The translations under genes were made by a program, and so were the position numbers. The notes under the pieces are model-generated. The model was not told where the DNA came from. It did no database searches and worked only from the letters and a program-made list of their open reading frames with translations. Positions 1 to 64,000 of a stretch of DNA of 64,000 nucleotides are shown here, piece by piece (position 1 is the stretch's first letter; every line of letters starts with the position of its first letter). This stretch comes from Glandiceps talaboti (taxonomy: Eukaryota > Hemichordata > Enteropneusta > Spengelidae), in contig NC_135570.1 of assembly GCF_964340395.1 (NCBI RefSeq), positions 15,003,322-15,067,321 on the forward strand. The letters are read 5' to 3'.

Positions 1-269
1 TGTTTATTGCAATGCTACTAAAATACACACCATACATTGTTTGTATATGTATGCATACTTTTAATAAGAAAACAGATTTCACATAAGTCACTGTAGTTTT
101 AATAAATGGATGTAGTAGTGTTAGTTGGTGTGGAATGAACTGACCTTTGAAACATGGATGATGTGATGCAGAATCTCTAGCCATCCAGTTTCCATGGTAA
201 TGGGAAGATGATTTACGTTGATTGCTCTTTTTTGTTTTATTTCAAATGACACTATTCTCAACTTTGCAG

Positions 270-323
270 GTCAGCTTGTAGCAAATGTAGCAAAAATAGC
301 AAGTCGAGGTCCAGCACCACTCA
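270..323 (+). CDS. Candidate variable-linker cassette exon of CaMKII
   Basis: This is a 54-base stretch with a pyrimidine-containing acceptor ending TTTGCAG and a GTAAGT donor. The next CaMKII exon (5105) needs one base from its predecessor, so a cassette exon here should be phase 1-1. Read that way the stretch is open and gives QLVANVAKIASRGPAPL plus split codons. CaMKII linkers are known for alternatively spliced short exons at this place. I do not recognise the peptide itself, and one other frame is also open, so this rests on splice sites and phase only. Confidence 0.35.
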
Positions 324-964
324 GTAAGTGGCATGCTCAAAATGTCGCTTCATTTTAATACACCCAAAGCCAACGCAGAGTATATTTGTGGCAGCTTTCA
401 GACCCTAATAACTGGCAACACTGCTAAACATCAAACCCTCAAGCAAACTGCAATATGATTACCCCAATGTTTTTAGATCCCACTTATGTTGTAGCGTGGT
501 TGTTTTGCTGTTTGTTTGTTTGTTGCTTATAATCTACAGTGGCTCATGCATATTAAACGGTGGTATGAAGTGTGTATTTGTTGTTGTAAAATGTCGTACT
601 TTGGAACGTGTATGGTACCATTTTACATAAGACTTGACTAAAGAAGTTATTCTTTGTGTTTGTAATCATTTCTGAAAGAATTACCTGTCGAACATCATTC
701 TGTCAGTTGTTCATGATGATTGTAGTGAATATTTTGTCTGATACACAGCTGTTATATTTCTGCAATTTGCAAATTTTTTACTTTGAGTTTTAGCTAAAAG
801 TTTTGGCAAAGGACATGGAGTTTCTGTCATGATTACATTTACATTCCAACATCTAGATTTAATACAAGGTTTGTGTAGTTTACGGTAACTATGGTAACAG
901 TCTACATCCGATAATAAGTCTACATGAACTTTATTACTGTAAACAACATTGTAATTACAATTCT

Positions 965-1255
965 CTACCATATATGGATGCTAGCACCATTTTTTTTGGC
1001 CATGTATGGCAGTTATTCCATATAAGGCCGTGACCTTCAATGCTGGAGACAATATTATAATTACATGCAAATTTCTACCATATATGGATGCTAGCACCAT
1101 TTTTTTTGGCTATGTATGGCAGCTATTCCATATAAGGCCAGGACCTTCAATGCAGGAGACAATATTATAATTATATGCAAATTTCTACCATATATGGATG
1201 TTAATGCCATTATTTTTGCCATATATGGCAGTTATTCCCTATAAGGCTGTGAATC
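965..1255. repeat. 110-bp tandem repeat (2.6 copies) with CArG and octamer motifs
   Basis: Copies start at 965, 1075 and 1185, and the last is partial and diverged. Perfect CArG boxes (CC, six A/T, GG) lie at 968-977, 1018-1027, 1078-1087, 1128-1137, 1188-1197 and 1219-1228. The octamer ATGCAAAT occurs at 1065 and 1175. The repeat lies in intronic DNA of the CaMKII gene. The motifs are seen directly; binding by SRF or POU factors is inference. Confidence 0.8.
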
Positions 1256-1708
1256 CAGTACTGTCAAATAAAGTGAAGTAGGGAGGTAATTAGGCAGGAA
1301 TTTTGTATCACCTTAAATCTCAAGGTCAATATTATTTTCGCCTGGAGTCCATGCGGATTGAGTTTTTAAATTTTGCTTTCCAATAAATGAAAATTTAAAA
1401 TCCTAATCTGCATTTATTCCAGGCTAGATAAAGTGTACTTTTACAGCACTATATAGATAGTTGTAAGCCAACATTCCAACCAATAAAAGTTGAGATTTTG
1501 TGTAAGCCTGTCATCGGTATTAAAACACATTTCAGGAAATTTATCTCAAATTTAGGTTAATTATAATCATTTCAATATCAAAACGACTGATTTCAGCAAA
1601 GCGCTTTTTTCCCCTTTTTTTAAAACAAAAATATTTAAATTTTGTATATCTGAAATATTTGACATGGTCTAACTAGCCAGTACATGTCATCTAATTTGAC
1701 AAGATCAT

Positions 1709-1721
1709 TGACCTCTGACCT
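1709..1721 (-). promoter_or_regulatory. Perfect DR1 nuclear-receptor-type element, copy 1
   Basis: The + strand reads TGACCTCTGACCT, which on the - strand is AGGTCA-G-AGGTCA, a perfect direct repeat with one-base spacing. It lies about 260 bases upstream of the decayed alternative start exon at 1984. A second, imperfect DR1-like AGGTTAAAGGTCA follows at 1730-1742. The same perfect 13-mer recurs upstream of the other two start exons. Known DR1 ligands include RXR, HNF4 and COUP-TF families; use here is inferred. Confidence 0.5.
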
Positions 1722-1983
1722 GATTTACAAGGTTAAAGGTCATAGAATGTTAGATATGACAGAAGATCTATGCAATGCAGTAAACCCTCTCTACTGCTAA
1801 TCAATTTGTGCATAGACGTTGGAGGTAGATCGTTTTCCAACTTCTGTAGTTTTTACAATCTCTGTGCATATACCTGGACATTGAAATTAACCTGCAACTT
1901 GACCCTTTGCATAGTTCATAAATTGTTTTCTGGATTTCTTCAGAAGAGAGTAATTTTTTTTGGCTAACTTGAAATTTTTTAAC

Positions 1984-2031
1984 ATGGATTCTTCCACCCA
2001 TTCACACCTCAAGGTGAAACCCAGGAGAAGG
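1984..2031 (+). pseudogene. Decayed alternative first exon (copy 1) inside the CaMKII gene
   Basis: ATG plus 48 bases, then a GTAAGA donor, clearly related to the start exons at 20696 and 29595. All three share ATGGATTCTTCCAC, ACACCTCAAG and CCCAGGAGAAGG, and 300 bases of upstream sequence is also related. This copy is one base shorter (48 against 49), so it ends in phase 0. Both possible partners downstream (linker exon 5105 and hub exon 8048) need phase 1, so it would join them out of frame. The likely reading is a relic of the ancestral internal promoter/first exon. It could still act as an untranslated leader. Confidence 0.55.
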
Positions 2032-5000
2032 GTAAGACATCAAATTTATGTAAACAGTACATTTTTTTCTCTTGATTTTTCCAACTTCCTTGCTCCAAAA
2101 GACAGAGAGTCTGTGTTCCCTGTCAATTCTTGCATGCACAGTTTTTTTTTAGGTTAGAACAACAGCAAGGGTTTTTCTGGACCTTTGTTTCATTTTTCTT
2201 CATTCTTTTTTTTCCGTGCATATTATCTTAAAAGCAGTTTTGAAATCTTGCATGAGGCCATGTCAGATTTTTGACACAGGACAAAATTTTGACAAAATTT
2301 TGACACTACATCGAAATAATTGGCCCTATAACAGTCAGGTTCCAACTACAGTTGTAATTTTCAGATTAAGATAAAAATTTGGAAATTAAACTTCAAAAAT
2401 TATGTTTTCTCCCCAATCCTTGCTTTGATTGTCTACTACAGTGGATGTGACGTGTGAACTCATGAAACTATAAATAATAAATGCATTCAAGAATTTACTT
2501 TTGGAGAAGAAAAAAATTATCTCGATACCCTCAAGAAATTTCTAGTGTTTGATTTGAGTTGGAGCCTGACTGTACCATTTCATGTGAAGAAGATTATTTC
2601 CAATTTTGAGTAAAAAATAATGTATTGCTGAAACCTGGTGATCCAAATATGGAGTCACAGATTCTATAGATACATGATTGTATATAGAGATTGTAGTTTG
2701 TGAAAATTTTCACAAAGTTGATAACTTTTCAACCAAACTGTTGATAACGTGCCATAGAAAAGAATGACATCTTTGATTACATTCTAAAATAAAAGATCTC
2801 GGTGAAAAACTTCCCAAAATTTGATCATTTGTGACATTTATGGAATTTTGAAAATGTACAAGAAAAACGCAAATTTGTGAAAAAGCACTTGAAAATTTGA
2901 AGAAAAGTCTTTTTAAAAAATGAATTTTTGAAAAATGTAATTCAAAAAACTTTATTTGATCAAAAAAAAATTTATGAGTCACAAATCCAAGTTCATTAAT
3001 CCCTAAAATCATCATGTTTCAGCAAATTGAACATAAGTCAACAAAAGACAGATAAAACTATAAAGAAGTAATTCCTCATATACTCAATTTTTATGTCTGC
3101 TAAAGTTTGTTAAAAATCGTTAAGAATATGAAATGTTTCGACCGTAAAATGCAGACATTGCTGGCACTCCTGTAGTCTCAGACACCCAAACAAACCCTAA
3201 AAACACCAAAAGATATAATTTTGCACAGTGTTCAACAGTCTTCAGAAAGGAGGGTGTCACAGAAGGTTCACTTTCTGGAAGAGCGTGACAGTAGGTACAG
3301 GGATTAAGAGGCCCCCCTACACCTAATAAACAGGCATTACTAGTCTGTTGTTTGGTGGTCTGAGTTCTGTAGTCTGCTCTAGATTGTTACAGCATTGTCT
3401 GTATTTTACAATGTAGGTAACGTTTTTGAACACAAATCATACTACCCTTCCCAGATAAGCAACTAGATTTTATTTTGTAAGATTTTTGTATAGACTAATA
3501 TCACATAGCTGTAGGTACTAACATCTTAGCAGAAATAGTCCATCAATTTCTTAATGTCAGTGGATTCATAGATTCAGTTTTATAATTTATGCTTGTGCCT
3601 CTAATCCTTCAAAAAATTGTTATTTTCCTCAATATTCCACCTGTAGTCTTTTACTTTAAATACATCTTCACACACTATACAATATGGCTTGTGTTACATT
3701 TGTAATTGCAAAGCTTCAACAGTTCAATGAAGTGTATTGCATCATAGACTGCATCTATTCTCTAAACAAGTTCATTACTACATCAAAACACAGTGTTTTC
3801 ACATTATTCAAGACAGCAGTGTCTGCTAGTCAGCAAGTGTACTCAGAAACGTAAAGCTGAAAGTCAAACAACTTTACGGTAGGCAATCAGCTCTTGCCCC
3901 AGCACTGTCTCAGTAGCCAGTGAGCTCTCACCCCAACCTTATCTCTGTAGCAATCAGCTTACCCCCAGCACTATCTCAGTAGCCAATCAGACATCAGCCT
4001 TCACCCCAGCACTATCTCAGTAGCCAATCGGCCCTTACCTTAGCACTATCTCAGTAGCCAATCAGCCTTCACCCCAACATTTAGTACCCAATCATCTCTC
4101 ACCTTAGAACTATATCAGTAGCCAATTGGCTCTCACCTTTATTAGTAGCAATCAGTTCACTGCTAAACATAAACCAATCAGCTCATAGCCCAGCACAACA
4201 AATTTTAGTCTTTTTCAGTTCAACGAATATCAGAAATAGTTGTAATGTTTAAAATCTTTAAAATATTTAATGTCATGTTTAGACAAAATGATGATGCTGT
4301 AAACATATTAACTAAATGACTGCTGTCAAGTTCATACAGAGAATAATATTACGGATGTCAAATGTCAGGAAAGTAACATGGATTTAGAAAAAATAGTCTG
4401 TGGTGAGATTATTGTAGGCTGAATGTTTCAACACGCTGATAATTTTTAATCCAATATTGAATAGATTAGGTTTAGTATTAAGAACTGATTAATCAATCAA
4501 TCAGGTGATGGAATAGCCATATCTATCAATTAATCAAGCGATAAAAAAGATTACATTCTGTATTCAGATTCTATCAGGCAAGTGATTGAAAGAAGGTGTT
4601 GACATCCAAAGTGTTAATTGGTGCTGGCAGTGGTGTCTGCAAATTATTAAAGTTGTGGTCAAATTTCTTCCAATATGGCATCTTTGTGGTCACTCTGAGG
4701 ATCAGGGAGTGGATGGCTGTGGACATCCCTTTTGTCATACACCATGGTGTAAGCTCCGATCTGAAACCATGACAGTTTCCACTATACTTGTTGCTGTGAC
4801 AACACTGGATAATTTCAACTTTGTTCAGGAGCAAACTTGTTGCTATGACAACAATGGGCAATTTCAACTTTGTTCATGGGTAAACTTGTTGCTATGACAA
4901 CAATGGCGTTTGAAAACAAATCAGTTATACTAGTTTTGTTATGTTTTGTGTTGTGTTGTTTTGTGATTTTATTTCAGCCTCGGTATAAATTTTACACCCA

Positions 5001-5104
5001 TCATGTAACACACATTATAAATTATTGTCATGTGTAATAACCATTTTGTTTCCAAATTGCGGTGATTTGAAACCAACTCATGAGGCAGCATACTTTGTTT
5101 TCAG
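2032..5104. other. Intronic DNA of the CaMKII gene
   Basis: AT-rich sequence with no exon I can support. It contains degenerate tandem repeats built around 'AGTAGCCAATCAG' at about 3880-4165 and a short repeated 'TTGCTATGACAACAATGG' stretch near 4790-4905. Open frames of about 100 codons on either strand (2710-3015, 4574-4897) show no recognisable domain. Confidence 0.6.
3880..4165. repeat. Degenerate tandem repeat with CCAAT motifs
   Basis: About seven imperfect copies of a 35-45 base unit containing AGTAGCCAATCAG and CCCAGCACTATCTC. The spacing is irregular, which suggests an old, decaying array. Confidence 0.7.
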
Positions 5105-8100
5105 CTGGAAGGACATTAATGAACAAGAAATCTAATGGCGTCAAGGAGTCAACAGAAAGTAGTACAATTGAAGACGAAGATGTTAGAGGTAAGAAAAAAA
5201 CAAACATTAGCAGTGCCCAGAGATATTACTATGGAAAACAAGCTATTGTCAAACTAAGATAGACTTACTAAAATTATTGTTGATATACTACCATGGAAAC
5301 CAAGCTATCGTCAAACTAAGATAGACACAAACTTAAACTATTGTTGTTGTATGTGGTAGATCACATTAGGTGGGTGATAGCAATGCCTTGGTTATGTTGG
5401 ATATCATCACTCTTTAAAAAAGGTACTTTTAAGGCTATATAGTATATATGCTAAAATTTGACGTTCTACCATAACTCAAGAATTTGAATACACAGAGATT
5501 CCATTCAAGTGTCTACATCCATGTTATCAAGACTCCATTCAAGTGTGTACACCCATATTATCAGACGCCATTCAAGTGTCTATACCCATATTATAAGACG
5601 CCATTCAAGTGTCTATACCCACATTATCAAACACCATTAAAGTGTCTACACCCATATTATCAGACTCCATTCAAGTGTCTATACCCATAGTATAAGACTC
5701 CATTCAAATGTCTATACCCATATTATCAGACGCCATTCCATTCAAGTGTCTACCCCCATATTATCAGACACCATTCAAGTGTCTATACCCATATTATCAG
5801 ATTCCATTCAAGTGTCTACACCCATGTCATTAAGACTCCATTCATGTGTCTACACCCATATTACAAGACGCCATTCTAGTGTCTACACCCACATTATCAG
5901 ACTAGCTTTAGTTTGTGTCTTTGTTAGCTTCACGATAGTTGATGTGCCACTGTTGTGATTATGCAATGAACAACACTCACATTTGGTATAATACAAACTA
6001 TAAAGAAGAATGATCAAATAGTAAGTAGAGAAAGGAAATCGCAAACAATCAGATATTCACAACTTGAGGTAAGAAAAAACAACACACAATTTGCATTCGA
6101 GATAAGTAATGTAAAACAATCTCACGTGAGAGGTAATAAATAACAGACTATTGGATAATCAGTATGTTAAGAAACAAAGTGCAAACAATACTGATGTTTA
6201 GTACAGAGAGAAGGAATAACAAACATTCATGTCGTACGAGTTTTGGGGTGTTTTTGGAAATATCAATTTCATTGGATTTGTGTGTATACTAGTATCTAGT
6301 TCAAAGGGTATCCATGGTATCAGATCTCCTCTCACTACATGTCTGACTCAATGAGGTCCTGATATGAAATTTCAAATTCAAACGAAGTCGCTCACATAGT
6401 CATTAAAGTCTTGTTAATGAATCACAGAATTCTGCCCAATGATAAAGTAGTATTTATTGAGGCAGTTACATGATGTCCAAATATGGTACATTTGTCTGTA
6501 TCTCTATCTGTATCTGTATCGTTGTTGACATACAACCACCAATACTGGTTGTCATGTACGCCACCAACGGTTATGTGTGGAGCAATGCTAACAAAGTACT
6601 GAGGAACCCTAGTATTGTAGCATTCAGTATCTGATCAGGATTGTAATTATACAATGTTTTTATCATTCTAACAGTTGAGGGTTTCATTTGTATTAACAAC
6701 TTTTGGTTCATAATCTCTCATTGAGCTAGACAGGGTGGAGAGAGATCTTGAGATTTGAAGCCACAGCTAGAATCAAGACTAGTGTGTATATCGAATGTGT
6801 GAATACAATGTGCAGCATTTTCAGACTTCAAAATGAGAGAGAGCCAACACAAAAGTTTTGACATAACTTGAGAATTCAAATGAGGCACGCTAACTTTAAG
6901 AAATAACTAGAGATCAAATATTCACATCTAAAAGTAACTAAAAATGCCAATTTATTTTTATAGCTGTGTCAAGGTTGCAATGCTTTTAGTCATTCAGTTC
7001 TTTACATTTTCACTTAGTCCAAGGAGACGGGAAAATAGTGAAATCTGGGCCAACAAGACCTGGCGATAAGATTGGTGAATACAATGACTTTTCACTGGAA
7101 TAAAGACAGAATATTAACACTGAATCTACGACAGATACAGAGATATATGGTTTGAAAAGTCAACATTTGAGTTTAAAAACATATACTAAGTTGTTGCCAT
7201 TGACTGACAAATTGAACTAAATGGTATATTCTGCCAATATTTGTAATAACGATGCATGCTGTATTGGGAATGTTGATATGGGATAGGGATAGAATATTGC
7301 AAGCTTTAGGACAATGTCACAAGCTCTTACGTATGCAGCACTGTCAAAATTTTAGCTATCTCCATTCACCATCTTCTCTTTCATGTAAAATGTTTCAAGT
7401 AACACTATAATCAGCAGCGGCCATATTGGATTTTTCACTACTATCTGACAAATTTTTAAAAAATGAAAATGCACACTATATTGTTGTCTGGCAATATACA
7501 ACTTGCTCATAAATTTTGAGAATGAATAAAATATCATTGATGTAACACTTTGTGTGTGGTTCACACACCATATCTGATAACACTAAAGTCTATGTTTATG
7601 GGGAAAAGTGTTGCGTATCTTTACAGTGTGTAGTGAAACGTGCCTGCATGCCACTGTTCACAAACTGTTGCAAGCAACCAATCAGAAATCCAATATGGCC
7701 ACCTCTGATGGTAGCACTATACATTTGGGTGCCATGGTGTATGAGCTAAGACATTGTCACTGTAACCCGTAGACAAAAAGTGATTCACATGTAGTAGTTT
7801 CCTCGACAGGGTGACTGATGGATAGCATTATCTTTCAGCCTGTAACATAACCATGACAACAACTCACATTTATTTGCAGTTCATGAACAATAACCATGGC
7901 AACAAGAAGCTTGTATGTTTAATAGTCATGTCAACAACTTGCACCTATTCACAGCTCATAAATAATAACCATCACAACAACTTATTTTATTTACTTTCAG
8001 TTTTGTAAACAATAACCATGACAACAAGTATTGTTATATACTTTCAGCTCGTAAACAAGAAATAATCAAGATGACAGAGTCACTACTTGATGCAATTACT

Positions 8101-10293
8101 AACGGAGATTATGAAGCGTATACGTAAGTACTTCTTTTAACTTCCAACAGACATTTAGTTTAGATTTTGACAGACGTCATATTTTTCGTTCCCGACAGAA
8201 TCTTCTTTGACAGACACATATTTTAGTTCCCGACAAACACTGATTTTACCTTCAGACAGACGTACCTTTTTCTCTAAGGTTCAAACAGACACTGCTTGTA
8301 ACTTCTGACAGACATACACTTCCAACAGACACATCTGTCATATTTTGACAGACACATACCGGTATATTAGTTCCCCGAAAGACACCACTTTTATTTTCTG
8401 ACAGAAATGTACTTCTCTGAGCTTCCAACAGACACTTTTTTTTACCTGACAGACACTACCAGAAGGTTTATGGAAATGGTTAGATTTTGTCTGCCTGTCT
8501 CTGTCTAGTCACTTGTTTTGTAAATATATAGGCCAATGTCTTTCCTACATTTGTGTTTCTAACACGTACATATTCAGAAAAATATTGAGTCAATAACAGG
8601 AAAACTGAAGAAAAGTCTGTTTTGTTGTATTTATTACAGCAAGATATGTGATCCCCATTTAACCTGTTTTGAACCAGAGGCTATGGGTAATCTAGTGGAG
8701 GGCATGGAATTTCATAGATTTTATTTTGAGAATGGTAAGTATGTCTTGGTATATAGATTCAGTTACCATTTTTAAACAATATTGTGTTCAATATTTGTTG
8801 CATAATTGCGTCAGTTGTCTAATTGGTGTGATGAAATATGGGCAAAATATTTGGCTGGCTCTGCCCTATTTCTCAAATGATGGTGCCAATGGTAAGCCAC
8901 CACAGTCTTGAACAGAGCACACTAATTCGTGTACAGTGGTGTGTAAAGTGCAAGATTTGAACAAGAACTGATATACCGAAAATCAACAAGCAGTCCACTA
9001 CAAATGTACTGCATGCCACTCCCATCCCCACTCAGGGGATTGTTTACTACAAATTGTACTACATACCATTCCCACCCCCCACCCAATGGTTGTTCACTAT
9101 AAATTGTACTGCATACCACTTACATCCCCTACCCCTTCCACATTAGACAACATGATGCCAGACCAGCTGTTGTTTCGACCCCTTCCACTCACAGTAACTT
9201 TGGTTTGATATCTTTCTCTATTTACAGTTCTTTCTAAGAATAATAGAGCAAGAAATACAACTATTCTCAATCCACACGTACATCTGCTAGGAGAAGACGC
9301 TGCTAGTATTGCATATATTAGACTTACACAGTTTATTGATAGGTAAGTTATTGCATATATTAGACTTACACAGTTTATTGATAGGTAAGTTATTGCATAT
9401 ATTAGACTTACACCGTTTATTGATAGGTAAGTTATTGCATATATTAGACTTACACAGTTTATTGATAGGTAAGTTATTGCATATATTAGACTTACACAGT
9501 TTATTGATAGGTAAGTTATTGCATATATTAGACTTACACAGTTTATTGATAGGTAAGTTATTGCATATATTAGACTTACACAGTTTATTGATAGGTAAGT
9601 TATTGCATATATTAGACTTACACAGTTTATTGATAGGTAAGTTATTGCATATATTAGACTTGCACAGTTTATTGATAGGTAAGTTATTGCATATATTAGA
9701 CTTACACAGTTTATTGATAGGTAAGTTATTGCATATATTAGACTTGCACAGTTTATTGATAGGTAAGTTATTGCATATATTAGACTTACACAGTTTATTG
9801 ATAAGTAGGTTATTGCATATATTAGACTTACACAGTTTATTGATAAGTAGGTTATTGCATATATTAGACTTACACAGTTTATTGATAGGTAAGTTATTGC
9901 ATATATTAGACTTACACAGTTTATTGATAGGTAAGTTATTGCATATATTAGACTTACACAGTTTATTGATAGGTAAGTTATTGCATATATTAGACTTACA
10001 CAGTTTATTGATAGGTAAGTTATTACATAATAACCAAACCCAGCTGGCAATGAGCAGGTTTGAGCCATGACTGGTATATAGGCACATGATTTAACATCTC
10101 ATGAACCAAACTTGTGCTTAACTGAAAACTAGATATGCATAATTCTCATTTTAAAAAATGGTTTTCTATTCACAGAACTGGGTGTCCTGTCACCACGCAG
10201 TCTGAAGAAACCAGGGTGTGGCTCAAGAAAGATGCCAAATGGCAGAACGTACATTTCCACCGCTCAGGAGCTCCCAGTGCACCAGCAAAATAA
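5105..10293 (+). CDS. CaMKII: CaM kinase II, linker and association (hub) domain, 3' part of gene
   Basis: Five exons are visible: 5105-5188, 8048-8123, 8640-8734, 9228-9342 and 10176-10293 (TAA stop). The first encodes the conserved linker ([20 protein letters not shown]). The others encode the whole association domain, including [72 protein letters not shown] and WQNVHFHRS, ending SAPAK. Splice phases join without a frame break, and consensus GT/AG sites bound every exon. The hub assembles the dodecameric holoenzyme of this Ca2+/calmodulin-activated Ser/Thr kinase. The arginines equivalent to human CaMKII-alpha R433, R453 and R469 are present. The kinase and regulatory exons must lie before the window. 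The donor of the fourth exon lies in a 17-copy minisatellite. An AATAAA overlaps the stop codon, but nothing shows that it is used. Confidence 0.95.
5498..5905. repeat. 33-bp minisatellite
   Basis: About 12 copies of a unit resembling CCATTCAAGTGTCTACACCC followed by ATATTATCAGACT, in a CaMKII intron. The unit length is a multiple of three, so it keeps frames open by chance; no coding role is supported. Confidence 0.9.
7018..7074 (+). CDS. Candidate cassette exon between CaMKII linker and hub
   Basis: Acceptor CACTTAG is preceded by a pyrimidine-rich run; the donor is a weaker TTG|GTGAAT. The 57-base insert is phase 1-1, exactly the phase between exons 5105-5188 and 8048-8123. It is open only in that frame, giving (V)[18 protein letters not shown]; the other two frames contain TAG or TGA. 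Alternative splicing between linker and hub is well known for CaMKII. A Pro/Gly/Lys-rich insert fits, but I do not recognise it as a known isoform segment. Confidence 0.45.
7810..8045. repeat. Degenerate 'AATAACCATGACAACAA' repeats upstream of hub exon 1
   Basis: Several imperfect copies of AATAACCATGACAACAA alternate with TTTACTTTCAG-like tracts just before the acceptor of the first hub exon. The same arrangement precedes the equivalent exon in copies 2 (23500-23609) and 3 (33025-33144), so it was duplicated together with the hub exons. Confidence 0.65.
9309..10022 (+). repeat. 42-bp minisatellite made of a CaMKII exon end and its splice donor
   Basis: Exactly 17 units of 42 bases. Each unit repeats the last 34 bases of the third hub exon (coding [11 protein letters not shown]) plus the first eight intron bases GTAAGTTA. 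The array therefore contains 17 copies of one 5' splice site. Fifteen have the full ATAG|GTAAGT; units 12 (9771-9812) and 13 (9813-9854) carry the altered ATAAGTAGG. Units 3, 9 and 11 have single substitutions. The kinase frame meets TAA right after the first donor (GAT AGG TAA), so only use of the first donor yields a full hub. Confidence 0.95.
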
Positions 10294-10980
10294 AATAGCC
10301 ATCTCTTTTGATTTCTAAGAATACAGGTCATGCAAAATTGTGAAAGGGCACTCAGATAATGATGGAGGATTTCTGGTTCTAACTTAGGGTTTCAACTGAC
10401 AAGTGTCGCAAAGCTCAAACATCAGTTTGTCTTTTATACTGCTTTTGCTAGCAGCCATTTTTTGTACGGTGTGTATGACTATGTACAATAGCCTTTGATT
10501 CTAGAATTAATTGAATCATTTACAGATACATTTCTACAAGATCAATTCAGCTGCATGTGCATATCATTTTTAAAAAAAAGATGCAATTTTTTGAAATTTT
10601 CAGGACTGCTTTAGAAAGACATCGTACTGAGTGGTTGCCACGGCAATATTTGTCGTGACAACCAGCTTTGTGACACAGGTGGTCACTATGGCACCCAGTT
10701 TTGTCAGACTATCATTCTCGTACTAAAAGGGAATTGAGTTGCCTAGCAAATTATATGGCAGCTGTTTTGAGAAAAGTAGCTATAACCAACGTTGAGCCAG
10801 AATTTCTGAGGAATTTTTCTTTTTTCCCGCTAATCTTTCCCGGTTGCAAAGATAAAAGTAATGATTACACTTTGCTCACCCTCTTGTCTAAAGTGGTTCA
10901 TGTCACTAGAATCATTGAGGATGAATATACCGGTAAAGTACTTCTTGTGGGAGGCAATGCCAATGGCCTTATTTTGGATT

Positions 10981-11142
10981 TGGTGACCTTATATGGTCAA
11001 TGGTAGCACTTATGATGACCTTATACGGTCAACGATAGCACTTCTGATGACCTTATATGGTCAACGATAGCACTTCTGATGACCTTATATGGTCAAAGAT
11101 AGCACTTCTGACGACCTTATATGGTTAACAAGAGCACTTCTG
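10981..11142. repeat. 32-bp tandem repeat, five copies
   Basis: Five near-identical units of GATGACCTTATATGGTCAAC followed by GATAGCACTTCT, with single-base variants. ACCTTATATGGT is a near-palindrome. Confidence 0.9.
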
Positions 11143-13919
11143 CTATTTTGCGTTATTGCTATAAAGGAGTACAAAGTGTTCCTGTGAAGCAGATCGGACT
11201 GTAGCTTTCTAGGCATACCTAACAAAAGTAGGATATTTCTATTTTAAAACTAAAAAACTTTGGGGACATTATAGTCAAGGATTTTTTGCACACATCTTCC
11301 TAGTGCATTTCTCTTTAACTTACAAATCCAAACTTTCACTCACACTTTTCAAAAGGAGATTACTAGCAGTGCTAACTTTCAAAGGGCAATCCGTTTTTTG
11401 TTGTCTCTCTTTACTGATTACTGCAAAAAGGGGGAATTTGTATGTCTTAGGTACAATCCAACATGTAGAATTTAGGCATAGATAAAAATCATTGCTTTTT
11501 TCACTTGACAGTGCATGATTCATGGATGCCGCATGTGTTTCACATGACAGTCACATGGATGTAAAATATGTCACATGATATTCAAATTTTATAGCATCTG
11601 CCAATACTTGTTCTTTGTCTTTACCAATTATTTCAATTCTGTATTTTTGAGGCACTTTTTACCTTTTTCTTCACTTCATATGGAGTTAAATGTGGATTTC
11701 TATTGTATGTGGACATGAATTACTCTCATTTAGGGAAGGTGCAGAAGATAAGCAATGGGTTCGTTGGTGGTTGGCAAAAAAAAAAAAAAAATTTCTTCTT
11801 GCGAAGAATTTGATTCTTTTTTTTTCATAATGCTGCAGAGGATATGTACTTCTATAACACTTTCACATTTGTGCTGTCTCCTTTCATCAACACAAGTGTA
11901 GTGTTAACATTAGATGTCATTAGGTGTCACATGACTGGTGTGAATGTCATGTGATGGCCACATGACATTGGTCACATGACAGTCACATGACAGTCATCCA
12001 TTTCTTGGTCAGCATGTTTCTTAGGGATTTATCAACAAAGAAAATAATAGACAAAAAAAAACATACAGTTTTCTTCAAAAAAAAAAAGATGCAATTTTGT
12101 TGAAATGGAAGTTATTAATAATTCCTCACTAAATACTTCTAAATCTTTACATATTAAGATCGTCATTTATTTCCATTTTTGAAAATTTTGGAAGAACATG
12201 CACAATATTCAATTAATTCATTATATGATAGCTAGGTATTTTTTTCTCTTAAGAATTTACAACATTTTTAGATGTGATCAAACATTTTGTCTGTGTCCAA
12301 GCTCTGTCTTATTTTCAATATTTTCATGTTCAAAATGAGTGACAATTGTTGACTGTTCGATGTGTTTTAGTTTTATAAGGCAGTGGCTGATAGTTTTTTT
12401 TTCAGAGGGAGGGGGAGGGGGTCGCTACCAAGGGCACTTACCAGGTTGTATATATTGATGTATGTTTCACGGACTTCATTTGGGATCCCCAACACTGAAA
12501 TAGATCTTCCCCGAGTTGACAATATATGGTTCCACTTTTTTTGTTTCTGTTGTCATGGTGATAGCCAAGGGACCATCGTTTCTACCATGTTTTAGTCCAT
12601 GGGTCTAGAGAAGACTTTTTCAGGTGTTGCCTTGTGTTCAATTCTAAGTGAACTGGCATTTAACTCGCATCCTTTTCATATCGTATTTCATAAAAAAAAA
12701 ACTTTGCATAAATGTAAATCAGTGTGTAAGAATTCGTCATCATTTGTCAGTCATATAGATAAGACAAGTTTTTGTTATTCGTGACTTGCTGCCGTCACCC
12801 TTGCAGATGACATCACTTCTAATCATATTGAACCTTAGCTTGCCGTTCAGTTTTTTTTATGCTGTTCACATTATTTGTTTCACAAAACATATCGGGTACT
12901 CATATTCTTCTTTTACTCAACTGTGCATGTTTGGAGTTCACAACTTATGGATGAATGTTAGTTCAAAACCTTCAACCTAAGGTGACTCAATAACCCACCA
13001 TAAGACCCCTTAAGTTAATACTTAGTTGATAATCTCATTAAGACAATTGTTTCAAATAATCAGTTTGAAATTATAATGTGTGCAAAAGAGCTGTGACTGT
13101 ACTGTAAACCTGGATATTTTTGCTACTACAAAACTTTTTCAATTTTACAGTCTTCAGCTAGTTCTCAAAGACTAATTTGTACTAATTACCAGACTGGCAC
13201 ATTGTGTTCATGTACGAAAAGGCATTTTTGTCACTACTTATTTTTGCATCTTTGAATTCCAGCAAAATTAGGGAAAACAAGTCTCCAGCAAAAATTTCCA
13301 AAATTACAATACTAAGTACATATGTGCACACGAAAAGTTCCACAGTAAATGAAATATGGCACCCTTCAATACCCATCCCGACACTCTTGTTTTTAGGCAT
13401 CTCAATACGCCATATTCTGGTTTCCAAAATTCTGGCCACTTCGTAGGTAAGCATCACAAGATGACGTGGCAAAGTGGAGGCTAAAATTTTCAGTCACGGA
13501 CACTGATCATGCATGTGGCAATACACAGAACAGTTAACTTGGCTGTGTTACATCCATGTCTGCTATCGTCATGGTTACGAATATTTTGATTCCTACTATT
13601 TGCATCAAATAATATTGACAACATAGAGAAGACTTGTGAGTACTCAACTAATCTGGCCCACACTCCAGCCCCCAGAATGTCCTGCAAACAGCACTCCTAG
13701 TGGTCAAACCCTGAAATCTTTTGTTTTTCTGATAACTAGAGTCTGGCGTATTGACATCTTTATATAGACAAGGAAGGATAAGATACTGAAGTGTATAAAA
13801 TCATTTCCAATAGACAATCTTACTTCATTTCCCATGTAACTGAATTAGTTTGTCATGTGACCAAGGGCAAGATGATATTGAGTGTTTTTCTCAGATATAA
13901 TCAAAGTGAGACATTCGTA

Positions 13920-14660
13920 TAATTAACCAATCAGAATAAGTCCAATTCGTAAATGAATAAATGATATGCCAGTAAGCTGATAATTATGAATTTATATCAG
14001 AAACCAAAAGATCCAATCATTTCAAATCATGTGTTTGATATACAGGTGTTCGCAAACTAAGTGATGATCATGTACAGAATTAAGTCCTATCAAATTAAGT
14101 CCACCTGGTTGATATATAGATAATATGCTAATAAATTGATAATTATTCGTGTCAGAAACCTAAAGGTCCAATTAGAGTAAGTCCACCTGGTTGATGTACA
14201 GATAATATGTTAATAACCTAATTAATATTCATTTAACAAACTGAATTGTCCAATCATATTGGGTTCACCTGGTAGATGTACTGATATACCGATTAGTTTG
14301 TTATGAGATACAGAATAGGTATGTACATGTCAAAAACTGGCCATAGTCTACAGAGATTAAATCTACCTATTACAAGTAAAGGTATTTGTCATCATAAATA
14401 ACGCTTTTTATTAACTACACATACATAATCAAGATATTGTCGCCTATTAATGAGGTACTGATCATATGTTAATAAGACATAGAGAAACCCTAGGCAACCA
14501 ATCAGAATATTTCCACCTGGTAATTATAGAGTTGATATGCTAATTAATTAGTTCACAGAAATCCTAGTCAACCAATCAGAATATTTCCACCTGGTAATAA
14601 TAGAGTTGATATGCTAATTAATTAGTTCATAGAAACTCGAGTCAACCAATCAGAATATAT
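13920..14660. repeat. Degenerate tandem repeat around ACCAATCAGAATA
   Basis: Imperfect units of roughly 60-85 bases contain CCAATCAGAATA, a (T)CCACCTGGT(T/A) box and a GATATGCTAATTAATTAG-type tract. The last two units (14496-14645) are nearly identical, the others well diverged. Confidence 0.7.
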
Positions 14661-17206
14661 ATTGCATTGTAATATCACATATAGTGAAGAGCCCCACCTG
14701 TGGTTAATCCTCTTTCTACCAGGGGGTATTTGTTTGTACACGAAAAAACTACAAGTTAGGAAAAAACAGAATTAACATGTAAGACAAATCATACAAGAGG
14801 CTTAAGTTGATAAATTCATTTTTTTCAGTGATTTGAAAACTCCATTTTCAATATCATTATTGGTTCTCTTTTGTGACACTTTCAGTGCAGTGATACTGCA
14901 CATAAATTGTGTTTAAAATTAATGAAGAACAGACTATGCATATGGAGTGACATTTGCATATGAATTACTACACCATAATTTGCATATTTGATCAACCAAT
15001 CAGGGAACTTGTAGGTTATTACAAGACTGGGTTCAGACTTTACAAAGCGTACTATTGGTTGGGGTGAAATTTGTAAGGTTACAAGAAATTTACTAAAATA
15101 GGTCATAGCAAGGAATTGTGCACACAATATTCTCATTATGTATTTGAAGACATGCCTACACAAATAACACCACTGCCACATTTTGAATCACAAACAAATA
15201 ATCAAATTAATGCTTAAATAGACAAGTAACACACTTTTACATGCCTTTGTTCCATACACTTAAAATATGACACAGATTTCTTAAGTTTAGTCAGGTAATG
15301 TAATTTTAACACATTTCAAATAATCTTGTATACAACATAAGCTTTCATCCAAAGCAGGTTTATCGAGACAATTTATAATTATTGCAGGTAATTTTGTCTT
15401 TATCAACCTGCTGCACGAATCAATTATTTTGTTATATTTAGAGGCCTTCATTGGCCATTTTGGTCACAGTTTACATCAATTTTTCACACTGTAAGTAATT
15501 TGCATACAGTGATTGATTGACATGTCACTTTGACCAATCAGATTCAAGATATATGTTTTGTGCAGACACTTTCTGATATGTCTGTAATAACTGTAACTAG
15601 AGCATTTTTGATGGGTAGTGTTGTTACTGTCCTGTAGATACCTCCATAACACCTACAGACTATATAAAGCTATGGACATTATTAATGATGATGATGATGA
15701 TGATGATGTATGATTTGCACCAAATCCTGAAGGTTTTTTTTTATCATATCATGCAAATGTAGGAAAATTACACACACAAGTTTATGGATTCAATATGAAG
15801 GACTTACAATATTATCAGTAAGTCATGCAATGAACAACCCCCACCCCCACCTCCACACCCACCATCACCATCACTACCACCAAAAATAAACTTTAGTTAC
15901 AGCTATCTCAGCTTTAGAATGTGAACAACAATGCTTTTTGTCAGGGTCAAAGGTCAACAGTTGATATAAATTCCATATAAGGAGGGTCATTGGATTGAAT
16001 CTTGTCATCATTGGATCACTTCTTTATTTATGCAAATTTATGCCAAAATGAATAACCAATCAGTGAGATGCTTCTGATTTAGTACAGGTTTGAGACCTAC
16101 ACATTTCCCAGAAAAGTTAGGATGTGGTTTCTTGCCAAATTATTATGAACTAGTCATGAAATGTTGATAACATTGTGCAATATTTTGAACTGCGAGTGCA
16201 TATAAATCATCTTGTCAACAGAAAACAAAAATGCTGAAAATCTTCAATTTGTGCACAATTTATGAATTTTCTGGTGAACGACTGTAGTACACATCTGAAA
16301 TCAGTGTAGGGATTTTGAATGCATTTTCTTCAAGTTGTATTTGATACAATTTACCATTTTGGTTAATTTCTATTTTCTGATATGAAAATGAAGTTGACAG
16401 ATGAGTATACCATTCACCACCTCTCTCCTATCTTATACAGAAGTGCAATTCTTGGCATTTTATTTGCATAGATGAATAGAAAGGGGTCTGAAAAGAAAAA
16501 AAAACAGAATTGTGTAATTTCAAAAGAAGCAAAAATTTTCAGGTAATGTTCACATGAAACATTTACAGAGCACAAAAAAACGTTCTGAGGAGAGTTTCCT
16601 CGAAGTGTACATATGGATAGAATGTTTGCTGTTTACATTCAGTACAAACGTCAGTCTACTTATGAAAACAAACAAATAAGATTTTGATAAACAAAAATTT
16701 GATCCAATCCTAAACTTCAACAAATTACATGATCACAAGTCTAACTGAGTTTATGAAAACATTCATAGTACAAAATTCATAGAATTAGAACAAGTGTTGA
16801 CATTCACAGCCCAGCATTCATAAGATGGAATTGGCCAATAATAATGTATAACCACTCTGTGAGGCAGCAGGAATCCCAATTTTTTTGTATTTTTTTTTCT
16901 TGCATAAAAAATATTTGTATAGAAGGGGAAATGGGCTAATTGAGATTTCTGTTAATTGGTTAATTAATGTTCTTAATATATGTGCAATTAGTCGCAGCTT
17001 GTAGATATCAGTTCAAGGGGAGAGTTGCTATTCATTCATAGTTTTATTAATTAATTAATTATTAATTGAATCTTCATACTTGGTATAGAATTGATTGTAA
17101 TTAGATGGATATTATGTCAGCTTTCATCTTTAATTCAATGTAAGCTGAAGACACAGGCTTCTAATAAAGAATACTTTCAAAATTTAAGTTATTACCTCTT
17201 AGTTTT

Positions 17207-17575
17207 TATGTGAGTGTGTGTGTGTATGTATGTATGTATGTATGAATGTATGTGTGTGTATGTATGTATGTATGTATGTACAAATGCATGTATGTATATA
17301 TGTATATGTATGTATGTACAAATGTGTATGTATGTATATACAAATGTGTTTATGTATGTATGTATGTATGTATGTATTGTATGTATGTATGTATGAATGT
17401 GTGTGTGTATGTATGTATGTATGTATGTATGAATGTGTGTGTATGTATGTATGTGTGTGTATGTATATGCATATACGAATGTGTGAGTGTGTATGTATGC
17501 ATGTGTGTATGTATGTACGAATATGTATGTGGGTGAGTATGCATGTGCAAATGTATGTATGCATTTGTGTATGCA
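17207..17575. repeat. (GTAT)n microsatellite
   Basis: Imperfect tetranucleotide tract of TGTA/TGTG units, about 370 bases. It yields long Cys/Tyr/Met or His/Thr/Ile frames on both strands, which are artefacts. Confidence 0.95.
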
Positions 17576-18774
17576 ATGGTATGGATGGGTGGGTGGATGG
17601 ATCCTGGTTGGGGGGGGGGGGGTATACCACTGGTCAGATCTAGTAGGGGTATGTGGCCAATGTTGCCAACCCCAGACCTATTTTGACCAAAACCAATCTC
17701 TCATTGCAGACGATTCAAGTTATTAGAAGACCCCATTTTAGTCCAAAGGAAATAATCACCAGTATGAAAATGTCAACCAGTGAATTAGCTGGGGGAAATT
17801 CCAAGAAATTCTGAACTAGTCTGGAATTTATTATGTGGTTCCTTACAGGACCCCATTTTCATAGTCCAAACAAAATAAAAAATTGTGTAAAATGGACCCA
17901 TTTTAGACTCATCTCTACTAAACATACAGAACCCATTTTGAACCAAAGGGTGACAAACCCACCCCAAAGGGCAGCACATATATAACGTATATCTAATAGG
18001 CAGGAGTACCCCCACCCCCACCCCACCCCTGGGATGGATAATGTATATATCCAATGGCATTATAATAATCAATGGTAAATATATGTAAATATATTCCTAA
18101 CATGAAATACACATCCAAACATGTATTAAGTACAAAATAGAAAGAAACATGAGAGCAAATAACCAAAGCAATCTGCAAAATTTGATAACTTCTCAACACT
18201 GCAGACTTGGGATTGGAAATATATTGGTTCAGTTTGAACATACAAGTAATTCCTACCCATTCAGAGGTCAAATTATTGATTTGGATAAAGGTGTGGAGTT
18301 AACCCACTACCGACAGAAATGGGTAAACATGTTCGCTGATGTATAAACACGGAATGAATGCATTTTGAATAAAGTTTGACGCCTTTCTTTTGACAAAATT
18401 GTATCATTCGATACTATTTGAGCGTCATTTCGAATGCAGGTAACGTTCCATTGCTAAGTAGTTCCTCTCATTTGCATATCATTTGCATATATTATCGCCT
18501 GATATTGCTCATTTCAATACTTGATTGACAGGAGTATTTCAGCGTTTCGGCGCACTTTTCAGAAGACCGGCGCCTAAAATTTACATGTAAAGTATTTATT
18601 TACATTGAATGACCTTTGTAGGTGTCAGCCAGCTGATTATTGTTTACATTAATGACAGATAGATGCCTAGAGGAAACGACTTTCAAAAGGGACAAATTGT
18701 AGCATGCATCCATGAAGAAGGATATAACAACAGAGAAGTGCCAGAAGACTGGATATTTCTGAACGAACAAGTAG

Positions 18775-18775
<1 letters not shown>

Positions 18776-18847
<72 letters not shown>

Positions 18848-18848
18848 C

Positions 18849-18879
<31 letters not shown>

Positions 18880-18900
18880 GTGATAATAATGTAATAAATA
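18776..18900. repeat. (AAT)n microsatellite
   Basis: Trinucleotide AAT tract with rare interruptions. It sits just after the N-terminal transposase piece and produces poly-Asn or poly-Ile frames without meaning. Confidence 0.95.
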
Positions 18901-19050
18901 CTAGTATAATAATAATAGCACTTGTAAAGCGCCATATATCCTAAAAGTCCATACGCGCTGAAACACTACAAAAGCGATAAAAACTAGTGGAACACATACC
19001 AAAAGAGTCTCAAAGTTCACTGACAATTTAAAAAATCCCATGTAATATTA

Positions 19051-19396
19051 AAGTGACTTTTCTTTAATATTTTGTTTTTGCTTTTATTACAGGTGACACT
19101 TTCTAGTGACTTTTACCATGCTTTTTAAAAGCATCGTCGCAAACCACGGCCTGTTTTTACGGCAAGGTTCTTAACGCGCCTCCCTATGTAGTGGTAGAAA
19201 TACTAGTAATAACTCTGGTTTGCGAGAATGAATAAAAGTCACCAATGATACACAAGACTCACCGGTAAAAAGTACTTGTGATAGCAAAAAGTCACTTCTA
19301 GAAGTCAGTAATGATAAATAAGAATCACTGGTAAAAAGTCACTAGGAAGTGTCACCTGTAATAAAAGCAAAAAAAAATATTGAAGAAAAGTCACTT
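19051..19396. mobile_element. MITE with about 68-bp terminal inverted repeats
   Basis: The left end (19051-19118, starting AAGTGACTTTTCTT) and right end (19329-19396) are nearly perfect inverted copies. The central part is unrelated and contains a second MITE. There is no coding capacity. A target-site duplication is not clear. Confidence 0.8.
19132..19230. mobile_element. Small MITE (family A, copy 1), nested in the larger MITE
   Basis: 99 bases with ends CATCGTCGCAAACCA and, inverted, CATTCTCGCAAACCA. Related copies with the same ends lie at 32571-32669 and 62816-62925. Confidence 0.75.
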
Positions 19397-19409
19397 ATGT
19401 TAAAATTGC

Positions 19410-19935
19410 TTTTCTGAACAGGTGAGTCTTCACTTTAGTTTTAAAACACGATAGTTCATCACACTGTCTGATGTCAAGAGGTAGACTGTTCCATAAAGAC
19501 TGCTGCAGCACTGAAGAAAGCACGTTTCTCATACGATGATTTTACCGGATTAATTTCGACAAGTAGCTTGGACTTAGAGCGTAGATTACTGCTGGGTTCA
19601 TAACTTCAGAAGCTGGGATATGTATGGTGGAGCCGTGTCATGGAGTGCTTTATATGCAATCAGACGTACCTTGAATTCAATCCGTTCAGATATTGAAGCC
19701 AGTGGAGGTTTTGAAGAACTCCAGTAACGTGGTCATACTTTCTGGTTTTTGATAAATCGAGCGGCTGTGTTCTGTACAACTTCAAGCTGAAGTTTCCTTA
19801 TACTGCTGAGAGGAATACCAAAGCTGTTGCAATAATCTATCCTGGATGTAACAAAGGCATGGACTAGTAATTTGACTGCATCATCTGTAAGATATTTTCT
19901 GATTTTACCAATGACAATGTTCCTAATATACAACC
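19410..19935 (-). mobile_element. 3' fragment of a non-LTR retrotransposon reverse transcriptase
   Basis: Read on the - strand, broken frames give IRKYLTDDAVKLLVHAFVTS, RIDYCNS, LQLEVVQNTAARFI, KYDHVTGVLQNLHWL and KRAFFSAAAV. This is the conserved C-terminal region of CR1/Jockey-type reverse transcriptases. Several stops make it a relic. It abuts the Tc1 pieces on the other strand, so one element inserted into the other. Confidence 0.8.
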
Positions 19936-20504
19936 TCGAAAAGTTCCAAACAAGCGGAACTATGGTGAACAAGCCGCGTAGTGGTCGTCCTCGCGTCACC
20001 ACGGAGAGGGAAGATAGATTGTTAGCTAGATACAGTCTGGAAAACCGTATGAGAAATGCACCAGAAATTAGATCTCTTTAGAGTGTGTCAACCGTGAAAA
20101 ATGGGCTAGCTTCGGCAAATCTGTCACTAAACGTAAACCGCGCTACTCTGTACTCAGGCCTCGACGTAAAGAGGCACGGCTAAGATTCGAAGACTGGTCC
20201 CGAGTTTTGTGGACTGACAAATCAAATGTTTGCCTGTACAACAACTACGACATGAGATTTGTACGCAGACGACCCTGGGAAGCCTACAGTGAAATTGTAT
20301 CGTCCCATCCTTGAATTTGAAACATGGCGTGAGAAATGTAATGGTTTGGGGGTGTTTTTCAGCATTCATTCCGTGTTTAATACATCAGTGGACATGTTTA
20401 TCCATGTATATTAAGGTGTCGACACAGGGGTTCTACTTCCATGGTGCGACAATACTTTCTGTCTATAATGGGTTAACTCCACATCTTTATCCAAATCGAT
20501 AGTT

Positions 20505-20517
20505 TGACCTCTGACCT
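20505..20517 (-). promoter_or_regulatory. Perfect DR1 element, copy 2
   Basis: The same AGGTCA-G-AGGTCA (on the - strand) as at 1709, here about 180 bases before the start codon of the hub-only gene at 20696. It lies in a block of about 230 bases shared with copy 3 that probably holds the promoter and 5' leader. Confidence 0.5.
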
Positions 20518-20695
20518 GAGGTATAGGGTTCAATGTCAAAGAATGACAACTCTGACTGGAAGACCAATAACTACATTTACTTGCATCTGGACGTTGGAAC
20601 TTCAACCTGCAACCCACCCCTTTTTAATCTTGCAAAAAGTCAGATTTTGAACTCTAAGCTTTCTTAGAAGAGTTTGTTTTTTTCGACTAAGGACT

Positions 20696-23600
20696 ATGGA
20701 TTCTTCCACTACCGGCACACCTCAAGTTACAACCCAGGAGAAGGGTAAGTGTTTAAAGGGTAAGTAATTATCGGTAGCATTTTGGTACTATGCATGTTTC
20801 GTTCCTGCTCTTGGGAGGTAGGTGGTGTTAGGGAGCGACCAGTTTTTACGACCGGGGGGGCACCTTAATTTGGGACTCAAAGAAGGGGGGTCATCATTTT
20901 TACAAAGTCAATAAAGGGGGGGGTCACCATATTTTCAACAACTGAACGAAATCATGAACCACCCTGCTGTACTTAAATTTCCATACAACAAATGTATGTG
21001 CATACAATAAACCATAAACACATAAGAAATGAAATACCTTGAAATTTACTGGATGGTCTGACTCCAAAATCTGTGCCTACATTGACCTGAACATGTTGAA
21101 TTGCACACAAACATAGCCAATAGAGACACACTTTAAAATAATTTAATGAATTTGTATCTCTAAATGGTAACTGACCTCCACTGTGCATGTTTTCCCCAAA
21201 TTTTCTCACTTTCTACTTTATCTTTTTTTATTATCATTAGTGTCAATATGACTTGAAATGATTTAAACTTTTGAAACCCTAAAATTAGTGATTCTTTTAT
21301 GATATAACTAAGTTGTGTTTGTGGTTTACTTCTGAATGGTGCTCTCAATAGCCTCTGAATGGTGTTCATTTTTCAAAAAGCTCTTACCTCCCCCCACGCG
21401 CTTAAATAGCAGGTGCACACGCGCGTAGCGTGCACTTCTCCCATACTGTTTTCAGTTCTCTCCCGTACTTTGAAAGTTACTGAAACCCCAAGGTTTACAA
21501 TTATATTAACTCCATTTCTAATATCGTACTTTACAATTAGCTGAATTAATATATAATGGTAATAGTTCACTCAATCTAAGAGATATCCTAGAACTTTTGG
21601 TTACTAAACCATGAATATTTTGCATGTCCATGAACAGACAATCATACTTCTCATAGGGTTCCTGTCTAAAGAGCTTTATATATGTGAAGCAATGGATTTT
21701 GGTTAGCAATTTAACAGATACATTTGTACACTTAAAATTACTGTAAATGTAAGAAGTATAATTAACTATGCAGTGTGTTGTATTGTACTTTGAGAATCTA
21801 GAGTGTCTTTTGCAAGCACAAGAAGAATATTTCTTGTCAACAGATGTTGGGGGGGGGTCAGTGTATTTTTTTATTTGTCAGGGGGGGGGATTGTTTTGTG
21901 GATGAATCACAGGGGGGTCACTATTTTTAAGTACAGTAATAAAAATATACTGAGTGTTTACATTGTATATTTGTATTTGTTTAGACCCTGTATATCCTAG
22001 ATAAGTTTATTATTAATTGACACCAGTATTGTGTCACACATGCAGAGAAAAGGAATTCCCTGACGTTGAGGTAATTAGGGCATTCTACTGCTGGTTTGAT
22101 TGTTACAGCACTGGTGCTGAGATGGCGCTTACAGCATACAGACAACATTTTACACTAATTTACTTTATATACTAAAAAAGAATTCCTGCATTTTAATTGC
22201 CCAATTTAGTAGATTAATATTAAATCAATAAAAGATTTAAATAGTAGATTACTGATATAGATGAAAGAAAGTGCATTTGCGGATGATTTGACTTGTTTTT
22301 TGACCTGTGAAAAATCCGTCGAGGTGCTATTTCAAGTGTTAAAGAAATTCCAGTTGTGCTCTGGTCTGAAGGTTAACACAGAGAAGACGGAAGGGGTGTG
22401 GCTTGGCCCATGGAAGGGGAGAGGGGAGTTAAAGTTTGGGGTAAGATGGCCTACCGCCCCTGTCAAAATTGTGGGAGTCTATTTTGCATACAACCAGAGG
22501 GAGGTTGAAATAGTAAATAGTAGTACAGCACTAAATATAATGAAAAGTGTCATAAACACTTGGAAAACAAGAAAACTTTCCCTTTTTGGGAAAGTTCAAA
22601 TCATTAAAACTTTGGCTGTGTCTCAGTTTTCATATATATTAAATTGTGCTGTGCTCCCAAAAGATGTTTTCCAAAACATAAATAAGTTGATCTTCAACTT
22701 CCTCTGGGATTAACGGAACAAAGTTGCAAGGAAAACCATGATAGGGGAGGTGGGCCAAGGTGGACTGGGGTACCGGACCTGACCATAATGAAAAAACAAC
22801 AACGTATCCTAATAAAGAAATTCTTGAACCCTGACTTCACTCAACCCTGGACAACATTTGTGAAAAATGGGATAAAAATTGATCTTCAAATGTAATTACA
22901 ATATAAACACCCTACCCATTATTGGTGGATGTACACCCTTTTGGAGGGAATGTATGGGCCAGTGTGACAGAGGACTTCTATGGAGAATTCAATCAAATAA
23001 TTTGGAACAACAAACATATAAAGATAGGGGGAATGTCAATTTATTATCCGGAATTTGTTGAACATGGTATAATGAGAATTTCAGATCTGTATATGGAAAA
23101 TGGAATTATACCAGGGCTGTTCCTAGCAAAATCTGCCTAATTTTGTCAGACCCAGATCAGACACTTTTACTAAATTTCATAAGCCTTATAGTTAGAAAAT
23201 ACATTTACTACTGTAAAAAAAAGGAATCCCTTCCTGTGTTCAGAAAACTGTACAACCACTGAATTTAAACTACTTTATAAATATGAACACTTTATTGCAA
23301 AGAAAAACCACAAACTCATACCATTTCTAAAGAAATGGACCCCCCTCATTCCATATGTAACATAAATGGTAATGGGTTGCAATGTAAACATTGCCCTTTT
23401 GTAAACTGGAATGTAACATGACATGTATACACTTTACAAATAACACCCAATAAAAAAAACTTAATTACAAAAAAAATAAATAAATAAATAAATAAATAAC
23501 CATGACAACAAGTTATTTACTTTCAGTTTGTATATAGTAAACGTAACAACAACTTATCTTATTTACTTTGTAAACAATAACCATGACAACAAGTTGTGTT

Positions 23601-24623
23601 TACTTTCAGCTCGTAAAGAAGAAATAATCAAGTTGACAGAGTCACTCCTTGAAGCAATTGCTAACAGAGATTTTGAAGCATATACGTGAGTATATGTATA
23701 TACTACTATATGTCTGTCAGCTGTGTTCAACAAAACAAATAGAGGCCAGGGTCATTAGATTTCAAAGTCAATTCTCTGGGCTACCCCTTCACCAATTGAT
23801 ACGTATGAATGGAATCTTCCTTCAAATGTTTACAATGATATGATGTCGTCCACTTAGAATTCGCCAATAATCTTTTCATCACTATGAAGTTTCTCAGTTT
23901 AAAGCGACCAGTCTGTAACTTAATCAGGTATACTTTTGTTTCATAATTAAGTGATTAACTTTAAAGTTACATATATATATACAATGCATGTATAACTTTA
24001 TCTCAAAATATTATGTATTCTTCTAGGAAACTATGTGATCCCAATCTGTCGTGTTTTGAGCCTGAGACTGTGGGCCATCTAGTGAAAGGGCTGAAATTTC
24101 ATAAATACTATTTTGATAACGGTAAGTGTATTCATATTCGATATACTGTCATAACATATCGCTTTCATAATGTGGTCATTCTGGCTGAAAATTAGAAAAA
24201 TTAATGTATCCACCCCCGAAAAATTATCTGTAGTAAATAGTGAAATAATGTGCCACGGAGGCATGAATATGGTGGGCCCTGGAGGAGACATACGTATAAC
24301 CAGTAGATAAAATTGAATTATGTCTATTTGACTCAGAAGGCGCTTTTCACAGAACATATTGTGATAACCTTTAAGTTTAATATTTGACTTTCGTCATAAA
24401 ACCACACACCTCAGTTATTTGTGGCAATGGAACACCAGTCACCCCTTTTCGTTGCGTCGGCAGAAAGATACGTTTTGACTTCTGAGACACTCTCTCTCAC
24501 TCGATTGATAAAGCTGATACTGACAGACAGACAGGAGCACACATGCATACACACACGCACCCACACACACACACACCCACACACATACACACGCATACAC
24601 GCTCGCACATGCACATACATACA

Positions 24624-24657
<34 letters not shown>

Positions 24658-25500
24658 CACACACATGCACACATACATACATACATAAATACATACATAC
24701 ATACATACATACATACATACATACATACATACATACATACATACATACATACATACATACGGGTGCTGCACATAGTAATCTATTTCATTTTTAAATTGAA
24801 ACCCCATGCTGGGACTGTTTAATTCAAAATGTAGCTAACTTTCATAATTCTTAATTTGTTTGTTGTCTGTTCCGATCCTGCATTCACAGGTATCTTACAA
24901 AATCGAAGCAGGAGTACAGTTGTTAATCCACACGTAATTCTCCTGGGAGAAGATGCTGCTAGTATTGCATATGTTAGATTAAGACAACATAAGGATGAGT
25001 AAGTCACTGCAAACACCTCACTCTCTCACACAGTCCTCATAGCTTGGCATCACTAGGGTTGTTTTGTATGTACTGATATCTACTATCATGCAAAGTTCCT
25101 TATCCCTCTGCTGTTTTTGTTGTTGTTTTTGTTGTTACTGTTATTTTAATATTTTACTTGAGTTTACACATGATAATCAGCTAGCTACTATGAACACTGA
25201 GGCCAGTCATTACGCAGCTACTTATAGAAATACAGACAAGTATTCTATACTTAAGTATCTTGGCAATAATTTAACCATGACAACTGAGGGGACACCCCCA
25301 CCCCCACTCCCTTTGTTTAAATTTTAATGAATGATGAAAAAGTACATTTCTGTCTATCAAATTCAAGTTTATATTTTGTCATTCACAGAAATGGCCGCCC
25401 TGTCACCACACAGTCTGAAGACACCAAGGTGTGGCTCAAGAAAGATGCCAAATGGCAACTTATACATTTCCACCAGTCAAGCATGACACAAACAAAATGA
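20696..25500 (+). CDS. Hub-only CaMKII-derived protein, copy 2 (146 aa)
   Basis: Five exons: 20696-20744 (start), 23610-23685, 24027-24121, 24890-24998 and 25389-25500 (TGA). Lengths of 49, 76, 95, 109 and 112 sum to 441, an unbroken frame. The start exon encodes [16 protein letters not shown] and ends with the single G that the hub exon needs. The rest is a full association domain ([57 protein letters not shown]). No kinase exon lies between the CaMKII stop and this gene. Compared with gene 1, the arginines matching human R453 and R469 are Lys (SEDTKVW) and Gln (HFHQS). Two transposon-derived blocks (20.83-21.94 and 22.26-23.50 kb) interrupt intron 1. The likely role is hub assembly or mixing into CaMKII holoenzymes, comparable in layout to mammalian alpha-KAP (inferred). 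Exons 2-5 are certain homologues; the first exon is inferred from phase, donor and duplication. Confidence 0.8.
20830..21940. mobile_element. Insertion present in copy 2, absent from copy 3
   Basis: Copies 2 and 3 share sequence up to the GTTCCTGCTCTTGG region and again from AAAATATACTGAGTG. Copy 2 carries about 1.1 kb between these points against about 0.25 kb in copy 3. Both ends of the extra DNA carry repeated GGGGGGGTCA-type runs (20856-20930 and 21850-21920). There is no recognisable coding sequence. Its type is unknown. Confidence 0.5.
22261..23503 (+). mobile_element. 5'-truncated non-LTR retrotransposon (L1-like)
   Basis: An open stretch of 150 codons begins at the reverse transcriptase active-site motif FADD ([11 protein letters not shown]). 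It continues through [34 protein letters not shown] and [11 protein letters not shown], as in L1-type elements. After a stop, [16 protein letters not shown] follows. The 3' end is an A-rich tail with AATA repeats (23465-23503). Homology with copy 3 stops at about 22260 and resumes after the tail, which marks a 5'-truncated insertion into intron 1 of hub copy 2. Confidence 0.8.
24540..24760. repeat. (CA)n/(ACAT)n microsatellite in intron 3 of hub copy 2
   Basis: CA-rich then ACAT-rich tract. Copy 3 has an equivalent but longer tract at the same intron position (34045-34320), so the seed predates the duplication. Confidence 0.95.
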
Positions 25501-25779
25501 AAGACTTTGTACGCTTTTAGACGTTTGATTTTGCATAAAGGTCTCACAATATTCTATTCACAACAATTGAATAACACATTATATGACTCATAAATATCAT
25601 TTGATTTCTTTTTCCAGATATGTAGGTATACTGTAACATTCTACGGTCAGTATGATTAATTTGTACTAACACCTTTCATTCTTATTACATTTGTAATTTT
25701 TTACAAGATCATTCAACTACACATGTATTTAATTTTAAACAAAGATTTCTTTAGTTTTATTATGTTGTTGAAAAAACAA

Positions 25780-25827
25780 GACAGACAGACAGACAGACAG
25801 ACGGATGGATGAACAGACAGACGGACG

Positions 25828-25865
<38 letters not shown>
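25780..25865. repeat. (GACA)n microsatellite
   Basis: CAGA/CGGA tetranucleotide tract just downstream of hub copy 2. Copy 3 has the matching tract at 35638-35680, which marks the shared end of the duplicated segment. Confidence 0.9.
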
Positions 25866-25866
<1 letters not shown>

Positions 25867-28800
25867 TGAATATACCGGTACTGTACCCAGTATGCCTAGC
25901 TATAGACATGGGTAAATTGGTCACTGAATATACCGGTACTGTATGCCTAGCTATACATCTGGGTGAATTGGTCTGCCACTAAATATACTGTATGCCTAGC
26001 TATACACGTGGGTAAATTGGTCACTGAATATACTGTATACCTAGCTATACACCAGGGTAAATTGGTCACTGAATATACTGTATACCTAGCTATACACCAG
26101 GGTAAATTGGTCACTGAATATACTGTATACCTAGCTATACATCTGGGTGAATTGGTCACTAAATATACTGTATGCCTAGCTTTACATCTGGGTAAATTGG
26201 TCACTGAATATACTGTATGCCTAGCTATACACCTGGGTAAATTGGTCACTGAATATACTGTATGCCTAGCTATACATCTGGGTAAATTGGTCACTGAATA
26301 TACCGGTACTGTATACCTAGCTATACACCAGGGTAAATTGATCACTGAATATACTGGTACTGTATACCTAGCTATACACCAGGGTAAATTGGTCACTGCA
26401 TATACTGTATGCCTAGCTATACATCTGGGTGAATTGGTCACTGAATATACTGTATGCCTAGCTATACATCTGGGTGAATTGGTCACTGAATATACTGTAT
26501 ACCTAGCTATACACCAGGGCAAATTGGTCACTGCATATACTGTATGCCTAGCTATACATCTGGGTGAATTGGTCACTGAATATACTGTATACCTAGCTAT
26601 ACACCAGGGCAAATTGGTCACTGCATATACTGTATGCCTAGCTATACATCTGGGTAAATTGGTCACTGAATATACTGTATGCCTAGCTATACATCTGGGT
26701 AAATTGGTCACTGAATATACTATATGCCTAGCTATACATCTGGGTAAATTGGTCACTGAATATACTATATGCCTAGCTATACACCAGGGTGAATTGGTCA
26801 CTGAATATACTGTATGCCTAGCTATACACCAGGGTAAATTGGTCACTGAATATACTGTATGCCTAGCTATACATCTGGGTAAATTGGTCACTGAATATAC
26901 TATATGCCTAGCTATACATCTGGGTAAATTGGTCACTGAATATACTATATGCCTAGCTATACACCAGGGTGAATTGGTCACTGAATATACTGTATGCCTA
27001 GCTATACACCAGGGTAAATTGGCCACTGAATATACTATATGCCTAGCTATACACCAGGGTGAATTGGTCACTGAATATACTGTATGCCTAGCTATACACC
27101 AGGGTAAATTGGTCACTGAATATACTATATGCCTAGCTATACACCAGGGTAAATTGGTCACTGAATATACTATATGCCTAGCTATACACCAGGGTGAATT
27201 GGTCACTGAATATACTGTATGCCTAGCTATACACCAGGGTAAATTGGTCACTGAATATACCGGTACTGTATACCTAGCTATACACCAGGGTAAATTGGTC
27301 ACTGAATATACTGTATGCCTAGCTATACACCAGGGTAAATTGGTCACTGAATATACCGGTACTGTATACCTAGCTATACACCAGGGTAAATTGGTCACTG
27401 AATATACCGGTACTGTATACCTAGCTATACACCAGGGTAAATTGGTCACTGAATATACCGGTACTGTATGCCTAGCTATACACCAGGGTAAATTGGTCAC
27501 TGAATATACCGGTACTGTATGCCTAGCTATACACCAGGGTAAATTGGTCACTGAATATACTGTATGCCTAGCTATACACCAGGGTAAATTGATCACTGAA
27601 TATACTGTATGCCTAGCTTTACACCAGGGTAAATTGGTCACTGAATATACTGTATACCTAGCTATACACCAGGGTAAATTGGTCACTGAATATACTGTAT
27701 GCCTAGCTATACATCTGGGTAAATTAAGTGGTCACTGAATATACTGTATGCCTAGCTATACATCTGGGTAAATTGGTCACTGAATATACTGTATGCCTAG
27801 CTATACATCTGGGTAAATTGGTCACTGAATATACTGTATGCCTAGCTATACACATGGGTAAATTGGTCACTGAATATACCGGTACTGTATACCTACCGGC
27901 AGCTATACATCTGGGTAAATTGGTCACTGAATATACTGTATACCTAGCTATACATCTGGGTAAATTGGTCACTGAATATACTGTATACCTAGCTATACAT
28001 CTGGGTAAATTGGTCACTGAATATACTGTATACCTAGCTATACACCAGGGTAAATTGGTCACTGAATATACTGGTACTGTATACCTAGCTATACATCTGG
28101 GTAAATTGGTCACTGAATATACTGTATGCCTAGCTACACATCTGGGTAAATTGGTCACTGAATATACTGTATGCCTAGCTATACATCTGGGTAAATTGGT
28201 CACTGAATATACTGTATACCTAGCTATACACCAGGGTAAATTGGTCACTGAATATACTGTATACCTAGCTATTCATCTGGGTAAATTGGTCACTGAATAT
28301 ACTGTATGCCTAGCTATTCATCTGGGTAAATTGGTCACTGAATATACAGTATGCCTAGCTATACATCTGGGTAAATTGGTCACTGAATATACTGTATACC
28401 TAGCTATACATCTGGGTAAATTGGTCACTGAATATACAGTATGCCTAGCTATACATCTGGGTAAATTGGTCACTGAATATACTGTATGCCTAGCTATACA
28501 TCTGGGTAAATTGGTCACTGAATATACTATATGCCTAGCTATTCATCTGGGTAAATTGGTCACTGAATATACAGTATGCCTAGCTATACATCTGGGTAAA
28601 TTGGTCACTGAATATACGGTACTGTATACCTAGCTATACATCTGGGTAAATTGGTCACTGAATATACTGTATACCTAGCTACACATCTGGGTAAATTGGT
28701 CACTGAATATACTGTATACCTAGCTATACATCTGGGTAAATTGGTCACTGAATATACGGTACTGTATACCTAGCTATACATCTGGGTAAATTGGTCACTG

Positions 28801-29215
28801 AATATACTGTATACCTAGCTATACATCTGGGTAAATTGGTCACTGAATATACTGTATACCTAGCTATACACCAGGGTAAATTGGTCACTGAATATACTGT
28901 ATGCCTAGCTATACATCTGGGTAAATTAAGTGGTCACTGAATATACTGTATGCCTAGCTATACATCTGGGTAAATTGGTCACTGAATATACTGTAAGTGC
29001 CTAGCTATACATCTGGGTAAATTGGTCACTGAATATACTGTATGCCTAATTAAGCTATACATCTGGGTAAATTGGTCATTGAATATACTGTATGCCTAGC
29101 TATACATCTGGGTAAATTGGTCCCTGAATATACTGTCATGCCTAGCTATTCATCTGGGTAAATTGTCATTGAATATACCGGTACTGTATACCTAGCTATA
29201 CATCTGGGTGAATTG
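25866..29215. repeat. 3.35-kb minisatellite of 45/51-bp units, about 70 copies
   Basis: The unit is GGTAAATTGGTCACTGAATA then TACTGTATGCCTAGCTATAC and ATCTG or ACCAG; a six-base CCGGTA insert makes 51-bp variants. Types alternate in patches (blocks of the CATCTG and CACCAG forms), as expected from unequal exchange. Both lengths are multiples of three and lack stops, so long frames stay open on both strands. The array ends exactly where homology between copies 2 and 3 starts (CAGACTTGGGATTG at 29216; compare 18202). Confidence 0.95.
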
Positions 29216-29383
29216 CAGACTTGGGATTGAAAATATAATGGTTCATTTTGAACATACAAGCAATGCCTACCTTGGGTCACTCAGCATTTCAACATGTGAG
29301 TGTATGTATATACACATCATATCAATCATTATAATTACCTGTGTAACTAGGTTAACTCCACACCTTTATCCAAATCAACAGTT

Positions 29384-29396
29384 TGACCTCTGACCT
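29384..29396 (-). promoter_or_regulatory. Perfect DR1 element, copy 3
   Basis: The third occurrence of the 13-base AGGTCA-G-AGGTCA, about 200 bases upstream of the start exon at 29595. Spacing to the start codon is close to that in copy 2. Confidence 0.5.
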
Positions 29397-29594
29397 GAGG
29401 TATAGGGTTAAATGTCAAAGAATGACAACTGTGACTGGAAGAACAATTGTTAACATGTGAGTCATAACTACATTTATTTACATCTGGACGTTGGAACTTC
29501 AACCTGCAACCCACCCCCTTTTATAATCTTGCAAAAAGTCAGATTTTCAACTCTGGGCTTTATTGGAAGATTTTGGTTTTTTTGACTAAGGGCT

Positions 29595-31368
29595 ATGGAT
29601 TCTTCCACTACCAGCACACCTCAAGTTACAACCCAGGAGAAGGGTAAGTGTTCAAAACTTGTTGAAATGATGAATTGTTCTTTTATTTCTAGAGTAATTA
29701 TCGGTAGCATTTTGGTACTATGCATGTTTCGTTCCTGCTCTTGGTAGGTGAGTGGGTGTTATTTACCATTGTTTTATCATATTCTATACATTAATTGTAA
29801 TAGTTAAGTTGTTGCAGTTATTCTTTGTTGCATGAACTGTACATTTTACATAATTTTCCATGACACCTGTAATAAGTGTTGGTTAAAATTTCCACAGTGA
29901 AACAATATTCCTTGGTATTATAAAGCATATGCAGACCTGGAACAGTAATTCAATGCAAGCTGGTTTTCATTCACCTACACCTGTGACCTCAAATTTATGT
30001 ACCAGGGATAAAAATATACTGAGTGTTTACATTGTATGTTTGTATTTTTTTAGACCCTGTGCATCCTAGATAAGTTTATTATTAATTGTTACCAGTATTA
30101 TGTGTAATAACCCAAGGTAATAACCTGATCCAGGACACATGCAGCAAAAAAGAATTCCCTGACATTGGGAGAAGGGCATTCTGCTGCTGGTTTAATTGTT
30201 ACAGAGTACATACAGCCCTGGTGCTGACATGAACTCGAGTACATTAGGTCCTGTGACGCAACGTTAATTTATTCAAAATTACATGAATAATTCATATATT
30301 CATGTAATAACTTAATATGTTCAAAAACGCTAAAAATGTGACCATCAGATCACAGTTACAGACGTTTTATTTGGCCACAGAACTTACATAAAGTAATAAA
30401 CTACAATTTAATGTAAATTTCAGTGTGTAAAGACATTATTCTCAACTAAGCAAGAACTGGGGTCAATGAACTTTTCTCAATTGCTGATTTTTGCATTTGA
30501 AATTAATTTTCGAGCATAAGATCGAATATTCCCGTCCATTTTTTTCTGCCAAGTATTTAGTAACATTCAGTACTTAAATAATCATGGGGGAATGGATAGG
30601 TTATTTTGATCCTTTTCGATGTCTCAACAAATATGTCTATTTTACAGATAATTAGATAAACCTTGTAATTTTAACATTTATGTTTACTAAAAACCAGATT
30701 TACTTAGCTATGTCTTCCTACCTAGATATTGTAACATGATAAATGGAAACAATGAATAACATCTCAAGTCGGCGATTGTTGGAGTCTTTGTCCATGAAAT
30801 TTCGATCTTACAAAACTTACCATTTTCTATGTATAAATAATGACGTCATCACCATAATTTGCATACGAAAAACAAATCACACCAAATTTCAAAAGAACAT
30901 TATACAGTGAAGGACTGGTGTTAATTTCATAGTGTTGGGGAGACTTTATCCTGATTTTTAATACTGTCATTGATTTTATACTCAATCACATGCCATAATG
31001 TACTCGAGAAGCTGACAGGCCCCATTTTACACTAATTTACTTTATATAAAAGAATTCCTGCATTTTAATTGCACAATTTAATAGATTAATAATTAATAAA
31101 AGATTTAATGGTAGATTATCGATATGTACATGAGTCCCCTCTCCCCTCCATGTTAAAAGTCATTAACACAACCAATGGATTAATACTATACTCTAGCATG
31201 GTGTGTGTGCATGTGTGTGTCTGTTTGTTTAATACTATACTCTAGCATGGTGTGTGTCTGTCTGTCTGTCTCTGTCTGTCTGTCTGTGCATGTGTGTCTG
31301 TCTGTCTGTCTGTCTGTCTGAAGTTCAGTAAAGTTTAATATGTATTATGTCTGAAGTGTCTATATTAA

Positions 31369-31421
<53 letters not shown>

Positions 31422-34075
31422 TGACTTACAGTCAAAGACCACATGACCACTTACTATGAAATTAGGGGATTCTACTGGCAGTATTAAGTTTTGAGATCAC
31501 AGGGAGCCTGCAGGAAGTGTGTTACAAATAAATAAATAAATAAATAAATAAATACACAAACAAACAAACAAAATATGCATGGGTAAATATCATTGTAAAC
31601 TCATGTATAACTATATATAAGAATGTATATATGTGTGCCTGTATACTATTGAAATAATATACTATCTATACAAACACCACTGGATGAGTATCTATAGAAA
31701 CATAGGATATTATTTACTAATTTTTTGTTTGTTTATTTATTTATTTATTTATTTATTTTAACACGGTTCCTGGGCACCCTGTGGTGAGATTGTTCAATAA
31801 ATGGCAAAAGATTAATAAATATGTAAAAAGTTTGTTATTGTACATACAATAATAAAGTTTTTACACATTTGCTTTAGCTTTTTGCAATTTATTGAGTTAC
31901 AAACAAGGGCTTGGTATAAGTTGTTTCACACTGATTTTTCAAGTAAGAAGCCATGATAAAATTGATTTATAAATTAAAAATCTAAAATAAATACCCAATC
32001 CTCATCAATATAGCCACTTTAGTACAGCTGTTCATAGCAACCATAACCATGCCTAGCAACAGCCAAATAGCAGTCTCTTTTGCAAAGATAATAGTGTTGG
32101 GTAGCCAAGTGAAGAAACATTATCAAGAAACGAATACTGGTGTATCTAGCAACAAAGACCACGCCCATAACAAAGGACTCAATATCCCTAACAACTCGCT
32201 AAGACCACGCTCATAGCAACAACCAAATGCCAGTGTCTTTTGCAAGGATAACAGCAGTGTTGGGTAGTCAAGTGAATCATCAATAAAGAAAATAAATGCT
32301 GATATGCCTAGCAAAAAGCCTGCAACCCCACCCATAACAACGAACTCATGTCCCTAACACAAAGAACACACCCATAGCAACAGATTCAAATATGCCTAGA
32401 AACAAAGACCACACCCATAAAAACTACCAAATTTCAATGTTTTTTTTTACAAAAATGACATCAGGGATGTGTAATAAAGTGACTAAACATTCATAAAATG
32501 GAAACAATCATACTTAGCAACTATAACCACGCCCATAGCAACAGCAAAAGTGATGTTATCCAGTACATAGCATCGTCGCAAAGCACAACCGTTTTACGGT
32601 ACGAGCCGGTCCCTACTGTTTTATTTCAAAGTGTAGCAGAAGAAATGATAGCTCTGGTTTGCAAGAATGGTACATAGATAATAAGTGGAATGGGTAGGTA
32701 TTTGAAAGAACACAACTATTCCTAGCAACAAAGATCACACCCATAACAACAACCAATTGCAATGCTGTATGTCTTTCTAGATAGCTATAAGTAAGAGGTA
32801 AACAAGTAAATGAGTATCTTTCAAAAATAAACTGAAATGTACATAACACAACAACAAGGAGTTAACAGTTACTCTATGCAGTTATACACTATAACACCCT
32901 TAGCCGTATTTTTCATTCCTACAGGTAGAGGATGTCTATTTGGAATTTCGTATCCATGGCAATGCAATAGTCTATCACATACGCGTGTTTACAGTCACTG
33001 TGGTTATTTATCTGTAGCTTATAAACAATAACCACGACAACAAGCTGTTATTTACTTTCAGTTTGTACACAGTAACCATAATAACAAAATATTTTATTTA
33101 CTTTGTAAACAATAACCATGACAACAAGTTGTGTTTACTTTCAGCTCGTAAAGAAGAAATAATCAAGTTGACAGAGTCACTCCTTGATGCAATTGCTAAC
33201 GGAGATTTTGACGCATATACGTGAGTATATGTATATACTACTATATAAAGTCTGTCGGCTGTGTTCAACAGAATAAATAACTCATAGAGGGTCGTTACAT
33301 TTGAAAAAAACCAACGACAATTCTCAGGACTACCCCATCACCAATTAATATGTATCAACGGAAACCTTGCATAAAATGTATGCAATGACTTAAAGTTTGA
33401 TGATGACTTTCACTTGGAATTAGCCCATAATCCTTTCATCACAGCTACAATATATGAAATTTCTCAGTTTAAAACGACCAGTCTGTAATAAATTTACCGG
33501 AGTACACTTTTGTTTCATAATTCAATGATTAATAACTTTAACGTAATATGCATGTATAACTTTATCTCAAAATATTATGTATTCTTATAGCAAACTGTGT
33601 GATCCCAATCTGTCGTGTTTTGAGCCCGAGGCTGTGGGCCATCTCGTGAAAGGATTGAAATTTCATAAATACTATTTTGATAACGGTAAGTGTATTCATA
33701 TTCGATATACTGTCATAACATATCGCTTTCATAATGTGGTCATTCTGACTGAAATTTAGAAAAATTAATGTATCCACCTCCGAAAAATTATCTGTTGTAA
33801 ATAGTGAAATAATGTGTAGCATGAATACCGTGGGCCCTGGAGGAGACATTACGTATAACCAGTAGATAAAATTTAATTATGTCTATTTGATTCGGAGGGC
33901 GCTTTTCACAGAACATATTGTGATAACCTTTAAGTTTAATATTTGACCTTCGTCATAAAACCACACACCTCAGTTATTTGTGGCAATGGAACACCAGTCA
34001 CCCCTTTTCGTTGCGTCAGCAGAAAGGTACGTTTTGACTTCTGAGACACACACACACACACTCTCTCTCTCTCTC

Positions 34076-34135
<60 letters not shown>

Positions 34136-34291
34136 CCCCCTCTCTCTCTCGATTGATAAAGCTGATATAGACAGACAGATAGACAGGCATACATGCACAT
34201 ACACACACACACACACACACACATACATACATACATACATACATACATACATACATACATACATACATACATACATACATACATACATACA

Positions 34292-34322
<31 letters not shown>

Positions 34323-35368
34323 GGGTGCTGCACATAGTAATCTATTGCAAAATGTAGCTAATTTTCAGAATTCTTAATTTGTTTGTTGTCTGTTCCGATT
34401 CTGCATTCACAGGTATCTTACAAAATCGAAGCAGGAGTACAGTTGTTAATCCACACGTAATTCTCCTGGGAGAAGATGCTGCTAGTATTGCATATGTTAG
34501 ATTAAGACAACATATGGATGAGTAAGTCACTGCAAACACCTCACTCTCTCACACAGTCCTCATAGCTTGGCATCACTAGGGTTGTTTTGTATGTACCGAT
34601 ATCTACTATTGTGTACCCTCTTTGACCACTTAAAGGCTAACCGTTCGTTGATGTGTTTAATACTGCGATGCTCCGTGTTATCGCGAAGCTCGAGAGTGGT
34701 CTCAGTAACGCGTCAACGAATGGTTAGCCCTGTGTAGTCGATGAGGGCTCACAGTACAAGGATATTCGGGTACAATTATGCGGTAGGTATCGGTACGTAG
34801 AAATTTAAAACAACCCTTTCTGCTAGCGACACTCCGAGACTGTAGAGAGTTTGTGAAAACACTCTCATGTAGTTAATTTTATTCAGTAATTGACAAATTG
34901 AAAAATGGAGCATTACTTTTATATTAACATTACCAAGGAGTTGCAAAGTTCCATATCCCTCTGCTGTTTTTGTTGTTGTTTTTTAAATATTTTACTTGAG
35001 TTTACACATGATAATCAGCTAGCTACTATGAACAGCGAGGTCAATCATTACGCAGCTACTTAGAAATTCCATGGATGTATTAGTGAGAAAAATACAGACA
35101 AGTATTCTATACTTTAGTATCTTGGCATTAATTTAACCATGACAACTGAGGGGACACCCCCACCCCCACCCCCACTCCCTTTGTTTAAATTTTAATGAAT
35201 TATGAAAAAGTACATTTCTGTCTATCAAATTCAAGTTTATATTTTGTCATTCACAGAAATGGCCGCCCTGTCACCACACAGTCTGAAGAAACCAGGGTGT
35301 GGCTCAAGAAAGATGCCAAATGGCAGAACGTACATTTCCACCGTTCAAGCGTGACACAAACAAAATGA
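29595..35368 (+). CDS. Hub-only CaMKII-derived protein, copy 3 (146 aa)
   Basis: Exons: 29595-29643 (start, [16 protein letters not shown]), 33145-33220, 33591-33685, 34413-34521 and 35257-35368 (TGA). The lengths 49, 76, 95, 109 and 112 are identical to copy 2, and the frame is unbroken. The hub includes [72 protein letters not shown] and [10 protein letters not shown]. Unlike copy 2 it keeps the arginines matching human R433, R453 and R469, so its binding pocket looks more ancestral. The C-terminal tail (SVTQTK) differs from gene 1 (SAPAK) but matches copy 2. The function is inferred: hub oligomers, or co-assembly with the kinase. The first exon assignment rests on phase, donor and parallel structure. 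Confidence 0.8.
30234..31008. mobile_element. 775-bp insertion with 13-bp terminal inverted repeats
   Basis: Ends are CTCGAGTACATTA and TAATGTACTCGAG. GCTGACA occurs just outside both ends, consistent with a 7-9 base target duplication. Copy 2 lacks the insert at the matching site (near 22120). There is no coding sequence, so it looks like a non-autonomous DNA element. Confidence 0.65.
31195..31430. repeat. (TCTG)n and (GT)n microsatellites
   Basis: TCTG tetranucleotide tract, then a GT run of about 44 bases, in intron 1 of hub copy 3. Short AAAT and TTTA tracts follow at 31529-31551 and 31732-31757. Confidence 0.9.
32030..32560. repeat. Degenerate repeat around CCTAGCAACAAAGACCACGC
   Basis: About eight imperfect copies of GCCTAGCAAC...ACCACGCCCATAACAAC, some with a longer shared part (AATAGTGTTGGGTAGCCAAG) at 32088-32107 and 32250-32269. 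No open frame of note. Confidence 0.7.
32571..32669. mobile_element. Small MITE (family A, copy 2)
   Basis: 99 bases, ends CATCGTCGCAAAGCA and, inverted, CATTCTTGCAAACCA; the same family as 19132-19230 and the same length. Confidence 0.7.
34045..34320. repeat. (CA)n, (CT)n and (ACAT)n microsatellites
   Basis: Composite simple repeat in intron 3 of hub copy 3, homologous in position to 24540-24760. The CT tract is private to this copy. Confidence 0.95.
34611..34945. mobile_element. Insertion with fold-back core in hub copy 3
   Basis: About 330 bases absent from copy 2, where the flanks meet near 25086. Inside, GGCTAACCGTTCGTTGA (34635-34651) and its inverse TCAACGAATGGTTAGCC (34713-34729) form a near-perfect stem. 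The outer flanks (34611 and 34760 regions) are weakly inverted too. Confidence 0.55.
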
Positions 35369-35637
35369 AAGAATTTGTACTCTTTGCTTATTCTAGACGT
35401 TCGATTTTGCATAGATGTCTCACAATATTCTATTCACAACAATTGAATAACACATTATATGATAAATATGATAAATATCATTTGATTTCTTTTTCCAGAT
35501 ATGTAGGTATACTGTAACATTCTACGGTCAGTATGATTACTTTGTACTAACGCCTCTGATTCTTATTAATTTTTTACAAGATTATTCAACTGCACATGTA
35601 TTTCATTTTAAACAAAGGTTTCTTTTGTTTTATATTG

Positions 35638-35639
35638 AA

Positions 35640-35678
<39 letters not shown>

Positions 35679-35680
35679 TA
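35638..35680. repeat. (GACA)n microsatellite
   Basis: Matches the tract after hub copy 2 at 25780. Confidence 0.9.
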
Positions 35681-35699
35681 TTATGAACGTATTATTAGA

Positions 35700-37169
35700 T
35701 ATACACATCTCGTCAAGTTATAATTGAAATGGCTCCGACCCACTCAGTACTACAATACATGTACACCTTGGTATCAATATACACATTTTGTAACATATAA
35801 CGCCTTTGATTGCGAACAGTGCCCCCCTTGCACCCTTTACAAATTTCGTTTATTTCTTCCATTTTGTGTTCGTATTCTTGTTTCTGTGGACATTCACGTT
35901 GGTCCGAGACCGACAGATTTTCATCACTTGGTACATCGTATACCAAATATGTCCTGTCCGATTTGTGCATTTTTGTGGACTGTTGGGTTTTCACGAGACC
36001 GCTTGACCAGTCAGTTTCAGGATCCATTCACATTCAATATGACATGTATTGTAATGCTTGCTGCTTTTTCGAAAAGTAAAGTGTCAACAAAAGAACGATT
36101 TTTTCCTTACTACATACTGGCTATACTACTACATACTGGCTTTATATTCATAGCACTACATACTACTACATACTGGCTTTGTATTCATAGTACTACATAC
36201 TACTACATACTGGCTTTGTATTCATAGTATTACATACTACTACATACTGGCTTTATATTCATAGCACTACATACTGGCTTTGTATTCATAGTACTACATA
36301 CTACTACATACTGGCTTTGTATTCATAGCACTACATGCTACTACATACTGGCTTTGTATTCATAGTACTACATGCTACTACATACTGGCTTTATATTCAT
36401 AGTACTACATACTACTACATACAGGCTTTGTATTCATAGCACTACATACTACTACATACTGGGAAATTTATTGTGCTGTCTAAAATATTACCAACTTTAA
36501 TTTGACCAATTTAGTTAGAAAGGGGGTGGATGTTTGAAGTCTAACTAAAATAATGTAGTTTTTATATCCTACATTGAACTATTGATCTATGCTTTACGAG
36601 GAGGGTGTGAATTAGAATCTATCACGACTGTTACAGACAGTTTCCACGGTCAGAATATTGTCGACTACATATGTAGTCCTATAGTAGACTATAAGATACG
36701 TCATGTTGTTCAGCCCTAGCTTCTTAACCATGACTGTACTAACAATCTACCCAATTTCCCACATCAGCAACGAGACTGGGTTGCAGCCAATCAAATATTG
36801 TTATGTTCTAATAGGTGTCAAACTGACCATGATGTTAGCCTTTCAGTGCTGATTTATGAGACCAACCACCTAATCTTACGTCTGACTCAATAGTAAAGTT
36901 AACACAAGATTCATGGCCAAAGTCAAGTATTTTATTTTTTTAAGTACAAACAATTAACAGATATCAACAATCGTTCTTAATATCAGAAGCAGAAACTATT
37001 CTGTCTATTTGATTTTTAATCTACATAATAACCTCTGTTTGAACTTCTAATCACAATTTCAAGGAGGGGCCTAAATCATTTTGATCTAGCATGCATCGTC
37101 CCATAGAATAGTACAGAAGATGAGTGCTGGCTGATAGCGTGGCACCAACGTCTGTATTACAGACTGGTC
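35700..37169. other. Intergenic DNA between hub copy 3 and the glycosyltransferase
   Basis: Contains a 37-bp minisatellite (36107-36461) and the probable 3' untranslated region of the reverse-strand glycosyltransferase. Overlapping open frames at 35713-36227 on both strands show no domain that I recognise. Confidence 0.6.
36107..36461. repeat. 37-bp minisatellite
   Basis: About nine copies of TACTACATACTACTACATAC followed by TGGCTTTGTATTCATAG, some lacking one internal TACTACATAC. The unit contains its own short sub-repeat. Confidence 0.9.
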
Positions 37170-38324
37170 CTAGAGTAGAATTCCAGATAGAGCGTTATCA
37201 TATGCATTTTGTATAAGACCTGGACGACCGTAATATATATAACGACACAATTCGCCAAACGCCGAGTCAACAAATTTGATATTCTCTGGTGTAAATGTAA
37301 TTTTGACGTGCGCCCTCTTTAGGAACAATCTTATCCAGGTGTGAATGGTGTAATGTCCTTCCCACCAATCAAAATGACCGAAAAATATGACGTCAGTCTG
37401 TTCATGATTAGGTTGGACCAGTGACATATTTTCGACATGGACTAGGTTGGGATACTTTTTTGCCAGTTCATTTGGAAAAAGAACAGAATTACAGTTCCAA
37501 CACTTTTCGTTGTAATTCTTGTAACCCTCGTAATAAAGTTGAGCAAATGTTGCATTTTTTGCAGAAATTATTATTCCATTGTTCAGACCTATATTAGTTT
37601 CTCTACCCACCACAAAGGCGTAATGACGTAATGGTTCCAATGACGTCAGGGCGATGACGTCAAAATCCATGTAAATACCACCATATTTGATAAGAATCTG
37701 TAACCTCGCCACATCTGACCTATGCTCGATTCTCTTCAGTGTGTGATTATAAACACGTCTCGGGGCGTCCATGTGAACAATTTGCAAGATATTACCAACT
37801 TTCTCCTCAGCATCGTGCCAGTAAATTCCACGAGGTTCAAAATCCGTGTGCAAAAGTATACTGTCGGGTTTTACGAATTTCGCTACACTCAGTATGCTTA
37901 TTAAATGATCAAAACGAAATGTGTGGTTACCAAACCAGATGTAGTGTACAATGTTTGGCACAATGGCCGGTTTCAATGAAGACAAACTTTTCGAATGTTC
38001 AATTTCTTCTTGTAAAGAAATGTTTTTCTCAAAGACATTTTGATCAGATATTTCCGATATTAGTTTCATGGTTGTCTCAGGTACTACGGTGTCGGTAACA
38101 TTTGAGAAATTCAGGTTCCTATTAATCGTTGCCGGAAAGTTTAGATTTCTCAGAATGCCATTTGGAAGTTTTAGCTCCAAGCTATTACTTGTAAATTTGT
38201 TCGCTATCAGAACTCCGAGACAAACAAGAAAGGTGGTAAACATGAACAAATACAGAACCAGTTTGTTCATCGTTACGTCGTTGAGGGCGCTTCGCAATTT
38301 CTTGGAACATTTGCTGACTCCCAT
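37170..38324 (-). CDS. Type II membrane glycosyltransferase with DxD motif (GT32-like, Gly_transf_sug)
   Basis: A single-exon frame of 384 residues. Residues 1-20 are basic and cytosolic. One membrane segment lies at 21-41 (KLVLYLFMFTTFLVCLGVLI), followed by a stem with N-glycosylation sequons (NFS, NVT, NIS). The catalytic domain starts at 121 with IVPNIVHYIWFG. Residues 201-222 hold HRSDVARLQILIKYGGIYMD then FD, the classic R-S-D...GG-Y-D-x-D signature in which D220 and D222 bind the nucleotide sugar through a metal ion. Golgi location is inferred from topology. Donor and acceptor sugars cannot be told from sequence; the family includes alpha-1,4-galactosyl/GlcNAc transferases and OCH1-type enzymes. 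The first Met gives a complete signal anchor; Met19 is an alternative start. It is divergent to the HYR/EGF gene. Confidence 0.85.
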   Translation of the reverse strand: MGVSKCSKKLRSALNDVTMNKLVLYLFMFTTFLVCLGVLIANKFTSNSLELKLPNGILRNLNFPATINRNLNFSNVTDTVVPETTMKLISEISDQNVFEKNISLQEEIEHSKSLSSLKPAIVPNIVHYIWFGNHTFRFDHLISILSVAKFVKPDSILLHTDFEPRGIYWHDAEEKVGNILQIVHMDAPRRVYNHTLKRIEHRSDVARLQILIKYGGIYMDFDVIALTSLEPLRHYAFVVGRETNIGLNNGIIISAKNATFAQLYYEGYKNYNEKCWNCNSVLFPNELAKKYPNLVHVENMSLVQPNHEQTDVIFFGHFDWWEGHYTIHTWIRLFLKRAHVKITFTPENIKFVDSAFGELCRYIYYGRPGLIQNAYDNALSGILL

Positions 38325-40670
38325 GAAGACATCTTCGGTGTCAGATGAGCCAGCTTATCCTTTGATTCACCATTAGGCAGCATTGGTTATGTTGTAACAT
38401 ATCTAGGAAAAATAAAGACATTGAAAGAGAACATGCAGAAAAAAAATACTCTTTTATACTACAACACAGTATGGAACTGGTGAAGCGTTTACTTTTAATA
38501 GGCAACATTTCTTGTTGTGATTTTTTTGTGGCAAATGTTTCGTCAGTTCGACTTTACAACAATATTAGGCTTATTGCGCCATCATCTGGTTGGGTCGAAA
38601 GCGAACATTTGGAAGATATTGGTGTTAATATCGAAGTATTGGGAAACTACTAAAACTGGGGAAAACTTCTTTTTTTTTTTTTTTAAAAATGTTGCAAACA
38701 TTTCCTTTACCACGTATATAATGAACAAACTCAAAACATTTGAAGACTAAAAAAAATTCAAAATAAAAAAAATAAAAAAAATACCCCAAGGGAATGGTAC
38801 AGTCTAGACTAAACCAAACCAATCAATTTTCATCAATTTCCAAGTGTACTTGAAAATACAGTTTTACTCAGTTCAGACGTAAATTAGGGAGTTGGGGGGG
38901 GGGGGGAACAAACGTTCGTGTTATACCTGTACTGCACTGCACTGCACTTTAAAACTTTATACGTCATGGCATGTCGCCATTATACGCATGCGTCAAACAC
39001 CTTATTAACATACAAACCTTTACACGATGCCTTTAAATATACACGTACAACATATCCATCGAAGAATACGACAGAGCAGTTTCTGGTTTACTATCTCAGC
39101 ATAGACCCAATGGTAAATTATCGTAGTTAGTATCTGTGTTCTATTAATCTACTGCATGGTTCGTTATAGTGTGAATGGGGATAGAAACACAAAACACTGT
39201 TCATGGTGCAATGTGATGGCCGCACCTGCTGAGAAACCCGATTCTCGATTCGATAAGTTTGTACCAAAGTACTGCCATGAAATTATAACTCCATAAATAC
39301 TAATCAATATCCACGTTTTACATACCCATAAGTGTCTTAAACAAGGTGTGAATCATTGTGTTTTCAATCTCACGTGATGTACTGGTCCAGGACAGTTCGA
39401 ATGACGGTGTTTACAACGCCAACCGATGCGATGTCTATACAATGATAACTTATAATAAGTTAATAATTACCTTCTCTCCTCAGACTTGAGTATGGACATA
39501 CACACGTATACATATACAATTGTTTGCCGTGGCCCAAAGTTCAGGGACCGTCATTGAAATTTGGGATACGTTTCTTTCTTGTCATGAAATGTCCAGGACT
39601 ATATCATGTATAAGTAGTGATATATCCAGGACCAATTTGCAAATAAAAATGATACTGCCAAAACTTCTATATAGAAAGGCGAATTTTCTGTCACTACAGC
39701 TAAAATACAAATCTCATCTATTTCTAGTACTCATAAGGAGTACTGTGTCGAAAGTATTGTGACTTGAATTAAGATACACACATACTAGCTGAAATAAAAT
39801 ATGTCCGTATTTTAGTTTGGATGCATTGTAGAAAAGTGCTAGATTGTAATTTGTAAGTGATGTCGCTCCTTCGTCACGGGGTTGACCAATGTGTGAGGGT
39901 GCCCCGTCACAGCTAGAAAAGTACCAACAGGACTAGAACTCAATATCCACATACAATTCATGCTAGTTGCTGACACGAATATTAATGCTAAATGCACTGA
40001 CAATAGCTCATGGGTATAGTGCTTTTAACATATTAAACGTTTACGCAATCTCTTGGCATTCTCATCAGTGAGTGTGACGTCATTAGGGACGACTGTTTCT
40101 CAAACAAAGTCTATATAGAGAGGACAAACATCAAATCACAAGTATACAGTCAATTTAATCTTATTTATTTTGAGTTATTTTTACTGAGTATTTCTGTTCG
40201 TGTGTACTACGGAGGCAACTCGTGTTTTGTGACTGACTATTGTAGATAAACCAGACAGATTATTGACCCTTCAATTCTCACTTATGAGGTATAAAATAGA
40301 ATGACGTATTTCATAAAAGAAAACGTATCGCTGATTGGTCGCTTTTGTGGATGGCTGGGAGGATTACACGTACACCGGCGTTCCGCGTTGCTTATTGGCT
40401 ACTTCAACAGGTGGTACTACAAGACACGTGATCGATGAGTCCATCACACCGTCTACAGACACGCCACGTTCGAAGTCACTGCCTTGGATTGAACTCCACG
40501 TCACCGTATTTGTAAGTACATGTAGAAGTTTAGCAGCAATTCGATAACTGAGCTCGGAGCTAGACTTGACGTCAACGGTTTTGAGTTCTGTCCATCGACA
40601 ACGGGCGACTTCTCATCTGCTGTTACAGTTTTACTACGAGGTTATAAAGCGACATCTCCACAAAGTTGAA
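38325..40670. other. Divergent intergenic region
   Basis: About 2.3 kb between the start codons of the glycosyltransferase (-) and the HYR/EGF gene (+), so it should hold both promoters. I see T/A runs near 38670-38785 and a G-run at 38894. No other gene is supported. Confidence 0.6.
40112..40119 (+). promoter_or_regulatory. Possible TATA box
   Basis: TATATAGA about 550 bases upstream of the HYR/EGF start codon. A 5' untranslated intron is possible (donor TTT|GTAAGT at 40511, acceptor TTACAG ending 40627). Weak evidence only. Confidence 0.25.
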
Positions 40671-41425
40671 ATGCAGCTTACCCAGATATTGATACACGTC
40701 ATTACAGTTCTGTGCTTGCTCGAGGAATTGAATTTCAAAGGTAGGAAAAAATTATCATGGCTTAGTCCAGACACCGAAGGTTTGGAAACATTTTCAACCA
40801 TTAGAAGTTTGAGGAATAAGGTTGCAATAATTCAGTATTTCTTGAGAAATCATGCTACACGAGCTGGTGCATGAATAGAATAGGTACGTGTGGGTGAGTA
40901 ACAACAAGACAAGACGTACCCACTTTTGAGATAAACTGTATTGCAACGATTTGAAGTCTTACTACACTCTACAAGAAACGTAACCTTATAATCCATCCAA
41001 GGTAGCCCCGAGAAAAAAAAGTATCTCAGAATTGAACCGTTCGTTTCGGTTTTTGGTTGATATTTTCTGTAACATTTTTTCGCTTCGATGTTTAACTAGA
41101 AACGAACGTTTGTTTTACGGTTAAACTATAATTATTTTAACTACTTAGAACGAAAATTGTGTGCTGTTGGATAAGGTAAAATTGAAATTATGTGTTCTAA
41201 CCTAGACTGTTTTTCGAATTATGGTTTTAACGTTTTGGCAATTATAAAAATTAATTATGGTAATTAAATAGTCGTTTAAACAGTTTGGGTGAGAAAATCA
41301 TTTCCTGGAAGAACTATCAAAATCTTTGGTCCTAATTTAAGAATTAACCCACCTATTTTTTTTTTTAAAACAGAGATTAGTGTCTCTGGGAAACGAATTC
41401 TGAAGAAGAGAAAGAAACATTACAG
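40671..41425 (+). CDS. HYR/EGF gene: leader exons (signal peptide and basic linker)
   Basis: Exon 1 is 40671-40740: [20 protein letters not shown] has a short hydrophobic core typical of a signal peptide, phase 0-1. Exon 2 is 41374-41425, phase 1-2, encoding [18 protein letters not shown], a strongly basic stretch with dibasic KR, KKR and KK sites where a furin-type protease could cut (inferred). Exon 2 joins exon 3 at 43017 through a split Arg codon. The frame from ATG to the first Cys-rich module is continuous, which supports this start. Confidence 0.75.
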
Positions 41426-44400
41426 GTACGTGATTTCATCTTATACATATTGTCACATTAGAGTTTGATAAGTTACATATATTTTAAACAGCCACCTAAT
41501 TATTGTCAGTGAGGTACAATGTGTTGTGCCACACCAATCAGCCAGCGCCCAGAGAAGACTAATTATGGCTGAACGATATGACGTATCTCACATTCTAGTC
41601 AATTACGAGTTGAAGCATCCAATTTATAGCCTAATTTGTTACTTTTTTCGGTTCATCATTTTGCCGCCTTTCTATGAATATTCGTGTTCAAGCTTTAAGC
41701 TGTACTAATTAGTATGTAAGGTGACGGGGTGCCCTCGCACATCGGAGGAAGCCGGTGAGGGCGGAGCGCGACATATCTTACAGTTTAAAGACGTTTTAAG
41801 AAAATATTTATGCACACTAACTCACTTGTAATATCATACACCGTGAAAATTACACCACCTGTGGTATGGTAAACGTATTTTTTTGTAGCTGTATACATGA
41901 TAAATAAAATCAGCGCGCACTCGATTTCAACCAATTTCTGTACTGCTTATGGATAATGTTGACCACTAATAGTACAACAGGAGACAGTCACTCAAGAATT
42001 CAGTTTGTGACTACACTATCTACAGACAATATTGACCAACGTTTTTTTAAAAAAAAAAAATAAGTGATTGATAGGGTGAATATGTTTTGGTTATTTATTG
42101 AAAAAATTGTCCCAGTTGCAGCAAGGGTAGAAGGTGACCAATTTTCTTGAAAAGTAGTTTTTGAAGTCTCTCCAAACTTTGCAACATGAAAACTTGTTTC
42201 TGGGTCCTTTTTTTAATTAATAAAAGAAGTGTGGTGTTCACTGTCTTGTTTTCAAGGAAATGCGAATATTTTATTTTCCCATGGGGTTATTTAGCGGTAT
42301 TTTAAAATGGCTTAATGTTGATAACAAAACGTTTTGAACTGAGAATGAGCTTGCGTTTTCTTGTACAAATGATATGAAACAGATGAATGTTGAAAGTTTA
42401 TTCCAAGGCACATTCTCCGTTTAGCGCTACATTGAAGTTTCTATGGGCCAAAGCTCATAAGCGAGTTTAATGCTGCGAATTTAAAAGTCAGTCATAGTAT
42501 TATGCTTACTGAAGCATACTTAAACATCACTTGTAATTGCCTGAACTCAAACCCGCGAGGTTATTAACATATAAGACAGAAACTCGCCAATGACGTAATT
42601 TTTTTATACGTATCAAAAAATGTCGGATTTCATTCAATTTTAACAATGTCAGAAGGCAATTGTGGTAGAAGATATGCATTAATTTTAGTAATTGTACCAT
42701 AATAGTATAAAGTAAACGGTTTACATAAGTTTTTTCATTTCAGTAAATGGTTTATAAACTCAGCTTGTGCCACTTTAATAACAAGCGAAAAGCCAAAGAT
42801 TATAAAAAATATTAAACCATTTTGACTTGATCCGATGGAAAGTTCCCCTAATTGCGTATTCCAAGTCTGCTGTCAGCATCAGACGAACTAAAACAGTAAA
42901 CCAAGTAATGATCAAAAACCGTCGTCACCACAAAGCCGTATAGGATAGAGAAGCACTGCGTTTCCTCAAAGTGTGTGACAGTTGTAACAATTTCATTAAC
43001 TCGTTTAACTATTCAGAGACGAAATCCTGCCGCCAGCTGCTCCGTTCGTGCCATTGCCATGTCACGATACATGTGATACTGCATATAATATGATATGTGA
43101 AGATGGACGAACAGGTGCCTCCACCAATTCGTGTGACAGTGGTACGGACTGCAATGATTGTGACGGTGAGTTGACTTGATATCTTTGAAATTAACTATTC
43201 GGTTTCTAAAATATACTCAGAGAGCGAAATCTTTGCTTTGGACCAACTTTTGCAGGTTTCTGTCAATAGTGTGTGTGGGGGGGGCGTTGACGAACTGATA
43301 ACCGTCATGGCAATTTACCAAACGCAACTCTTTTTCGGCCGTACTTTTAGTGTATACATTGTCGCATTTTTCCCCATTTTTGACAAGGAATGGTCATTTG
43401 TACCAACGATTGTGATACCTCTGGTGATGGCCTGTGTGATGATGGTGGCCTAACATCGGACTCAAATCAATGCGACTTTGGCAGTGACTGCGATGACTGT
43501 GGAAATAGGAAAGGTATTTCTCTTTAAAATCGCCATATACGAATAAGAACTGTGGGGTTCTGTGAATTCTGTTGAGTTTGCAGATCGATGTAGGCGGAGT
43601 TGAACCCTTATAACGCGTATACACTGTTAAGATCAAAACACAAGTGTACGTAACATGTTAAATATTCGATTTGATTGAAAGTAATTATGGATACATGTAT
43701 TTTGGTGTCTGTTCTATCGGTACCCTTTCTGTTGAAAATATAATTACATTATCATTATTTTACTTCAATCTGTTCCTGTCCACAGGGACACGTATTATAG
43801 TTTAGATTGCGATTGTTGTTTTCTTGAAGAAAATATCACACGAATCCCGCTACTGCAAATGTATCAATATATGCTCTATACTAGAAGACGTTCTTTCCAT
43901 AAGGACAGGGGTAATATTCATAGTTTGTTGTATTTAGCCTGTAGACAAGAAATACTATGCGCCCCTATGTTCCCGCCATATGGATGGGGGGGGGGGGGGT
44001 TGATCCTTAGCATATCCATACACATGTTTAATTGTTAGTATTGTCTATTTGTTGCCAGGACCTATAGGAATGTGCAGTAATTATTGTAATTGGCCAGGCG
44101 ATGGATACTGTGATGACGGAGGTCCAAACGCTACTTACGATATATGCCCTTTTGGGACGGATTGTTTGGACTGTGGTGTCAGAGAGGGCAAGTATATAGT
44201 ATTTGTTTCTCTCTTATCATTTTATTAAATCAAGGTGCATTTGCCCTAAAAGAACAAATCTACATTGAGAATTTGATAACTACAAGTTGGTTATTCGCCA
44301 CTTTACCAATATGTAACAATGTACGATGTGAGAAACTGGTTGTCAATTGTCGTTTGACAGTTGCATATTCTTTCCTAGTCTCTGTTACCCAGGGGCTCTG

Positions 44401-45721
44401 CTGTTCGGGAGACCACCCGGACAAGAGGTCTCGTAGACAGAGCCCCCAGCGGTGAGAGTCCGAGAATAATATTTACAAGATTTGCACCGTGTCAAATAGC
44501 AATAAACCTTGTAAATCGTGAATGAAGTTAGTTTTCATAGAGCGCTTCACAATCACTACTTCTGTCACAGACCTGTAGTTGTACAATGGTTTATTATACT
44601 ACAAGTCCCTGTGGATCATATAGCCCATTGCGGCATCTGTAAGTAAATTGACTATTTAGCTAGGTCCCTAATTATTTATACAGCTGGGTTGACTTGGGTA
44701 CTAGTAGGCAATCGTGGTTCATATCTCGTACAGGGACTTTAGCCAGTCAGGAACAAACGTCAGCGACGTGGCTCTAACCAGTAACATGCAGAGTTGGCCA
44801 CTCACTCGACCACCGTTATTACGTCATGACTTACATATTAGAGAGGGGTATCAAAGTGATTTGAATATATTAATTCAGTACTTTTCATTCTTTTTCAGGT
44901 ATACCTCTATGTCGCGATGTGTGTACCTTTGCCAATGATGGCATATGCCAAGATGGGGGATTTAATTCGATACTAAACCTTACCACAGGTTGTAGCTATG
45001 GAAACGACTGTAGTGACTGCGGGGTAAGGAGAGGTAAGTGCCCATTGTATCTCATTTGTCTGACGATCTGGATAAGTAATTGGCAACGCCTACTCAGGAG
45101 GATGCGAGGGCGACTTTTAGTTGATGAAAGATGTTTGTTAGGTGCAATGACACACAGTTCACCTTTTCTGATTTAGGTTGGTAAGTCTAGAGGTATTTCT
45201 ATTGAGTTTTGATGATGCTACCATGTACTGAGTATTATGTCTATAGAATAATCATGGAGTAATTTAAAGTAACGCCATGTTGTATCCTGTTCATGTCATC
45301 CATTTTGTTAAAGTTATCACGTGAAAATATGAAAGTCCAATTTGCCTGGGCGCCTGCTACGTAAAGTATTAAAAGAAGTTAATAGTAATTTAAGTTTACA
45401 TTGTCTGACAACGTGTCAATTTGAGAATCGCCTTTAAGAACTCACCAATCACCGTATACTAAGTTTTGTAAATACTGAATGTTGTCCAGATTTCCAAAAA
45501 AATTACCAACAGGAGCACACTTAGACTTAAAGAGCAATTCTTGTTCTTCAACAGCATCAGTTATCTGCGATAATACATGTAACTTTGCCCTTGATGGAGA
45601 GTGTGATGATGGTGGTTTGAGAGCTAACTATAAACTCTGTGAATTTGGTACAGACTGTTATGACTGTGGTCCACGGCCAGGTAAATAATGTAATACTATA
45701 TTGAAATAATTATGAAGACAT

Positions 45722-45759
<38 letters not shown>

Positions 45760-48700
45760 CACTTAATATCAGAAATGATATATATGCTAATTATTTACGA
45801 CTCAAATATTGCTCCTTGTTTTGACGAATACTTTTTAGAAACAGTCACCATGCCAAGGTAATGGAATTAAATAATCATGGCTTGTTATGTTTTACCATTT
45901 CACCAGTACCGTTGTAGTTGGGTTTACCACACTTGTTTTTGTTGGCAGATTATCTATTTTCATATCAAATAATCTGGGGGTTTTGTTTTCCAGTTGTTGA
46001 CATTTGTACAAGTGCTCCATGTCAAAATGGTGGAAGCTGTGTTGATCTAGAAGGTGGTTATCAGTGTACATGTAACCCTGGGTGGACAGGATTCAATTGT
46101 GAAACAGGTATTGTAGTATCGACTTAAAAGACTTGTTCATATATTTATCATTTAACAAACAAACATATTCCAATGATCATATACAAACTAGATTGCAATA
46201 GTGTTCTGAGATTCCAGATATTAGTTTTAAAGTTCATTGACCTCTGAACTTTAACCCTGGAGCAACTCAATGGTCTGGGTTAGACTTCCAGTACGGATTC
46301 AGGTACATGAGTAGTGTACACCATAACAACACAATCTATAACTAAAACTTGTTTAGATAAAATGTTTTCAGTCAAACAAAGTTAAACATAGCTGATGTTT
46401 TGGGAGTAACCCTTCTAATAAGAAGCAAATCCTCACATTACTGAAAGTGCAGGAAATCTATCACTCTCTTATCATACACCATCACATCTCAGAACTTCCT
46501 TCTATAAAAGATATTCCCATCATACCATACCCTACCCTTTGAAGGTCATCTTATCTGAGTTACAAGTATCATTTTCGACGTGAACGTAATTGTGCATTTC
46601 TGTTTCATCATTACTGAAGAAGAGAACGAGTGTAACACTTCTCCCTGTGTTTATGGATTCTGTAACAATTTGGTGGTTGGTTATACATGCACCTGCCTCA
46701 TTGGTTGGACAGGAGAGACATGTGACACAGGTAAGATATAGGTTATAGATGTATCTGCCCCATTGGTTGGACAGGAGAGTCATGTGACACAGGTAAGATA
46801 TAGGTTATAGATGTATCTGCTCCATTGGTTGGACAGGAGAGTCATGTGACACAGGTAAGATATAGGTTATAGATGTATCTGCTCCATTGGTTAGACAGGA
46901 GAGTCATGTGACACAGGTAAGATATAGGTTATAGATGTATCTGCCCCATTGGTTGGACAGGAAAGTCATGTGACACAGGTAAGATATAGGTTATAGATGT
47001 ATCTGCCCCATTGGTTGGACAGGAGAGTCATGTGACACAGGTAAGATATAGGTTATAGATGTATCTGCCCCATTGGTTGGACAGGAGAGTCATGTGACAC
47101 AGGTAAGATATAGGTTATATATGTATCTGCCCCATTGGTTGGACAGGAGATCATGTGACACAGGTAAGGTATAGGTTATACGTGTACCTGCCTCGTTGGT
47201 TGGACAGGACATAGACCCAAGGGGGTCTATGGTAAGGAGAAACATGCGAGGTGAGAGTGTACCTGCCTCGTTGGTTGGACGGGAGCGACATGTGACACAG
47301 GTGAGATATATAGCGTTGATGTCCACCATTGAAATGTAAAACTACATGTGTAAGTAAAGCCTGATTTGTTTTGTCAAAAAGGTTTGAATAATCAAGAACA
47401 AAATACATCATCACCAAAACACTATATATGTACACCAGTCCTGTTTCTAGACATGAATAATGCTTGGTCCAACTTAGATGGTGTAGAGTCATATGAATAT
47501 ATAGTTATCAGTTTATCCAAATAATTGTAAGGACACTGCTAAAGGATTATTATGGACTGCCTTCACAAATCTCAATATAACCGGTAATATTGTATTAGTC
47601 TATTCGACATCACGGAGAAAAATGGTTACACCCATAGATCTCATTACAACATATGTACTGCATGTGTAGAAAATCTATCTTTTTTCAGATATTGATGATT
47701 GCTCAACTTCACCCTGTGAAAATGAAGCTCAATGCATTGACGCTGTAAATGGTTACAATTGTGAATGTTTATCTGGCTGGATTGGGCAAAACTGTGAAAC
47801 GGGTAAGATGTTAGACCAGTCAAGTATTTTTTCTGACCGACACACTGAAATTCCCAATCCTTAAAAAAGTTTGCATACTGCTACTGGCAAAGGTTCGACC
47901 TAGTTTGCAAATATGCATGAAAAATCTTTGTTCTCGAGAACGGAAATAGCGCCAGATTTAGATATAAAATTGTTTATAGGCCACTTAACCCTTGACATTG
48001 ACCATGGTTTCGCTTTGACTGACAAATCCGTCATCTTGAATGGTGCATTGTGGGAAATGTTATGTTATTCAATTGATAAACACTGTGTACCGGGTACTAC
48101 CTAAATTGAAATGAATATTGAATCGCTGACAACTGACCAAGATGAAATTACCCCAGTGTTAATTGTTCAAAGCAGCCATATGAATCTCCTTTAAACATGT
48201 TCATCAGGTCGGTAAACATAGTAATAATACGTTCTTGTTCCATGACCTGAACAGATGCAACGTTAGTCGTAAGTAATAACAACCCTTGGTCATGGTACAA
48301 GAATGTATTATTACTAGCTACATAAATTATATCTATAATTACTTGTCCAATTATCTATAGATATTGAACCTCCTGTCTGGCAAAACTGTCCCGACAACAT
48401 CACCGTACCAAATTTTCAAGGCCAGGATTTTGCAATCGTCAAATGGAACCAGGGTAGACCAACGGATAATTCTGGGAAAGTGGTGTTCAATGCAAATCAC
48501 TCTCCTGGGGAAGCTTTTTCCATCGGTACTCACATTGTGAAATGTATGGCCACTGACTCTTCAAATAACTTTGCAGTGTGCAGTTTTTTGATTTTTGTCT
48601 TAGGTGAGTACACGGAATGTGAAAGCACAGATTTTTATTTAATCGTATCAGAGTAAAATGTGATTTGGTTGTAATATAGATACTGCAGTTATGACTTGTT

Positions 48701-51700
48701 GTAATCGTCATCGACATTTAAGGTAGATTGTGCCACCGTGGCTAGTAATCAAAATTCTTAAAACCTCTCCAAACTCTGCAATATGGAAGCTTGCTTCTAG
48801 TCCTTTTGATATAAGTTTAGGGGTTCACCTTTTCCTTTTCACGGAAGTCGACAATCGTTTGCTTATTTTCTCTAGTGTTAACACTGTATTCGGCGGCCAT
48901 ATTGGATTCTGAAATCTAGTAACGTTTTGACTTCTATTGACTGGTGACCCCTGATTTTTTCATGATTTTAACAGCAAATGTGTTGGAGTTGTCATTAACA
49001 TAGCATTATTGTGTTTTTGCCCGTAGATCTTGAAGCACCCTCTGTGGAGGAGTGTCCCCTTGATATGACAAAGAATACTGAAAACGGGAAGAGTTATCGT
49101 CACGTGACCTGGGCTGAGCCAGAGGTTTCTGACAATTCCAATTCTGATGTGGACATGAGGGCAAATGCAACTTCTGGTGACGCCTTTGATATTGGGATTC
49201 ATACAGTGGCATACTCCTTTACAGATTCCTCTGGAAATGTGGCATTTTGTTTTTTTATTGTCAGAATTAAAGGTAATTACAGAAATTCAAACAGACATGT
49301 TTGTTGGTTCCCCCACCTCCACGGACACACAGACAGAAGTGAGAAGTGCCCTCCTTACAAATCAATACTGGTCGAAACTGGTCTTCAAACTTTCAAATTT
49401 CTATCAACAACACCTGAAATGATTACTGTGGTCCAGGAATTTAGAAATCAAACCAAAAATGCGGAAATGATAATTTGTAAACCACCGAATTTATTCGTGA
49501 AAGATCTCAGTATTTATTCTTTGATATTTGTTTATTTTATCTAGACATAGAAGCACCCTACTTCACCGATTGCCCCTCGAGTACATCAACTGAACCTGAT
49601 GACGGTGATAATACTGCCATTATCACATGGATACCACCTACACCTGAAGACAACTCTGGACAATTATCTTCAGTTGAATCTAACTACAGCCCTGGACATG
49701 CTTTTCCACTTGGCTCATCGACTGTACTGTATATAGCCACTGATCACTCGGGCAACATGGGAGAATGCAGTTTTGACGTGATTGTGGCTGGTAATAAGTA
49801 AACACACTCACACTTTGATCAGTTTCACCAATGTTCAATACACAAGAGGAAATAATGGCTTTTGCTTGGTCGTTAGAAGTTCATATCCTTTGCGTGTAAT
49901 TAACAAATAATCATCAGTTCACTGGCAATCATAAAGTGTTCTCAATGATAACTGTATTTTTCATGATTTGAACTACAAATTGGTTGGAGTTTCTCGGAAA
50001 AAGTCTTAGAAAGTGTTTATTTCCAAGGTTCGTTCTATGTTAAGACTTATAACTGGTGAACTTTCCTTTGGTCATGTAGATACTGAACCACCAGTGTTTG
50101 AGAACTGTCCAGCTAGTAAACAGATTAATACTGATATCGGACAACCAACAGGGTTCGCTACCTGGGTTGAACCAACAATACTGGATAATTCTGGTGATGT
50201 TCCTATAATTACCTCAACTATTAGTCCTGGCCTTTCACTGCCAATCGGAATAAACCCCGTACAGTATACGGCTACTGATGGAGCTGGCAATGTAGCAACG
50301 TGTCAGTTTGATATCGTTGTTTCAGGTAAAAAAAAACACTACGCAATATTTTTGGTGGAACAGTTTGTCGTTTGTCGTTCGTCATTCATCTCCGATGAAT
50401 GAAATGAAAACCTCCTTGTGCATCGAACCAACTTTTCAAAGCACTGCCCAGGCTAAATTATTCATGTATTTGTGATAAATATGATATGACTATAACATAT
50501 TTCTGTCAGCATATTTAAATGAGTTACTAGAAAGATGTCTCATAGCTTGGAACAGGGGATACGTGGGTCCAAGATTAGAGGTAAAAGATGAAACAAAATA
50601 ATGCGAATGAGACAGTCGCGAAAAATTCTATTCTGGTTTTAGATTTAATTTTCCGATGGTAGAAACCCTAACATGCGTAAAATTAATTTATGACATTATT
50701 TTCAGACCGCCTTCATTGATTGACTTAAATGCAACATAAATTTGCATACAGTGGGTACTAGTATTTTTCTATTTGCCATCAGGCACTAGTACAAGTCCTA
50801 GCATTAGCCAAAAGGGGTTTGAAGTTGCCCAATAAAAGGAAAAAAGATTTTGCACTCGCCAAGAAAGAGAGGTTTTTGAAATGATGTTTCAGACCTTTGA
50901 GATGAAAGTGATACAATTAACACTCGCACAGATTTGAGAAAAATCTGACTTGGATCTATGTTCGCTTGTCAGAATATTATATATTGGAGCTCGAGGGAAT
51001 GATAGTCAAATGTATGAAATGCGAGAGTGTGATGTGTTATAAAATATTGCCTAGCTACATTCAGGTAATATAAGATGTCATGTTAGACCTCCAGCTAGTG
51101 TGTAACAGATATTTCCCCAGCCAAGAAAATAGTTGCAATATAACAGCCCTCTGGGTAATAGACATCTCCTACTCAGTACCCTCATAGCCAGACAATAAAT
51201 GTTAGATAGTGCCTGGATGGATACAGGGGATATTTTGTATTCATATGAATGTGACACGTATGTTAATAACCTCTTGTTACTATTTGCAGACAATGAGGCA
51301 CCACACATATCTGGTTGTCCAGGAGAGATGAACACAGTCACATCTCCAGCTAGTGCAGCAATAAGTGTGACTTGGGATGAGCCTGTTGCCTCTGATAATT
51401 CTGGTTTGCCTGTTAGCATGATGTCATCACACCAACCTGGTGATTTGTTTGATATAGGAGTAACCGTGATCATCTATACATTTACTGACGTATTTGGCCA
51501 TAATAGTTCATGCCAGTTTGTGGTCACAGTTCAAGGCAAGTGAATTAATTTGATATCAAAGTGTAGACACCTACAGGGACTATGAGGCAAATAGTAAGCA
51601 AATATGTAAATGACTCCTTATAGTGGACATGGTCCATATCTTAGCATTTTCCTGCATTAATCTTGCTTGAATAATTATAATTTGAAAAATTATACTGTCT

Positions 51701-54700
51701 TGTAAGTGATGGAGTGTGCATTCACTCAAGAAGCGCCTCTCTTAGGGAGTAGTATACTACCTGAACTACGTTTATCATCTTCTGTGGATAAATTCAAGGA
51801 GGACATCAATACACGTCCATTTACAAGAGCTTTTTAACATTTATATCAATCCACTGTTGTGCCTGTTCAGTGTGAGAACATTGCGACATAATGGATTTTA
51901 GCACTTTTCAGATTCTTAGATTTATACTTCTAGCTTATTAATATAACCAAAACTGTTTTTTTTTCTCTCTGTTACTACAGACAAGCAAGCCCCCATCATT
52001 GAAGGTTGCCCCGAAGATTTCACAGTTCCAACAGAAAGAAATCAAAGCTACGCAATCGTTACTTGGACAGAACCAACCACAACAGACAACTCGGGACAAC
52101 AAATTGATATTACAGCAAATCACAGTCCAGGAGAAATGTTAGAGATAGGGGAATACAATGTGTTGTATCCTGCAACTGATTCATACAATAACACTGCATA
52201 TTGTGCTTTCAAAATTACAGTTTTAGGTATGAATTGTAACCTTATATATTATATTATCATCAAGAAGACTAAATTATTACGATACTTGAATAGTCTATCT
52301 TCAAATATTACTTGTTGTGTATTCTTGCAACATTTTGGCTTTGTACGTTGGTTATCAACTTGTCACTCATTGTACTTTTATAAGGTCACTTTCGACTGAT
52401 GGTTTTTCTCGTACTTCGCATTACAGAATCAAGCCATTAGCTAAGGAAGTGGGGTTTCTTATCTTTCTTATCACTGAATAATGTCTGTTGGCAATATTTA
52501 CAAATGTGATGAAGCACTGTTACATAACGCATTAGGCAAAACTAAGCTCAATATCTAAGTGTGAAGCCCCTAATGTCATATCAGTTGTTATCAGTTTTAC
52601 TGACCCATTATCAGTGACATTGCAAATAGCTTTAGAGATGCAAACAATTTTTATGACACCTGACTTGCTGACTCACCATGTCAGGAAAGTCTCACTTGAA
52701 CCGCTAATGCAAAAATCCATAATGGTGATCGCGTCCTCATTTTAATATGTAGCATTTTCTTTAATTTTTGCTATATTATACTCCCGGAATAACATATCAT
52801 TATAACTATTGTTATAACATCCAGAAAGTAAAGAATTGGGATGGAGTAGGATACACGGTACAACTGCTGACACCAGACCGTGGACGAACGGAACCTGTTA
52901 CAAACAGGAAAAGTAAACAACTGAATTGGATTAATAACAGATGACTCAACATGTTGGAAGTACAGAGACTTGTATTACTCACCATGGTTTCATAAGAACA
53001 GTTATGTGGCCTCTTTATGTGTACATCAAAATGCTAGTGGAACTGGAAATTTGTTTGTGAACTGAAACTATTATGCAAAGAGGCCATAAAACTGTTCTTA
53101 TCAAATGATGGAATGTAATACAAGTCTCTGTACTTCAAGCATGCTGTGTCAAGTGTTATCATTTGTTTACTTTCCCTGTTTGTAACAGGTTCTGTTTGTC
53201 CACGGTTTGATGTCAGCAGCTGTATATAAAGCAATTGGAATCTCATTTGCTGTTGCTTTTTTGCATTAATGCAAAATTTGCAAACTATTAATTTGGCACC
53301 AGTAACTCAAGAGACAGTATGAACAAATTATATAGAAAGCCATACAGTGATTAATACCGATACTTACCGGTATATCATTTAGAGGACAATGAAATAATCA
53401 GAAACACAATTGCATAGTAATGTAATATTTTACTTTACAGACGATGAAATACCAATCCTGGAATGTTCAAGTGCCATTACCCGGGATGCTGACCCAGGCC
53501 TGCCAACTGTAGTTATTATGTGGGATGAACCACATGTCACAGATAATAGTGGCCAGTCACTGGAAATAACTTGTGACGTTGAATCAAGTTCAATATTCGC
53601 CATCGGCACAGTGGAAGTGACGTGTATAGCGCGAGATGGGGCAAACAACGAAGGCGTATGCAAGTTTAGTGTGTCTGTTCTCGGTGAGAAGCTTTCATTA
53701 TCAACTGTATTAATCCAATAAAAGCTACCTGGTAATCAATTGACCATTTTTTTCCAACTCGGTGGTGAATATACTCCTTGCAATGTGAGAACTTGTTAAA
53801 ACAACTAAACACAGGAATATTAAACATTTTGCTGATGAAATTTTAAAACATCAACATGTATATTATTTCTGTCCCACTTTTTTTCATAAAGTCTAGTTTT
53901 CTCAATTTGTATGTACGGGTTTATAAAAATATATGTCTTGTTTAAACAATTAACTAACTTAATAAGTTAAAATAATCCTGAGAGAAATAACTTAATATAC
54001 TATATTAATTTCAGATAGAGAAATGCCAGTTGTACAGAACTGTTTGAACAATTTGACAAAAACGGCGAGACCAGAAGAATCAAATGCACTTGTCACGTGG
54101 CCAGAACCCAATGCTAGAGATAACTCTGGTGTGATTGATGATGTAGCCAGTTTACGAAGTCCAGCTACACTTGATATTGGTATTCATACTGCTTCATACA
54201 CATTCACAGACGGGTCAGGTAACACAGCAGAGTGTCAAATCGTGATTGAGGTAAAAGGTAAGAGTATTTTCGATGTTTAGTTTTATGTATGATGTAATGT
54301 ATTTTTATACATTTCATGTGTAATTTAACTTATGTACTAAACACACACTCTCTATGCTTTACAAATCGCAAATCAACCTTCAAGGTATAATGTCCAAGAA
54401 CTGTTTAATTTTACAAAGTTGACAAAAGAAAGTTCATTTACAGCATAGACAGTAGAAGGGATTCCCCACTGTCTATGTTTACACGTATAGAAGATAAACC
54501 TGTAAATTGCAATTAAACACCAGTTCCATGGATATCTTAATTGCACAAATAATACGTTCGGTGCCTCTTGTAGCATAATATCTAGCATGGGTGAAGTTCC
54601 CTGAAAACGATGAGTAACCTGAACTGTAATTATTCGATCGACACAGTTGTTAACATTGAAATATGCCTATTTGGTGTTTTGTATACCTTAAAAAGAATTC

Positions 54701-57700
54701 ATTTAACAAAAACGTTTCCAACACTTGTATATTTTAAAAGTTTGCAGTAAACTCTTTCTCGCATATCATTTATTTTTAGATTTTGACGAATGTGAATATT
54801 TCAATGAACCATGTAACCATACATGTTTTAATATCCCTGGAAGTTACAAATGTGATTGTGATATTGGATATATGTTGTCTACCATTGACTATTCATCGTG
54901 TATAGGTATGTTAAGTTACTTCACCGTCAAGTCGTGGATAACAAGAATGTTTATCCATCTTTTGTAATACATTTGTAAAAAAAGTGTTTCATGCTTGAAA
55001 CCTTTAGCAGGAAACAATGAGTCCATCATGACTTTGTTCTCCAATTAAACCTTCAGTTCCGTCTGATCTATGTTGGGGTTTTATTTTCTTAGAAAATGTG
55101 ATAAATGTTATACATGATAATCTTCAAGTTTTGGTAATCTCTTTCAAAACTTGCATTTTACAATTGAAAATACTGCAAAACAATAATTATTATCCACGGT
55201 TTTTGAAACGTATTTTTATAAGGAAAATATCAAAACAGTTTAAAAAAATGAAAACCCAAAATAAATCAGGTGTGTATCTCAATTCTCATAATGATCTTGG
55301 CCATGATTCCTTTCTGTAAACCTCTTTTAAGCTACCTATGCTAATTGACTGTGCTAAATTGTAATGTTGAGAATTTAAAGAAAGATTAAAATGTACAAGG
55401 GTAGGAAGATTGATATGGTGCAACTTCAAGTATATCTTTGACAAATACTCAAGTTCGGCGACGTTAGCCTAACTGCGTAAGAATGCAAGTTAGTAATTTT
55501 GAACAGGACCCTGGAATGTACCTGCCTAGCTATCTGTATGTATATATACTTGGCCTGACCGATTTCTGCTTTTGGTCCCCTTTAAAACACATCAATTCAA
55601 AGATACCGTTATTTACACTTCCGTTGTTTGGATTTACCAATAATGGCAAAGGGTTATATAGTATGAATGTTCTTTCTACAGATATTGACGAATGCATGGC
55701 CAGTGATGGCAATGTACCATGTGATCAGAATTGTACAAACACACCTGGTAGTTTTGAATGCAGTTGTAACGATGGCTATGAAATAGCAGAGGATGGCAAT
55801 ACCTGTACAGGTCAGTAGAATTAAACAGTTAATGTGTATTGAGTAAAGATTTCTGTAGGTAGCTCTTTGAGGTTCGCTCTGAAATGTCATATGTGTTAAT
55901 TCAAGCCTTAGACTAGCACATGCTAGTGAATATACCATAAATACGAAGACTGGTTGTGCCTTCGGAGAACCTTCACTATAAACTAGTGAATAGGACCAAG
56001 AATTGGTCAGGTCCTCTACAAAACTGAAACAAAATGTCCTCCATAGACACTGGAAAGACAAGAACTAGACTTCGAACATCAAATGAAATCCTCATGCCAA
56101 CTTGGTTTGAATCTAACTGTTATGTTACAACTTTGATAATGCTGGATGTGAAAAAACATCAATACTAACTTACACTCGTGACTTTCCCATGCAATGGCAT
56201 GAAGAACCACAGACAACAGACACTGTTTTCTCAAAGAAGTTAATCAATGTGATATGTAAATTCGTATCCTTTGATACCAATGTCTGTTGGCACATCTAAC
56301 CCTAGATACTTAATCCGAAACTCGCAAAATTGTGTCGCAATTATTGAGAATGGTTGATTTTGCAGCATCAATAATATCTTGTATTATGGATATGATATGC
56401 AAATTGTGAGTTAATGTTTTGTTAAGTACTGAAAATAACTATTTACCTGTTTGTGTACATAGTCTATCTTCTGTTATTACATGCTGGGCCACAACAACAT
56501 CAAATGTACGACATTAAGAAATCTAAACAGCAAAATATCGCTATAACTGTCACTGAACTACTGTGTATTTATTGATGATAACCAAGTGTTATTGTTGAAC
56601 TGATGGATGAGGACAATAACTTTCACCTTATGAATTTTTTTAACTAGATATAGAAGCTCCGTATTTCACCGATTGTCCCTCGAGTACATCAACTGAAACC
56701 GATGATGGTAGTAACACTGCTATTATCACATGGATACCCCCTATACCTGAAGACAACTCTGGACAATTATTTTCAGTTGAATCTAACTACAGCCCTGGAC
56801 ATGCTTTTCCACTTGGCTCATCGACTGTACTGTATATAGCCACTGATCACTCAGGCAACATGGGAGAATGTAGTTTTGATGTCATTGTGGCTGGTAAGTG
56901 AAGTTGTGTTCAGCGTAAGTGTTTTGGTTTCACTGATACTAGCCCCGTCAGGCTATAGTAGTGCTGGTGATTTAATACTTAAAGAAAGGATGTATACTAG
57001 TCAAATACTTGGTAACCATAGTGATATTTTAATTATCCGAGTGACTTTTATAGTATGTCTTTGATTTCAGTAGTTTTTTTGTTACTCATGGTTTCAACAT
57101 TCAATGTTACCAATATTTCACTCCAAACGTTAACAGCAATTTAAGTAATTTCAAAGTCAATATGCAACATGTATAGTGATCATGCTACAATGATTTGAAT
57201 CAATTATATAAGAAAACGTTTAGGAACATTGCTAGTGTCAAACGTAAATATTGCAGGATGATGACATTGTATTCAAACCAATCTAATTTATAAGTTAACT
57301 ATAGCATTTAGAATTTAGAATTCATTTATAACGCAAACATAGACCACTTTGCCACCTGTAAGTGTACATTTTCACAGTCACTTAATTACTGGTAATGGGC
57401 ATATACGTTATTTTTCGTATTTAAAAAGTAATCTAAGAATAATTGAGATGGACAATCTCACAGTGCTACCATTGTTGAATTTTGGCGCTTACCCTTAGGT
57501 TGACGGCGATGAAATTCTTTACTCATGTGCAGTATTCCATCTCGACCTTTTTGGCAGGTGGTGGCTATCTTTGATATCTGATTTAATATTCAATTAAAAT
57601 CGCAAATAGTTGACTCTGGTTTAATCTTTTGATGAGAAATATTTCATTTTGGTCGTGACAGAAAAAAGGTTGATGTTTATCATAGTTTTTTTTCAACGAC

Positions 57701-60700
57701 CCTTCATGTTCAAGATATCATGTAACCCTTTTGTGTGACTCCATTCTAAGTTTTGTAATCATTGAACTTTCTTTTCCTCGTGGTAGATACTGAACCACCA
57801 GTGTTTGAGAACTGTCCAGCTAGTAAGCAGATTAATACTGATATCGGACAACCAACAGGGTTTGCTACCTGGATTGAACCAACAATACTGGATAATTCTG
57901 GTGATGTTCCTATAATTGCCACAAATATTAGTCCTGGTCTTTCTCTGCCAATCGGAATAAACCCTGTACAGTATACAGCTACTGATGGATCTGGCAATGT
58001 AGTCACGTGCTATTTTGATATCACTATTTCTGGTAAGAAACTATTAACATTTTATTGTTGCTCTTCCAAAAGCATAATCAGCTCTTAGGACCAATCTTAA
58101 TTGTATGATGGTATTTGTCATTGTATGTTGGTGTATTCATTCATTTAGTGCAAACTTCTTGAAAGCAGCTTGCTCAGGTAAGAAAGTAGATGAAGATTCA
58201 AGCAGATTTTGTAGTGAAGTACCACTGATTTATGAGTGTAACATTCTAAACTCTTGATGAACTGAATTGTCCATTCACAAACTACTGGTTATGCATCTAG
58301 TGCGGTTGCACTGTTATCATTAATATTCCTTTGGAGGAGAAACACTTGAGAGCTCGGAAGATACCAACTAGATACAATATGCCAGTCGCTCGATAGATGA
58401 TTCCCTGATTAGTAACCCTCCATTTGTCCATGGAGAGCCCAAAATGATAAAATGATAAGGCTTACAAGAATTTCTAATTCCTGTCATGATATATATTTGA
58501 CACTAGGACAAAATATTACAGACAGTTATACAGAATTCGTTCAAGAATACCATTTACATTCACTTCTGACTACTACAAATCTTTGATTCCACCTCTAATC
58601 TCTTAGATAATGAGGCGCCAAACATCACCGGTTGTCCTGGTGAGATAAATACAGTCACATCGCCAGCAAATGCAGCTGTTGCCGTTTCTTGGGACGAGCC
58701 TATTGCCTCTGATAATTCTGGTTTAGATGTCCGAATAACCTCATCCCATACACCCGGTGATTTATTTCATATCGGCATAACAAAGGTCATTTACATATTT
58801 ACCGATATGTTTAAGAATAACGCCGCATGCCACTTTATGGTCACTGTTCAAGGTAAGTAGACAGTTAACATAAAGAATCAAACTTTCAAAGACTCAGATT
58901 ATTGCAATCATCTTTGACACATTTATACTTTGTGGATACAACGGTTACTCATGTTAAGTCTCGGACACATGAACAGTTTTTAAAGGATAACAACGAAATG
59001 AAGATTTGTAAAAGTCTTTCCCCATTGGCGATATACCGACGCAAATTCCTTTGGTAGCTGTGCTTTCTCATGTGCCGCACCACATCTTTGGAACAAATTG
59101 TTACTTGAGCTTCGACAGACACCCACAGTCAATGCTTTCAGGAAGAACCTTAAAACATACTTATACGTGAACGTTTTCAATATTTAACTGTACAGCACCT
59201 CTGAACTCTACTTCATATTGGATACAGGCACTCTATAAATTTTCTGATTGATTGATTTAGTGATGTACAAGCAACATAAATAAAAACATCAACGTATACA
59301 TATACATAATACTAGACTACCCATTAGTTGCTATTCTAACATGAAGACCTAAAGATACTCTTAACAGTTTAATATCATTTTACCATAAACACACTAGTGA
59401 CATCGAAATAGAAATAATTTATATGCAATAATACAGTCCTCCTTAACCAAGAAAATCTTTCACCTTCTTACTTCACAGATAAACACGCTCCAATCATCGA
59501 AGATTGCCCAGACGGTATAACAGTTCCAACAGAAGCAGGTAAAAGCTATGCCACTGTTACATGGGCAGGACCAACGGCAGTAGATAACTCTGGCCATACA
59601 GTACAAATGACGACAAATTACAGTCCTGGAGAAATGTTAATGATTGGGGAATACGAGGTCTTATATTCTGCCTGGGATCCATATAATAATACTGCATATT
59701 GTGCCTTCAAAGTTATCGTATCAGGTACATAGATTACTTAATCATTGATTTAACTTTTTAATTTTTACATAAAATTTTTTCCAATAGATGAAGTATATAT
59801 TAAGTGATTTATTAATATACTTTCCAATTCGTTATTCTGAATGTTCCCAGATAAGAATTCATGAATAAAACACTGAATTCAATTGTGAATCAATTTATAT
59901 AAAAGTTAGTCTTTTCAATCATGGTCATTGACCTCGGCGCCAATATCTAATAATTCCGATCAATGTAACCATAGGCAATAGTTGAAACTTATTCCTTCAT
60001 CAAATGGTTAAGAATAGTAATAATACCGTTTAATATTTTACTTTATAGATGATGAAAACCCGATTATCAACTGTTTACCTGACATTTCCCAAATTACTGA
60101 CCCTTCCTTGCCGACTGCAGTTGTCATATGGACCAATCCAAGCGCCACAGACAACAGTTTCCATACAGTGGAGGTAACTTGTGATGTTGAATCAGGTTCA
60201 GCATTTGTGATTGGTACAACTGAAGTGACGTGTATTGCACGAGATGGTGCCAACAACGAAGGCATTTGCAAGTTTAATATATCTATATTGGGTGAGGAGG
60301 TCTTTCTTTTTAACGACATGGTACATATCTATAATTATACTACACTAATACAATGTAAACTGGATGGTCTTAACAACTCAACTTGAAAGGTTACGTACGA
60401 CATTAATAGTACGACATTAATAGACCAAGTGTACATTGGGGTCACTGATAAAGATTATATAGTAAACACACTCGGCCACCATACGTCTTAAAATAGCTCT
60501 AAATCCTAACATCATATTCTCGATTTTGTTTTTGATTTTTGGAACAGTTTAATGTTAGCAACATATGATATTGGAAACTTTATTTTATAATACTCACCAA
60601 GTACCACGTGACCAGTAATCCCAATCTAGTTGTTAATGTTTTCAATGAAAGCTTCCATCTTTTTACTGATTTTAGATAATCTTCCACTTATAAACATTCT

Positions 60701-63700
60701 ACCTTGTACATACAAATCTGATGATTTAGTCATAAGACAGGGGTCTGTTCCTTGTCTGTGACCATAAGTATATGAACATGCATAACTTGTCCTGGAAAAC
60801 TGACAACACTCGTACCCACGTAGGGTAATTATAGGAATCAATGTACATTTACCTCGTTGTATTGAATATTTCAATTGTGTTATTTCAACATTACAGATAC
60901 TGAAATGCCTGTTATACACAACTGTAATGACAACTTGACTGAAATATTAAGACCAGAAGAGTCGACTGCAGTTGTTTCATGGACAGAACCTAATGCGACT
61001 GATAACTTCGGAGGCAGACTTGCTGCAAGTGTTAATCAAAGGCCTCCAGCTACTCTTAGCATTGGTATCCATACGATTTCGTACACGTTTACAGACAATT
61101 CTGGAAATACAGCACAGTGTGTTTTTACAGTCGAGGTTGAAGGTAGGGCTACTTAACACACTATCTAAATATGGCATTTGATGAATGTATTTTATTCATA
61201 TTTTTATTTTTGTCTACTGTCGTTGAATGAATATCATTTATAAAGTGCTTGAAACCAGTACACATGTTGAAAGGTATTTTAATAACTGGTAGCCAAGTAG
61301 GGTTCTTTAAAGTGTCCTTGAAAAAAGACGAGTCTTAATGTCTTTGCTGAATTTATAAAGAGAGCTAGGCAGACAGGCGTACTTTAGCAGGTAGACATGT
61401 TCTGTATTAGAGTTAACACATGAAAATCCCATTCTTTATCTACAGCTGTCACAACGTGTGACATACAACAACCCAAAGTTGCCAGGTATTTGGTTTGTTT
61501 GATACGCAAGCGAAAGCAGACGCTGGTAGCCGTCTGTTTTGAGCAACTGTTGATGGAAAAAGTACTTGAAACAACCAAAAACAGTGCTTCATCTACTAGT
61601 TTATGAATCGTCGCAGTCAGAATTATACAACCTTCTTTTATTGCTTACATACACTTTATAAACGTTTTCTGTTTTATGATGGGTGATGTTTTCGAATTTC
61701 AATTCTTGCACAGTGTATATGTAACTATATTTGTACCACTTTCTTGTAGATTTCAACGAGTGTGATATCTTGAATGGTCCGTGTAACCATACATGTTTTA
61801 ATCTCCCTGGAAGTTACAAATGTGATTGTGATATTGGATATATGTTGTCCATTGACTATTCATCGTGTATAGGTAAGAAATTTTTCCATATTCTGACTTT
61901 AATTTCAATTTTCCAAAATTAAGTTTTTTTACAATTTCTATTGTTTGGTTTTCAAAACTTTGCCATCATTGTAATCTCTACACTACATACATGATACATA
62001 TTGCATTGCCCTGGATAAAGTATTAATATTCTTGGTTGCGTCACCGTGCCTCGATAGTTGACTTATTCAATTATGCCATCGATCTCATTGACTATGTGAT
62101 GCATGTGATATATGTTAATATTCAAATGTCACAACATAAGTGAAATGGTAATAACTAAATAACTTTTGAAATATTTAATTAGATTGCTCTTAATATCAGT
62201 GATGGTTTATACAGACATTAATGATGACATGTGTTGTGATTTTGTAAACCACAGATATTGACGAGTGTTTTGCTAATAATGGAGTTGGACCATGTGACCA
62301 GATTTGTTTAAACACACCTGGTAGTTTTGAATGCAGTTGTAACGATGGCTACCAGGACACACAAGGTGGCAATAACTGTACAGGTTTGTTTTGATTTACA
62401 AATTTACATGCTTGAATAACTATATACCAATCTCATTAGGCAAAATAAAAAATGTGTGTTTTTGATAACCCAACTGACCCTATTTTAAGCTGCCGACCCT
62501 AAATATTTTTAAATATTTAAAACAAAATGATAAGAAAAAAATATGATAAAATAAAATAAAATCCTGACCTACCCTACTACCATGTTAGCGAAAACACAAT
62601 TATTTTTTGTCACCTTCTATAGTTCACTTGTTTATGCCAAGACTTTGCTGGAGTAAGGTCCAGGTAGATGTCCTTTTACTGGAACGCTGTCAAAAAGAAA
62701 CCTTGGATTTCGACAGACACAAAGAATCATTACTTCTTGCCAAGTAGATTTCTATAACTATAAGAACAGTACTACTTTATGTTGAAGTAGGAATCAGTGA
62801 AAATATTGTCGGTGACATTCTCGCAAACCAGAGCTGTTATTTCTTCTGCTACACTTCAAAATAATGAGAGTTCTTACAGCATGTTTCGACGGTGCCGTAA
62901 AAAAAGGCCGTGGTTTGCGACGATGGTCAGTGACAAATCATATTCAAGTTAACCTGCACTATGAAATATATCTGACTTTTTCATTCTAGATGTTGATATA
63001 CCAGTGGTTATAGAGTGTCCTGATGATGTTGCTGTGTCCATTTATGACAACACCACAGTGAAAAGCATAACTTGGAATAAACCTGTAGCTATTGACAACT
63101 CGAATGGTCCATTGTCTGTGGAGTCAAATTACAAACCTGGGGATAAATTTGAACTTGGAATTACTGAAGTGACATATATATTCACAGATGAAACCGGGAA
63201 CATCGCTTTATGTTCCTTTGACGTCATTCTACTTGGTATGTTAATATAACCATGGTGATCCCATCCTGGTACAACGCACATCGCATGATGAATGCATTAT
63301 TACCACACCAATGTATTAACAGTTGAAAATAATGAAAGCAAGCATAAAAAATGTTCAGATGTGGTACAGAAGTTAAAGATGAAATTCGAACCTACAAAGA
63401 CATTTAATGCTAGATATCTTGATTCATATGAGTTGTTTAGTTGAATATTGGCCAGAGTAAATTTTGCATATTGCCCATTATTGAAGCAAATAATGTTTTC
63501 ATTAAATGTATTATCTAGATGTACTATATGATGATGAAAACATATCCTATTGTCATGGTTACATACTGAACAATTTTCCTTAACAATATTACTTGCTTTA
63601 TTCGTCTTTCTTGTTGCTTTCCAGACAAAAGTCCTCCTGTGGTTACATCCTGCCCAGCTGACATCACTGTAATTGCCAGCCCAGGAAGTACTAACTCAGC

Positions 63701-63873
63701 TTCTGTTGTCTGGCCCCTACCGTCTGCTATCGATAATGCAGGACCCATTGTTTCCATGGAAGGCAGTGCTAACCCAGGGGACATTTTTGAATCTGGTACA
63801 ACAACTGTACAGTACCACTTTACGGACCAACATGACAATACTGCCGCCTGTACATTTACGGTCACAGTTTTAG
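40671..63873 (+). CDS. Giant secreted Cys-rich/EGF/HYR repeat protein (5' part, 30 exons)
   Basis: Thirty exons join without a frame break, giving more than 1,900 residues, and the gene runs past the window. The order is signal peptide, basic linker, five Cys-rich DGG modules, EGF 1-3, HYR 1-8, EGF 4-5, HYR 9-14, EGF 6-7, HYR 15-16. Each domain is one exon, and all domain exons from the second Cys-rich module on are phase 1-1, the usual arrangement for modules spread by exon shuffling. HYR (hyalin repeat) is an immunoglobulin-like fold found in sea urchin hyalin and in SVEP1-type adhesion proteins. EGF repeats with DIDEC or DFDEC starts bind calcium. No transmembrane segment appears in the visible part, so an extracellular matrix or adhesion role is likely (inferred). 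Which named protein is the orthologue cannot be decided. Confidence 0.9.
43017..45680 (+). CDS. HYR/EGF gene: five Cys-rich DGG/GTDCxDCG modules
   Basis: Exons: 43017-43165, 43388-43513, 44059-44187, 44899-45033 and 45555-45680. Each encodes one copy of C-x3-C-x5-8-DG-x-C-(D/Q/E)-DG(G/R)-x7-11-C-x2-G-(T/S/N)-DC-x-DC-(G/D). Examples are GDGLCDDGG with FGSDCDDCG and [10 protein letters not shown] with FGTDCYDCG. Six or seven Cys and the many Asp recall the calcium-binding Notch/LNR fold, but the spacing differs and I cannot give a domain name. The donor of the third module is GC (GAGG|GCAAGT); a GT four bases on would break the phase. The acceptor of the second is a weak CAAG. Confidence 0.8.
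44392..44446. repeat. Short GC-rich hairpin in an intron
   Basis: GGGGCTCTG (44392-44400) pairs with CAGAGCCCC (44438-44446). An inner GGAGACC pairs with GGTCTC around a small loop. It stands out from the AT-rich surroundings; it could be a tiny fold-back element or a structured RNA segment. Confidence 0.5.
45725..45752. repeat. (AT)n microsatellite
   Basis: Pure AT dinucleotide run in the intron after the fifth Cys-rich module. Confidence 0.9.
45994..47802 (+). CDS. HYR/EGF gene: EGF domains 1-3
   Basis: EGF1 45994-46107 ([14 protein letters not shown]...[13 protein letters not shown]), EGF2 46620-46730 ([14 protein letters not shown]...[13 protein letters not shown]), EGF3 47689-47802 ([16 protein letters not shown]...[13 protein letters not shown]). 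All six Cys are present in each. EGF3, and more loosely EGF1, has the D-I/L-D/N-x-C start of calcium-binding EGF. For EGF2 two AAG acceptors three bases apart (46619, 46622) are possible; both keep the frame. The EGF2 donor is the first of a tandem series created by a minisatellite. Confidence 0.9.
46711..47305 (+). repeat. 62-bp minisatellite made of the EGF2 exon end and its splice donor
   Basis: The unit contains ATTGGTTGGACAGGAGAGTC and ATGTGACACAG|GTAAGATA, that is the last bases of the EGF2 exon plus the intron start. Donors occur at 46731, 46793, 46855, 46917, 46979, 47041, 47103 and 47164, then a diverged one at 47301. Because 62 is not a multiple of three, and TAG follows each donor in the first frame, downstream donors should not give a normal protein. 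Confidence 0.9.
48361..49272 (+). CDS. HYR/EGF gene: HYR domains 1-2
   Basis: HYR1 48361-48603, HYR2 49027-49272, each 81-82 codons. Both show the family pattern: D-x-E-x-P at the start, Cys-Pro near residue 10, W near 30, DNS near 40, G near 55, (A/F)TD-S-S-x-N near 65 and a second Cys near 73. The two Cys can pair across the sandwich fold. These two are not part of the duplicated block. Confidence 0.9.
49545..55810 (+). CDS. HYR/EGF gene: repeat block A (HYR 3-8, EGF 4-5)
   Basis: Exons: HYR3 49545-49790, HYR4 50080-50325, HYR5 51290-51535, HYR6 51981-52226, HYR7 53441-53683, HYR8 54015-54257, EGF4 54780-54905, EGF5 55682-55810. All are phase 1-1. HYR7 has four Cys (extra VTC and ITC pair) instead of two. 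EGF4 and EGF5 begin DFDEC and DIDEC, typical of calcium-binding EGF. HYR5 ends at a GC donor (TCAAG|GCAAGT). Each exon has a one-to-one partner in block B. The HYR6-HYR7 intron holds a long fold-back element not found in block B. Confidence 0.9.
51720..51837 (+). mobile_element. Possible 3' end of a non-LTR retrotransposon ORF
   Basis: In one frame the intron reads [20 protein letters not shown] then a short tail and stop. This resembles the last residues of LINE ORF2 proteins (…LP-x-(E/D)-(V/I/L)-R…S-V-x-x-F-K…). Short and isolated, so only suggestive. Confidence 0.35.
52861..53223. mobile_element. Fold-back element with about 150-bp arms
   Basis: 52861-53016 is an inverted copy of 53077-53223 with a 60-base spacer. 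Shared pieces include CTGCTGACA, CCGTGGAC, CTGTTACAAACAGG, AGTACAGAGACTTGTATTAC and AGGCC. It lies in the HYR6-HYR7 intron; the block B partner intron (59725-60048) is only 324 bases and lacks it. A palindromic MITE is the simplest reading. Confidence 0.75.
56648..62383 (+). CDS. HYR/EGF gene: repeat block B (HYR 9-14, EGF 6-7)
   Basis: Exons: HYR9 56648-56893, HYR10 57787-58032, HYR11 58607-58852, HYR12 59479-59724, HYR13 60049-60291, HYR14 60897-61142, EGF6 61750-61872, EGF7 62255-62383. Order and phases repeat block A. By eye HYR9 differs from HYR3 at 4 of 82 residues, HYR10 from HYR4 at about 9, and HYR11 from HYR5 at about 24. HYR13 keeps the extra Cys pair of HYR7. EGF6 nearly equals EGF4 (shared [13 protein letters not shown]). 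Confidence 0.9.
58980..59190 (+). mobile_element. 3' fragment of a non-LTR retrotransposon reverse transcriptase
   Basis: One frame reads [20 protein letters not shown] then [20 protein letters not shown]. This is the conserved C-terminal end of CR1/Jockey-type ORF2 proteins (FS-x-AAP-x-LWN…L…F-K…LKT-x-L). It is intronic, between HYR11 and HYR12. Confidence 0.75.
62816..62925. mobile_element. Small MITE (family A, copy 3, reverse orientation)
   Basis: 110 bases with ends CATTCTCGCAAACCAGAGCT and, inverted, CATCGTCGCAAACCA. It shares inner sequence such as CTGTTATTTCTTCTGCTACA with copy 2 (inverted). Intronic, before HYR15. Confidence 0.75.
62990..63873 (+). CDS. HYR/EGF gene: HYR domains 15-16
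   Basis: HYR15 62990-63235 and HYR16 63625-63873, phase 1-1, with the same W, DNS/DNA, TD and Cys landmarks. They do not match the start of block A or B closely, so a third block copy does not begin here. The HYR16 donor GTGAGA shows that the gene continues past the window. Confidence 0.9.
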
Positions 63874-64000
63874 GTGAGATAAACTCTTTTTCAGATGGTG
63901 TACAAATCTGTCAATAGTACATATAATATCTGAAGTCATCAGAACTTTGCAAAGTTCATCCGTTGTGGTAGTATTTGAAAAAAGAAATTACTTCTATGAT

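Follow-up and report, generated by a model that had tools for sequence, protein, structure and literature searches.

Two kinase-free hub genes adjoin the CaMKII gene of the hemichordate Glandiceps talaboti

Kinase-free hub products of CaMKII are already known as isoforms. Alpha-KAP is a complete hub without a kinase, produced from the CAMK2A gene via an alternative promoter (PMC5882894). Its N-terminus is hydrophobic, with a 19-residue hydropathy maximum of 2.6 in two fish proteins, P0045 and P0089 (2.3–2.9 in six such proteins), and in these two proteins the special start lies directly before the KKxDGVK linker stretch. Here, we describe two extra, kinase-free hub genes that adjoin the CaMKII gene of Glandiceps talaboti; stand-alone tandem genes of this kind appear in no title or abstract beginning among the matches listed in searches on CaMKII of a mostly non-subscription literature. 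Like alpha-KAP, the encoded proteins have a complete association domain and no kinase. Unlike alpha-KAP, an isoform product of the kinase gene that includes the linker, they come from separate genes without a linker exon, and each begins at a start exon of its own instead of being made from a promoter inside the kinase gene. Their start peptide is hydrophilic and Ser/Thr-rich (hydropathy -1.4), with no alpha-KAP-like membrane anchor, and their docking groove has diverged. The CaMKII-beta-H splice variants also have altered hubs, reported to shift assembly partners (PMC5882894), but in them the kinase remains and part of the hub is missing, opposite to the present case. Stand-alone CaMKII_AD-like proteins share the single-domain hub fold (PDB 3h51, E = 9e-5) but are distant, whereas the new proteins group among hemichordate CaMKII hubs. 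With full-length hemichordate CaMKII (P0133, P0134, P0140) they have in common the VWLKKDxKW motif and, for P0133, the hub exon structure and the locus; they differ in lacking kinase, regulatory segment and linker, in carrying lysines at positions 390 and 393, and in the speed at which they have evolved.

We rebuilt both genes from sequence within a 64-kb window, the whole stretch of DNA analysed; coordinates refer to it, and all features lie on the + strand. We call the hub of the parental kinase gene H1 and the two further hubs H2 and H3. Each of the latter has five exons of 49, 76, 95, 109 and 112 bp (441 bp), all introns are gt...ag, and both reading frames are open over 146 residues plus a stop. 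H2 comprises a start exon at 20696..20744 and hub exons at 23610..23685, 24027..24121, 24890..24998 and, with the stop, 25389..25500; the corresponding H3 exons are at 29595..29643, 33145..33220, 33591..33685, 34413..34521 and 35257..35368. Both start exons encode 16 residues plus a G and end in phase 1; they begin 10.4 kb (H2) and 19.3 kb (H3) beyond the stop of the kinase gene. The earlier note had claimed a tandem pair of hub-only genes with two 441-base frames, equal exon lengths and start exons in the phase of the hub. The rebuilt structures bear this out, and its splice junctions, 20744/23610 and 29643/33145, are exact.

Both proteins belong to the CaMKII association domain family far beyond chance. 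Against Pfam CaMKII_AD (PF08332, gathering cut-off 22.1 bits), H3 scores 160.7 bits (E = 2.5e-47) and H2 151.5 bits (E = 1.7e-44), spanning profile positions 1–126 and 1–127 of 128, and H2 matches the PDB hub 2w2c with E = 2.2e-49. By Pfam and translation, a kinase domain and a calmodulin-binding element are absent from both 146-residue frames. The H3 translation is identical, letter for letter, to the 146-residue Glandiceps talaboti NCBI protein P0001, labelled merely 'CaMKII delta chain-like', and thus a separate gene model also opens with the MDSSTT peptide. P0001 and the CaMKII protein P0133 are both placed on a contig of 18,482,504 bp. A search for AATAAA or ATTAAA in the 1.5 kb following each stop was negative. 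An AlphaFold model of H3 from a 22-row alignment was of moderate quality (mean pLDDT 73.4, pTM 0.44), and no claim here rests on it.

Upstream, the parental gene contributes a variable-linker exon, GQLVANVAKIASRGPAPL (270..323; splice sites and phase intact, present in NCBI isoform P0142), a 28-residue linker exon likewise placed by splice sites and phase (5105..5188) and an optional 19-residue linker exon (7018..7074; isoforms P0141 and P0142). Its hub exons lie at 8048..8123 (protein as in P0133), 8640..8734, 9228..9342 and, with the stop, 10176..10293. In a parental intron, before the 28-residue linker exon, lies a 48-bp cognate of the start exons (1984..2031; 85% and 84% identity to those of H2 and H3), a position that resembles that of the alpha-KAP start in vertebrates as deduced from proteins. 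These alignments span 54 bp (85%, E = 7e-9) and 63 bp (84%, E = 6e-10). The ATG of the parental cognate shares its frame with neither the linker nor the hub exons and no longer reads into the hub. The earlier note had overlooked this cognate.

Homology between parent and copies continues upstream of the start exons, with local alignment scores of 74 and 81 against a maximum of 60 in 300 shuffles. Within it, the 13-bp direct repeat TGACCTCTGACCT has exactly three matches in the 64 kb, one before each start exon: at 1709..1721, 275 bp upstream of the parental cognate, and at 20505..20517 and 29384..29396, which lie 191 and 211 bp ahead of the ATGs of H2 and H3, respectively. None occurred in 100 shuffles. 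Together, the cognate, the upstream homology and the 13-mer show that parent and copies share an alpha-KAP-like internal first exon. This exon of the CaMKII gene, its upstream sequence and the four hub exons recur in tandem twice more; each of these units reads MDSSTT...-hub and lacks the acidic linker, the kinase and the calmodulin-binding element. That these genes arose by amplification of an internal hub-only product, as had been proposed, is supported, and the parental first exon and upstream homology strengthen the case.

A retrocopy origin is rejected, as the introns are kept. A transposon was probably not the source of the start exon, since the parent has the 13-mer within otherwise homologous sequence; an inverted repeat (18261-18319/20456-20514) extends into the 13-mer of H2. 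By tblastn, the first introns of H2 and H3 held no convincing remnant of a linker exon (other hits E 1.5 or worse). A scan of parental positions 1–5104 for a phase-1, alpha-KAP-like hydrophobic start exon reached a best hydropathy of only 0.96. Beyond the linker exon, in 5190–8047, frames reach 2.32 (6470/6473-6626) and 1.77 (6229-6316), with weak donors and scores not weighed against chance, and such an exon may exist there. A bacterial-type promoter scan is uninformative for animal DNA.

In CaMKII-alpha numbering, used throughout, the acids Glu355, Glu359, Glu390 and Asp393 (PMC4859805, section 7) edge the inter-subunit groove where the basic regulatory segment is reported to dock, cracking the ring open (PMC4859805). 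H2 and H3 both have Lys at 390 and 393 (codons 24085-24087 and 24094-24096 in H2, 33649-33651 and 33658-33660 in H3), whereas Lys or Arg occurs there in none of the 240 other aligned proteins. A pattern search scored 108 of 109 other distinct hubs at these positions, again with no Lys or Arg. The other two groove acids remain (Glu at 355, Glu or Asp at 359), a point against the ring-opening model given below. From the peptide side, a charge-reversed peptide is described as losing competition (PMC4859805, section 7), and charge-reversed peptide C as failing to disassemble the hub (PMC7538161). Nevertheless, peptide C binds the hub according to a figure legend, and peptide B, without the positive charges, still disassembles it, if more slowly (PMC7538161), so groove charge is not the whole story. 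The 2016 paper itself states that the role of the groove residues awaits hub mutants (PMC4859805).

We give an even chance to a model, drawn from sequence, in which H2 and H3 are two protein-coding, kinase-free CaMKII subunits that enter rings and alter their opening. The proteins would fold as hubs and join rings beside kinase subunits, leaving less kinase per ring and diluting CaMKII. As the regulatory segment reported to dock on the acidic edge is basic, lysine-edged grooves would be poor docking sites, and mixed rings would differ from pure CaMKII rings in how they open or swap subunits. Of the two copies, H3 is the conserved one, with H2 diverging or decaying. The earlier note, whose reading as a whole is supported in part, had suggested that the products could tune holoenzyme size or composition by mixing with the kinase. 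An alpha-KAP-like hydrophobic N-terminus is lacking, and the divergence at the docking groove suggests more than passive size tuning. A bolder version seems unlikely to us: an alpha-KAP-like internal transcript would have become a tandem family of dedicated ring-locking subunits, lost its coding use in the parent and reversed the charge of the groove that activated CaMKII uses to open its own ring. The outcome would be a genetically encoded brake that restrains both ring opening and subunit exchange and is driven by the promoter element of the ancestral internal transcript. If H2 and H3 do co-assemble with CaMKII, they would be a natural experiment on the disputed opening of rings via the acidic groove, and would bear on the in vivo importance of subunit exchange, itself disputed (PMC10468207). 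A charge-reversed hub is also a ready-made test construct for the groove question.

The hub-only stem accumulated about 1.0 changes per site, compared with 0–0.05 for the CaMKII hubs of Glandiceps, Ptychodera and Saccoglossus. Such speed would also fit a reading in which the genes are real but their products are separated from CaMKII, forming only their own rings in a new scaffold or ligand-binding role, which we consider possible though doubtful. Isolated hubs are reported to make rings or spirals without kinases (PMC4859805), and among the 49 sites that do not vary across a panel of 19 proteins, 9 changed on the stem. These include T435R and F397Y, the latter shared by both copies and located in the lateral interface core (PMC4859805), although Tyr397 also occurs in 9 of the 240 other proteins. 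Set against this, Q436, T446, Y398 and F399 are kept, and exons 1 and 4 stay near the parental hub, as if homogenised (dS 0.13–0.32, against 0.8–2.3 for exons 2 and 3, with few sites each).

The groove lysines could instead act as a partner switch, attracting the acidic linker (TIEDED) of a neighbouring CaMKII, so that the linker rather than the regulatory segment tethers or opens mixed rings. We regard this as decidedly improbable. H2 and H3 have no acidic linker themselves, lysine would take away the repulsion between linker and acidic hub residues, and the linker of N. vectensis CaMKII-B folds onto the same groove, near acidic hub residues, at pH 4.2 (PMC4859805, section 11), but this docking has been termed a likely low-pH artefact (PMC7538161). 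Hub exon 1 begins in the same phase in H1, H2 and H3, as it would if the extra hub exons were alternative 3' ends spliced to upstream kinase exons, with incidental start exons. This is very unlikely: the three full-length Glandiceps models considered (P0133, P0141 and P0142, the last representing four members) use H1, H3 has its own NCBI protein beginning with the start peptide, and the start exons of H2 and H3 differ at only 1 of 49 bp.

Returning to H2 and H3 as functional subunits, we asked how selection has acted on them. The earlier note had proposed dN/dS as one of two tests; over 130 codons, omega against the parent is 0.326 for H2 (p = 8e-5) and 0.266 for H3 (p = 5e-6), not near 1, while between H2 and H3 it is 0.43–0.51, not significantly below 1. 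Between the copies, the 441 coding bp contain no indels against about 6.8 expected (P = 0.001) and 22 differences against 37.5 expected (P = 0.004), on an uneven noncoding yardstick in which three of eight hand-chosen segments differ by 4.2–4.5%, no more than the 5.0% of coding sequence. Neutral simulations of the stem covered four divergences, and at each of them 0 of 4,000 runs stayed free of frameshifts as well as stops, a zero that depends on the intron indel rate; by stops alone, P ranges from 0.15 to 0.01. Stem changes avoid invariant sites weakly (9/49 invariant versus 27/80 variable, p = 0.07). The hub-only lineage evolved far faster than the parental hub with its frame kept open. After its split from H3, H2 is indistinguishable from neutral.

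That the copies are decaying duplicates without function is highly improbable: a branch omega of 0.67 in H2, not different from 1, and H2-specific changes without preference for variable sites (3/49 invariant, 5/80 variable, p = 1.0) are compatible with decay of H2 since the split, but both genes keep their introns, and so were not retroposed, frames and all splice sites are intact, indels and substitutions are deficient, the neutral simulation gave no survivors, and the branch omega of H3 is 0.03, though not significant alone. Decay would also fit Lys453 in hub exon 4 of H2, where all 240 other proteins have Arg. This residue belongs to the GHB-type ligand pocket, described as His395, Arg433, Arg453 and Arg469 (PMC12148480); H3 keeps all four, and H2 has Gln at 469 as well, a position that is Cys in 114 of the 240 other proteins, including human gamma, lamprey gamma and Hemitrygon beta.

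An exon-by-exon rebuild gave the two hub-only genes, H2 (exons 20696-25500) and H3 (exons 29595-35368), the same exon lengths of 49, 76, 95, 109 and 112 bp, with canonical splice sites and an open frame of 146 codons in each; the junctions that an earlier note had proposed between their ATG-bearing start exons and the hub were exact in both. In a profile match, the two proteins cover the CaMKII association domain almost end to end, and the H2 protein matches solved hub structures. Judged from their sequences, it is nearly certain that both fold as a hub. With H2 as protein query, 37 candidates yielded 17 proteins at E 0.001 or below. The best match, P0001 (92% identity, two members in its 90% cluster), comes from NCBI's Glandiceps talaboti proteins and has the sequence of the H3 translation; H3 thus has an annotation, that of a '-like' kinase chain, although it lacks a kinase. 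The parental hub of the full-length gene (H1, 8048-10293) is present in the Glandiceps CaMKII model P0133. The 17 proteins included no kinase-free Glandiceps isoforms beyond the P0001 cluster, and none came from Ptychodera or Saccoglossus, though the database has CaMKII of both, a result that reflects annotation and not genomes.

At 1984-2031, in the intron 5' of the linker exon (5105-5188), the parental gene carries a start-exon cognate, with matches of 54 bp at 85% (E 7e-9) and 63 bp at 84% (E 6e-10). Up to 260 bp 5' of this cognate can likewise be aligned to the stretches that precede the start exons of H2 and H3, with scores of 74 and 81 against a maximum of 60 in 300 shuffles. Five other noncoding stretches of the parent, each set against H2 with 100 shuffles, served as a yardstick: three stayed within their shuffles, among them the intron directly after the start exon, and the remaining two, the 3' flank and the end of the intron that leads to hub exon 1, scored above theirs. 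The motif TGACCTCTGACCT, a putative nuclear-receptor site of DR1 form, occurs three times in the 64 kb, 275, 191 and 211 bp 5' of the ATGs of the parent, H2 and H3, and not once in 100 shuffles. No convincing remnant of the linker exon turned up in either copy.

In the parent, the cognate is 48 bp long, as against 49 in the copies, and its ATG frame meets a stop on joining to linker and hub alike; in the other frame, TPQ-x-x-TQEK is readable. On the most economical reading, an internal first exon once served a kinase-free transcript, was copied together with the hub exons, and later ceased to code in the parent. The opposite order is also possible, the exon being non-coding at first and gaining its coding use in the copies.

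The earlier note had proposed dN/dS on the three hubs as a check. Against the parental hub, maximum likelihood over 130 codons gave omega 0.326 for H1-H2 and 0.266 for H1-H3, both well below 1. Between H2 and H3, omega is 0.43 over 130 codons (p 0.09) or 0.51 over 146 (p 0.16). Neither branch omega, 0.67 for H2 and 0.03 for H3, differs significantly from 1. Noncoding parts of the two units offer another yardstick: eight hand-chosen segments, simple repeats excluded, contain 145 substitutions and 26 indels over 1,694 aligned bp. The 441 coding bp contain 22 substitutions where 37.5 were expected (P 0.004) and no indels where 6.8 were expected (P 0.001). The segments are uneven, diverging by 4.2% to 16.9%, with three of the eight at 4.2-4.5%, no higher than the coding 5.0%, and the substitution test therefore leans on the fast ones. 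Changes on the stem leading to the pair hit 9 of the 49 invariant sites and 27 of the 80 variable ones (p 0.07); the corresponding comparison against H1 gave p 0.03 for H3 and p 0.06 for H2, and H2-specific changes had no such preference (3/49 invariant, 5/80 variable). The open frame speaks strongly against a neutral stem: in 4,000 simulated runs at each of four divergences, not one escaped both stops and frameshifts; counting only stops, the chance is 0.15 to 0.01.

Synonymous divergence from the parent, estimated from 17 to 26 synonymous sites an exon, is 0.13-0.20 in exon 1, 1.3-2.3 in exon 2, 0.8 in exon 3 and 0.25-0.32 in exon 4. This mosaic is as expected if gene conversion homogenised exons 1 and 4 with the parent, and the duplication would in that case be older than the average divergence suggests. 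A tree built from 25 hubs groups H2 with H3 at full support and sets the pair among the hemichordate CaMKII hubs; the fork that attaches it there has support of 88/82 and singles out no particular partner. Their stem is long, at about 1.0 changes per site; the CaMKII branches of Glandiceps, Ptychodera and Saccoglossus measure 0 to 0.05. As the Lytechinus branch is also long (1.06) and falls in the same group, long-branch effects on this placement are possible.

Residues were numbered as in CaMKII-alpha via zebrafish P0089, and those named in papers land on the correct letters. Excerpts of the 2016 eLife paper PMC4859805 place Glu355, Glu359, Glu390 and Asp393 on the acidic edge of the groove between subunits, the docking site of the basic regulatory segment, and report that a triple charge-reversed peptide did not compete for the groove. 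In excerpts of the 2020 paper PMC7538161, a charge-reversed peptide did not disassemble the hub, though by a figure legend it binds, and a peptide without positive charges still disassembled it, more slowly. Both H2 and H3 retain Glu355 and Glu/Asp359 and have Lys at 390 and 393. Neither Lys nor Arg occurs at either position in the 240 further proteins of the alignment, a set that includes many isoforms of the same proteins (390: 223 Glu, 14 Val, 3 others; 393: 211 Asp, 23 Glu, 6 others), nor by pattern in the 108 scored of 109 other distinct hubs, the scoring having dropped 10 of 241 fetched proteins whose hub start the pattern did not recognise. Net hub charge goes from -1 to +1 in H3 and +2 in H2. 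Phe397, a lateral-interface core residue whose Ala mutant releases dimers (PMC4859805, in excerpt), is Tyr in both, as in 9 of the 240. H2 alone among the three hubs has Lys453 and Gln469, 453 being Arg in all 240 others; in the excerpted text of PMC12148480, ligand binding by CaMKII-alpha was lost with R469Q and fell to about 7-9% with R453Q. On our reading, H2 and H3 may be expressed as subunits without catalytic activity, which would enter CaMKII rings and alter how these open.

The nearest known kind is alpha-KAP, described in excerpts of PMC5882894 as a complete hub made from an alternative promoter; H2 and H3, in contrast, are separate genes, without anchor or linker and with an altered groove. 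An annelid kinase-free CaMKII model, P0025 (Paralvinella palmiformis), has a hydrophobic N-terminus like those of the fish alpha-KAP proteins P0045 and P0089, a likeness equalled in 2 of 1,000 shuffles, which weakly hints at alpha-KAP-type starts outside vertebrates.

A 42-bp array at 9307-10029 (17.2 copies, 98% matches) is built from the 3' end of hub exon 3 of CaMKII and the 5' splice site that follows it, with 15 GATAGGTAAGT donors and two more, altered units; read beyond the first donor, the exon meets a stop directly after FIDR. A 62-bp array at 46679-47209 (8.6 copies) likewise repeats an exon end, presumably EGF-like, with its CAGGTAAG donor, in 8 successive donors. Two independent exon-end-plus-donor minisatellites within 64 kb are striking, and a literature search, judged by titles and abstract starts, gave nothing on such arrays. 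A 45-bp minisatellite of about 72 copies (25890-29215) fills the gap between H2 and H3; long open frames on both its strands are repeat artefacts. Adjoining the region upstream of H2, an inverted repeat (18261-20514) flanks an insert of about 2.2 kb, missing at H3, with what we take to be Tc1/mariner-like transposase fragments. The first intron of H2 holds a reverse-transcriptase fragment (22261-22713; RVT_1 at 22.5 bits, short of Pfam's cut-off of 29.6). On the reverse strand, a 394-residue stop-to-stop frame (37170-38354) matches the DXD glycosyltransferase domain PF04488 at 45.7 bits. One or more genes with many presumably HYR-like and EGF-like exons span 44874-63917, with an internal duplication of 49532-55812 against 56635-62385 (pieces at 71-92%).
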